64,000 bases of DNA from Rhytidiadelphus loreus (Eukaryota; Streptophyta; Bryopsida; Hypnales; Hylocomiaceae): positions 85,926,981-85,990,980 of the forward strand of contig OX344762.1 of assembly GCA_947034895.1 (NCBI GenBank), in the 5' to 3' direction. The notes under the pieces were generated by a model, which worked only from the letters and a program-made list of their open reading frames with translations, searched no databases and was not told where the DNA came from. This document shows positions 1 through 64,000 of the stretch, in pieces. A program made the position numbers and the translations under genes. Position 1 is the first letter of the stretch. Each line of letters begins with the position of its first letter.

Positions 1-3000
1 GCCAAACTAGATTGTCCTGAAACCAACAATAGCTGGCTCTGAAAAAATCCTAAAAAGATTCGATTTTCTCGAATTTGATTGGTTCACACTTGATTAGGAA
101 CAAGTTCCAAAAGTAGCCATTTTAGGTGAACCTATGAAACCAAAATGGGGTCCATATGAGAAATACACATTTATATTGCATAAAATATTCATTTTTGGAG
201 GAAAAAATTTCTTTTTTCTTTTTTGCATTCTTCCTCATCCTTGTTTTTGCACATATTGAGCTCAATTTCTCAAGAAATATCTCATATCCTACATGTTGAA
301 ATGCTTATTTTAACTGTTACAAAGGTCTAATTGTACGCCTAAAACTAGGACAAGTATAGAATTTGGTTTCAAGTAGCGTGGCTTAAACCACACCAAAGTA
401 ATTGAATATTGCCAATTTAAACAAAATCAACTTTATGTACATTAGTAAAAAATCTGAAATTTCTGTTGTTTTGGTCACATTGATTTGGGTCAATTTTCTG
501 CTGATTTTGACTTGTGAAATCAATTATGACATGTGTTTTTGAAGTTATAAATTTTGGTTCATCAAAATGCTCTAGTAGCACTCCCATTTTGAAAATTTCA
601 ATTTTAGTAATTTTATTGAAGAATCAAATATTATCCTATGTTTTAAATCTACATAGGAGAAGCTATTAGACTTGGAAAATTATAAATAGAATGATCCAAC
701 TTATATAAGATCAATGCTTAGTATAACTTGCTTACTTGTTTGCTATTTTATAATTGTATAGGTCTTTGAATTCATCTCATTAGAGGAGATTTTGGGGTCC
801 CAGAGGGCCGTTTCAGGGCCGTTCCTGGCATTGTTCCCCTGGCAATGAAAGAACGCCGTTGTCAGATTTTATTTTTTATTTTTTAAATAAAAAATAAAAA
901 AATTTAAGTTCTTAAAATGAGAAACAAAGTTAAAATTTATTTTTTTATTTTTTTATTTTTTTTCGAAAAAACTGACTTGGCAATCTCTCGGCCAAGTCAG
1001 CACAGGCGGGGAACGGCGGTTCTCAAGGGGGGGTCGAGTTGGGAACTCGCAGCCCTCCCCAGAGCCAAAACACATGTAATGTCTTGCTATGGCAAAGTCA
1101 TGTTTACTAATGTATATCTAAAGTTTGTGTATAGAAAGGTTCATCCCTAAAATTAGATGAAGAATTAAGACCTCTATTGGCTCATTATCACTCATGTGTA
1201 TTTCAAAATTTGGACAATAGCTTGCTCTAAAATATCATTATTTATTATTCTTTCTTTCTTACAAAGGAATGGAATTTCTATTGCACACAATGATGTTCAT
1301 CTACTTCTCAATAAATAGTGAGAGGCAATTATATATTCTATTGTTGTTAGAGATTTAACCTCGAGTAAAACAAATCAAGAAGGAATAATACTTGATTCAA
1401 ATACATTGTTACAACCTTGCATATATTGTTTAATGATATTATAATTAAAACACTACAAAATTAAATCATTTACAAACAAGGTAAAATGAACTAGAATGGA
1501 CCTAGTACAATCCTTTTATTGCCATGAGCTACTCTTTAAGTAGCATTTGTCCTCTTCAAAATTGCTTTCATTGAGTTAGAAGCCCATAGGAAATTGGTGA
1601 TAGGCATTGTTGAATACATGAGGAAATTACCCTAACTAGATTGAAATGTTAGTGAATTCTTACAAATCTATATTTTACTTTATAAAGTATCAAAATTTAA
1701 TTGAGGGCCTAAGTTTTTCCTTTGTTAAAACATCTACTACATATTATACATTTTAGTAATTTGAACACATGTATAAAGAATCTTTATGTTCATATTATAT
1801 CATATTGATCACTTAATTTATAGTTTAAGCCTATTCTAACCGAGATTCTAACAAAACTTAGATACCACAAATGAAAATTATTAATTTTTCAAAATAATTT
1901 ACTCTAACTTGAGTTTACAAAGGGTTATAAGTTTTTTTTTGCATATTACCATATGAATAATTTCCAAAAATTGTTACAATTCTTTTTTCTAATGCATATT
2001 TTTTTTAATTGAAAAAGTCATATATTATAGGACATGTAGATTTTGTCCAAAATTCTTACGCATTGAGGAGTTAAATAGAAGTATTTATAGGCCTATTTAA
2101 TTTTCACGTATATTTACTTTCAATTATAGAGACAATGCATCATATTTATTGCTACATATCATGAATTAATTGATTATTTTTGTTTTGAATTGTGTAACAT
2201 GTACATGATGTACAATATGCCCTAAAGTGCCTAATTGAGAAGTAAAATGTCCAATTTGGAAGCTAAATACTTTAAATGCCTTCCAAAGGCAAATCTATCA
2301 CATTGGTTGATATTGATTTTTGGAATATACTAAAGGTAAATGTATTAAAGTAAGTATCTTTTTGTAGACCAAACTTGTCAACTTTGTAACTATTTTCACA
2401 AGACTCTAAAATATATGAATCAAATTAGAATAAATGCAATTTTAATTTAGAAAATATACCAAGAGAACCTAGTGCTTCCAAAAGGGCAATCACCCTTTAG
2501 CTCATGAACAAATTTGAGGGTTCAAGAGGGCTTAGATTTCCATGAAGTTTACATTTATTTGCTTGTTGGCATGGCCAAAACTTGACAATTTCTATTGGCT
2601 CCACTAACATTGAAACAATTTGAAGATACTTATAGAATATCACTACTTGCCATTTAGATCTGTATAAATTAGGGCATGGAGTTAGTATGTGATATAGAAA
2701 ATTAGGTAAGTTAAACATAAACATTTGGCAAATAAAATCTTAAATCTAAATAAAAAAATATTATAAAAGAATATTCTTAATATATTTTAAATATATTTAT
2801 GAGAATTTCTATCTGAATCATGTAGCTTAAAGCCTTCTAAAGATATCCTTAAAACACATGTGGCTAAAAAGATTATAAAGATAAACTCTCTAAAAAACAT
2901 TTTTCCTCTTAGAAGGCAATTACATATTACCAAATTATTTTGTTTATTCATGAATGATGTTGCTAGTGTGGTCACTTTGTGCTTTATGATTTTTGCAAGA

Positions 3001-3177
3001 TTCCAAATCATTCCATACAATATAGGAATGGAAAGAAATTCAAAACTTGCAAAAATGAAGGTCTTACGTCTAAGTTCCTCTCATGCCATATTTTATTTTG
3101 TCTAATAAGCTAAGGTATCTTCACCTTTTTGCAACACCACTTGTTTGCCACCAACTAGTATAGAGCTCTTCACAATT
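1..3177. other. AT-rich intergenic stretch, no gene seen
   Basis: No open reading frame here resembles a protein I know, and no splice-linked exons are visible. The one departure from AT-rich sequence is a GC-rich patch at about 785-1070. It contains a short hairpin (CTGACTTGGC at 971-980 pairing with GCCAAGTCAG just downstream) and flanks an A/T-only palindrome near 870-905. That looks like a small non-autonomous transposon remnant, but I could not define its ends. Confidence 0.5.
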
Positions 3178-3379
3178 CACTACAAGAGAAAGGTGTGTTT
3201 TAAGTATAGTCCTAGTATTATAGTCCTACAAGTAATAACCTTTTAGGAGATTTTTAGTAAAATTTTACTAGAAATACATATGTTTTCAATAAAATTTTAC
3301 TAAAAATCTCCTAAAAGGTTGTTACTTCTAGGATTGTACTACTAGGACTATACTTAAAACACACCTTTCTCTTGTAGTG
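3178..3379. mobile_element. CACTA-type MITE, almost fully palindromic
   Basis: The element starts CACTACAAGAGAAAGGTGTG and ends with its reverse complement (CTCTTGTAGTG at 3369-3379). The inverted repeats run about 90 bp inward from each end, so the 202-bp element would fold into one long hairpin. CACTACAAGA is the usual terminus of plant CACTA (En/Spm) transposons. The expected 3-bp target duplication is not visible (flanks ATT and CAA), so it may be old or its flanks have changed. It has no coding capacity. Confidence 0.75.
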
Positions 3380-3807
3380 CAACCACTAATTGACCAAAAT
3401 ATGACATGATAGAATTTTTCGTAGACACTTGTTGACCAAAATATGCTAGGATATTTCTATTCTTCATAGTCACTCATTGACCCAAACATGGCAAGGCATT
3501 TGCTCAAACTCAACACTATTTTTCAAAAGGAACCAATAAAAGTTGAAGAATTATTTGAAGCAACCCATGAAAGTTAAAGCATTTTGTACTTCAAAGATGT
3601 TTGATGAAGGGTAGTCTAGTGTCAATAATTGTTGTTCCTATGACCCCAACTTTGAAAATTTGTGGTATATTCATACAAACTCTAAAAATTCTCAAATCAA
3701 TTGCATTCACTTTTGCTTTCATTTTCTATTATTGTGGGATGATATTTTTCCGTAAATTGTGTTCAGAATTTCTGGTTTGAAAAGAAGAAAAAAGTGCCTT
3801 TTCTTAG

Positions 3808-5036
3808 GTGCTGATACCAAACCTATATCATACCCCTTCCTACCTTACCAGAGACTCTTTTGAGGTCAAGCAAAACCCTCACTCACATGGCGCCCTTGAA
3901 ATCTGTTCAAACAAAGCCACATTGTCGCAGAGCGAATCCAAGCTTCTCCCCCGCCCGAGGACCGCATTCGAGCTCTCCAATGCCATGTTTCTACACAGAA
4001 TTCCTCCAAACCCCAACACCCATTTCACAAGGTGCGCTCTTTTCAACTCTTGTTTCCCATCTCGAATTCTGGATCCCATTTTGTCAGTCTTGGGTTTCGT
4101 TGCTGGCGAGATGGATTTCGCCTTTAAGCTTTGGAAGGAATTTATTATTTTATCCCCCGCCCAAAAGCAAGGCCGCCTAGTACGACAACTGGGGTTGCAC
4201 AGCAGGAAGTAGCGTACGGGTCTGATGGTGTCAGGTGCACAATGACGGTTGTCAGATGAAGCGGTCAGGGGTACATGGAGCTCTGGCATTGGTGATGATG
4301 TGCTATTGGAAACTAAACGAACTTAGAGCCAAAAAATCTCTTGGAATTGGCATGTGCTTCAAATCCGCCGGCTCTTGCCGTGAAGTGAAAGAAATTGTGT
4401 GGAGAGCAATGAAGGATTTTTAAGGCTTGTATGTTTCGTTTTGCATTTCTAATGACCTGATTCTCTTTCTTCAGTTTCTGTAGGAAAGAATCTCGTTCTG
4501 TATTGGACTCTGTTTTTCGTTGGGTTTGCCTGGAAGAATGGTTGGCTATTGGAAGGGTACCTTAGATAGTGTCTGTGATGGAGTTTTCAGTTTGGCATTC
4601 TCTTCACGGGCTGCAAATCTTTATTGTATTGTAGAGCTCTGTTGACTGCCCACTCTTTCGCTGTGATTGGCAGTATCTACACCTGCTTATAGTTCCTTCA
4701 CTTTCAGGACTAAAGATTTGAGACAATTTGTGCCAAAGAAAGAAGATGTTAGAGAATTGGAGTATACCCTGATTCTTGTTGGAGCGTACCCTGATTTCTA
4801 GCAGTTCGATCCAAGGTGATTGCAGCTCCTTTCAAGAATGTTGTATCGTAGTGAGTATGGTTTCACTACCTGCTTGGTCTGTGGAGAAAGACGTAATGGC
4901 AGTAGCGACGTTCCTTGTGGGGCAGATGGTCTTCACATTACAAGAAAGAGGTGAAGAGGTTAGGGCTACACCTGAAACACTTGAAGCGGTGAAGGATGTT
5001 TAGTATAAGGGAGAAGTAAGATCGAAATTTGCTACA
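3808..5036 (+). promoter_or_regulatory. Probable 5' leader and promoter region of the NPH3-like gene
   Basis: This GC-richer stretch precedes the NPH3-like start codon at 5037. It contains several short open frames (for example 3808-4212 and 4776-5003) with no recognisable product, which could act as upstream ORFs if the leader is long. I see no clear TATA box and cannot place the transcription start. The assignment rests on position and base composition only. Confidence 0.3.
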
Positions 5037-8000
5037 ATGAAGTTTATGAAGTTGGGATCTAAGCAGGACATCTTCACTGTTCACAGCGGCTCTACGTAAG
5101 TGTGACTCTTGAATCCCCTACGCTGCTTGAATTTTGCACGCACTTGCTGTTCTTTATACTTGTGCAATGTGCATAAAAGATATGTGGTTTTACGTATTTC
5201 GTGTTTCGGTAGAAATTATACTGTCGTTTTCAACTAGATGGTACCAAGGAGGAAAATTCTGGGTCCGCATGTTTTCGGTGGTATCTGAGTGTGGTATTTT
5301 AGTGTGTAGAGTGTTAAACTGCTCGTCAACACTGGTTGCTGAACTGGTTATGCTGAACTAGTTTTTCCAGTAACTAACTACATTTTAGGACAGAGTGTTG
5401 CGTCCTCAAGACTCAATGAATGTCATTAACCTACTGGGCAAGCAGCATTTTGAGAATGATTTGCAGCATTTACGATCTTCTCTTCTGTGTGGACACTTGA
5501 AGTTGAACTTATACTGTTGCATTAATTAGCTAAATTCAGTTAATATTGATGTCAGAGCTTCCCCTTGGTTATCTCTTGTCATTGGGCCTGGGTGTACTCA
5601 CTGGGCCTCACTGAACTTCTAGTGCTGACACCCACTATGGATTTGGATTTGGAGTTTGATATTGAGATTCTCTTCTGTGGTGCAGTTCGGTGGCCTGTGA
5701 CCTGCCAAGTGACATAACTTTTGATGTCGATGGCCACAAGTTCCACCTTCACAAGGTATTTTTCCACTTCTCAAAATTAGGACTACAAGTCATATCTTTC
5801 TATTGAGTAACTTTTCGCGCTAGTTCTTCATCTCTGTCACGAAATTGTAGCTGCTTCCTAAGTCAGAACCTTCTCATGTACCGCCAGGTTCTTTTATTTT
5901 TCTGGATAGAGAAAGCTGTTATACCAAGGAAGCAGTTTACTTTGTTCTGAGAAGGCTTGATAAATATACAATCGTGTGGTTTCATATTCTGAAGAGATCT
6001 AAATCAACCGCTAAGTTGCCAATCTAAATATAAAATTTCACTTTGGAAGTTAATAGTCCTTCTCAGGAACACATTTCCATCAGTAAATAATGTATTTAAG
6101 GATTACTTTTTTCTGTTATAACATTTTGTTACCTTCCTTGAACCTTCTTAAATGTTTTATTTCAACCCCTACCGATATGAAAAAGAGACCACGTAGGGTT
6201 AACACGGAGCTCGACAATTTGTTCTCTGATGAAGTCTCCTGTTGGCTGTGAAGTTCCCTCTGTTAGTGAAATGGGGCGGCCTCAACAAACTCATTGCAGA
6301 GTCGCAAAGTGAAGAGATACTCATTCATGACTTTCCAGGCGGAGTGGCATGCTTCGAGATGTGTGCCAAGTATTGCTATGGCATCACCATCACCTTGAGC
6401 CCTCACAATGTGGGCGAGGTGCGATGTGGCGCCGAGTTTCTGGAGATGACAGAAACAACGGAGAAGAGCAATCTGATATACAAGCTGGAAGTGTTTTTGA
6501 ATTCCTCCATTCTACGGGGTTGGAAGGATACTGTAATCTGTCTTCGCAGTAGTAAAGCTCATATGCCGTGGTCGGAAGATCTCAAGGTGAGTAGAGGATA
6601 CCTGTTTGCGTTACTTGAAGGACTTTAACCAATACGAGTGTAGGAGTGTGCTTTCATTGGGAGATGAGTGTTGAACTCACTGGAAAGATCTGGAGTCAAG
6701 CTCTCTTGAGATCAAATTTTCTCACTATGTACGAATTTCTTATGCAATCATTCAAAGTGGGACGTTGTAGACCACTATTGACGGGACTTTAGACAACCCC
6801 ATGTCCATTGAAAGATGAGTTGCCATAGGCATTTAGCCAAGTCTTGTTTACACCCAACTTGCTATTTGACGGACGGAGTATATTGCTAGAGATGAGTTGC
6901 TGTTGGTAACAGGGCTCAGTCAATAGCAGAGTGACGTGATATTAGGTCTCTAACGGTATTACTATCCTCTACCATTACAGCCTTTCTTTCACGGATGCAT
7001 ACGATTAGCATACATGTAAACCAGATTGCTAATTTTTGAACGGTTAATGGCAACAGATCATCGGTCGATGCATTGAGTCAATCTCATCAAAGGCTTGTGT
7101 GAACGCAAATGAGGTGGACTGGTCCTTTTCCTACTCGAGACTGCATGCTTCAGCCAGTGGTCGGAGTAGTCCAGTTTCCTGGAGCAGGCACAGAATGTCA
7201 CCAGCGCCAAAGGACTGGTGGGTCGAAGACATAATTGACTTGGACATTGATCTCTACACAAGGGTGATCCTCGCCATTAAAGCGAAAGGTGGCTCCCCAG
7301 ATGTGGTGGCTGAATCCATCCGAGTGTACACTCTCAAGTGCTTAGCAGAAATATTGCAAGAACCAGAGAAAACTCCAAATGAGGAAAAGAACTTTATGGA
7401 GACGACTTTGAAGGAGAAGCAGATTCTAGAGACAATTGTCAGCCTGCTTCCATTAGAGAAAGGCACATCCTCTTGCAGCTTCTTGCTTCGGTTGCTGAAG
7501 GCAGCGACCTTCCTGGACGCTTCACCCGCCACCAAAATGGAGCTTGTCAGACGTGTGGGGCTGCAGCTGGAGGAGGCGTCACTCCATGATCTGATTATTC
7601 CTTCCGTGTCCTACTCAAGTGACACTGTGTGTGACGTGGATTTGATGATCCATATTGTGGAGCATTACATGACGCAATTTCATGGGAACCAAGCCCAGAT
7701 GGGATCCTCGGTTGATTTTGACTCGGATGCACCGTTGATGACAGCGTCAGCCATGCATGGTTCTCTATGCAAAGTGGCCAAGGTTATAGATCGGTATCTT
7801 GCTGAGATAGCACGGGATTCGAAAATGCCAATTCCTAAATTCATAGAGCTTGCGGCGTCTGTTCCTGATTTTTCACGTCCTGTCCATGATGGATTGTATC
7901 GCGCCATTGACATGTACCTCAAGGTTTGCCTTTGTTCTCTTTTGTGTTACTGAATCCTGAATTATTATTACTTTTGCTCATTGCTTTTAATCGTATTGGA

Positions 8001-9178
8001 GAGACTTTCTTCCTGGCTGTCAGGGTTACTTTTTTTGAGTATCTTTAGAGATTAGTTAACGAGATGGGCTGGGACTTGGGACTGCAGGAGCACCCGCTGC
8101 TGACAAAGAGCGAACGGAAAAAGATTTGCAGATTGATGGACTGTAAGAGGTTGTCGATGGAGGCGTGCATGCATGCAGCCCAGAATGAACGTCTCCCACT
8201 GCGAGTTATGGTTCAGGTCAGTTCCACAGCTATGCGGAACGTCTCATGTAGTAACCGTTTTGCTGCTTCACAACTTGCTTCGATATCAAGATGTAACTCA
8301 CTGCTCGGACTGTTTCAGCAACTTGCACTTGCTATACTAATTCAAGTCCTTGCAGTTTCATAATATTAAAGAGACCACATCGGTGGCTAAATAGTACTCC
8401 GTACTATAGAGTAAGTGATTTAAAAAATGAGCCTTTGCCAAGCCTCGTTCCCTTTAGGTCATCAATGAACATACATGATATAGTGGTATGTATTAATTAT
8501 GGACCCCAAAGTAACACGTATCGCAATCTTCACATATTTCGTATGAACAAATGAATGTGTAATATGTAGCGCTGGCGCCAAAAAAGTTTGACATTTTGGT
8601 GAAAAGATTAGGGGGACAGTCTCTCGATGCATCTCTGCTTGTTTTTCTTTTTACAGTATGCAGTTGAATCTTGACATCGACTAGACAATTTCTGAAATAT
8701 AATCAAGTTCCACATTCGTACTCACGAATAAGTATTGCTGCAGGTCTTATTCTTTGACCAAGTGCGGACTTCAGCAAACGGCGTCCTTCTAAGTGACCTG
8801 CAGGGGCGCACTCAACAGGCATCTGATTATGGTGAGGAAGTCCGCTTTTCGGAAGCCAGGAATGGCAACAACAATCAAAACGAGTCGTCCACCGGTGATG
8901 AAAATTGGGAAACGGTGCACCAAGATTTCACCGCCTTGAAGGGTGACCTTGCAAGCATCAAAATGCGGATTGCAGAAGCTGCGAGAGAACGCAGCATACT
9001 ATTGCAACAAGAGAATCATGTGAAAAACAAAGGTGTGCTGTCTGCCTTGAAGCCAGAGAAGCTGTTCAGTAAGCTGTTTTCTAGCAGGGGATTCTCCAGT
9101 TCCGAATCATCTCGTGACTCTGTTAGTTCTGAATTGTCAATGTCAATGAAGCAGCAGCTTCGACAGAGCAGTGCCTGA
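5037..9178 (+). CDS. NPH3/RPT2-like (NRL) BTB/POZ-domain protein, six exons
   Basis: Exons are 5037-5095, 5686-5755, 6254-6586, 7057-7923, 8088-8216 and 8744-9178. All junctions are GT-AG and stay in frame, giving about 630 residues, normal for this plant-specific family. The start is supported by the family-typical MKFMKLGSK opening. The BTB domain (about residues 24-120) begins [20 protein letters not shown]. The NPH3 domain begins with DWWVED at 207-212 and continues through [31 protein letters not shown] and [14 protein letters not shown]. The C-terminal part is coiled-coil-like and then Ser-rich, ending LRQSSA. In characterised relatives (NPH3, RPT2) the BTB domain links to CUL3 ubiquitin ligase, and the proteins act at the plasma membrane in phototropin signalling or auxin transport. 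Which subfamily this belongs to is not decided. The antepenultimate Ser628 after Arg626 resembles the C-terminal 14-3-3 site of NPH3 (inference). No disruption is visible. Confidence 0.95.
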
Positions 9179-9416
9179 TCTCCAAAACTTGGTCAGGGGC
9201 TTTTGTGTGATGTGTACACTATTCTGTATTTTTAGGCTCCATTTCGGACTTGCTGAAATTCAATCATTTTGGAGATTAGGCATTATTCTTTTTTGTGCTC
9301 TCTCTACCATTTCATCATCCGGATACTGGACTTTCAAACGGAAAACACTCGGATATTTTTTTTTCCTGAGGTGAAGGCTTCCCTCATATGCTTGATTTGG
9401 GTTAATCCAATTACTC

Positions 9417-9422
9417 AATAAA
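9417..9422 (+). terminator. AATAAA poly(A) signal of the NPH3-like gene
   Basis: A canonical AATAAA lies 239 bp past the NPH3-like stop codon, a plausible 3' UTR length for a plant gene. No other AATAAA is evident nearer the stop. Confidence 0.45.
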
Positions 9423-9429
9423 TGAAGCC

Positions 9430-11185
9430 TATGTTGACCCCTTGATCTACTTGCCTAATTCCTGCACTTGGCGAGGGTGTAAGCATGGCATTGTGAACTA
9501 CTCTTTTGAATGGAAATGGCATCATCTTCTGTTACTTTTTTTCTACAACCTCCCACTTTGAAATTGCATAATGAATTCATACATATTGGTAAAATTTGGA
9601 TCTCAACTGATTTTTGCTCTAAGTTGGGTCTTTCCACTCCTCTATATTAATCTCCCAAAAATTACACTCTTGCATTTGTGTATATAATGCTTAAAGTGAT
9701 GGTAGATAAGGGTCAATTAGTGACCCAATCCCACCATCTACAAGACCTTCCCATTGTCGCTAGTCTCCCATTCATTTTCAGTGTGTGTAAATAATGTACT
9801 TTGGGTTTGCTATTAGGTGCTATTGTCATAGAATGACAACGAATTCACATCTATTAATGCACGGTTTAAGGTGGATAATGAGGTGGTTCAATAAATGTTT
9901 GATTTGGGTGGGCAACTTATTAATAAATACTTGTTATAATAAATTGTAGCTTGAGCCAATAAAAGAGGTGCTTTTAGGATGTACAACTTGTGCTTTTATA
10001 ACACTCATCAAATGAAATTAGGATGGTAGGTCACTGATTTTGAACCTTTTTAAGATGGTCATGACTCCCACCTACTAACGGTTTATATTTTTTGGTTTGA
10101 AAATTCATATCAATCCAAGTTCTTATTAGATTAATATGATTCCACTTGTATTTAATTCAATTCAACTAATTCTTTTTATGAAAAATATAGGTAACAATCA
10201 ATACAATGCAAAAGATACTCAGATTGCAAATTTGGGTGGCCATAGGCTTGTTCTACCTTATAGTAACTCCAAAAATTGATTTATGTTTTGTTGAATTTCA
10301 CTCCATGTGCCATACTTTGAAAATGAGTGAACAAAATCCAAATTAGCAAGCATGCATGTTGTAGTATCTTGCATGTACTACAATTCTTTAAAAACTTGAA
10401 GCAAAAAGAAATTATGATTTGGAAGTGAATGAATTTCAAAGCTAATCATCCCTATAGACTCAATTGCTTGAAATCACTCAAAAAATTGTCAATGCTTCTT
10501 TTTTGAGCCATAATGACTTCAATATTTTATTGCATGTTGTTGTACATCATTGAAGACCGACCCCCATTGGTATAGTAAAAAGTTGACATATGTATGCTTC
10601 AAAGAAATTAATATATTTAAAAATGTGTTGATAATATTAATTTGAATGGGATTTGAACATTCTTAATGAATCAAAGACTTGAGACTTCATTTACTATCAT
10701 AGACTTCATTTCATATATGAAATATTGTTGCCTTGACTTTGAATGAATTTGAAAATATTTGTCCTATTACACAATTAACACAAATCATTTTAATTGGTAT
10801 TTAGCAACAAAAACTATTTTTTTTTGCCACAACCTTTTTTAATTGAAGATGTTTGTTTGTAAGGGCATTTTCACAATACATTTGTTTGGGTAATTTAATA
10901 AGATATGATAACAACAATGCATTAAAAGAGGTTTCATGCCTTTAGAAGACTGTTTTACTACTATTCTCCTTGCTAGGAGTACACTAATGCAGTCAAAATA
11001 ATTAATAATATAAAGAAATAATAAAAAAATTCAAAAAAATTCAAATATTAATATTTGACATAGCAGTCTCTTAGTCACATCAACAAATAGATTTTAGACT
11101 GTTCACAAAGTTCCCACAAAGTTCCCACAAAGTTCCCATGTCCGAGAACTCACACTTCCTTGTTAACCCTATAATGTCGCTACAG
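9430..11185. other. Intergenic, no gene seen
   Basis: AT-rich sequence with only short, unrelated open frames. At about 11102-11137 the phrase CACAAAGTTCC is repeated three times in tandem. Nothing else stands out. Confidence 0.5.
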
Positions 11186-11190
11186 ACATG

Positions 11191-11542
11191 ATGGATGACA
11201 AAGAATCTTTCTATGTAAGACATAATTGTTCATCCTTGGAATTTTTGTGTATAAATGGGAGGTCTTGCACATTGGTTTGCCCTCCAATGAGCACTCTTGT
11301 TTTTTTTAAGCCAATGATTCATACAATATGAAAAGGGATGATTTCCATAGTGACTGGCTCGGTGTTCCACGGTTAACCCTTAAACACCAAGTTGGTGACC
11401 GTGGAAATCATCCCATCTACTTTAAAAAAAAGAAGTACACATTGGAGGTTAAACTAATGTGCAAGATCTCTCCTTTTTGCACAAAATTCCAAGGATGAAC
11501 AATTGCACTTCTGTCCTACATAGAGAGACTCTTTATCATCCA
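11191..11542. repeat. Imperfect inverted repeat with a nested hairpin
   Basis: The left arm (about 11191-11347) and right arm (about 11402-11542) are reverse complements with scattered differences. Matching phrases are ATGGATGACAAAGAATC on the left and its complement at the right end, and GGGATGATTTCCA at 11335-11347 against TGGAAATCATCCC at 11402-11414. The centre (11348-11401) holds further complementary pieces around GGTTAACCC. A related single-arm copy is recognisable near 18430-18500. This looks like a foldback-type, non-coding mobile element. Confidence 0.6.
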
Positions 11543-12453
11543 TTGGACAAAAAACGTGCTTGGTAGAACTTCGGTTAAATAAGAGTGAGTCTACCAAAGT
11601 TTTATTTTCCATTGGACAAAAAAACGCCCTCGCTAGAACTTTGGTTAACCCATAAACGCCGGGGACGCCATTTCCTGGCATTTGGATGATTGTGCGATGG
11701 TGAGCAGGGAGAGTGAAAGCATTTTTTCATCCATTTTTTGCTTCTTGACCTTTCATAGAGGATTGTGAAGAGTACCTCAGTGAGTTTGTAATTTTGCTAG
11801 TGTTTGTATTCACGTGAATCGGAAGTTAGTGAAAAAAAAAATGGATCACAAAATATGCTATTTTCAGTGTATTTTGGGAAGTTGTTGCTCCTTGCTTTAT
11901 ATCTAAAATTTCTCCACAAAAATGATAGTTTTTGAATTTTAGACTAGCTATTGAAATGAAGGTCATGTATTCTAGTTTCTACTCCAATTGGAATTTTGAA
12001 AAATTTCGTAATATTAAATATTTTATTGCAATTTGAACTTTGGATGAATTTTCAATGCCTATTGCATTCTAATTATAGAATGATACGGGATTTGAGTTTC
12101 CACCATGATCTTTGTCACTATAATGTACACCCATGGTGAAATTTTCAGATTTTTTGAATTAAATTTCTATTTAATATGATTTTTCTTCACTTTTCCTTCA
12201 GAAATTCTCAAAAAAAATCAGTTTTCCTCAAAAAAATCTGAATTTTTTGTGAAGTAAAGAAAACATGTAATTTCATCTCTGAAAAATAAATATAAATTTT
12301 TTCATGCATATCTAGTTCAAAAGTGGCAACAAACTGAGTGATGGGCAATGAGGCCTAAAATCAGTGGTTATAGGTCCGTCCTTTAAGGTTTAAATAAGAG
12401 TCTACCAAAGTTTTATTTTGTCACTAATAAACAGTTGACAAGTTATCCTAAAG

Positions 12454-12705
12454 TTATCCTAAAGTTAAGTTTTTTGGATTTAGCCACTTGATAAACAGTT
12501 GAATGTCTTCGTTCTCTCCTACAGTAACATGTGGCATGCTTGCATCCAGTTTTCCAAAGTGAATTGCAGAAGATGTTTCACATCTTCGTGAAGGAATTAA
12601 TTCAACGCCCGCTTGAAGAAAGGAAGCTCTTGAGGCTTGGACCTCGACTGAGAGCCATTTGTCGGTGACTGGTTCTAACTTCACTACCACTCCACTGAAT
12701 TACAA
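12454..12705 (-). CDS. Possible orphan 3'-terminal exon, product unknown
   Basis: On the minus strand a polypyrimidine/CAG acceptor just upstream of the open frame would start an exon that reads VVKLEPVTDKWLSVEVQASR and on to LFIKWLNPKNLTLG, then a stop at 12454-12456. The composition is protein-like rather than repeat-like, and the sequence differs from its AT-rich surroundings. I found no convincing exons further upstream at higher coordinates and recognise no domain. It could be the end of a real gene, a gene fragment moved by a transposon, or a chance frame. Confidence 0.3.
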
Positions 12706-12719
12706 AGCACATGCACAAA

Positions 12720-15700
12720 TGTCGGCATGACTAAACCCAGATTACCACAACAATTTCCTTCAATGTTTTTACTAGACAGTCCAGAAACACAAAGAGAATA
12801 GCTGCTGCTGCTGCTGTCAACAATCAGAGTAAGTAAGTTTTGAATCATAATTAGGAAATTTCAATTCAACGGGCACCTTTCCGTTGAAATGGTAAAGTTT
12901 GGCAACATTGTCGTAAACTTTAGGACCTGTCACTTAAGTTATCAATGGAGGGATTGAAGTACAACAACTTGCTGAGTAACTGCGTGTTCAACCCTTCAGA
13001 ATTGCAGAGAGTCAAAAAGTTGTCAAGTGCTCCAAGAATGTAATTTTGAAGATTGAAGCTGAATCTCGAACTTGGAGTGAACTTTACAATTGTTAGAAAT
13101 CTTGCACTACATCCGATGATACAATTAAGTACTATCGTTAATACGTTTCCAAGCTGTGAAAAAGTCTATGGAAAACGGCGTAAATACAATCATGGTGAGA
13201 AGTCAATATAACATAATGCATAATTGATATGTATGACAAATGGAATACTTCAATTTTTGAAGGCTATGAACTTGATGTTTAGCTATAATTAGGATTGACC
13301 TTCCAATCACATATTGAGCACATGTGTTGTGAACTAGTAGAGGAGTGTATGTGTCAACACTCCAAATCACATTATTATCAAAAGATTATGTTTCTAACTT
13401 TGAATTTCAACAAAAAGTTATGAAATTTTTATATGTATGCTTAATTGCAATGTTTAATTGGAAGGCCAGGGTCAGATCTTTTGGTCTTTGTAGAGATGTA
13501 AATGTAAGAGGTCCTCATGTCTTTGAGTGGCGCCAACTTGTATGCCTTACAATACACAAAGTTTGTTGCAAAGTGCAACATTGATAGGATATATACCCCT
13601 AGTTAATTAAACATGTTGTAACACTATCAAATGCACTGCCACTTTCTACTAGTATTGCAATCTATGCATGTGTAGGGTGGTTGTAAACCTGATTGTTTTG
13701 TGAAATGGTTTGGTAATAAAAATTGTGAATTTAGTTTGATTTGTTATAATTACTATTTTAAAGCTCAAGGGATTAGAAATTTACAACTATATATCATGCA
13801 ACTAGTTTAAAACAAAATTGGAATTTTGGCAATGGCTTACAACAGTTCACAATATAAGGTGTAAAGGCACCAATTGTCAATTGCACCCAGTATCCAATGT
13901 GTAGGGTGCAATATTCCAACCAAGGCTAAAACAGATTTCCAACTTAATCTTGAAAATAATGTGTTTTTTGGGACCTTTCCAAGCTTGGGACTACTAAGTT
14001 TATGACACAATCGTGTCCCAAAGTAGTGAGCAAGAAAGTAGGAAGTAGTGAGAGGGAAAATAATTCTTGAATGATAAGGAATTGGAAGAGTCTACACATT
14101 GGCTAGTATGGGTCATGAGTATTTTTTGGGCTCCCAAAATTCACAGTAATTTCAATTTTGGGAATAAAATTATGCTTTTTTTTTTTTTTTTGCAATCCCC
14201 ATATTTCCTATCTTCCTATGCACACCACCTCATGCATGCTACTCACGATCTGCTGCAAATTAAATCGCTTCAATGATATGCTACTGGTGCCTCTGGTGCC
14301 TTAGTACCTTTAGTTATTGATGATACATCATCAAGCCGAAGTCCACTTCAGTCTGTCATTCAAGACTTGACCTCAAGAATTTCCTAAACCCATGCCAACG
14401 AAACTTTCATTTTCATTTTGTCTGCTTAGTGTGTCTTTTTTTAAACTTCCATGTGGGAACTCGAGTTGGCCAAAGTTAAGTTAAGTTTTCCTAATCGATC
14501 GGGATTTGTCCACTGACATGAAAATTTGCACATGAGAGTCTAAATGATCGAGAGATCTCCGCTCATGTGCAAGCCTGCAATGACTTCCAGGAATTAATTA
14601 CTGCAATTCAACACACGCCGAAGGAAATCAAAGAAGTTCGGCTGTCCTATCCTGGAACATGTTCACAGACAATTCAACTTCACAAAAGCCACGGACTGTG
14701 AAAGTGCTCGATCAGTCTCACACTCATTCCTCCCTTCCCTCAGCATTAACTGTGCACTCGGTTACCACAAAAACACACAATATTTTTCGATGTACGTACC
14801 GTCAATTGACGGCGAAACTAATAAACTCCGCAACTAGCTAGACCGGCATTTTTGACAAGTCCGGTTGCACATGGAACCAACCAGGAGTACGATCTTTCTA
14901 CTGTAATATTAATAGATATTAATAGATATATCAGACCCAACGGCCGGAACTCCAGTTGCCGGCACATGGAATTGAAATTGAATTGAAAACAATACAGCTG
15001 AGAGAGAAAAAAAGATTCAGACAAACAAAAAAAGTAAAGCTTATGCCACGACTTTTGGTGTCCACAGATCGAGTAACCTCCTGAAACTGCCACACGGTGG
15101 CCGTGCATTGATCGATCTACCGGGAAAGACTACCTGAATTGATGGAGTTGAATGCCGGCCTCGGTTATGGAAAAGACGACTCACGTGACTGTTCACTACC
15201 GTTGCAATGTGGAATTAGTCCACACACACACTTGCACACACTCTCTGGTTCACGTACGTCACTCGCTTTGTTCGTCACTTGGAATTTTCATTAAATTTTC
15301 TTCATTTGAACAGGGACTTGGTCAATTCTCCTCCCTGGAAAATGGGAAATGCCTTGTTGGGAATCTAACTCTCAAGTCGATCTCAACTGTTGAATGTTTT
15401 CAGTTGGCGTTGGAATGCAGGGCCTTCCGTTACATGGGTTTACCGGCCAATGAGGTCGAGGTCTCTTTTGCATCCTTGAAAACAAAATTGTCTTATATGG
15501 TGAGGTGAGGAGTGAACAAAACTATCTGACTCTTTTATGTCTTGTCAGTCAACCCTGATCCTTGGAGTATATTGAAATTCTCTCCTACACATCTAGGGAG
15601 GCATATAATAAAACCTTTTCTAGTAGTATCAATGGGGAGGACATGATTGCCTTGTTGTACAATGTTAGGGCACATGAAGCAATTTTGGATTCTAGCTGCC

Positions 15701-15785
15701 ACCCTTTCTATATTAAATAACCTTTGAACCATTGGGTTGGTTACTATGGAAATCATCCTTTTGTGGTATTGTGAGAATCATTTGC
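12720..15785. other. Intergenic, no confident gene
   Basis: Several open frames of 60-120 codons exist (for example + at 15152-15508 and - at 14818-15108). None shows a domain, splice continuity or a recognisable product. No terminal inverted repeats were found here. Confidence 0.45.
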
Positions 15786-16239
15786 TTAACCCTCCAAGGC
15801 CTGAGGCCATCTTTCCATCAAAAAACACTCAAAATTGCCATTTTTAGTGCAACAACAAAAATTATAAACGTTTCTTTTTTCTTCCATATCCAACTATAGG
15901 ACCTTCCACTAGACTAGTATGAGAATGTTTAGAAGAAATTTCATAAACTTTGACCATATTGATCACAAGATAAAATTTAAGTGTTTAAAGTTAAAAAAAC
16001 AAGGGTTTTTTTGGGTCCTAGTCTAACTAGATTATAAGGCTTTGATTTATCTTAACTTAAAATTTTTGTTCTACAGATTGTGAATTAATTTTCTTTTATG
16101 TTGAAGAATTGAGTTGAGAATTCGGGAAAAAAAAATTCAATTCCATTTAAAAAATTGTTAAGTCAAAGTGGGTATGAGAGAGAAGGAAAAACCAATTGTG
16201 GCACTACAAGAAAAACAATGTATAAATGACTGCAAAGAA

Positions 16240-16485
16240 AATGTGAATATTTTTCTTCTAAAATCTAGGATTATATTCTGAAATCTAGGAAATGTGAATA
16301 TTTTTCTTCTAAAATCTAGGATTATATTCTGAAATCTAGGAAATGTGAATATTTTTCTTCTGAAATCTAGGATTGTATTCTAAAATCTAAGAAATGTGAA
16401 TATTATTTTCTAAAATCTAGGATTATTTTCTAAAATCTAGGAAATGTGAATATTATTTTCTAATATCTAAAAGATTTGAAGATTA
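16240..16485. repeat. Subterminal tandem repeat of the CACTA element
   Basis: Four to five imperfect copies of a unit of about 50 bp. Each contains AAATGTGAATATT, a TTTTCTTCT or TATTTTC variant, and one or two TCTAGG phrases. Two shortened copies reappear in reverse complement at about 16881-16952. Confidence 0.75.
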
Positions 16486-16663
16486 TTTTCGAGTTGTGGT
16501 GAAATGTGCAAAATGAGTACACCATATACCGAACACCATATACAAATACATGATTCATACACCATATACAAATACATAATTCATACATCATACACCATGT
16601 ACATGATTCATACATCATATACAAATACACAATACATTATATTTTACATATGTGTTAAATGGA

Positions 16664-16880
16664 TTTTCAAGCCATTTAGTGTGTGAATACAAAGAGTTCA
16701 ATTAACAAGCCTTTTATACAAGTGGCGTGGTAGGAGGCAAGACAAACCATGATTCATACATCATACACCATATACATGATCCATAAATCCCACATGGTTT
16801 GTCTTGCCTCCTACCACGCCACTTGTATAAAAGGCTTGTTAATTGAACTCTTTGTATTCACACACTAAATGGCTTGAAAA
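16664..16880. repeat. Perfect 88-bp inverted repeat (foldback) with 41-nt loop
   Basis: Positions 16664-16751 and 16793-16880 are exact reverse complements, separated by 41 nt. Outside them the pairing resumes after a roughly 173-bp insertion on the left only (about 16491-16663). That insertion and the loop share the phrase CATACACCATATACATGAT or close variants. Transcribed, this would form a long double-stranded RNA. It sits inside the CACTA element. Confidence 0.9.
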
Positions 16881-17210
16881 TAATCTTCAAACCTTTTAGA
16901 TATTAGAAAATAATATTCACATTTCCTAGATTTTAGAAAATAATATTCACATCATTTAAAGTGGAAAAAACAAGTTTTTCAGCACATTGCGGGACTAGAT
17001 AAAGACAGCACGTTCTAGATGTAAAAATGTGGATGAAGACTCCCTACCGCTAAGTCGTCATCCTGTAGTCGCGAATGTGACTCTGAATTGACTCTAACGA
17101 TGACAATCCCAAACCCTTGGTGCAATTAGGGAACATGAGTCATATTCAAGTCGTTGGGGACAAGCAGTCATTCTTCTATGGTTACATTTACCCCCATTTC
17201 CTTGTAGTGT

Positions 17211-17918
17211 GGGTGGATGCAAGAAACACCAAACGATTTAGGGAGCATTCTCCCAAAACTGCGTTTTTTCTGCCCAGTACTACAAGTACTGCTAATACTC
17301 CAAAACGGAGCAATCTCAACCGTTGATCCAAGAAATCAACGGCAGTTAGTACTTTTGAGTACTTTATAATACTGAAACAGTACTACTAAAAAAAATGACA
17401 GTTTGTCACAGAAAGTAGATAAAATCAAGTATAAATTAATAATAATTAGAAAATCATGAATAAAAAAAAACTAAAAATTGGCCATTTGTAAAGACTTGAT
17501 AGTGATTACATTTCACCAAAAACTAAAAATTGAAACCATCATGAATGTTTGGAGCACTATGGGCAAGGGACCCCTATTTGCATGCATGTTGAGGATAAAG
17601 AATTTTGTTTTTTTGAATGCCCTTTGCTATTGTGGCAATAGCCCACAACAATCCTAGACGTACATCATCATTTTTGGATACTCCACAGTACTAAAAAACC
17701 CTAAAACGCAAAGTGTGACAAATTAGGTAAATTACAATTTAATTAAAGGATTTTTTTTCAAATTTTTTTAGAAATAAGGAATCTGAGGACTTCCAAGTTA
17801 TCCATCTCCAATAAAAATTTCAAGTAGATGGACTTCATTTCCCAAAAGATATGGCGAATGGCATCTCCGTCATTCCAATTGTGACGCCAAATAGTACCGG
17901 TGTTTCTTGCATTCACCC
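17211..17918. mobile_element. Dispersed TIR element, copy 1
   Basis: The termini are GGGTGGATGCAAGAAACACC and GGTGTTTCTTGCATTCACCC, 20-bp inverted repeats with one mismatch. Diverged copies occur at about 28899-29730 and 34880-35636 in the same orientation. They share internal phrases such as AAATAGTACC near the right end and a long segment with TTTCACCAAA. Comparison with the uninterrupted host repeat near 36065 suggests a 4-bp TTGT duplication. No coding region is visible, and I cannot assign a superfamily. Confidence 0.7.
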
Positions 17919-18816
17919 TTGTTGATAGCTCTAAGATGGAATTGAAACACACTGATCCCAACGGTGAGATGGTTCTAAAAAGAAAACTAGACCATGTACA
18001 ATTTGCTTTTAAATTGTTAAAATTCAGTTAAAAAATAGATCCAATACATTATTTTCTCAAGAATTTGCTAAGATTGTCCACAAAACAAGAAGCTTCATAG
18101 CTTTCACATCACTTATTCAAATGCAATAAATCAAATCTTTCCACATAGGCAAAAACATAAGCTAGGTTGCCTCCCCTTGCCTGTTTTGGGCTTATTGTAG
18201 CATAATTTTTGCTCCCGGGCACTAATTCAAATAAATATTATATTCCCCCAAAACTAATTAGTTTTTCTATCTTGAAAAAGGTTTAAAAAAATCTTGACAA
18301 AAATTGAGAACATCTATAGGTATTTGCTTGAATCTTCAAGGATCCCTTAAGGAGATTCTTTAGACCTCAAGGATTAAGAAAAATCCAAGAGCACTCATTA
18401 GAGGTCAAACTATTATGCCTTCCCCTTTTATTAAATTTTCAAGGATCAACATGTGCACTTTTGTCTTATGTAGAAGGATTCTCTATCATCCATCAAACAC
18501 TTAGTATCTATAGCAAACTTCTAGAAGGTATTCCACTTGCCTAGAGGGCAACCAAAGAAGAATAAAAATTCTCCTTGAAGTAGGATATGGGTCTATAAGT
18601 CTGTTACTTGTCTAAAATTTGTGCGGTCATGGCATATAAAAAGTAAATAGTGAATAGTGCTTAATTTGACTTTGTAGCCTAAATGTAGTGCTCAACAAGT
18701 CATTATATTCATTATTGAAGGGAGTTTAGCAGCTTGAAATATTCTAAAAAAAATACAAAAGCCACTTCTTGTCAATGATTATCTCAAAACCAAGCCCTAA
18801 GGGCTTAGTCTACCAT

Positions 18817-19387
18817 TTAACCCCTAAAGGACTAAGAAATAGTCTAGATTTTCAAAATTGTCAATATGTATTATAACATGCAACTTAAAAAAATAATTTA
18901 ACAATGACTCTCAAGCAATAGTTGTAAATTATAATCCATAAACCATTGATATGCATATGGCTAGATCAACTAATATACAAACCAATATTTTTGAAGTCAA
19001 AAATTAAAAATTCCATCTAAAAGCAATTATAGATTGAATATTTGTGATTTCTATAAGAATTTCTTCCCTCTACATTAAAAATGTTAAGTTCTAATTATAG
19101 TGATTTTTGAATATTTATATTTTATATTCTATTCAAATCATTTTTGAAGGTCATTTTTTGAATTGAAAAAGTTACCTTTTGAAACTAAACTTGCCAATAT
19201 CCTTTGAATTATAGAATCTTTGCAAAGCAAAATCCTTAAAATTTTTTATTGTACAAATGTTAAAGTACTAACACAAGAGTGTTCAAAAAATTGATGGATG
19301 AAAAAATGAATTTTTGTGTGTTTGGGATGTGTTTATGTTCACCTATTGTTCAAAATTTGAATGCATAGATGGTCCTTTAAAGGTTAA
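18817..19387. mobile_element. TTAA-flanked TIR element, 571 bp
   Basis: The left end is TTAACCCCTAAAGGACTA and the right end TGGTCCTTTAAAGGTTAA, matching at 15 of 18 positions as inverted repeats, with TTAA intact on both sides. It contains no coding region. The ends match those of the 921-bp element at 35655, but the interiors do not obviously align. Confidence 0.7.
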
Positions 19388-19389
19388 GA

Positions 19390-20960
19390 CTTGAACCTTA
19401 TCACATCCTTGTTCTACATTAGATCTCAGATAATAGCAATTGATCCACACTTACACAAAATATATTTGAAAATACAAAGCTTGTAATAAAGGAGTAACTA
19501 TTGGATTGAAATTTCAAAAAAATTTGATATTGAAAATTGGGATTAGGGGTCTTCAACTAGGATTGCATACATTGAAAAAGAAGTTTTTAGAAAATGTAAA
19601 GTCTCTACCTTGCAACATATGATGTACTCTAAATGCCCTTACTTTGTAATAGTACATGCTTCTTAGGATCTTATTGTTTTTCGATGAAACAATTCTTTTA
19701 ATAAAATTTCTTGTAAGTTGAAAAGAATAGCCAATTTCAGTTTCTCAAAATATCCATTTTTTAGAAATTTTCCATCAAATTCTTTTTGTCCATAACTTTT
19801 CTAGAGATTTTTTTGTAAATGCTCCATTTTTCTATTTCTTGATTTTTCATATTTTATTTCATTCCGATTTTTTTCTCCAAAAGTTTTAAGTACTCCTTTT
19901 AACAACCATTTGATACAAAAATTGACAATTGTTCCTTGCAACAATCTATCAACCTTAGTTTAAATGAATGATTGCAAATATATTTAAAAATATGTGAGTC
20001 AAAATCACCATTATCTATAACATTCTTCAACTTGAGGCTATGCTAGAGATCTCTTATTATCCAGTAATGGAATTCCTTTCACTCATTGAAGATTGCCAAG
20101 GCACTATGGGCAATTGTACATACAAAGAATAATTCTTAGTACATTTGACACTACCTATATTCAAGCACAAGGGAGTAGAGTCGAATCCCTCATGGGATTT
20201 AATGAAATATTTCCTACTCTTTTTGTAAATAACAACAAAATTCTATGGAGGTAAAAATATAGTCATTACCTCATGGTACTGGATTATTTACCTCATAGTA
20301 ATTGGATAAAGAAGGGACAAAATCTTATAGAGTAGAGGTGAGAATATCAATATACATTTATACAATATATTGCATTATATAGTATACTTTACTATACATT
20401 ATAGAATATTACATTGTACTATGTATGAAACAATGTACACATCTTGTACACATGAAGAACATACTATGAGGGTACAAGAGAGAGACTTGCATATTATACT
20501 ACATGGGAGTCTCTCCAAGGACAATGCTTACGGGATAATGTCTTCAATAAAGAATCACACGATAAAATCACATTTTTGAGGGAAATGTTTTAGCACGTGG
20601 GAAAGATACAAGAATTTGCCTATTCACATGTTAAGTGTTTGTTGAATTCACACTTTGCCACATAGTGAACTAATGAGTTTACACTTTACCCTTTCATGAA
20701 TAGTGAATTGTGGGAAATGTAGTGCACTTTGCCTTATAGTGCATTAGATAAAGCTTACTACCTACCTTCAGTTGTGAAAAACGATACTAACTTCCCTTAG
20801 TCTCTACACAATAATTTTTTCATGATCCTTCAAAGTTGCCTTCTTGTTTAAGATTTCAATGTAATATTCTACAAACAAAGAATTGAGTCAAAAAAGCGCA
20901 TCTTTTCTCTACTTCGAAATGCACCCTTCAAATTCCTAATTCCCCCAAATTAACTCCCTC
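19390..20960. other. Intergenic, no gene seen
   Basis: AT-rich sequence. Around 20340-20460 there is a loose run of ATTATA/ACTATA phrases. No protein-like frame or transposon ends were found. Confidence 0.45.
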
Positions 20961-21390
20961 ATTCAACCCCCAAGAATCTTCATCGAAATTTCCAAAAGAA
21001 ATACAACCAAGCGATTGGTCGTGTTGTTGAAACCCGAGTACAAAAGTGTCGCGGGCACGCTGTCGGGGTACCGGTCAACTCTGACTATGCCCACTCGGGC
21101 CCGGCCCGACCCGACCCGACCCGGCCCAGTCCAGTCCAGGCTAGTCTGAACGTAATTGCCCGCACCAGATCGAAAGGCTGCGCCCTCTGTCGCATGCGGA
21201 GCACCTTCGGGAGTCGATCGGGACCCCATGAAATCGCAATTCTCTTCACATCGACGATCTAGAGATGAATGAAATTTTCTGACTGGCAAGTGGGGTTTGA
21301 ATCTCTCCCAACTTGGCAACCACGTGCACAGCCAACTCGACTGGAATTGAAGTTAATTAATGACGCAAGAACAAAAGCAACGCCTTTAAG

Positions 21391-21561
21391 TTAATTTTCC
21401 GGCCGGAAAAATAGCAATCGCTGAAGTGGGGAGCAAGCTCCGTCGATGTCCATGGAGGTCTTCGGATCACTCGGGGTCTGGTCGACGAGCACGCAGCTGA
21501 CCCGCGGAATCGGGTACCCGGCAACTGGATCCCGGCACATGCGGTAGCCCAACCGGAAAAA
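21391..21561 (-). CDS. Possible terminal coding exon, product unknown
   Basis: On the minus strand a good acceptor (TCGTTCGCAG) is followed by 56 codons and a TAA at 21391-21393. The frame reads FFRLGYRMCRDPVAGYPIPR and then VSCVLVDQTPSDPKTSMDID. GC content is far above the surroundings and codon third positions favour G/C. I cannot link it to further exons or name a family. The neighbouring stretch 20963-21319 is also GC-rich and includes a short CCCGA/CCGGCC simple repeat near 21098-21127. Confidence 0.25.
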   Translation of the reverse strand, partial: FFRLGYRMCRDPVAGYPIPRVSCVLVDQTPSDPKTSMDIDGACSPLQRLLFFRPEN

Positions 21562-21599
21562 CTGCGAACGATTAATGTTCCGGGTTAATTAACGTTACG

Positions 21600-24561
<2,962 letters not shown>

Positions 24562-26551
24562 ATGTCTCAGGTAATATACTCTAACACCTGTATATTTAGA
24601 CCTCCATTATGTCACTAGCAAGCAACATACATTTGTATGAAACCAATAATGTGGTTGATCATGAGATTACCTTCAACCAGTTCGCTTACGAAATTCTACG
24701 ATTCATAGCATTTGATAATTGATCAGAAGTAAGGCTTGAACATGACTGTAAATGTAAATTATTTTTGATAAATAATGTCAAATATTGTGACATTCATTTG
24801 GTATAGAGTATCGTTTCATGTAGAGTGCCCTGAAAAGTGCCAAAGGAAGTGAAATTAGAACCCTTATCATCTTTCTGGATTGTTGATCAAACTAAGACAA
24901 TTATTGCATGTATTGCAGCGAAAATCAAACTACTGGGACGGATCAGACGATTCAGACACTGATGCTGCAGACGCTGCAGATCTTGCTGAGCAGCCCGAAT
25001 CGGTTGATGAACATGTAAGTAAACCCAAACCTGACTGACTAGCTAATATCTAATTATTTTGAAAAAAAAAATTACATTTCTTGATTACAGACCGTTTCAT
25101 TTCATTTCAACAGTTGGGCGGTCCACTGAATACTTTGAGTGTTAAGAGTCGCTCATTAAATAATGACAAGTTGCGAGGTGTTGGTGTCATTCATACAGGA
25201 ACATTAATTAAGCTTGCTGTCAAGTGAATAATTCGCTTCCAAAATACATGAATGGTAGATGATTCCAGGACATTAATTTCTCAAGTTTGAAAGAATGTGT
25301 AACACATGAAAAACAAATTATACACCAACTCTAGACGACGTAGTACTGACTGGTGGTGTTCTCTGTCATACAGAAACGTGTAGATATCTACTTCCCTGAT
25401 CTTCAACGAATCAAGCCTCGCAAACTGAACCAGCTGAAGACGGACCTACGAAACAAATTCAGTAAGCAGCTCACTCACTCACTCCCTTCCTGTTTAGAGG
25501 ACCTCTAGTTCGAATTTAAACTCATAATCTCCACACCATATGCATACACTATATGAAACTGATTCATATGGAACTTTCATATAGGGGTTAGAGCTAGTTC
25601 AAGCAATTTCAACAAGGTTTTTCGAGTTTTCCAAGTTTTTCATTGCCAAAGTGAGATCCATGAGTAGTTTTTTGTCTGATAACTGTAGATTTTAAGTTTG
25701 TTGACTAACCCAGAGCTTTGTTAGTAAATGTTGATGGATTTTGAGTGGGAATGGTGATGCAGATATAAGTGAGATTGAGGAGAATACAAGGACTTGCGTT
25801 CTCAGTGTGTCTGGCTATGGCTTTGATCATGACGATGTGCTACGAGAGGTGAGGCGCTATGATTCCAAGGCCTCGTAGGAGACTGGAACATCAACACCCG
25901 ATCCGACCTGCACAGAGGGAGGGAGGTTTTACTGTGTCGCACTTTTTGTCGACATTGCAATTTGAAAAAAAACACAAGGATGATTCTCCATTGTCTCAGT
26001 GGATGGAATCTCCAAAAAACAACTGTTCAAAAATTCAAAATAGGATGATACTAGTATATACTATGGATGATTTCTCCATTTTTGAGTGGACAGGATCTCC
26101 AAAAATTACCCAAAAGATTTACAAAGTAGTGCATTGATATGTTATGGATGAATTTATCCATACCTGAATGGATGAAATCTCCAAACAAGCTCTTCAAATA
26201 TTTCAAAGGAGGATGACATTGATAATAAGGATGAACTTCCCCATTACGTACTTGAGTGGAGGAATCTCCAAAAATCATAAAAAAATTCAAAGTAAGATTG
26301 CATCAATATATTCTTGATGACTTTACTTATATATATAGATGAATAAATGATGTTCCAACCATGATTGGTTGTTTGGACGTCAGATAATCAATGTTTGTCC
26401 GTCTCTTTGCCTCGTCTATCATACAAGGTGCTTGTCCATCTCATGGGATCTAGCTTGGGGTTCAGTCTATCATTCTGAGAGCTGCAATAGTGATCATAAA
26501 TGTGAGCTGTGCACACTGCCTCAGCAGTTGCTGAAGGAATCAAACCGATGA
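24562..26551 (+). CDS. Small five-exon gene, about 101 aa, unknown function
   Basis: Candidate exons are 24562-24570, 24919-25014, 25374-25461, 25763-25848 and 26525-26551. Every junction is GT-AG and the reading phase is kept across all four introns, which is unlikely by chance. The protein starts MSQRKSNYWDGSDDSD, has an acidic Ser/Asp/Ala-rich N-terminal third, then a basic block RIKPRKLNQLKTDLRNKF, then TCVLSVSGYGFDHDDVLRE, and ends QLLKESNR. The last acceptor is CAGCAG, so two splice variants differing by one Gln are possible. I do not recognise the family. The first (9-nt) and last (27-nt) exons are the weakest parts, and the gene could be a truncated copy of something longer. It converges on the PHD/Myb gene, with stop codons about 240 bp apart. 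Confidence 0.5.
25976..26325. repeat. Diverged tandem repeat, about four copies of 80-90 bp
   Basis: Each copy contains GGATGA, then TCTCCAT or TATCCAT, then GAGTGGA/GAATGGA and ATCTCCAAA, followed by an AT-rich tail with TTCAAA. The copies begin near 25978, 26063, 26149 and 26231. The array lies in the last intron of the small unknown gene. Confidence 0.65.
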
Positions 26552-26790
26552 GACAAACCTAGAGAATTTGAAATTTACAACAACTAAGTGTCTAAACCCA
26601 CCATCTCACAAAAGGAATCTGTCGTAACATTTACATATATTGAGAAATAGAATAAGAATTACAACATCCACTTAAACTGTCTTCTTAACAAGACCAGCTT
26701 TAATTTCAAATTGAAGAAATTCCTTGATTATCCTGCATACATAAGTTATGTGACATGAATTTGTTGGGTAAAAGCCATAGAATAGCACGG

Positions 26791-29700
26791 CTATGAGGCA
26801 TTGGCGCGCTTGACCAGATTTCGCCATTTGTCCTTCACGTCCACAGAGGTGCGACTGGGATCAAATGCACCCTGCCCAAACTCTAGAATACGGATCCATC
26901 GATTCCCCCCCCATGCTCCATTGCGTGATAAAAATATGCCCTTCTACAAAATTCCAACTCCAATATCAGTTTAAACCCTCAAAACAGAGAAGAGAGTCGA
27001 AAGAATTCCTAGCAAACAGCAATACAGAGGATCCCGCTATATATGCATGTGTAAGCAAATGGTTGAGATACTTGAGTTCAGGTTTTCTCTGATCTAAATG
27101 CCCGTAGAATGTCACCCAATACTAGATGTAATGATCAAAATATTAGGCATGCAACAAAATATACAACAAGGCCATTAACTTGCTTCAAACTTCAAAGAGC
27201 TTCGTGTATGCAACTGGGACAACTCGCAGTGCACTTCAGGGCTAGAAAATGTCATATGTGAACAGCTGTCACAGCTCAACCCTTGCACCTTTCTTTCTAT
27301 ATTGGGTGGAAGCCAGAAACACTCGGTCCTGCTAAAGTGTTACAGCCTGATTGATTAATGACATTCTAAGTATCTTGCACACTTGCGACACTATCATTGT
27401 GACTGTAGCGCACATACCACAGACAAAGTTGAAACCCCAGGCGGTAAGATTTAAAGAGGTTAGAGTGCACTGGCCCATGGTAATGCGCAATTCCAAAGTT
27501 TTTCAGATCTGACTTAGACCTTGATCTCGCAGCGACACTTACTATATGCATGGACTGAGAATTTTGAGAAACAAAAAGTAGAGGTCTACCTTAAGAACCT
27601 CTTCCTCCTCCCTCGTCCAGGGTAGGGGCGTCCTGCGAAGACCAGGTATTTTGCAGCGACCACTGCGAAGGTATGCGGCTTCCGACAAGGCAGGACCAGT
27701 CAAATTGAAGTGTTGTCCTTGAGTGTATCCGAGGTTTGGTTCTTCATCACTTTCCTGCTTTGGCTTCAAAACCCTATCGTTCTCTTCAGACTGCGGCGAA
27801 CTGATTCGAAGACTTGATTGTTTGATTCCATTCTCCTGCCTACTATGGCGCAATGGGGAAATTTTCATCTTTTTGCTCTCCATTTTGAGAACCTGTAGCT
27901 TGTCCTTGGCCGCCACTGCTACCTGTAGAGAGAGTTTCAATCGAGAAATCTTCTATAACATGCCTCCAATGAACACGACCCAAAAGACAAGGTCTCTAAG
28001 GCAGAACCCGCCAACATCGATCTGTTTCACAGAGTCGATATCATATTCAAATGCGGAAACTGTTATCTTCTGAAAACCACTTGTTCAACATACTAATAAA
28101 AACTATGCTCGATAAGAAAATTTAAACAGGTGCCTAACAGGAAAGCACACTCACCTTTTCAGCCTCTGCTGCTTCCCGTTCTACCTTTAGCAACAAGCAA
28201 GTAGGACAACGCCACTCCTCACTCTTGGACAATCTTAGGCCAAGAACTTTGATGCAGTCGAAGTGCATAGACATGGGGCATCCTTCACACGAAAGTAGTT
28301 TCCCATGCTTTCCACATACGTGACAGACTTCTTCATGACCATCACAACCAACTCCATGAAAATCTACCTCATAACTATCTTGAGAACCCAGAGTTTTGAG
28401 CTCATTCTTTGTAACAAAACACTCATTATCCTCTTGTTGATGTACTTTAACTTCTGGTGAGCCTGTAGATGCTTCTTTTCTTCTATCCACCGGTTTCTTC
28501 CTTCTCCTTTGTAAAATGATGGTCTCCTTCACAAACTCAGTTCCTACAATACCTTGAGGATGTCCCCGATCCGATCCATTCTGGATGTATCAACACAAGC
28601 CAGTTTAAAACATCACAAGCCGTGTAAAAAAGCCGGTAATAATCACGCACTAAAACGACAGCATGGTGATACTGGGAAGGAAAAAAGCATAAGTTATTAC
28701 AGGACCTTAAGTGATTTGGAAAAATATACATCCTAGGAACTAACAAATCATTGTTAAAGCACCTCAGAAAAAGACTGAGCCCCTCTCTTGTAGCGCTTAT
28801 CACCATTGCCTTGCTCAATAAATCTGTCTTTGCCATCAGTGCTCAACTTCTGAGCTACCTGCACGAAGAGATCAAACCTTGATAAGTTCAGACACTGAGG
28901 GTGTTTCCAAGAAAGACCGGCCGTTTTTTTTAGCGTTTTGCCCTAAACTGGATTTCGAACGTTGAGTACTATCAATACTGTGTAGTAGAACAATCTCAGT
29001 TGTTGATTGAAAAAATCAATGGCTAAAAGTACTATTGCAAGTATTATGAACTACTTTAGAGTACTAAAGCAAGACTATGTGAAAAAAAAGATAGTTTGTC
29101 ATAGAAAATAGATAGAAAATAGATACGAGGTATAAATTAATAATAAATTGAAAATCATAGAAATAAAAACTAAAAATTGAAAAATTTGTGAGGACTTGAT
29201 GGTGATCAGATTTCACCAAAAGAATGAAGTTGAAACCATCTTCAATATTCAGAAGTGTGCACCACGGAGTCCTATATGCACGAATGAACATGAAGGACAT
29301 GAAATATTGTATTTTTAGATGCCCCTTAGTAGGCACTGTTTGCCTATTGTGGGAATAAACCACATAAATTTCAGCTCTAAATCATTAATTTGGGTACTCC
29401 CCAATACTAAAAAACCCTAAACCTCTAAGTGTGATAAATTAGCAAAATTGACTTTTAAATAAATAAAAAAACAATAAAAAAAACAAAAAAAAACAAAAAA
29501 AAAAACAATAAAAACAATAATAAAATTATATATATATATATATATTTATTATTATTATTATTATTTTTATTTTTATTTCTGAAAAATAAGAGATATGATT
29601 ACAATCAAGGTAGCCATCTCCAATAAATTTTTTTAATTCATTGGATTCATGCTTCAAGAATTATAGCACACAACAACTCTGTCACTGTAAATCTGATGCA

Positions 29701-32700
29701 AAATAGTACCAATCTTCCTTGCAATCACCCTTTAAGCAACAACAAATTGAGGGAAGCAACAATATTCTATTTTATCTTCATCACTTTATCTTTGCCTCCA
29801 AAATACTGCATCGTGGAAGGTCCGTGGAGAATTGTAGCAAATATGCATGCTCCAAATAGAATGAAATAGACTGAGATACGTGTGACAACGTTGGAATGCA
29901 GGACGCTATATGAACCACTGGTTCTCACAAGTTCCGACCTAGAGCTATCCTTCCGATTAAGACACCTTCAGAAGAGGTACAATGGTCAATACCTGAGTTT
30001 CGGAATCAGAGATAAAACATTTGTCTGTATGACTTGACTCCCTCAGAGGAACTTTTCCCTCTTCCATGCCGGTACTCTCATGAGCTACTGCAATAGAGCT
30101 GCTCATCACATCTTGACCCAAATTCCTGGGACCAGTCAAAGGCTTTTCGCCTCTCTTCAACAAAGAGCGCTGCTTGGTTGATTCAACTTCCTTCTTCACA
30201 GGGAAACAGTCGAGCTGAGGACCAGATGGACGTACCGCTGGTTCCGAAACACACTGGCGCAACAAAGTCTTCACAGGATCAACAATAGGTATTGCAGGTG
30301 ATTTCCTTGATTTCTTCATCCCTGCTAAGCCCTCATCAGCTTCTTCCGATTTGTCATCGCCAATAGCATTCTGTGTAGGCAAGTGCTCCCGCCTCCTCTT
30401 CTTACCAGAACCCATTGACGTACCCGGAACCTTACGCTGATCTTCAGTTACGTTCACCTTGGGATTCTGTCCCAAATATTGATAGCCCCTTTCCCCAAGT
30501 TCTTGCAAACTCTCGCCATTGACGATGCCCACATGGTCTTGCTTCCCATTTGCTTCTGCTTTCGTAGATTTCTCCACGCCACCAAGATCCTCAAAGAATG
30601 GCTTCCCATTGGCGTCGAGAAAGGCACGTGACAACTAGGAATATGCAAAAAAGTAACACTAACGCTTAATATTCCTAATAGGACCACTAAAGCCCTGTGA
30701 AGTCAATACGACAAAAGCCAATAATGGAATCAGCCAAAACGGCATAGTGACCAATACTTTACGAAAATTTACTAGCACAAAAAGCACAAAAAGTGGAAAA
30801 TCTTAATACACAAGCCTTCTATCAAAGAAAAAGGAAGAAACCCCGTGTGGGAGGGGAGGTACACAGAGACCATCGCACAAGAGATACTCACAGGACCGAG
30901 ACAGGTGAACATATCCTGTCCCGTGCTTGCCAGAAATAGGAAGAACTGTAATGCACAATAGGATATTATTACCTGGTCTAAGAACACGGTATCAAGAGTC
31001 TCTCTCTTTTCGTCGATAAACGAGCGCAAATCAAGTCTCAGCTTGTTGAGTGAAAACTTTCGAAAATAAGCTGTGACAATGACCTTCGTTTGGTTCTTCG
31101 GCTGATATCCAGGACAAAAAGTTAGAAAACGTTTGTGATGCTCTATAAAATCGTTGATTGTATACGCATCAGTCGGAATTATGATGCCAATCCAAACAAA
31201 AAAACGCGTAGTGCAATTCTGATAAAAAATAAATAAAAATGAAGCTATTTGCTCCTACCTCAAGAAGAGCACGAAGTTTCCATTTACGATCCAGCAGGCG
31301 ATTGTCTTCTTCTGCCTCTCTAAAAACTCTCTCGAGTTCCGATTCATATAATGCCCAGTCTTTCTCTCCCTCGTCCAAATCTTTCCTCAGTACAGAGAGA
31401 ACAACCTGGAAATGTAAAAAAATCCACCATTGTCATATGGTAATTTTCGATCTTTTAACTAGAATAACCATGGATAGAGATATACATAAAAATAAATTGA
31501 AGAGATATGACATTGCCTTATAAAACTGCCCGTCCATGGACATTCCAGTCAAAACCACAATCTGTAAGAACACTACAACAAAAATCGTCTTCAATGTGTC
31601 CCCAACCATCACCCATGAGCATACATGCTAACAAGGAGAAAGAGAGGCCGTCCACCTCTGTTTGAACACGAAGAACGAGCTCCTTGTCAAACCGTTGCTT
31701 GATGGATAACCCTATGGATCCTGGATGAAGGTTTTTTCCAGTGATCGCCTTCAGAAGAGGAATTGCATAGGAGTTTATTTGATTTGTAACAATCATCTCC
31801 TCTAGGACTCGCAATGCTACCCTTTTCAGAAGAGGCTCACAATGTGGCTCCTCTATGTCTGAAATATGGCTGCTGATCAACCCTGCATTTCACCACAGTT
31901 CGAATAAGGTAGAGGACACAAAAGTTAGGGGACCACCGGTAATTGCAATTCCTATGCGGCTATGCCGACCCCTGTTACCAACAGGAAATCATCTATTCAT
32001 ACGCTTGGTTGGATTTGTTAGCGAGTGAAGCATAACTTGCATAAATGTCTGTGGTCACTCATCCTTGAGAGAGAATAGAGTTGTCTACCAGAGTGGTCTA
32101 CAACCTCCCAATTTGAATGCTTGCATAAGAAATTCAGGCATGGTGATAAAAACTTGTTCTCAGAAAATTTGGCTCTTGTAACAAAGACCTCACCACAGCT
32201 CTATACTGACTTCCCAAAAATCACACTCCTACGTATATGTTAAAATGCTTAAAGTAACGGAAATAAAGTAGTATCCTCTGCCTTTCGATGAATATGAAAT
32301 GAGAATTCTTATCCACAGGTCCATAACAACATCATTTCCAGCCCTGATTCAACACAACAAATTCGTTGAAAGTAAAACAAACCATCGAGAAACGGCAATC
32401 CAAAATCCGGAATGTCCAGAAGCTTCTCAAGAATCCATTTCCAAGCTAGACTGGGCGTCTTAGCAGACGCCGCCGGCTCCATCGAGCCAACACAAGGAAT
32501 CAGCCAGCGAAGAGCACCAAGTGTGGTTATCTTCACTAACCACGCAAGCTCCTCAACCTGTCAGCAAACCGCAAAACCCTACACCCTGTGAGCACAACTG
32601 ATGCTAGAGCAAAGATCTACATATTTGACAGAACGAGAGCCAACATCTCTACATTAATTCTGGAAAATTAGAATTTATGTACGAATTACAACCTTCGTAT

Positions 32701-32711
32701 GTAACCTGCAT
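26791..32711 (-). CDS. PHD-finger protein with C-terminal telobox Myb domain, ten exons
   Basis: Exons in transcript order: 32711-32706, 32557-32383, 31882-31527, 31405-31259, 31101-30973, 30634-29993, 28858-28763, 28580-28155, 27922-27590, 26943-26791. All phases agree, giving about 820 residues. The least certain junction is the donor after 31527 (GCA/gtttta). Residues 1-270 are a helical region I cannot name. A Lys/Arg cluster at 349-353 is a likely nuclear signal. The PHD finger is complete: Cys603, 606, 615, 618, His623, Cys626, 642 and 645, in C4HC3 spacing. The end is Myb-like, with WTREEEEVLK at 761-770, WIRILEFG and the telobox VDVKDKWRNL at 804-813. Such domains suggest a nuclear protein that reads histone tails and binds telomere-type or promoter DNA (TRF-like families), but the target is inference. 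Intron 6 carries a transposon copy. Confidence 0.85.
28899..29730. mobile_element. Dispersed TIR element, copy 2, in an intron of the PHD/Myb gene
   Basis: It aligns with 17211-17918 over most of its length. The left end is GGGTGTTTCCAAGAAAGACC and the right end has CTTGCAATCACCC. It has been enlarged by an A-rich, TA and TTA simple-sequence tract at about 29460-29575. It lies wholly within the intron 28859-29992, so it need not disturb the coding sequence. Confidence 0.65.
29460..29575. repeat. Low-complexity A-rich, (TA)n and (TTA)n tract
   Basis: A run of AAAAAC and AATAAAA phrases, then about 11 TA units and about seven TTA units. It is simple-sequence expansion inside the transposon copy. 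Confidence 0.9.
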
Positions 32712-33750
32712 TGCTTCATTTCGTTGCTAAGGGGAGTAAAAAATCCTGGAACCGAAACTTTTACCTCAAGCCTCACATGCTAATCACTCTCAAGGGCACT
32801 CCCTTCAACGAATCAAACAACAGTACAAAAATCTATACAAACGGTGATTGGAATCGTTAATCCACTTTCAAGACTCAACCATTTTTCTTCTGACGAAGTA
32901 AACACGAACGATTTCTGCTTCTTTTTAGCGTCAGAACAAAAAGCAAAATCTAACACACGGCTTTCCGCCTTCTACATTGACGTTTATTCTAGAGACAAAA
33001 CAAGCAGCTACATAATGATTGTGCAATGAACCCAGAGAGGGACCAGAAAATGAAAATTTCAGTTCGAATTTACACCACGACCATTCTCAAAATGTGATTA
33101 CTCACCTAATCCAAAGGAAATAAAACTTCGAAACAGAAACAATCCAATGGATTCACCTAAATCCGCTTGCACTGGAAACACCACCATTGCAATTCGATTA
33201 TATCATAAGCACAGGAAGGCAACTTACTCCACCGCGATCTACATGGTTGGAGTTCTCACGAACGGAACCTCACTTCACAAATCCTTAAGATCTTCTCCGA
33301 ATCACTACTGTACAAACTAAATTTCTTTTTCACAGAAACTGCGAGCACGGAGTGCTGTCTGCTCTGCACCAAATTCAGTGAAACTACTTCTTCGAACTAA
33401 ATATGATTGCAAGACGACTATAATGCGCAATGAAGTTACAATCGTAGCAAGGCTTCCGCAAGCTAGAGGCAGTGCAGGAGATCATCCTTGCGGGGAAAGC
33501 GGCAGCGGAAGGTGTGTATACGAGCAGCCGCCACAAAAATCTCTGGTTCTCATTCAAGTGTGAACGAGGTTTCAGAGATTCTTTCTTTTGAAGTTTGGGA
33601 TCTTCTTCTACATACCTAAAGTGAGGTTGTTTTGTTTTGTTTGTTACATTGAGATCTCCACAACTATATGTCCCTTGGTCATGTTCGTGACATGTCACAA
33701 AGTCCTCTGCAAGGAGGGATGTATGAGCTTTGTTTTGTAGCATTTGGACC
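32712..33750 (-). promoter_or_regulatory. Probable 5' UTR and promoter region of the PHD/Myb gene
   Basis: This lies directly upstream of the ATG at 32711-32709. The ATG is followed by only one more codon before a splice donor, so a leader of some length must precede it. No TATA box could be assigned. Open frames here (for example - at 33384-33743) have no recognisable product. Confidence 0.3.
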
Positions 33751-34879
33751 TATGGTATAAAATTTATGGATTTTTGAGTTATTTATAAATTAAAAAATTA
33801 AAAAATCGTTTTTACTTTTATTTTGGTTGTGACAACAACACAAGGCACACTATAGTACTATTAAAACATGTGTTCATTTCGTTTAAAATGACGGGCTAAT
33901 GGGGGTATGCTTTGTGTTAGTGGAGAGTGTGAGTGCTCTAAACTAGTCTCATGTTGTTCCAACCGACAAGGTGAGAGATATTGAATTTTGATATTTTTAT
34001 TGCACTAGAAATTATAAAAGTGGACAAAAATTATAGAATTTGTTGTAGAGAATCCTCAAGCTGTCATGCCTATAAGATAGAACAGTCCAATAAGGTCAAA
34101 AAGCCCATATTGAACACCAGTCCTAAAGAATGACCCATTACAAATTTGTTTTCAATAAATGAGGTTTGGGCCACAATCAATGCCTCAGGTGATACTAATG
34201 GAGTGATTAGTGATCACAATAAGAATTTCTACTTTTTGAGTGTAAATTCAGTGCAAAAAGTAACTTTTTTAGGCCTTCTCATTGTAGTCATATTAAAAAA
34301 TAGTGTCATTGCTTTAGGTGAGCAAGATGACCATTATGGATAAACTTTTTCTTGATTTTGGAGTAGTCTAGAGACTCTTTTAGGCCATTATGCGCAAAAC
34401 ACTTCAAAAGTTCATAACAAATTAATATTTTGTTGAAAAAATATAATTTCAATTGTTCTCAACATTTTCACACTTGTCTTTATGTGGGATTCTTTTTAAA
34501 ATTTCAGCAATGACATGAAGGCAAACTCCTATTTCTGATCATGATAGGTTGTTCTACCTTAGTTTGGTAAGCTATAGAACACTTTGGCTACAACAACAAT
34601 GAGTCAAGACTTTTACTTTTTAAAAGTGTTTGTTGATACATTATTTTTACCTTTGTTTTGTTTTTTAAGAAATTAGGTTTTTTTGTACTAATACTTTACT
34701 TTAAAAAATCATTTTCCAATAGTTTTTCTATTTTTGTATGCCAAACAAAAAGAAAAAATATATAAAATACAAAAATTGATAACACACATGATATTAAATT
34801 TTAGTAGGTTATTGCAAGAATGAGTGATCGATTTTGTTACATTTTGGCAAAAAAATTGAGTTTGGGCATTCAATATTAT
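33750..34879. other. Intergenic, no gene seen
   Basis: AT-rich sequence with no protein-like frame, just upstream of decayed transposon copies. Confidence 0.45.
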
Positions 34880-35636
34880 GAGTACTTAGTTCTATTAGAA
34901 GGCAAAGCTCAATTGTCTATTTAAGGCCATTGATCATGTTGTAGATTTATTGTACTATCAACAAGTGTCATTTATGAGTACTAAACAATATTTAGTACCC
35001 ATAGTACCATGTCTTAATTTTTTGTAGAAAAGGGAAATGTCAAGATTTTAATTTATAATAAATCTATGATAGTCAAAAAAATCCCTAAAAATTGGTCATT
35101 TGTGAGGACTTCATGTTGATTAGATTTTATCAAAAGAATGAGTTTGTAATGAAACCATCTTCAATGTTCACAAGTGCACGTACAAGAAGTCCTCTTTGCA
35201 CAAATGTGGTGGATTGGTGGACATAAAATAATGTATTTTTAGATGCTCCTTGGTAGGAACATGCTCATCTATTGTAGAAATAGACCACAAAAAATTTAGC
35301 TCTAGATCTTTAAATTTGAGTACTTAATAGTACTTAAGACTAGTAAAGCTAAAAGTATGACAAATTAGCAAAATTCACTTTTAAATATTATTATTATTTT
35401 TAATTTTTAATATGCGAGCATGTGGATAAGTAAATATCCTACATTGTAGTATAACTATGTTATAGATACCAATATTATAGGTGCATAGTCTTCTAGGCTC
35501 ATGGGTGTACACTCTTAGGCTCACATAATAGCACCCCTCATCCAGTCATGCTTCAATAGTTATTTCAGAGGACAGGTCCGACACTACCCATGTAACATAA
35601 TTAAGTACCAATGTTTCTTGCAAACACGACAATGCT
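34880..35636. mobile_element. Dispersed TIR element, copy 3 (degraded)
   Basis: It aligns internally with the copies at 17211 and 28899. Shared phrases include TTGGTCATTTGTGAGGACTT, GAAACCATCTTCAATGTTCA, GCAAAATTCACTTTTAAAT and, at the right end, GTACCAATGTTTCTTGCAA. The left terminal repeat is no longer recognisable. It directly abuts the next element. Confidence 0.55.
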
Positions 35637-35654
35637 ATGGATGATTTGCCATAT

Positions 35655-36575
35655 TTAACTTCTAAAGGACCAAGGCCTTATCAATTTTGCCAAAAGACAC
35701 TCAAAACTACCATTTCTATTGCAAAGAGTAAAACAATTTGAATTTTTTTTGTTGCACATCTAACCATAGGATCTTACACCTAAATAGTATGAGAATGTGT
35801 GGAATAAATTTCAAAAATTTTGACCACACAAATTGCAAGATATTTGCATTTAAAATGAAGAAAAAGGTCTTTTGTACATTATAGGACTAGATTATTTGAC
35901 TTTGAACCTTCTTAACTTAAATTTTTTGCACTACAAAGTTTTTAGGTTTAATCTTTATGGTGGAAAAGTGAGTTGATATTTTAGGAAAAAATAAAATTTG
36001 AAAATCATTTTCATTCTTAAAAAAATTGTTAAGTAGAAGTAGGTATAAGATAGCAGGAAAATATCAATTGTTAATATCTCTAAGATGGAATTAAAATGCA
36101 CTAATCCAACAATGAGATTGTTCTAGCAAGCAAACTAAACCATGTAGAACTTCTTTTTTGAGAAATTGTAAAAATTGCATTCAGAAATGAATCCTACAAG
36201 TTATTTTTTCAAGATGATACTTAGATTGCCCAAAAAACAAGATTGTCCATAACTTCTACATCACTTATCCAAATGAAATGAATAAAAGCTTTCCATGTAG
36301 ATAAAAATATAATCTAAGAGAGAGAAAACTAAAAATTAAAAATTAAAAACTTCTGAAATTTTCTTTTACTGCTAGGTCTCCATTGTTTTGAACTTATTTA
36401 AGCATAGCTTTGTTCTTAGGGCCCAATTGAAAAAAAATTATATTTTCACCGAAGATAATTAGTTTTTCTATCTTCAAAAAAAAGTTTCAAAAAATCATGA
36501 CAAAAATTGAGACTGTAGATACTTGCCCAAAATCTAATTTGTCCCTTGAAGGGACAATGGTCCTTTAGGGGTTAA
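35655..36575. mobile_element. TTAA-flanked TIR element, 921 bp, best-preserved copy
   Basis: The left end is TTAACTTCTAAAGGACCA and the right end TGGTCCTTTAGGGGTTAA, matching at 16 of 18 positions as inverted repeats. It has no coding capacity. Related copies lie at 15786-18377 (interrupted), 42264-43200 (opposite orientation) and about 59490-59876 (right part). An internal near-palindrome GTCCCTTGAAGGGAC lies just inside the right end. Confidence 0.7.
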
Positions 36576-36579
36576 AAGG

Positions 36580-38750
36580 ATTGAACAATGTGTATGAAAG
36601 AAGATTTAGGATTGGCTTAGCCCTCATTCATGTCGCAATTACAAATAGCATACTAATGGTTGTGGCAATGCCACAAGGTATACTGGAGTTGGTTCAAACT
36701 TAATCATTATAATTTAGTTTCATTTTTATAAAAGTTATATAGATAGACAATTAAAACAAGTGGTGTCATCTTGATTTATCCATAAATCAATTTCTAGATA
36801 TCACTGTGAATTGACTACATTGTAAATGCATTCTTCCACTACATTTTGGGTAGACCTTTATGTTTTTTTCCTACATCTTTTAAAAAAAGTAAGGTCCTTC
36901 AAGTTCAAGTTTACAATACTATGATGACCACTCTGATTCCTTGAACATGTTATTGTTTGGGTTGAATACTTATGTTCAATAGGATGTATCTATGATTAAT
37001 GAAAATAAGGTGGTGTCTAAGACACATTTCCTCCCATGATACAAATGGAGAATGTTGCCCAATGTCAAGGCTTATTCATGGATAGAACTTAGGCACCACT
37101 ATTTTTTTTTTACTTTTTCTATTAAAAAGCATTTTATTGAATAAGTAAAAATGGTCTACTCTTTCATTAAAAGCCATTTTTGAAGGGTTGGCAATCAAGC
37201 ATTACGTGTGTAGAGTATGATTATATCACTATTACCACTACATACAATATTTTTTAATTGAGACATTCTTAAATCTAACCTATATATCTATTGTCTTTGA
37301 GTGCAAACACATGCAATTGATATGATATTAACATTTAGTCGCATCTTAAGATCCTTTAATTTTGTTGTAAGAACAATAAGTGAGAACATTGGAGGGACTA
37401 AAAGTGAGCTTAAAAAAACAAAGTTAACTCCTAAACGTATCAATTCATTTTCTAATTTGAAGTTTTATAAAGATGTATTGTAAATAAGAATTTGGATCAA
37501 TAATTTTGTATTGGTGGCAATTGCATTGTATAACTGGTGCACTAGCTTTCAAGTCACAAGTCACGTCACAACGTACTACTTTCTTTGTTTTCTTGGATTT
37601 TCAAAATTTTCAAATTATCACCTATAAGAAAAATTGTGTTCTACTATTTAATTCCTAAACTCCCAAAAAAATGTATTTCTTCAAAAAGTGAATTTAGGGA
37701 TTAAATAGTGGGTCACAATTTAACTCTTTTTTCATCAAAAACCATCAAAACTAACATTTCTATTGCAAAGAGCAAAAAACTTTGGAAATTGTTATTCTTT
37801 TATATCTAATTGTAGAATCTTGTACTAGAGTAGAATAAGAATGTACAGAAGAAATTTCAAAAACTTTAACTATGTAGATTGCAAGATATATGCATTTATC
37901 CCTTAAAGGACTAAGCTACATTTTTTGGCAACATAGCAATTTGGGCAGCTCACTACAAATAAAAAATTTATTTATTTTAATTTTAAATCTTTACACAGTA
38001 TGTGGACAAGGTTTTCCTTTCAGGCCCAACAATTTTCATAACTTTTGATCACATGGTTAAAAAGTTATTGCATGGTATGTAGTTTCTTTCTCAACTCGGA
38101 CAATCCGGATAGGTAAATTTTTTTTTTTTTTTCATAATAAAAAATTTGGAATTGGTTTTCTAGATTTATATATACATGGAAAGCTTTGAATCATTCCATT
38201 TTGATTAATGAGATGAAAGTTATGAGAAGTTTTAGTTTGTGGGCAATTATGGATTCTCTACTATAAAAAAAACTTTGAAGTCCTTTATTTAACTCAATTT
38301 TCAATATTTTTTGAAGAAAATGATATCATAGGATGTAGATTGTTTATTACAAAATTACAACCATTGGAATTGGCATTTTTCAAGTCCATAACTAAATTCT
38401 TAACAATTTCATATTTTGAATCATTCTATACTTCTTTCTACTTACTATTTTTTTCCTATATGTCGTACAATTTCAAAATTTTCAAACATGTAGCCAAATT
38501 TCCTTTAAGAATGAATCCAAAGAAGCACCATCATTTTGGACAATTTTTCATACAAATGTGACCTTGTGAAGTGCAACTACCAGGGTTGTCTACCCGGACA
38601 ACTCGACAACTCGACAAACTCGACGTCGAAGACGTCTAGTAGAGGGTCCCGTCTGTCTAATAGAGTCAACTTTACCCTTTGACTTTTCTGGAATTTACCC
38701 CCCATTTACCTAGGCTTACCTGGCAGCCGCGTAGTAGCCGCGTGGCAAAT
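36580..38750. other. Intergenic with repeat fragments
   Basis: No gene. The part at about 37730-37900 aligns with the left part of the 921-bp element and ends near TTATCCCTTAAAGGACTAAG. At 38581 the sequence CAGGGTTGTCTACCCGGACA resembles a hAT-type terminus, followed by repeats of ACTCGACAA, but I found no matching right end or 8-bp duplication. Confidence 0.4.
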
Positions 38751-38751
38751 G

Positions 38752-39022
38752 TAGGGCGACCTCGGGTGAGGGCGACTTCGGGTAGGGGGCGACTTCGGGT
38801 AGGGGCGACTGCGGGTAGGGGGCGACTACATGTCTTAGGCAAACACGGGTACTAGGTCGCGGTCGCTTCTACCCGCACCCGTGGGCGCACTTGCCCTCAT
38901 CCAAGACCCGCACTCGTCCTTCGTCACTTGCACGTGCCCCCCCAAGACCTACGGTCGCCCCTCCAGGACCCGCGGTCGCCTACGTGACCCGCACGTGCCC
39001 ATTTTGCATCCACACCCGGGTT
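38752..39022. repeat. CpG-rich monomer array upstream of the first W-C-H-I family gene
   Basis: The first half reads GGGCGACTTCGGGTAGGG and variants. From about 38870 the same monomer appears in reverse complement (ACCCGCGGTCGCC and variants). It is much richer in GC and CpG than the flanks and ends immediately before a TATA box at 39027. Confidence 0.85.
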
Positions 39023-39026
39023 CGCC

Positions 39027-39033
39027 TATATAT
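39027..39033 (+). promoter_or_regulatory. Candidate TATA box of the first W-C-H-I family gene
   Basis: TATATAT lies right after the CpG-rich array and about 195 bp before the ATG at 39226. Spacing and isolation in a GC-rich context make it a credible core promoter. Confidence 0.5.
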
Positions 39034-39225
39034 GAAGTCGCCGAATCTTCATTCTCCCATGTTCATCACTAAGGCTTCTTGGCTTGTATCCCTTTCTGGC
39101 TACATGCATAAGCATTTGGTGTTGAAAATTTACTATTGACTACTTTCATCCAAGGTTCTTTTTCTAGTGGTTTGATTTCAACAATCCCTCTACATTTTTT
39201 AGGACCTTCATTTCAACAACCCACC

Positions 39226-41704
39226 ATGGCTAGTGGAGACAATACCACTAGAGAATTTCTTGATGAAGCCCCTTCACCGGCTCCACGTCCACGTCATGGT
39301 TTGGGATTGCGAAAGATTGAAAAAGACAAGGAACGGAAGCATAGGGGTACTTGTCACCGAAAGCGATTGCATGTGTTGAATAGTGCTGACCACATTGCTT
39401 TCAAGGGGTGGAACGAGGAGCCTGAGCCATGGTCAATACAAACTTGCGAAGATTACATTGAGTGGTGCCACATCAGCAAGTTCTTTCCAACATGGCGTCA
39501 TCATCATCATCGACATACCAACAAGGCGAACTTGAAGTTTTGTGAGAATGAAATATTCGTGAACAGGTGCATTGAATTGTGGCAATCTCTCTACAATACG
39601 GCCTCTGTAGAAAGGAATGAGGACCCTCTTTTCCTTGCCAGAGGAGCCTATGCTGAAGTGGCATTGAAGAAAGAAGTCGATTGGAGCACGATCAAATCCA
39701 GTCCTCACGTAAAACGTCCAGAGGACGGGTGCATACCAAAAGGAATTCTCCTTTTCCAGAGGGTGGATTGGGTCCTTTTCAAAGTGTTCCTAGGAATCAG
39801 GCCCAGGTTGAAATTGACACAGAGTCATCAGAAGAGGATGACAATTCAGATGGTACGCGGGTGCTTCGGGTAGAACGAGCCACGGAACTACCTATCGGCC
39901 TCCCCCCAAATCAGAATGAAATTGTCTACAGCGTCGGAACATCACGGGGACGTAAATCGGGACAATCGTCAAGAGTGCGACGTTCCACTACACGAATTGG
40001 ACCACAAGGGGCTTCTCCATCAGCTTCGAATCCACCATTGCCTGCACAGAACCCAAGTGATGTCTTCGAATTCAGTTGCAACGATGAAGGGCCCAATGAA
40101 ACAATTGTTGGTGCACCAACTCTTCAATTCCGAATGGATGTAGGTCACAACACTCTGACCCTAGCAAAGGCTCAAAACCTCATACAAATCAAAGACAACA
40201 AGATTGCTTCATTGGAAAGTGACTTGAAGAAATTGCAAGGACACTGCCAACTGAAAAATGTTCTCATTGCACGACAATCTACCGAGCTTCAAGCCCTGCG
40301 AGAAATCAGGCTGGCGCTTTCACTTTGTCAGATATGGATGAGGCTTTTGTTGACCATGATCCACATCATCTAGACAAAGTTGTGGGGGACCTTATCGATG
40401 ATGTTTCTTGCCATCCACCGCCTTCCAAGCGTGCTAAGGTTTTGCAAAATAATCGAAGTGCGTTCCTCACTACGATTGGCGGAGACACGACCACTGACAC
40501 GAACGATATTCATGGGACCCAAGATTCACTCTCATTTCCAACAGTTCAGCAATCAAGGTAGAGTGACAAAGAAAGAGACCTTGAAAAGTAGAACGAAAAG
40601 CTTCAACGACGGTTGGATCAATTGGTTGCCACGTACTACCATTGGAAGGTGGCATACATTCTCTCCGTGGACAGATCGCAGCAAATAGCCAAGGAATTAG
40701 ATAAGGTTTCAAAGAATTTTGTTGCAGCTTTACCTAAATGTGAGAATGGACTCACATCCTGGGCACTCTTAAATGATATGTTTCCTAAAAACATGCCGAT
40801 GTTGCCAGGCACAAATATTATAGATTGGGCACAACAGGGCTGGGACCATGCAAAGCAAATGTCTAGTCACATGGAGGTGAAGGACCAAAAGCTACTATGG
40901 CCACAACCTGCAGCTTTCGTACTCGACTATACAAAATGCCCCATTTGTCAAGAGCAATTTGGCCCTGAAGGTGGTTGGGCTCTCGGGTCATGTGCACATG
41001 TGTACCATCCTCAATGCCTCCTTATGGGATGCCTCATTAGACGACGTTGTGTACTTTGTTCAGCACCATTCCATGATCGCTTGTATGCCATGTTCAACTT
41101 GATGACGTACATGCCACCTTCTTGGGAACATAACGTTGAAACGACGACTAATACGACATTGTGGGGTCGTGACCTCGTTTGGAGCTGGCGTCAAGGGCTA
41201 CATGATGATGAAAAGGCACCTAGTAGCTCTCAATTGAACTGGGAAACTGACCCGGCGGAGATTGTCAAAGTGGCACCGAAGTTGATGGGAAAAGGTCCAC
41301 ACAATGAAGGGAGAAGGGCATTCTTTTACCAATGCCTTGGTGGATACTTCGAGAAGAGCTCGGGAGAATTCAAATGGGATCCTCATTTGAAAGGACACCG
41401 TTGGGATAATGAAGGTAAAAGAGGACCCGATCGCAATCAATTTGCCACTCTTGAAGACATGACTAACATGGCTTGCATGGACTCTACGTATGGACCTTAT
41501 TACCAAAGTCAAGCATTGGACTATCTTTTGGAAGCACATTCTCCACAAACGACAAGGACCCTACAAGCTCTCCAAGATTCCAACGTCCTGGAATTCATTT
41601 TGAATGCGGAAGGGCCAGCTTCACGAACTCGTGCAAAGAAGAAGATAGTCTTTCAAGAGGCACTTCAACCTTCACATGGTGAAGCAAGTTCTTCTAAGAA
41701 GTAA
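39226..41704 (+). pseudogene. W-C-H-I family member with C-terminal RING-H2, broken reading frame
   Basis: The ATG (ACCATGG context) opens a frame to 39873 with the family block: KGWNEEPEPW, YIEWCHISKFFP (WCHI at residues 80-83), FVNRCIELWQSLY and YAEVALKKEVDWSTI. Coding character then jumps frame near 39700-39720 and again near 40290-40310, and meets in-frame TAG codons at 40559 and 40589. The last part (to a TAA at 41702) has a RING-H2 at nt 40937-41059: Cys-x2-Cys-x14-Cys-x-His-x2-His-x2-Cys-x10-Cys-x2-Cys. A coiled coil precedes it. RING-H2 domains usually recruit E2 enzymes for ubiquitin transfer; the substrate is unknown. The breaks suggest a decayed mobile-element gene, though unrecognised introns could account for some of them. 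Confidence 0.65.
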
Positions 41705-42263
41705 AAACAATCCAAATGGATTTGACGTCTGAGAATTTAATGATGGACTTCATTTCTCCTTTGGTTACTTGGTTTACATCCAAGGATATATAATGTCAAA
41801 CCCCTAGTATATAGAAGCGTATTATATATGGTAGAAGCGTGTAGCTCTCAGTCTTTTTGTTTTGTTCCACATAGGCCAACTTCGAGCCTTCTATGATTGT
41901 ATGCTACACATTTGTATTGCAATATTACCGAGAATATAACAGTGCCTTCATTTTTGAAACATATTCTACATTATTTTCTACTCCAAAGACTTCACTATCT
42001 TCAAACAAAATCAAATATGTGGTACAACTGATTGTATGAAGCTTATTATCAAAGAGATATTAAAGTTGAAGTTCACTTTGACATTGTCATTTGCATTGAC
42101 ATTTAAGCTTCTAAAATTAATTCAACTATAAACTTTAAATTTTATTACTTAGAATTCAAAATTGTATATCATTGTAAGAAATCTCATTATCTCAATTCAT
42201 TTCATGGAAGATTGTAATTGTTATCATTTTAGTTCCATAAATAGAAAAAGTGAACATGATGAA

Positions 42264-43200
42264 CCCCTTAAGTCCCATTGTCCCCTCTAGAGACAATTTG
42301 GAATTTGGGCAAGTTTCTATGGGTTGAAATTGTACCCTAATTTTTTGAAATTTTTGGTGAAAAGAGAAAATCTGATAAGCTTTGAGGGAATATAATTTTT
42401 ATTTCAATTGGTGTCCGGAAGCAAAAGTTACGCCACAAAATACCTAGAACTAAACTCAGCAGGCAGTACAAAAAACATTGCAAAAATTCAAAATAGATTT
42501 AATTTTGTTCATGTTTATGCTAACATTATGTTTTTGTCTACATAAAAAGATTTGATTCATTCCATTTTCATTAGTGATGTGCAAGTTAAGAACCCTGTTC
42601 TTTTTAAGGCAATGTAAACAAATATTTCAAAAAATAACTTATAGAATTCATTTGAAAATGCAATTTTCAAATTTTCTCTAATTAGTTTATTTTAAAGGAG
42701 AAGTTTGCTTCCTACAACAATCTCACTGTTGGGACTAACGGATTATTGTGTTCCAATCCCATGTAAGAGCTATTATCAATTTAGTTTTTCTTTTAACCTT
42801 GGATCTACTTCTACTTGACAATTTTTTGAAGTATGAAAAGGAAGTTATTATTTTTTGAATTTTTTTTCCTACACTCCCAACTCAATTCTTCAACACAATA
42901 AATTTTAAATTCAAATTCCATAGTGCACATTTTTGGAAGAAATAGCAATCAAAGTCGTCTGAAAGTGTAGTCCAGTGTTGCAAAAAAATTGCTTCTTCAA
43001 CTTTGAATGCTCATATCTCTAAATCTGTACAGTCAAACATCGTACAATTTTAACCACAAAATCTTAAACAAGTGAAGTTCAAGATCCTCAGCTTCAGTTC
43101 CACAAAAGTTTAGTTTTTTCTTTGGACAAACACAATAGAATTATAGAAATGACAGTTTTGATTTTTTCTTCACCTAAAAATGGCCTTCGGACTTTATGGG
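42264..43200. mobile_element. TTAA-type TIR element, reverse-oriented relative of the 921-bp copy
   Basis: The left end is TGAA then CCCCTTAAGTCCCATTGTCC; the right end is CTTTATGGG then TTTA. The interior reads as the reverse complement of 35655-36575, for example the region around 42726, which matches the complement of CACTAATCCAACAATGAGAT. Both flanking TTAA sites carry one substitution, consistent with age. Confidence 0.5.
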
Positions 43201-43665
43201 TTTAGAAAAACACTGAAAATGGAAAAAACCTATTGGAATCATTTGAAAATTCACCAAGCCATGTAAGTAGCGATGGAAATTAGCTAGAAAAAGAAGCAAT
43301 TGGTTATTTAACTGTACAGGGTTAGGTCTTTAGCGCTATGTTTTCACCCAATAAATATCAAAATAAACATTTCTAGTACAAATCCAGAATAAAATGACAT
43401 AACAAAACTGATTTGAGCAACATTAGGTCTTCTGTTCTTGTACTACATTGGTTTCAAAAGTTGTGACAAAATATTTCGCGAATACTCTAAGTTCAGAAAT
43501 CTGCAATACACATTACAAAGTGTACAATAATTATTAAAAAACCACGTGAACTTTGAATGCCAAAAAAATTGTAGCATATTCTTTACCAAATCATGAGAGA
43601 GCCGCAATATCCAAAATTGGATCTTACTTACAAATTTACAATATTGTTCACCAAAATGCGGTACA

Positions 43666-45159
43666 CTACTTTCTAAAAACCTCTTTTTGGTTTAGGAAGT
43701 CACTCATATTAGGAGGAGGACCCACTTTCTCGTATTCTTCACCTCTCTTTCCCATTGTATCCTTCATCCACTTCATCCATTGCGTATAATACTCGCTTTC
43801 GGCTCTCAGATCCACAAACTCGTCTTCCAACACTTGTACTCTAGTCTCATGGAACTTCACCAAATTCCGAAGCATTTCTAACTCCTCTGGAAGATTACCG
43901 TATGTCGAGGCCGTTGCCAAAATGTCCACCTCCTTGACATGTTTTTGGGCCGCTTTGTAATATTTCTTTTCCTCTTCGGTAATTTGCACACGCAGTGCTC
44001 GCTGCTCATTCTCTGCTTTCCTACGTCTGCGTTGCAGGGTTTCTAATTTTGATTCCCACAGTAAACAATGGTCAGCTTGCGACAATTTCCCGGTGCTCTG
44101 CTTAGTTAAATACTGGTCTCCATTCTTCTTAAAAGCAACAAAATCGTCATCTCTCTCTTTGAGTATTTGGTTGAGAGACCTCAATTGTTGCTTCAAATAA
44201 GCTTCAATGGGAGAAGACACTTCGCGTTCCTTCAAATTCTTCAGTTCCTCACTCTTTGTACTCAACGATAAACGTGCACTTTCAATTTTGGCAATCAAGG
44301 TCTCCTCATTGTCTGATGAATCACTATCACCTTCTAGCATCGCACGCTCCTCTGTGGAAAAGTCCTCCACTTCCATGGGGTCAACTTTTTCCAAGACTTC
44401 TTCATGGCTGGTTGAGGTAATGGACTCTTTTCCACGATCTTTCTTCTTCTGAAGGCCCACATCCAAAGACTTCTTGGACTCGGTGACAAAAACATCTTCA
44501 TCATCGCTAGAGAAGGAATATCCGTTGTACTCATGGGTGTGCTCGTCCAAGGAAGAAGTGGAAGACCAAACTACTTCTTCATTAGCAACAAATGATGCTC
44601 CACGCTTAATCGGTGTCATCATCTTGCTTATATCAAGAGGATACTTTGCCCACAAGTTGGAGGCTTCCTCCCACTCTTTTTGGTCCGGACGGATTGCAAT
44701 AGGCATTTCTGGGAGTGTTGTCCAATCCACTACCTTCTTCAAAACAACTTCGGCATACACCATTCGTACAAGAAAGAAACTGAAATTATCGTTTCTGTAC
44801 ACCTTGGTCTCCAAATATAGAAGGGTCCATACTTCGCAGCATCTACGCATGAACCTTGTGTCCGTAGCATACGCAAGGTTAACCTTTTGGTTTTGAACGT
44901 GCAAAGGGTGACGACACAACGGAAATAACTTACTGATGTGGCACCAATCCACATACTTCGCAACAGTCCGGTAACTCCAAGGCTCTGGTTCATCCCTCCA
45001 ACCCTTAAAAGCCTTAATCTTCGGATGAAGTAATATGGCCACGCGCTTTTTGTGCTTCTTGTCTGACCGTTTTCGACCCTTGTCCTTCATCGCCCTTTTC
45101 TCTTGCGGAGTCAATGGAGTAGGTATGGTAGGAGGAGATGGCGAGGTCGTACGCTCCAT
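43666..45159 (-). CDS. W-C-H-I family protein, intact 497 aa, mobile-element associated
   Basis: An uninterrupted frame starts at ATG 45159 and stops with TAG at 43666-43668. Residues 1-39 are Pro/Thr-rich then Lys/Arg-rich (KRSDKKHKKR), a likely nuclear signal. Residues 40-149 form the family block: VAILLHPKIKAFKGW, EPEPWSYRT, YVDWCHISKLFP (WCHI at 72-75), FMRRCCEVWTLLY, MVYAEVVLKKVVDWTTL. The middle (about 200-285) is acidic and Ser-rich, and the rest is largely coiled coil. I recognise no known domain and no catalytic motif. Coiled coil plus a conserved basic-flanked block would suit a DNA- or protein-binding accessory protein of a transposon, but that is inference. It is the only one of the three family members here without a break. 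A CpG-rich array lies 350-580 bp upstream. Confidence 0.7.
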   Translation of the reverse strand: MERTTSPSPPTIPTPLTPQEKRAMKDKGRKRSDKKHKKRVAILLHPKIKAFKGWRDEPEPWSYRTVAKYVDWCHISKLFPLCRHPLHVQNQKVNLAYATDTRFMRRCCEVWTLLYLETKVYRNDNFSFFLVRMVYAEVVLKKVVDWTTLPEMPIAIRPDQKEWEEASNLWAKYPLDISKMMTPIKRGASFVANEEVVWSSTSSLDEHTHEYNGYSFSSDDEDVFVTESKKSLDVGLQKKKDRGKESITSTSHEEVLEKVDPMEVEDFSTEERAMLEGDSDSSDNEETLIAKIESARLSLSTKSEELKNLKEREVSSPIEAYLKQQLRSLNQILKERDDDFVAFKKNGDQYLTKQSTGKLSQADHCLLWESKLETLQRRRRKAENEQRALRVQITEEEKKYYKAAQKHVKEVDILATASTYGNLPEELEMLRNLVKFHETRVQVLEDEFVDLRAESEYYTQWMKWMKDTMGKRGEEYEKVGPPPNMSDFLNQKEVFRK

Positions 45160-45410
45160 GTTTTAACAATGTATGTATAACTAAACAATATATTCTATAT
45201 AAAAGTCTCGATGCCAAAATACTTACTCTAACTAAGTAAAACTAGTAATCATACGTGTGACACATTTACAAATATTGAAGCAAAAGTAGATGTTCAAGGT
45301 TCAAAGATCGTAGCGGATAGGGTCAAGTTTACGAAACACCACGGTTTAGACATGCATGGAATGAGAAGAATGAAATTCCTTCATTCCCCAATCCCTGCCT
45401 CACGCACATG

Positions 45411-45440
45411 CAGTCAGCCACTTCAAGGTGGATGACAGCC
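45411..45440 (-). promoter_or_regulatory. Leader segment shared with the kinase-fragment ORF
   Basis: On the minus strand this reads TCATCCACCTTGAAGTGGCT and continues into GACTGC. The plus-strand segment at about 50157-50183, between another CpG-rich array and the kinase-lobe frame, is nearly the same. It appears to be part of a common transcribed leader that follows the array. Confidence 0.5.
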
Positions 45441-45504
45441 TTTGCACAAAAGCAGGGGGACTGACGACCGCAAGTCCACCCCACCCCATTTGTACTGGGA
45501 CTAG

Positions 45505-45742
45505 CGGTCGCGGGAGGGTGAGTGCGGGTCCTCCAAGTAGGGCGAGTGCGGGTCCCCCGACCGCACAAGGATGACTGCGGGTACCCAGGCGACCACGGGT
45601 CTACAAGGCGACCGCGGGTGCAGATCCCTAGGCAACTTCGGGTGCGGATCCCTGGGCGACCTCGGGTGCAAGTCCCTGGGCAACTTCGGGTGTGGATCCC
45701 TGGGCGACCTCGCGTGCGGGTCCCTGGGCGACTTTGGGTGAT
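45505..45742. repeat. CpG-rich 24-bp monomer array upstream of the 497-aa gene
   Basis: About six to eight copies of a unit such as GATCCCTGGGCGACCTCGGG followed by TGCG. It sits upstream of the minus-strand gene that starts at 45159. The core GCGAC-NNCGGGT is the same as in the 15-bp arrays. Confidence 0.85.
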
Positions 45743-45779
45743 TTTTCAGACAAAGACAAATAAAAGAGGAATCTAACAC

Positions 45780-46590
45780 AAGTGGTTTCATATTTTTGGA
45801 AGTATTTTATAATTACTTATAAATTTCCAAAGGACTTGTGTCATAGGTCCCTATTTATGCCCCTAGGTCTTCCGCAAAATGTTCACTTGCAACTTCTAAA
45901 TATAAATGGGAAAGTAAAGATAATGGATTGGCTCTTACAATTCATAATTTTTTTTCTCGAATCATTTAATGATTATGGAGGTCAATTTATGAACTACAGA
46001 TTGTCCATTTCAAAGCCACTTATACGGTCCATTTTTAATGCCCGCTCCATTTCAAAGCCTTCTACCTTATCTTTACTTTCACATCCACACAAATGGAGAG
46101 AGGAACCCTCTTTAAAATCCAATGGACGTCGGATTTGGAGAAACTCCCCAACTAAAAAAATATTTACGATAGTGTTTCCTTGAGTGTCAAATGCTTCAAT
46201 GCACACCCTTGCCTGAGCAAAAAAATTTATGTATCAATGAATAGGTGGTAGTGAAATCGTGGGTCACCAGAATTAAAAATATTCCCAACCTGTAATGAGT
46301 TTAATAGCTATTCAAGTGATATTAAGTTTTGGAAGAGAACATTTTAGAGTGCCAATATAATTTGTAGTTCTTCATTTCACCTTCAATCCCAATTTTCTTT
46401 TATAAGCAATACAATCAATAAAGAAAATGAAAATTTTCTTGGTTATCATCTCACAACTCTTATCCAATTTTGCACTCAAAGGAAACGTGCATACTAATAC
46501 ACAAGCTAATTAAACATTCATACGGTTAGATTTTTGTTTTATAAAACTTGCTTCAATGGCAATTACTATAAATCCATGCTCAATTTTCAT
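45780..46590 (-). repeat. R2 repeat, copy 1 (minus orientation)
   Basis: It aligns as reverse complement with 55790-56570. Shared phrases include AGGTCCCTATTTATGCCCCT, CACTTGCAACTTCTAAA and the complement of GTGGGCATTAAAAATGGACT. It links a hairpin unit (46600-47690) to the CpG-rich array and gene at lower coordinates, the same order as in the opposite-strand copy near 55-58 kb. Confidence 0.75.
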
Positions 46591-46905
46591 AGGAAAAATA
46601 CAAGAGGGAAATTGGGAAAGGCTTAAGGCACTTAGGACTTTATTAGTAATGCACTCTAATTGTTAAGTTAAACTTATCTTTTGACCCTACATAAATTAAG
46701 CAATCACCCGTCTTGTAAAATCAAATTTCATTCACAAGTATTTATTCGTCATTGTCCATAATGACGAACAAATCTAATTAAATAATGATTTACCACAATT
46801 GAATTCTAAAATACTCTATATCATTACAAATTAGTTACTTTAAAGTTTCAAAAAATCCCGTGAAGACCTCGGTCTAGGCCACGTGACGTGCTTCGAGGAT
46901 TGGGC

Positions 46906-46972
46906 CAAGGATAACTTCGAGTTTCAAACCGAAATGTTTTTCATCTCGGTTCGGAACTCGAAGTGGTCCTTG
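46906..46972 (-). ncRNA. Candidate structured hairpin, copy A
   Basis: Two 27-nt arms (46906-46932 and 46946-46972) pair at 23 of 27 positions around a 13-nt loop that reads GATGAAAAACATT in the unit's orientation. The base of the stem is CAAGG/CCTTG. The arm interior differs from the other four copies. Confidence 0.6.
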
Positions 46973-47237
46973 ACCAAATCCGTAAGATCCAACCATAACC
47001 TCCTACATCATGCACACGGAATTTGGAATCGAACCGTAGACCTCCCAGACTCCACTTGAGTTCGAAGAAGTTGACCCTTGTGTGAGAATCCCTTCCACTA
47101 CTTCACCTTCCCGTTGGTCACATCGGGAATCACCTTTGATGCACCACTCCTTTTCCATCCCGTCTTTATTCTTTTTTTTCTTTGATTCTATTGGGCTTCA
47201 AAATACCATCAGCTGCCCAACACGAAATAGTCTCCTT

Positions 47238-47452
47238 GTTTTGGACCCGAAGTCGCCCCACCCGAAGTCGCCCTACCCGAGGTCGCCCAAGTCCCAAAAA
47301 AGAGGGAAGCAAAAATGCGTGAGTTCTTCCCTCCTCTCTGGACTCGCGGTCGCCCCACCCGAAGTCGCCTTACCCGCAGTCGCCCCAGCACCGCAGAAAG
47401 AAGTCCCCAGTTTCCCCCTTTTCTGGACCCGCGGTCGCCCCTACATCGGTAT
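47238..47452. repeat. CpG-rich monomer array within unit A
   Basis: Repeats of CACCCGAAGTCGCC and CCCGCGGTCGCC (reverse complement of the plus-orientation monomer), with the linker around TTTCTGCGGTGCTGGGG also seen in units C, D and E. Confidence 0.85.
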
Positions 47453-47693
47453 TTGAAAGAGTGACTTACAGAAGACTGCTGTCATGGTAGGTGAGATCAT
47501 AGAATAATCTCTAGATAGCTTACAATTATATCACATGATCATTTTATTAAATGGTCCCTAACAAGGCTTCAATATCCTTAAGCCCTACAATGATGAACCA
47601 AAAACCCTACAAAGCCCTCGCAAACTAGAACCATAAACGCAAACCTAAACCCTCAAATGCCCAATGCATTTTAGGATGGTTTATGAATTTGCT

Positions 47694-48349
47694 TGAACCC
47701 CAAAATGACCCTGGAATTTGCTAAGCTTCTAGAATTTGCTCTAAATTGAACAAAAATCCAACATTTTGATACGTTCTATCAATTCTTTTTGAATTGTAAC
47801 CGTGTAAAATCAAACTAGACGTATTAGAGATCACATTAGAAAAGAAAACACAACAATACCTCTAATTTATTGAAAGATTATAATGTTTTATCATGAGGGT
47901 GTTAAATCTGTGAAAGTGATTTGAAGTATTTCAATCCTCTTTTCAAATGTGAAATCTAAAAAGTTCGTCACCCAAAAAATATGAGCTTAAAGGGCCTAAC
48001 GTGCATAAACCCAATCAATTTATAACTTCTCAAAATCTACTTTATCATTTTTTTTAATTTCATTTGTAATGTGATATTTTCTCAAAGATTTAGTGTGTTT
48101 GAGGCTCATTCCTAAGAGCCCTCAACACTACAAAAAGTCAAGATTGCAAGTGTACACCCATGCACAAAATCTTAAATAGAAAAATCATAATCAATCATTT
48201 TCAAGATCAGATTTTTGAAGCTAAAACTAAACTTCAAAAAGAATTTTCCAAAAATATAAATTACTACATATAGTAATTTGGTAAGGTTTTGTTTAACTTA
48301 GGAAATTGGTTGAGGACCCATCCTGTCCTCGGGGTCACTTAGGGGTTAA
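47694..48349. mobile_element. TTAA-type element with checkable empty site, 648 bp plus TSD
   Basis: The left junction is TGAA then CCCCAAAATGACCC; the right junction is GGGTCACTTAGGGG then TTAA. As inverted repeats the first 14 bases match at 12 positions. The insertion splits repeat unit A. In units D and E the uninterrupted site reads, in this orientation, GAATTTGCTTTAACTTCAAC. The element therefore sits exactly at that TTAA, duplicated on both sides with one later change on the left. No coding region is visible. Confidence 0.75.
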
Positions 48350-48359
48350 CTTGAACAAG

Positions 48360-49080
48360 AAGCCAACATCTTGAATTATAGAATCAATTTCTGTATACTT
48401 CTTCATTTTTCCTCCAATCCCAAGAAACTTTTTTTCTGCAAACTTTAAAATTGTTGTGGAGAGGGGTAATACACTCAAAGTGAAGAATGTACATTTCTCT
48501 TCTTATAATCTTAAAACTCTTCCGCAATTTTGCACTCAAAATAAATGTGCATACTAACAAGCAAGTTGTTTAAACATTCATACGTTTAGATTAAAAAATA
48601 AATAGGAAACTTGCTTCAATGGGAATAACTACAAGTCCATGCTCTTTTCAGAACAGAAAAACTAAGGTAGGAGGCTGTGAAACAGTGCGGGCATTAAGAA
48701 TGGCTCCTATAAATGGTTGTGGAATGGTGCATCTAAAGTTCTGAAATTGACCAGTACATTCATTGAATGAACCAAGGAAGAAAACATTATTAATTGGAAG
48801 AGACAATCATTCTCTGTGTTTTCTCCATTTTTATTTAGAATTGCAAGTGAACCATTCATGAAAGATCTAGGGTCACAAATAGGGACCTATGACCCAACTC
48901 GTTTGAAAATTCATAAGTAATTCAAAAATCTTTGGAAAAATATGAAACCACTTGGGTTAGATTCCTCATCAATTTCTCTTTGTCTGAAAAATGAGCTAAA
49001 ATATTCCCATACAAAGAAATACACGAAAAAGGCAGACCAGCCCTTAGGTGCACCATTTCTGAGCCTCCTACCTTACACTT
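48360..49080. repeat. Rearranged fragments of the hairpin unit flank and of R2
   Basis: 48360-48685 is the reverse complement of the D-unit leader (about 53120-53440). 48690-49040 is an R2 fragment in plus orientation, like 56200-56500. The junctions show past recombination or nested insertion within the cluster. Confidence 0.6.
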
Positions 49081-49690
49081 GGAAAGGCATAGGCTCTTAG
49101 GGGTTCATTAGTAATGCACTCTAATTGTTATGTTAAACTTATCTTTTGACCCTACATAGATTAAGCAAACACCCCGTCTTGTAAAATCAAATTTCATTCA
49201 CAAGTATTTATTCGTCATTGTCCATAATGACGAACAATTCTAATTAAATAAAGATTTAGCACAATTGAATTCTAAAATACTCTATATCATTACGAATTAG
49301 ATACTTTAAAGTTTCAAAAAATCCCGTGAAGACCTCGGTATAGGCCACACGACGTGCTTCGAGGATTGAGCCAAGGGGCACTTCGAATTTCGCACTGAAA
49401 TGTTTTTCATCTCAGTGCGCAATTCAAAGTGCCCCTTGACCGAACCCGTAAGACCCAACTATAACCTCCTACATCATGCACACGGAGTTGGGAATCGAAC
49501 CGCAAACCTCCCAGACTCCACTCGAGTTCGAAGAAGTTGACCCTTGTGTGAGAATCCCTTCCACTACTTCACCTTCCCGTTGGTCACATCGGGAATCACC
49601 TTTGATGCATCACTCCTTGTCCATCCCATTTTTATTCTTTTTTCTCTTTGATTCTATTGGGCTTCAAAATACCATCAGCTGCCCAACACA
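49081..49690 (-). mobile_element. Hairpin repeat unit B (SINE-like)
   Basis: Same order as unit A in minus orientation: conserved phrase with GGGCTTCAAAATACCATCAG at about 49660, tRNA-like segment with B box (complement at 49491-49501), hairpin, then 3' tail. Its 5' part has been replaced: the array at 49699-50119 runs into a kinase-fragment ORF on the plus strand. Confidence 0.7.
49372..49438 (-). ncRNA. Candidate structured hairpin, copy B
   Basis: The arms 49372-49398 and 49412-49438 pair at 25 of 27 positions around the same 13-nt loop as copy A. The B box lies 52 nt from the stem, the same distance as in A, C and E. Confidence 0.65.
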
Positions 49691-49698
49691 AAATAGTC

Positions 49699-50119
49699 TC
49701 CCAGTCGCCCCACGGCTCCATAGCCCCACCCGAAGTCGCCCAATCCTCCAAAGAGGATTACAAATGCGTGAATTTTCCACGACTTCTGGACCCGCGATCG
49801 CCCCACCCGATGTCGCCCACCTGAAGTCGCCCACCCAAAGTCGCCCAATCCTCCAAAGAAGATTACAAATGCGTGAATTTTCCACGACTTCTGGACCCGC
49901 GGTTGCCCCACCCGAAGTCGCCTACCTGAAGTCGCCTACCCAATGTCACCCCAGTCGAGGTCGCCCCAGCACCACAAAAGCTGGAAGTCCCAAGTTCCAG
50001 GGCGACCTCGGGTGTAGGGGGCGACCTCAGGTTCGTTGTTTCAGGACCGCTTTGGTACCCGCAGTCGCCCTTACCCGCACGCGCCCCTATGGCGACCGCG
50101 GGTACTTAAGCGGTCGCCC
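49699..50119. repeat. CpG-rich monomer array upstream of the kinase-fragment ORF
   Basis: Repeats of CACCCGAAGTCGCC and CCACCTGAAGTCGCC, including a duplicated block of about 120 bp that contains the phrase GGATTACAAATGCGTGAA. Near 50000 the monomer orientation flips to GGGCGACCTCGGGTG. It ends about 100 bp before the kinase-like frame. Confidence 0.85.
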
Positions 50120-50206
50120 CACCTGCATTCGCCAGTCTTGGTCCTGTGCTACGGCTTTCATCCACCTTGTAGTAGCTGAATGCGAGCTTGTGGGCCAAGG
50201 CGGTGA

Positions 50207-50662
50207 TTGGGGGGTGGACTTGTTGCCTTTTTTTTCCACGACTCTATTTATTCATCAATTGTGGGTAACTTTGTGAAGGAAGAGCTATGTCTAATCCAAG
50301 AGAGGGATGACATGTTGAAAGGCAGATGGTGGGTGGCTCCAGAGTTGTTCTATGTGTTTGGGCCAAAGGGTTCAGAAACGAGCCTTGACAAGATGCAAGC
50401 TAGGCACAAGTATACGATTAAGTCTGATTCGTTTTCTATTGGTAAATTGATTTGGAACATGAAAATTGGTTATATGGGTGAATATGATAGAGAACTATTC
50501 AAAAACCCTGAGTCGGGAAAGTTCTTTACAATGAAGTTACGTGCGCTTATGGATCTTGACTTACAGACAAGATTCACATGCTATGAGGTGGTAGCTTCAC
50601 TCATGCTTCCACCCTGGAATATGAAGCCTCCAGAATTAGTTTTTCGGGACTCCGTGTTGTAG
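50207..50662 (+). pseudogene. Protein-kinase C-lobe fragment captured next to the array
   Basis: The open frame has the C-terminal kinase landmarks only. APE of subdomain VIII is at residues 44-46 (counted from 50207). KSDSFSIGKLIWNM, matching subdomain IX with its invariant Asp, is at 72-85. A subdomain XI-type LQTRFTCYEVVASL has Arg122. The glycine loop, VAVK lysine, HRD and DFG are all absent, and the upstream DNA is CpG-rich array, so there is no room for an N-lobe. The first in-frame ATG is at 50312. It cannot be an active kinase. It looks like a host gene fragment carried by, or dropped into, the repeat cluster; a regulatory or silencing role is possible but not shown. Confidence 0.55.
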
Positions 50663-51400
50663 TGTGATAGAAGAATACCATAGTATCATTTTGGAGTAGT
50701 ACTTCTAGTACATGTAATCAAATTTTAATATGAAGTGCCATTTTTTCCAAATTGGCAATATTGTGGATCTATTCTTCATGGTATGTTGTATTGAATCTCT
50801 CATATCAATGTTTGTATTTTGCTGCAATGAATGAATTAAATAGGCTCAATGTTCCAGTAAGATATCCTACAGTAAGATATATAGCCTTGGAATAATGGAG
50901 CCCATTTTCCTTCTAAAAAGCATTGACAATCGGCACTTGTATTGGTTCATCCGGCAAAAAAGGATGACTTTCTTGTAATCTTAATAGGTTTTTGGCAATG
51001 AAAACGACATTTCTCAATTGGTTTGAATGGGCCAGAAAAAATGGGAATATAAGGGTTAAATGCGTTACACCATTTTTAGGTGAAATTAATTTCACCTTTA
51101 TATGTAGAAATTACGTTTTCTCTCAACAAAACCATTTTGGTCTACAAATTAAAAATTAAATTTTGAATTTTCCTTTTAATGTTTCACAAAACATTTTTAC
51201 AAAGAGTACCTTGAAGGCTTCTTCCAGGTTCATTACTTTTGAATACATGGTCAAAAAATTCTTGCAAGATCTATATGTTTGAGCCATGATCGAAAATTAA
51301 TAAAAGTTTCTTTAGATGTGAATTTAACCCCTGAAGTTCGAAGGCCATTATAGGGTCAGAACCACTAAAAACCGTCACTTTGGCTACTTTCAGAAAAAAT
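50663..51400. other. Intergenic within the repeat cluster
   Basis: No gene. A TTAA-type left end (TTAACCCCTGAAGTTCGAAG) occurs at 51324, but its partner end is missing, so it is probably truncated by the adjacent unit tail at about 51410-51590. Confidence 0.45.
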
Positions 51401-51866
51401 CTTGAAGTGCATTACAATAAGAGTGCATTACTTATTAAGCCCTATGTGCCTAAGCCTTTCCCTCTTGTATTTTTCCTATGAAAAAAAAGCATGGACTTAC
51501 AGTAATTCCTATTGAAGCAAGTTTCCTATTTATTTTTTAATCTAACCATATGAATGTTTAAACAACTTGCTTGTTAGTAGGCACATATAATGTTGACTTC
51601 TTGTACAATTTAAAGCAAATTCATAAAACATCCTAAAATGCATTGGGCATTTGAGGGTTACGGTTTGGATTCTAGGGTTCTACTTTGCGAGGGCTTTGTC
51701 GGGTTTTCGGTTCATGATTGTAGGGCTTCAAAATATTGAAGCCTTGTTAGGGACCATTTAATAAAATGATCATGTGATATAATTGTAAGCTATCTAGAAA
51801 ATATTCTATGATCTCACCTACCATGACAGCAATCTTCTGTAAGTGACTCTTTCAAATACTGATGTA

Positions 51867-52473
51867 AAGGCGACCGCAGGTGGGGCGACCGCGGGTCCAG
51901 AAAAGGGGGAAATTGGGGACTTCCTTCAGCGGTGCTGGGGCGACCTCGGGTGGGGCGACTTCAGGTGGGGCGACTTCAGGTGGGGCGACCGCGGGTAGGG
52001 CGACTACGGGTCCAGAGAAGGGGGAAATTGGGGACTTCGTTCAGCGGTGCTAGGGCGACCTCGGGTGGGGCGACTTCGGGTGGGACGACCGCGGGTAGGG
52101 CGACTACGGGTCCAGAGAAGGGGGAAATTGGGGACTTCTTTTTGTGGTGCTGGAGCGACCTCCAGTGGGGCGACTTCGTGTGGGGCGACCGCGGGTAGGG
52201 CGACCGCGGGTAGGGCGACCGCGGGTAGGGCGACTACGGGTCCAGAGAAGGGGGAAATTGGGGACTTCTTTCTGCGGTGCTGGGGCGACCTCGGGTGGGG
52301 CGACTACGGGTCCAGAGAAGGGGGAAATTGGGGACTTCTTTCTGCGGTGCTGAGGCGACCTCGGGTGGGGCGACCGCGGATCCAAAGAGGAGGGAAAAAC
52401 TCACGCATTTGAAATTCCCTCTTTTCTGGGACTTGGGCGACTTCGGGTGGGGCGACTTCGGGTCCAAAACTGG
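51867..52473. repeat. CpG-rich minisatellite with higher-order structure, unit C
   Basis: The basic monomer is 15 bp, GCGACYNCGGGTGGG. Runs of two to five monomers are separated by a linker of about 55 bp starting CCAGAGAAGGGGGAAATTGG and ending at a GCGGTGCTGG-like phrase. The monomer-plus-linker block recurs about five times (linkers near 51898, 52011, 52111, 52231 and 52311). The number of monomers differs between blocks, a sign of slippage or unequal exchange. Confidence 0.9.
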
Positions 52474-52735
52474 GAGATTAATTTGTGTTGGGCGGCTGAT
52501 GGTATTTTGAAGCCCCGTAGAATCAAAGAAAAAAAATAATAAAGATGGGATGGACAAGGAGTGGTGCATCAAAGGTGATTCCCGGTGTGACCAACGAGAA
52601 GGTGAAGTAGTGGAAGGGATTTCCACACAAGGGTCGACTTCTTCAAACTCAAGTGGAGTCTAGAAGGTCTGCGGTTCGATTCCCAACTCCGTGTGCATGA
52701 TAAAGGAGGATCTGGTTGAATCTTATGGGTTCGGT

Positions 52736-52804
52736 CAAGGTCCACTTTGAGTTCAGATCTGAGATGAAAAACACATTTCAGTTCTGTATTCAAAGTGGTC
52801 CTTG
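52736..52804 (+). ncRNA. Candidate structured hairpin, copy C
   Basis: The arms 52736-52762 and 52778-52804 pair at 23 of 27 positions. The loop is GATGAAAAACACATT, two bases longer than in the other copies. The stem begins 52 nt after the B box. Confidence 0.6.
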
Positions 52805-53680
52805 GCCCAATCCTCGAAGCACGTCGCGTGGCCTAGACCGAGGTCTTCACGGGATTTTTTGAAACTTTAAAGTAACTAATTTGTAATGATATAGAGTATT
52901 TTAGAATGCAATTGTGCTAAATTTTTATTTAATTAGAATTGTTCATTTTTATGGACAATGACGAATAAATACTTGTAAATGAAATTTGATTTTACAAGAG
53001 GGGTGTTTGCATAATCTATTTAGTGTCAAAAGATAAATTTAACTTAACTATTAGAGTGCATTACTAATTAGGCCCTACGTGCCTAAGCCTTTCCCTCTTG
53101 TATTTGTCCTATTAAAAAAAAGCATGGACTTATAATAATTCCCATTGAAGCAAGTTTCCTATTTATTTTTGAATTTAACCATATAAATGTTTAAACAACT
53201 TGCTTGTTAGTATACACATTAATTTTGAGTGCAAAATTGCGTAAGTGTTGTAAGATTATAACAAGAGAATAAGAGAAATGTACATTTTTTACTTCAAGTG
53301 TATTATCCCCCTCCACAACAATTTTAAAATTTGCACAAATAAAGTTTTTTGGGATTGGAGGAAAAATGAAGAAGTACAAAGAAATTCATTCTATAATTCA
53401 AAATGTTGATTTCTTGTTGAAGTTAAAGCAAATTCATAAAACATCCTAAAATGGGTTGGGCATTTAAGGGTTTAGGTTTGGGTATAGGTTCTAGTTTGCG
53501 AGGGCTTTGTAGGGTTTTTGGTTCATCATTGTAGGGCTTGAGGATATTGAAGCCTTGTTAGGGATCATTTAATAAAATGATTATGTGATATAATTGTAAG
53601 CTATCTAGAGATTATTCTATGATCTCACCTACCATGACAGCAGTCTTCTGTAAGTCACTCTTTCAAATACCGATGTAGGG

Positions 53681-53893
53681 GCGACCGCGGGTGAGGCGAC
53701 CGCGGGTCCAGAGAAGGGGGAAACTGGGGACTTCTTTCTGCGGTGCTAGGGCGACCTCGGGTGGGGCGACTGCGGATAGGGCGACTTTGGGTGGGGCGAC
53801 CGCGGGTCCAGAGAGGAGGGAAGAACTCACGCATTTTTGCTTCCCTCTTTTTTGGGACTTTGGCGACCTCGGGTAGGGCGACTTCAGGTCCAA
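53681..53893. repeat. CpG-rich monomer array within unit D
   Basis: GGGCGACCGCGGGTGAGGCG and variants with two linkers of the type seen in unit C. It is shorter than the unit C array. Confidence 0.85.
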
Positions 53894-54165
53894 AACGGGG
53901 AGACTAATTTTTGTTGGGCGGCTGATGGTATTTTGAAGCCCCGTAGAATCAAAGAAAAAAATGAATAAAGATGGGATGAACAAGGAGTGGTGCATCAAAG
54001 GTGATTCCTGGTGGGACCAACGAGAAGGTGAAGTAGTGGAAGGGATTCTCACACAAGGGTTGACTTCTTCAAACTCAAGTGGAGTCTGGGAGGTTTGCGG
54101 TTCGATTCCCAACTCCGTGTGCATGATAAAGGAGACCTGTTATAGTTGGATCTTACGGGTTCGGT

Positions 54166-54232
54166 CAAGGACACTTTCGAATAGAGAATGGAGATGACAA
54201 ACATTTCCGTTCTATACTCGAAAGTGTCCTTG
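54166..54232 (+). ncRNA. Candidate structured hairpin, copy D
   Basis: The arms 54166-54192 and 54206-54232 pair at 24 of 27 positions around the loop GATGACAAACATT. The arm sequence differs from that of adjacent unit E at about 13 of 27 positions. Confidence 0.65.
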
Positions 54233-54856
54233 GCTCAATCCTCGAAGCACATCACGTGGCCTAGACCGAGGTCTTCACGGGAATTTTTGAAACTTTAAAG
54301 TAACTAATTTGTAATGATATAGAGTATTTTAGAATTCAATTGTGCTGAATCATTATTTAATTAGAATTGTTCGTCATTATGGACAATGGCGAATAAATAC
54401 TTGCGAATGAAATTTGATTTTACAAGAGGGGTGTTTGCATAATCCATTTAGAATCGAAAGATAAGTTTAACTTAAAGTATATTACCCCTCTCCACAACAT
54501 TTTTAAAATTTGCACAAATAAAGTTTTTTGGGATTGGAGGAAAAATGAAGAAGTACAAAGAAATTCATTCTATAATTCAAAATGTTGATTTCTTGTTGAA
54601 GTTAAAGCAAATTCATAAAACATCCTAAAATGGGTTGGGCATTTAAGGGTTTAGGTTTGGGTATAGGTTCTAGTTTGCGAGGGCTTTGTAGGGTTTGGAG
54701 TTCATGATTGTAGGGCTTGAGGATATTGAAGCCTTATTAGGGACCATTTAATAAAATGATTATGTGATATAACTGTAAGCTATCTAGAAAATATTCTATG
54801 ATCTCACCTACCATGACAGCAATGTTCTCTAAGTGACTCTTTCAAATACTGATGTA

Positions 54857-55127
54857 GGGGCGACCGCGGGTAGGGCGACTACGGGTCCAGAGAAGGGGGA
54901 AATTGGGGACTTCTTTCTGCGGTGCTGGAGCGACCTCGGGTGGGGCGACCGCGGGTACAAAGAAGGGGGAAATTGGGGACTTCTTTCTGTGGTGCTGGGG
55001 CGACCTCGAGTGGGGCGACTATGGGTGGGGCGACCGCGGGTCCAGAGAGGAGGTAAAAACTCACGCATTTGAAATTCCCTCTTTTCTGGGACTTGGGCGA
55101 CTTCGGGTGGGGCGACTTCGGGTCCAA
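54857..55127. repeat. CpG-rich monomer array within unit E
   Basis: Monomers GCGACCTCGGGTGGG and GCGACCGCGGGTAGG with linkers beginning AGAAGGGGGAAATTGGGG, as in units C and D. Confidence 0.85.
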
Positions 55128-55394
55128 AACTGGGAGATTAATTTGTGTTGGGCGGCTGATGGTATTTTGAAGCCCCGTACAATCAAAGAAAAAATAAATA
55201 AAGATGGGATGGACAAGACGTGGTGCATCAAAGGTGATTCCCGGTGTGACCAACGAGAAGGTGAAGTAGTGGAAGGGATTCTCACACAAGGGTCGACTTC
55301 TTCGAATTCAAGTGGAGTCTGGGAGGTCTACGGTTCGATTCCCAACCCGGTGTACATGATGTACGAGGTTCTGGTTTGGGCTTATGGGTTCGGT

Positions 55395-55462
55395 CAAGGA
55401 CCTCTTTGACCTCCACAGTGAGATAGAAAACATCTCACTACGGAGGTCGAGGAGGTCTTTTG
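55395..55462 (+). ncRNA. Candidate structured hairpin, copy E
   Basis: The left arm 55395-55421 and right arm 55435-55462 (one extra base) pair at about 22 of 27 positions, around loop GATAGAAAACATC. Three more complementary bases can close the loop ends. The arm interior, GACCTCCACAGTGA, shares little with the other four copies. Confidence 0.6.
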
Positions 55463-55789
55463 GTCAAACCTTCGAAGCACGACACCTAGCCTATACTCAA
55501 GTCTTCAAGGGATTTTTTGAAACTTTAAAGTAACTAATTCGTAATGATATACAGTATTTTAGAATTCACTTGTGCTAAATCATTATTTAATTAGAATTGT
55601 TTGTCATTATGGACAATGACGAAGATGTACTTGCGAATGAAATTTGATTTTAGAAGAGGGGTGTTTGCATAATCTATTTAGAGTCAAAAGATAAGTTTAG
55701 CTTAACAATTAGAGTGCATTACTAATGAACCCCTAAGTGCCTATGCCTTTCCAACTGTATTTTTCCTTTATGAAAAGAGCATGGACTTA

Positions 55790-56570
55790 TAGTTATTTCC
55801 ATTGAAGCAAGTTTTATGAAACAAGAACCTAACCATAGGAATGTTTAATTAGCTTGTGTATTAGTATGCACGTTTCCTGAAGGTGCAATATTGGATAAGA
55901 GTTGTGAGATGATAACCTACCAAATTTACTTTTTCATGGTTGAGTGTATTGCTTATAAAAATAAATTTGGGATTGGAGTTGAAATGAAGAACTACAAATT
56001 ATATTGGCACACTAAAATGTTCTCTTCCAAAACTTAATATCACTTGAAAAAGCTATTAAACTCATTACATGTTGGGAATATTTTTAATTGCGGTGGCCCA
56101 CGATTTTACTACCACCTATTCATTGATACATAAATTGTACTTCCTCTCTCCATTTGTGAGGATGTGAAAGTAAATATAAGGTAGAAGGCTCTAAAATGGA
56201 GTGGGCATTAAAAATGGACTCTATAAGTGGCTTTGAAATGGACAAACTGTAGTTCATAAATTGACCTCCATAATCATTATATGATTCGAGAAAAAAAAAT
56301 TATCAATTGTAAAAGCCAATTCATTCTCTTTACTTCCCCATTTTTCTTTAGAAGTTGCAAGTGAACATTTTACGGGAGACCTAGGGGCATAAGTAGGGAC
56401 CTATGACACAAGTCCTTTGGAAATTTACAATTAATTAAAAAATACTTAAAAAAAATGAAATCACTTGTGTTAGATTCCTCTTTTATTTTTCTTTATCTGA
56501 AAAATGATCTAAAAATATTTTCATTCAAGTAAATACATGAAAAAGGGATATCAGTCTTGAGATGAGCCAT
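55790..56570 (+). repeat. R2 repeat, copy 2 (plus orientation)
   Basis: Reverse-complement partner of 45780-46590, with a partial third copy at 48690-49040. It has no coding capacity. It always lies next to hairpin-unit sequence, so unit and R2 probably move or duplicate together. Confidence 0.75.
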
Positions 56571-56833
56571 TTGTGAGGGCCAGGGTGAATTGACTCCCTC
56601 ATTGCCCATCCAGGGCTTGCCCTAGAATTTTTTATTTGCATTGCTTAATTTTTTTTGGAATTTTGAAATCATATTTGCAATCAGAGGCCCCAAATTACTT
56701 CTAGGAGATGCAAGAATTACCAAAAAATTGGCAAAATATAGGGGGCTTTTTTTCCAAACCTAAGTTGACGGGGGCAATGAGGGGGTCAATTCTCCCTGTG
56801 CATTTCCTGACTCTGCTACCTTTCCCTGGATCC

Positions 56834-56943
56834 ACGGTCGCCCTGAAGCCATGCGCGCCCTTCTTGGACCCGCGGTCGCCCCACTTAACGCACTCGCCCC
56901 CCTAAACCTTGATCCCGCACGCGCCCAGGGCGACTTCAGGTAC
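56834..56943. repeat. Short CpG-rich array upstream of the third W-C-H-I family gene
   Basis: Degenerate monomers such as CACGGTCGCCC, CCGCGGTCGCCCCA and GGGCGACTTCAGGT. It ends about 195 bp before the ATG at 57139. Confidence 0.7.
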
Positions 56944-57138
56944 AAATGCAGTCGCCAGGGACACGAGCTGCCACTTTATTTTCTAGTGCTGTGCATCGGC
57001 TTCCATATGCTTTCAAGTGTTTGGATGCGTGTTCATGCACTGGAATCTTGTGTCTAGGACACTTTTTGTGCTGTCGTCGATTATGGAAGACCATACTTTC
57101 TGAGCATTTGGAGGATACCAATACATCCTATATTCACC

Positions 57139-58716
57139 ATGGCCCCCCCCTTTAAGAAGGCAAAGAAGAAAGGAGAGTGCCATAGTCGAAATGTAGCCAT
57201 CCTTTTGGACCCAACAGCAAGGACATTTCCAAATTGGCAAAACGTGCAATCGGATTGGACGTTCAACACTTGCAAGGCCTATGTAGGGTGGTGCCATATC
57301 GATAAGCTATTCCCTTACTTCCAGCACGATGTCCATATCAGCCAAAACAATGCTAATCTTCACTACTGCAGAGATGATGCATTTGTGCAACGGTGCATCG
57401 AAGTTTACCGGACATTATATCAAAAACCAACAGTGAAGGGGAGCCAAGTTTCATTGGGTATATGCCAAATGGTCTATGCAAAGCTACAATTGCGACGAAC
57501 TGTGGATTGGAGGACCATTAAGAAAACCCCCAATAGCATAGTTCCCACTACCAAAGACATTCCAAGGGCGGATCCATCAAATAATCCGAGGGATGGATTA
57601 GGGCCCAAAAAACATTTCAAAGAAGAAGTGTCGGATGAAGACTACGATTGGGGCCAGTCGTCCACCTCCACTGACTTGGATGAAGAAGACATTGCAGACC
57701 CCATGCCCCCAAATGAAGATCCAATACTTGAAGAAAATATGGCAGCGGTGGTACCTTTTGTTGGAGACTCAGAAGGGGCAGTAGTATTGCATGTCGCGCC
57801 TCTTAGATCGTTGGAGCCAATGCACTTCCGTCATCCTAAGGAAGACGAAGTTCTTCAACATGTATATGCACGCATGCGAGAAATGGAGGAAGACAAGGAG
57901 GATGGTGAGATCGGGTTGCAACGAGATGCTGAATAAGCATTGGTGATTTTTCATTCATGTGAAGAACTACCTCTTCAAGAAGCAGGAAGGGAAGTATTAT
58001 ATCTTGAAGACACGAGGAGGCAAGGAAAAGAAGCTTATAAAGCCCAGTTGAAGGCTATTCTTGGTAGACTGGTACAAATAGGAATGGAATGTGAAAGGCA
58101 GCGTGAACGCACTGGTGGTGACATTGAAGCCAACGATGAGCACACCCTCGAAGCACTAATCATAAGCGGGAAAGTTCGTTTGTCAGTTCAACAAAAGGAA
58201 ATGGACGAGTTGGAGCAATTTTATTTGAAATTCAATAAAGGCAAAGATGGAGGCTCCACCTCAAATTCCACCCCGTTCTTGGATAAACGAATGGCCAAAA
58301 TAATGGAAGAGTGTTTGGCAGAAGAAAACCAATTGAATACCGAAAGGAAAGCTGTGGAAGAGGCACAGTCAAGGTTGAATGACCTAAAAGAAACCACGGT
58401 TGTCGGCCCCATTGACCTTCCAATGGCTTTGGCTGCATTATTAGTAGATGAAGAGCATTGTGTGCTGACATCAGAGGTAGCTTCCTTGAAGCAGAAGTTA
58501 GTTTATTTGAAGAAGCTTGAACACCAGTTTCAGAAGCACATAGATTTCCGGACTGCACACATTGGTTTTGCGAGAATGTTCAAGAATTTTTGGATCAAAA
58601 ACAAGATGTGGAACCATGACCTACCCCTTTTGAAGAGTGCTCAGAGAATTGCGGCCCATGAGCTTGAAGTCATGAAGAAGAAAAGGGAAGAGGAGGCCAA
58701 TATGGATGTTGCATGA
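57139..58716 (+). pseudogene. W-C-H-I family member, one in-frame stop (525 codons overall)
   Basis: ATG at 57139 opens a frame with a single TAA at 57934 (codon 266). The same frame then continues to a TGA at 58714, so without that codon the protein would be 525 aa, close to the intact 497-aa relative. Residues 1-18 are Lys-rich. The family block is NVAILLDPTARTFPNW, YVGWCHIDKLFP (WCHI at 51-54), FVQRCIEVYRTLY, MVYAKLQLRRTVDWRTI. An acidic middle and a coiled-coil C-terminal half follow, as in the relative at 43666-45159. AATAAA at 58855-58860 would end the transcript. It may be a recent pseudogene, two separate products, or a readthrough gene; the first is simplest. Confidence 0.65.
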
Positions 58717-58854
58717 TTTTGGGCTAGCGGTAGTCTTCTAGTAAATAATAGACTAATAGGTAGTTGTTTTTCTAAACTTGTGTGTATCAGAAGGGTTGCT
58801 TTGACCTTTAGAACCACCTCATGTTGTACAATGGGGTCCATGTTTTGTTTCTTC

Positions 58855-58860
58855 AATAAA
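58855..58860 (+). terminator. AATAAA poly(A) signal of the third W-C-H-I family gene
   Basis: A canonical hexamer 139 bp after the last in-frame stop codon. Confidence 0.45.
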
Positions 58861-59489
58861 GATATATAAATATTCCTATATGAATTAGCCTTTATGTGTT
58901 TTGAAGATCTAATTCTTGATGATTAGACACATGTCAAATACATTTATTGCATGTGTTGTAGGTCAGTTTTCTACGTAGACTTTTGTGCTTTCATTTACAC
59001 AAAATACCAACAATGTAATAATACCATTGTCTTTTTAAGGAATTCATACCGAACATCCAAACAATTATTTATATTTGAACAACTTCATACAATTTCTAGT
59101 TTGCCATGTACATCAATTGCAAGATCTTCCTACGATGTGAAAATAAATAAAGTTTACTATAGATTTGAAGATATTCCTAAATCCTAAACCCGTAAGGAGT
59201 GAAATAGTTTGTTTTGGCATCATAGTGATATTTAGAAGGGAAACATGAATAGAATTTGTAGTATCTCCTTTGGCACAACATTTTTTAAAGGATTAAATTC
59301 GAAGCCTACCAAATTTTAGAACTTCTCACTACGTGGTTCAAATGTTTTTGTATGATAAGTAGTTTTCAATACTTAGCATTCAGTTGGTCCTCCGAAAAAT
59401 TAATGATATTCTTCACAAATGACAAGGCATTTCCAATAACAAAATTGATATTGAAATTGGTTCTTAATTTCTTATGATTTATATCTATG

Positions 59490-59880
59490 TGAAAAACTTT
59501 GAATCATTTCATTTTGATTGCATGCCAAACAATATTGTTCATAACTTTCACATTACTAATCCAAATGGAATGAATCAAAGCTACACATGTAGACAAAAAT
59601 ATGACCTTTAAGAAGAAAAAAATTAAAAAATTAATTTCAAATTCTTGTAGATTTCTTTTTCTGCCCTGAAACGTTCCTTACAAATTATGTTAAAGATGCC
59701 ATAACTTTTGTTCCCGGAATCCCAAGTACCAATTGCAACAAAATTCATATTCCCATAAAGGTAATAAGCTCTTGTATATTATGAGATAGTTTCCAAAAAA
59801 TTCATTAAAAATCGAGATCATAGGAACCTGCCCAAAATCCATTTTGTCCCTTGAGGGGGCAATGGTCCTTTAGGGGTTAA
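59490..59880. mobile_element. TTAA-type element, right part
   Basis: The right end TGGTCCTTTAGGGGTTAA (59863-59880) is identical to that of the element at 35655-36575, and the interior aligns with its right part (phrases TCCAAATGGAATGAATCAAA and CCAAAATCCATTTTGTCCC). The left end is not recognisable. The last TTAA is only about 20 bp from the next CpG-rich array. Confidence 0.55.
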
Positions 59881-59898
59881 GTTAATCTTTATGCACAT

Positions 59899-60095
59899 GA
59901 AGTCGCCCTACCCGAAGTCGCCCATCTAGGACCCGAAGTCGCCCTTCCTGGACCCGAAGTCGTCCCACCTGGACCCGAAGTCACCCTCCCTGGACCCGCG
60001 TTTGCACCATGTGACCCGAAGTCAACTACTGCAAAGGCGCGCGCCTCCATATGCTTGGAGGTGGACCAGCGGTCGGGTAGGGCGACCTCGGGTGT
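59899..60095. repeat. CpG-rich array upstream of the hAT transposase gene
   Basis: About six copies of a 24-bp-type monomer such as GGACCCGAAGTCGCCCTTCC. At 60072-60093 one copy is in the opposite orientation (GGGTAGGGCGACCTCGGGTG). It precedes a TATA box at 60161. Confidence 0.85.
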
Positions 60096-60160
60096 AATAC
60101 AGTTTGGTAGCAGCGACCTAAAACCATCCTTGGAGCGTGTGGAGGGAAGACCGAAAGCAC

Positions 60161-60167
60161 TATAAAT
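60161..60167 (+). promoter_or_regulatory. Candidate TATA box of the hAT transposase gene
   Basis: TATAAAT lies about 65 bp after the CpG-rich array and 221 bp before the ATG at 60388, a plausible core promoter position. Confidence 0.5.
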
Positions 60168-60387
60168 GTAGAGGAACAACATTGGATTTTCATTGCTCTG
60201 TTGATGAACATATGGCTTGGATCTTCTCAAGAGGCTTCATGCAATGTTATATTCTTCAGAGGGCAACAACCTTGCTTTAGGTGGTTAGAAAACTACTCGA
60301 AGCGGTGGCTTTGTCATAACTTTTTTTTCCGAAGCACTTGGGTACATATACGTTTCGGTTTGGAATAACGCATATCAGATAAACAAT

Positions 60388-63300
60388 ATGGCAAACCGAG
60401 GTGCGGGGAGGAGGACGAACATAAATGATACTTGAAGAGCCACAAAGGAGTGGGATCCATGGTTGGTTATTGAAACAAACCCCGCTCGTTCCACAAATAC
60501 GAGGACTTGTATTTTTTGTGGTTGGAACAAAGTTTTCGTGCAGAAGCGGGCATTTGGTCACTTTGGTTACCCCCGTACATCAACAGTGGAACGTTGTAAA
60601 CGTATTCCATCCGTAGTCCTCGAATTATTCAGGAACTGTGAAGGGATTGTACCAAAAGAAATGAGTTTGGAGGAGATGCATGGAGCAGATCCGGAGGTTG
60701 ATGTTGTTGCTGAGTCCGTTGCAGGGTATACTGTGGATGCATCAGTGGAAGGGTCTGTGGACCCAAGCGACAGGACATAAGCACCTAATGCACCGCCTAG
60801 TAATCCAGATTCAACGAATTCTACTCCTGTGACAGTGAGAAGGATGCGCTCAACCTCGATTTCTCGTCAACAAAGCATGGATGAATCATTCCGGGTCAAT
60901 GAAAGACAAAACTTGGACAGACTATGGGCTTCTTTCTTTTATGAGGCTAACATTGCATTCAATGTGGTGCGGCACCCAGCCTTTGTGAATGCTGTGAAAG
61001 CAACTTCAACATGTGGATTTCAATATTCCCCGCCATCGAACAATGCGGTGCGCACTAAACTACTTGATGTGAAGAAGGAGGCTGTTACGAAAATGGTTAG
61101 TAGTCGAACAAAGAGTTCTATTACCCAATATGGAGCCACTATCTGTTCAGATGGATGGTCAGATACGAATCACCGTCCCTTGTTGAATATGATGCTCGTT
61201 TGCCCTGCGGGTGATGTCTTCTCGGGATCGGTTGACACCACAGGAGAGAGGAAAGACATGGCGTATACGGTGAATACAATGGCTACCTACATAGAGCAGG
61301 TGGGACCAGGAAATATTGTCCAATTGTGTACATACAATGCTTCCGTAATGACAGGGTCAATGCGCGAGTTGCAAGCAAGGTATCCCCACATGTATACGCA
61401 AGGATATGCCGCACATATATTGGACTTACTTTTGGAAAACTGGGGAAAGGAAAAAAGGATCAAAGATCTAGTAGATAAGGCCAGGGCAATTGTGAAGTTT
61501 ATAAAGAAGTACCACTTGACTTTGGGTCTCTTCCGTAAGTACTCGCCGAAGAAGTCATTGAGACTTCCCGCGGCTACACGCTTCGCAGTGCATTTTCTCA
61601 TGATAGACCGTTTGGTAGAGTGCAAACAAGCGCTTCAATTCGTGGTGGGGGACGAGACGTATATGCCATTTGAGAATAGTTTGGTCAGCAGAACAAACGG
61701 ACTCATTACAAGAGAGCGGGCCCGTAAAGCGCGAGAGGACATAGTTTCGGAAGTGTTTTGGGTGGAATGTGGTAATTTCCAGCACATGGTTCTTCCAATG
61801 ATTCTTACTCTGCGCCAGTTCGATGGCAAAATACCGGCGATGCCGAAAGCTTGGATAATAATGAGTAGCCTTCGTCAGCACGTGTGCACTTTAAAGGAGG
61901 CTCCGTTCTTTCTTGATGAGCAGACCGCGACGAAGTTCCTAAAACAATTTGATGCTCGTTGGAAGTTGATGCGCACAGACCTCCATTATGCAGGGGCATT
62001 GTTGAACCCATATTTGACAGATGTAGAAGAGCTTCATAACAACTGAGAGGCAAAGCGGGCATTGAATCGAGTCATCAGAAAATTGAGCGGACCATTGAAT
62101 GTGGATGAAGATGAAGCAATTGTTGAGTTGACGGAATTTGAAGAGAAGTCGGGTCCCTTTGATCCATTACAAGAGGCTCCAGATGTTACTCGATGTAACT
62201 TGTTGCCTCATCAATGGTGGAATCGTGTGGGTGGGAACGCTCTTCCAAAAATAGCAAGGAGAGTTTTGTCTCTGACATGCTCAGCATCATCTTGTGAAAG
62301 AAACTGGAGCATGTATTCATTTGTACACGATAAAGTGCGTAATCGCCTAGCCACAAAGAAGGCTGAGATGTTGGTGTATATCTACACCAACAGCAAATTG
62401 GAACGTGAAAAACAAGGACACAATCCAGCACTATTCTACGAAAAGTACCTTGTAGATGGAGATACAGATGAAGAGAATGAGAAACCATATTCTTCGGGGG
62501 ACGAAGATGAAGTTAGGTTTAGAGATTTGAGAGAAGAACAGAGACGTGTGGTAGTAGAAGAACGCCTCCGTGGAAATAGGTGGGCTGGTATGGTGCCCCG
62601 TGTAGGTAGTCCTCCACGAGGACGATACCACAACACTTTCGTGGGTGATGATGATGGACTGAGCTCTCCAGAGGCATTGCACCACCGCAGAGACAAAGCC
62701 CCTCATGTGTCGGCTTGGGATGCATTTCCGGTAATCAATGCAGACCCAACGAGGGAAAGAACTCCTGATGACAACAATGACGGTGTAGATATCCCAGTGG
62801 CAGATGAAGTGGAGCTTGTAAAGTCTCCAATTGCCACATGTCTGCCGCCTAGTATGCCAATGAACCTCCGAAGTGGTGCACGAGTTAATGTACAGGGTGA
62901 AAGGCAAGAAGAGGTGTCGCATATTGAAGAGGTACCTACAGTTCGTCCAAGTTTAGCACCGTCCAACAACACTGCAACAGAAACTAGGGTGTACGATTTA
63001 GATGCGCCATTGCAAGTGGTATTCAACAAGACCCGTACCCATGGGTCCAATCGCCCTGCAAGTGTAGACATTGCCACAACATCGAGGATAGTACCAACTC
63101 CTCTAACAAGGTCGCCGACACATAATGATCTACAACAAATCGTTGATGAAGGAGTGCATGGCTCAGCTCCACAACCTACTCCGGCCTCGTTGATGTCAGG
63201 CCCTGGAGAATCATCCAGGCGATCGCGTGAACACTCCAAATCAGGAAATAAACGAACCCGCAAGACGCAAGACAGATTGACAAGGAACCCCAAGCGTCAA

Positions 63301-63675
63301 AACCATGCGATCCATCCATTTGTCATTGGAGAACGAAATTCCACTCGTAATCCTTGGCCATCAAGCGTAGCAGCGAGAGCAGAGCGTCAACATGTTGGGC
63401 AGCAGGTGCTTGAGCGACCGACTGGCCTTATTATCAATGGAATCACTGATGTATCGAGGCCGACAAAGCGATTAGTGCTAGCCGAAGTTGTTGTTGGTTT
63501 AGAAACGCAAGTGCAAAATTTGAACTATGAGGTGGAACGTGAGGTGATCCTTCAACCTACAAGCAGAGAGGATGATGAAAACGAGGTCTCAGGAGCTAGT
63601 GACAGTAGTGGGCCACATGAAGACACCGACCCCAATGCAGATGAAGCAGAAAGCGATTCTACCTTCACAACGTAA
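60388..63675 (+). pseudogene. hAT-superfamily transposase (BED, DUF659, hAT dimerisation), three in-frame stops
   Basis: One frame of 1096 codons from ATG 60388 to TAA 63673 is interrupted by TGA at 60433 (codon 16), TAA at 60778 (codon 131) and TGA at 62044 (codon 553), without any frameshift. A BED-type zinc finger has CIFC at codons 41-44 and a candidate His58. The DUF659/RNase-H-like core has the first catalytic Asp in ICSDGW (codon 255). The usual second Asp in the TDNA motif is Tyr (TYNA, codon 316), and the CxxH motif has lost its Cys. The C-terminal hAT dimerisation region has CERNWS with Glu637 and a following RNRLATKKAEMLVYIY. A hydrophilic tail of about 400 residues follows, longer than usual for plant hAT proteins. 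It should be inactive. I could not locate terminal inverted repeats; the right end may lie outside the window. Confidence 0.85.
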
Positions 63676-64000
63676 TGTGTTGCATTATAGATGTGAAAGC
63701 CTTCAAATAGTACTATAAGGATTTAACATCAATGCCTTGTAGTGAAGATTTGTTGCCAAAGCTTGTAATGAAATAGGTAGATTTTGAATTTTGTGTAGTC
63801 CATCACTTGGCTTCACAAAGTCAGGAAGATTGTAAAAGGTACTTTGGTGTTGACGATGATGATTAATGAAGGTATTCGTATTTTTTGCAAATAAGTGTGC
63901 AATTTCAAACAGGAGTGGTCCTTGTACTCAATTGTGAAGATCATCCCTATGTATGTACGCAGTTCCATTTAAATTAATATGATTATTGTGTTTGTTTTTA
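63676..64000. other. 3' flank of the hAT gene to the window end
   Basis: AT-rich sequence and probable 3' UTR. TAATGAAATAGG and TTAATGAAGG phrases are present but there is no clear AATAAA. CCTTGTAGTGAAG near 63735 resembles a CACTA right terminus, but no partner was found. Confidence 0.35.

Follow-up and report, generated by a model that had tools for sequence, protein, structure and literature searches.

A local cluster of five hairpin units with Pol III-type internal boxes and a variable stem block in Rhytidiadelphus loreus

The interface-induced (trans-species) MIRNA loci of Cuscuta comprise many related hairpin loci with variant small RNAs in one genome, the 'superfamilies', and share a promoter element with Pol III features (PMC10226582; excerpts of PMC6917502). 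In Neurospora, Pol III milRNA loci likewise consist of hairpins followed by a T run, and the available part of PMC3547838 marks putative A and B boxes at four loci. A comparable layout has been built by design in shc-MIR390, a minimal artificial-miRNA precursor of 89 nt with a basal stem, an interchangeable 21-nt duplex and a short distal loop (excerpt of PMC10602918), and internal type-2 Pol III boxes are also found in tRNA-derived SINEs.

The locus described here, in a window of 64 kb (the whole stretch of DNA that was analysed), combines features of these systems and differs from each. The Cuscuta loci have an upstream, U-snRNA-like element (USE), whereas the units here have internal A and B boxes; variation with a three-base period has been reported in Cuscuta but was inspected by eye only in our copies; and function and action on hosts have been demonstrated for the Cuscuta loci. 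The Neurospora loci are fungal, milR-1 is without a predicted A or B box, and the part of PMC3547838 available describes no diversified family on one scaffold. Unlike the engineered shc-MIR390, the hairpins here are natural, with a full length of 85-87 nt, and unlike tRNA-derived SINEs the copies form a local cluster, in which about 570 nt of core sequence is common to them (estimated by eye). Among the titles and abstract openings of the open PMC papers listed, no family of hairpins with A and B boxes and a variable payload was found. We put at roughly 0.5 the probability that the locus is a set of Pol III-type hairpin RNA genes, duplicated locally, whose small-RNA payload is diversifying.

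Hairpin architecture and Pol III-type signals

All five hairpins reported in the first-pass annotation, copies A to E, are found where it had placed them (positions are those of the window):

46897..46981, minus strand: full stem of hairpin A (core 46906-46972)
49363..49447, minus strand: full stem of hairpin B (core 49372-49438)
52727..52813, plus strand: full stem of hairpin C (core 52736-52804; loop with two extra nt)
54157..54241, plus strand: full stem of hairpin D (core 54166-54232)
55386..55471, plus strand: full stem of hairpin E (core 55395-55462; 3' basal part with one extra nt and a T4 run)

Predicted folding energies on the B-box strand range from -43.5 to -55.3 kcal/mol, and in all five hairpins this strand gives a more stable fold than its complement. 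A 267-nt segment of unit D has a predicted energy of -98.8 kcal/mol (z -4.86), as low as which none of 200 shuffles came. When the 64 kb were scanned for arms of 24 nt that match at 20 or more positions around a loop of 3-39 nt, 13 places emerged: the five hairpins and eight others, six of the latter with a G+C content of at most 0.29.

In the predicted fold, a conserved scaffold encloses a block of 20 positions that is mostly paired within a copy and strongly different between copies. The 40-position stem consists of 14 basal positions, the variable block and 6 upper positions. In the upper stem GAGATG is paired with CATTTC, and a supposed loop of 13-15 nt is thus partly stem, with an open loop of only 5-7 nt. 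Similarly, the stem base that had been given as five positions (CAAGG/CCTTG) is nine positions longer, and its columns 39/116 are unpaired in all five copies. Upon recount, arm matches within a copy stand at 22-25 of 27 (Watson-Crick, positions from CAAGG), and the B box lies 52 nt from CAAGG in every copy except D, where the distance is 56 nt, both as originally reported. The first-pass annotation had the B box right but lacked the A box and the T run, as well as the full length of the basal stem and the 20-nt size of the block.

In its layout the hairpin is similar to a plant pre-miRNA, with a payload that varies on a retained scaffold. In plant precursors of the base-to-loop type the basal stem measures about 15-17 bp and is followed by a 21-nt duplex (excerpts of PMC9893293 and PMC10602918); our basal stem, at 14 positions including the fixed mismatch, is slightly below this range. 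In every copy (n = 5) the block contains 1-3 mismatches in 20 positions. The usual limit for the duplex of a plant MIRNA is five, and all five copies fall within it.

On one strand of each of the five units, an A box and a B box match the strict type-2 consensus for Pol III (A, TRGYnnARBGG; B, GGTTCRAnYCY; excerpt of PMC7279448), and a T run resembling a Pol III terminator lies beyond the hairpin:

47090..47100, minus strand: A box TAGTGGAAGGG of unit A, identical in all five units
47025..47035, minus strand: B box GGTTCGATTCC of unit A, by consensus fit
46850..46855, minus strand: terminator-like T6 run of unit A (T's on the minus strand)
49556..49566, minus strand: A box of unit B, by consensus fit
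49491..49501, minus strand: B box of unit B, by consensus fit
49316..49321, minus strand: T6 run of unit B (T's on the minus strand)
52608..52618, plus strand: A box of unit C, by consensus fit
52673..52683, plus strand: B box of unit C, by consensus fit
52855..52860, plus strand: T6 run of unit C, read from the sequence
54034..54044, plus strand: A box of unit D, by consensus fit
54099..54109, plus strand: B box of unit D, by consensus fit
54284..54288, plus strand: T5 run of unit D, read from the sequence
55267..55277, plus strand: A box of unit E, by consensus fit
55332..55342, plus strand: B box of unit E, by consensus fit
55513..55518, plus strand: T6 run of unit E, read from the sequence

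Neither box differs at any position over the five copies, against 9.6% of positions in the intervening spacer. In all five units the boxes are 65 nt apart from start to start, leaving a gap of 54 nt; the usual gap is 30-40, with slightly longer ones permitted (excerpt of PMC7279448). When 300 Markov-1 sequences of 64 kb each were simulated and searched for consensus A-B pairs 35-100 nt apart, only one contained a pair anywhere, compared with five in the real window, one per hairpin unit. The earliest run of five or more T's lies 180-185 nt past the start of the B box in every unit. In units A-D it is also the first run of four or more, none occurring between the B box and the end of the hairpin; unit E has a T4 at 126 nt from the B box, inside the stem.

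An intact tRNA or a known Rfam RNA was considered and rejected. ARAGORN found no tRNA in the window, the Rfam tRNA model had no match at gathering in the window or, for unit D, at E up to 10, and the whole window had no match to an Rfam miRNA family at gathering; the best miRNA scores of unit D are far under threshold (MIR814, 34.8 of 90 bits; MIR5649, 31.9 of 100). A reading frame antisense to the hairpin, 42-56 codons long in B, C and E and directly preceded by a stop in B, C, D and E, was judged to be due to chance and not accepted as a gene. Exact-pattern scans of genome-contig and viral-contig collections returned no further copies. Viral contigs scanned with a protein alignment of the neighbouring repeat gene gave 27 pattern matches, none confirmed, and of 296 candidates from a copy search via the antisense frames none remained at E up to 10. 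As to the setting of the cluster, the three closest NPH3 relatives show 86-94%, and among 120 listed of 267 hits the best that carries an organism name is from Taxus (46%); we take the window to be plant nuclear DNA.

Variation and pairing in the stem block

Between copies, the variable block differs at 42-44% of positions and the flanks at 6.5-16%; the arms show a 3- to 7-fold excess of differences over the flanks, contrary to the case, envisaged in the first-pass annotation, of arm differences no greater than those of the flanks. Its description of variable arm interiors is correct, but the variation lies in one 20-nt block per arm, and the differences that it counted between B and D (11) and between D and E (13), which our recount reproduces, all lie inside the block of the 5' arm. 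Among 551 windows of 20 columns, the two with the highest difference (0.44 each) begin at the two arm blocks, and the peak outside the hairpin is 0.22. Variable columns make up 32 of 41 in the arms and 90 of 461 in the flanks (Fisher p 4e-14 if each column counts as independent), and three or more letters occur in 10 of the 41 and in none of the 461.

Counted against the commonest pair, 13 stem pairs have changed on both sides, all within the block (13 of its 20 positions, 0 of the 20 scaffold positions), compared with 5.2 +/- 1.7 in shuffles (0 of 500 as high), and RNAalifold, run on this alignment with the structure left free, recovered the hairpin with 14 of 50 pairs two-sided, one of them (columns 21/135) outside the 40-position stem. 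These controls, the window scan and the Fisher test included, are generous because the copies descend from one another by duplication and copy D supplied the stem structure used for counting. When the arms were assigned to one another in all 120 ways, each copy's own arms paired best (score 82; runner-up 76; mean of derangements 56). Compared copy by copy, the block shows 53 two-sided and 18 one-sided differences with pairing kept, and 28 one-sided and 12 two-sided differences that leave one copy unpaired; the basal stem shows one two-sided difference kept and one broken. Of the 20 scaffold positions, six vary on one side, and on the B-box strand every variant retains standard pairing.

The difference between block and flanks, the self-pairing, the two-sided changes and the Fisher test bear out the earlier proposal that change is concentrated in the arms, with one side of the stem compensating for the other. 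One of the explanations then offered, selection on an RNA structure, has support for the scaffold, where all one-sided variants still pair, but conservation of structure is insufficient by itself for the arms, because of their 3- to 7-fold excess.

Alternative readings and the proposed mechanism

Pairing could be kept by DNA mechanics, with no function involved, if template switching during replication copied one arm onto the other in a mutable quasi-palindrome lying within a repeat. We regard this as possible but rather unlikely. It agrees with the distinct mismatch states of the block, which show no RNA-strand bias (five G-U, five A-C), with the 16 distinct Watson-Crick double changes, 10 of which are of a transversion type impassable through G-U, and with what looks by eye like a corresponding loss and gain of one base in the two arms of D relative to A (the aligner put no gaps). 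However, such rewriting gives no reason to expect conserved stem at either edge of the block and leaves the unchanged A and B boxes unaccounted for; moreover, the wobbles at columns 42/113 (all five copies) and 70/84 (four) and the mismatch at 39/116 persist, which counts against copying because copying would tend to erase them.

Two further explanations seem to us distinctly improbable. Integron attC sites are DNA hairpins that act as recognition sites, and the units could similarly be folded single strands of a mobile element, whose ends and loop are conserved while the stem varies, recognized by a transposase or recombinase. The cluster does contain inverted repeats (45741-46105 vs 56505-56141, 92%; 46224-47441 vs 56136-54942, 86%), and positions 60829-63675 hold a hAT-type transposase, yet the distinct scaffold states (G-U 7, A-C 2) have a bias to one strand, confined to the scaffold, as expected of RNA. 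A boxes, B boxes and T runs would also go unexplained, and the sole cluster ORF scanned (50207-50662) has no Pfam match. Alternatively, the payload of each copy may have been captured elsewhere, by inverted duplication of part of another locus, in the way suggested for the birth of plant miRNA genes. The arms of D and E, with 61% of positions different and 39% in common, are consistent with sequential capture, but those of A, B and C have about two thirds in common, which fits stepwise change. No source or target for any 21-nt arm piece was found in the window with three or fewer mismatches; the best matches have four (B, C) or five (A, D, E) and were judged to be due to chance. Because of this likeness of A, B and C and the missing in-window source, the one-step capture of wholly foreign sequence suggested earlier is not favoured; what endures of the earlier interpretation is the compensated change focused on the arms and, for the scaffold, selection on structure.

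If the units are indeed duplicated hairpin genes of Pol III type, the polymerase would initiate slightly upstream of the A box, transcribe through the A box, the B box and the hairpin, and stop at the T5-T6 run, yielding an RNA of about 265 nt. A Dicer-like enzyme could then measure from the basal stem and free a duplex of about 21 nt, the variable block, such that each copy would produce a different small RNA out of one fixed scaffold. The fast paired change would reflect selection for new guides, possibly aided by arm-to-arm copying. Counting against this family of small-RNA genes is that it is known as a single cluster of five related copies; further points are the 54-nt gap between boxes, the lack of recognition by tRNA models, the below-threshold Rfam miRNA scores, the slightly short basal stem, the T4 in the stem of E, the block differences that break pairing and the absence of strand bias in the block. 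Plant miRNAs are chiefly Pol II products (excerpt of PMC9893293).

More speculatively, and with considerable doubt, the locus may be nature's equivalent of an artificial-miRNA vector: a Pol III gene carried by a repeat, with an internal promoter and a fixed Dicer-processing scaffold, whose 20-nt guide is rewritten on both arms in each duplicate, producing small RNAs for an arms race, with arm copying at the DNA level as the rewriting step.

The miRNA families known to date typically preserve their guide while the loop drifts. Here a guide-sized block changes, and its surroundings are largely kept. This bears on new plant small-RNA genes gaining guides while their precursor still folds, a question that in our judgement is open. 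If small RNAs come from the blocks, the cluster would be a natural system in which to follow how guides turn over while promoter and processing scaffold stay constant, and would permit a direct test between selection and arm-to-arm copying behind the paired change.

Repeat cluster and neighbouring ORFs

The window is plant-like nuclear DNA, in which a Pfam scan that took in ten ORFs recognized an NPH3-domain protein and two hAT-type transposase ORFs. Repeated units, with inverted repeats, are clustered at about 45.7-56.5 kb; the five that bear a hairpin (units A-E) have a common core of about 570 nt, as judged by eye. Scanning other sequence collections found no further copies of the hairpin unit.

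Features of the window
7099-7953, NPH3-domain ORF (Pfam)
46906-46972, minus strand, hairpin core of unit A
49372-49438, minus strand, hairpin core of unit B
52736-52804, plus strand, hairpin core of unit C
54166-54232, plus strand, hairpin core of unit D
55395-55462, plus strand, hairpin core of unit E
60829-62046, hAT-type transposase ORF, DUF659 (Pfam)
62062-63675, hAT-type transposase ORF, Dimer_Tnp_hAT (Pfam)
38754-38833, 45500-45740, 47240-47440, 49700-50130, 51860-52460, 53670-53900, 54850-55130, 56820-56950 and 59877-59998, GGCGAC..CGGGT-type repeat arrays

The hairpin cluster is flanked by divergently oriented ORFs at 43666-45159 (-) and 57139-57936 (+), which, with 39136-39873 (+), belong to an uncharacterised protein family with a common WCHI.K.FP motif. 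A Pfam scan of these three members gave no match; 13 relatives, at 41-56% identity, occur in other records. The short GGCGAC..CGGGT-type arrays lie upstream of these ORFs and within every hairpin unit, and the units and protein ORFs may constitute one repeat family. Inverted repeats at 36005-36573 and 42262-42842 (72% identity) enclose another family member and an ORF at 40613-41704 with RING matches slightly under the Pfam cut-off, suggesting a transposon-like unit. Other strong hairpins are located at 3237-3320 (24/24 arm matches, 36-nt loop) and 16729-16815 (23/24, 39-nt loop).

Hairpin architecture and Pol III-type signals

The stem comprises 40 positions, 14 basal, 20 variable (the block) and 6 upper, capped by a loop of 5-7 nt; the basal and upper positions form the scaffold. 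Basal columns 39/116 fail to pair in every copy, and copy E lacks the innermost pair. The 13-15-nt loop of the first-pass annotation is partly stem, and its stem base was drawn nine positions too short.

The A box (TAGTGGAAGGG) and B box (GGTTCGATTCC) are identical in all five units, lie 65 nt apart start to start, and match the strict type-2 consensus of PMC7279448. An A-B pair 35-100 nt apart arose in 1 of 300 simulated Markov-1 sequences of 64 kb; the window holds five consensus pairs, one per hairpin unit. The hairpin core follows the B box by 52 nt (56 in unit D), and the first run of at least five Ts occurs 180-185 nt past the B-box start in every unit, with an additional T4 run at 126 nt, within the stem, in unit E. 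This layout would meet the needs of a putative Pol III transcription unit roughly 265 nt in length, except that the gap between the boxes is 54 nt, against a usual 30-40 (PMC7279448).

Divergence and pairing of the arms

For the two arm blocks, the mean pairwise differences are 0.44 and 0.42. The corresponding values are 0.067 on either side of the upper stem, 0.16 in the loop (five columns), 0.14-0.16 in the immediate hairpin surroundings, 0.065-0.075 in the outer flanks, 0.096 in the spacer between the boxes and 0 in the boxes themselves. The arms are therefore about 3 to 7 times more divergent than the flanks, and a sliding scan with 20-column windows puts the two blocks in the top two of 551 places, bearing out the earlier proposal that change is focused on the arms. 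Three or more letters are found in 10 of 41 arm columns versus 0 of 461 flank columns, and two-state transition columns account for 11 of 32 variable arm columns versus 53 of 90 in the flanks (p = 0.023), indicating that the arms do not simply undergo the same mutations at a faster rate.

Compensation across the stem, also proposed at first pass, held against controls that are generous because the five copies share ancestry and copy D was the source of the structure: 91.5% of 200 cells in alignment A1 are paired versus 82.0 +/- 1.5% with partners shuffled, and 13 pairs, all in the block, show two-sided changes relative to the commonest pair versus 5.2 +/- 1.7 in shuffles. Sliding the partners by one column leaves 1 and 3 such pairs, by two columns 1 and 5, and by three 0 and 3. 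When 5' blocks were matched with every 3' block, the own-partner assignment ranked best of 120 (score 82; runner-up 76; derangements 56 on average). Unguided RNAalifold recovered the hairpin and reported one more pair with two-sided change beyond it. In the scaffold, 6 of 20 positions carry one-sided variation, and at each of them every copy retains a standard pair.

Origin of the paired arms

On the B-box strand, the predicted transcript strand of each unit, the scaffold shows 7 distinct G-U states against 2 A-C states, and the block shows 5 of each. Counted by cells, the 34-nt arms contain 19 G-U versus 6 A-C, with 11 of the 19 in columns 40, 42 and 70, each common to several copies. In the basal stem, one-sided differences between copies keep pairing in 24 cases and break it in 6, and two-sided differences keep it once and break it once. 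In the block, pairing survives 18 one-sided differences and is broken by 28, and it survives 53 two-sided differences and is broken by 12; the block's 16 distinct Watson-Crick double changes are 6 of transition and 10 of transversion type. From these counts, selection seems to act on the scaffold as an RNA of the predicted transcript strand, and the block appears strand-neutral. Among five copies, such neutrality may reflect mismatches tolerated there or arm copying at the DNA level. Template switching has been proposed as both maker and keeper of RNA hairpins, and the main rival explanation is that it makes and maintains these paired arms.

In base-to-loop plant precursors, as outlined in PMC9893293 and PMC10602918, a first cut 15-17 nt above the stem base is followed by a second that yields a 21-nt duplex; in the hairpin units, the conserved basal stem is 14 positions long, and above it come the variable block of 20 nt and a cap that is again conserved. 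A precedent exists in Cuscuta, where variant miRNA families have a Pol III-type promoter element (PMC10226582, PMC6917502), of a promoter class unlike that of the hairpin units. Given the unchanged boxes, nearly unchanged scaffold and fast-changing yet paired guide-sized block, the simplest account of the sequences is that the five units would be a family of hairpin small-RNA genes diversifying their guide. In known miRNAs, the guide is conserved and the loop drifts; this hairpin family reverses that pattern, with the guide-sized block changing inside a scaffold that stays nearly the same.
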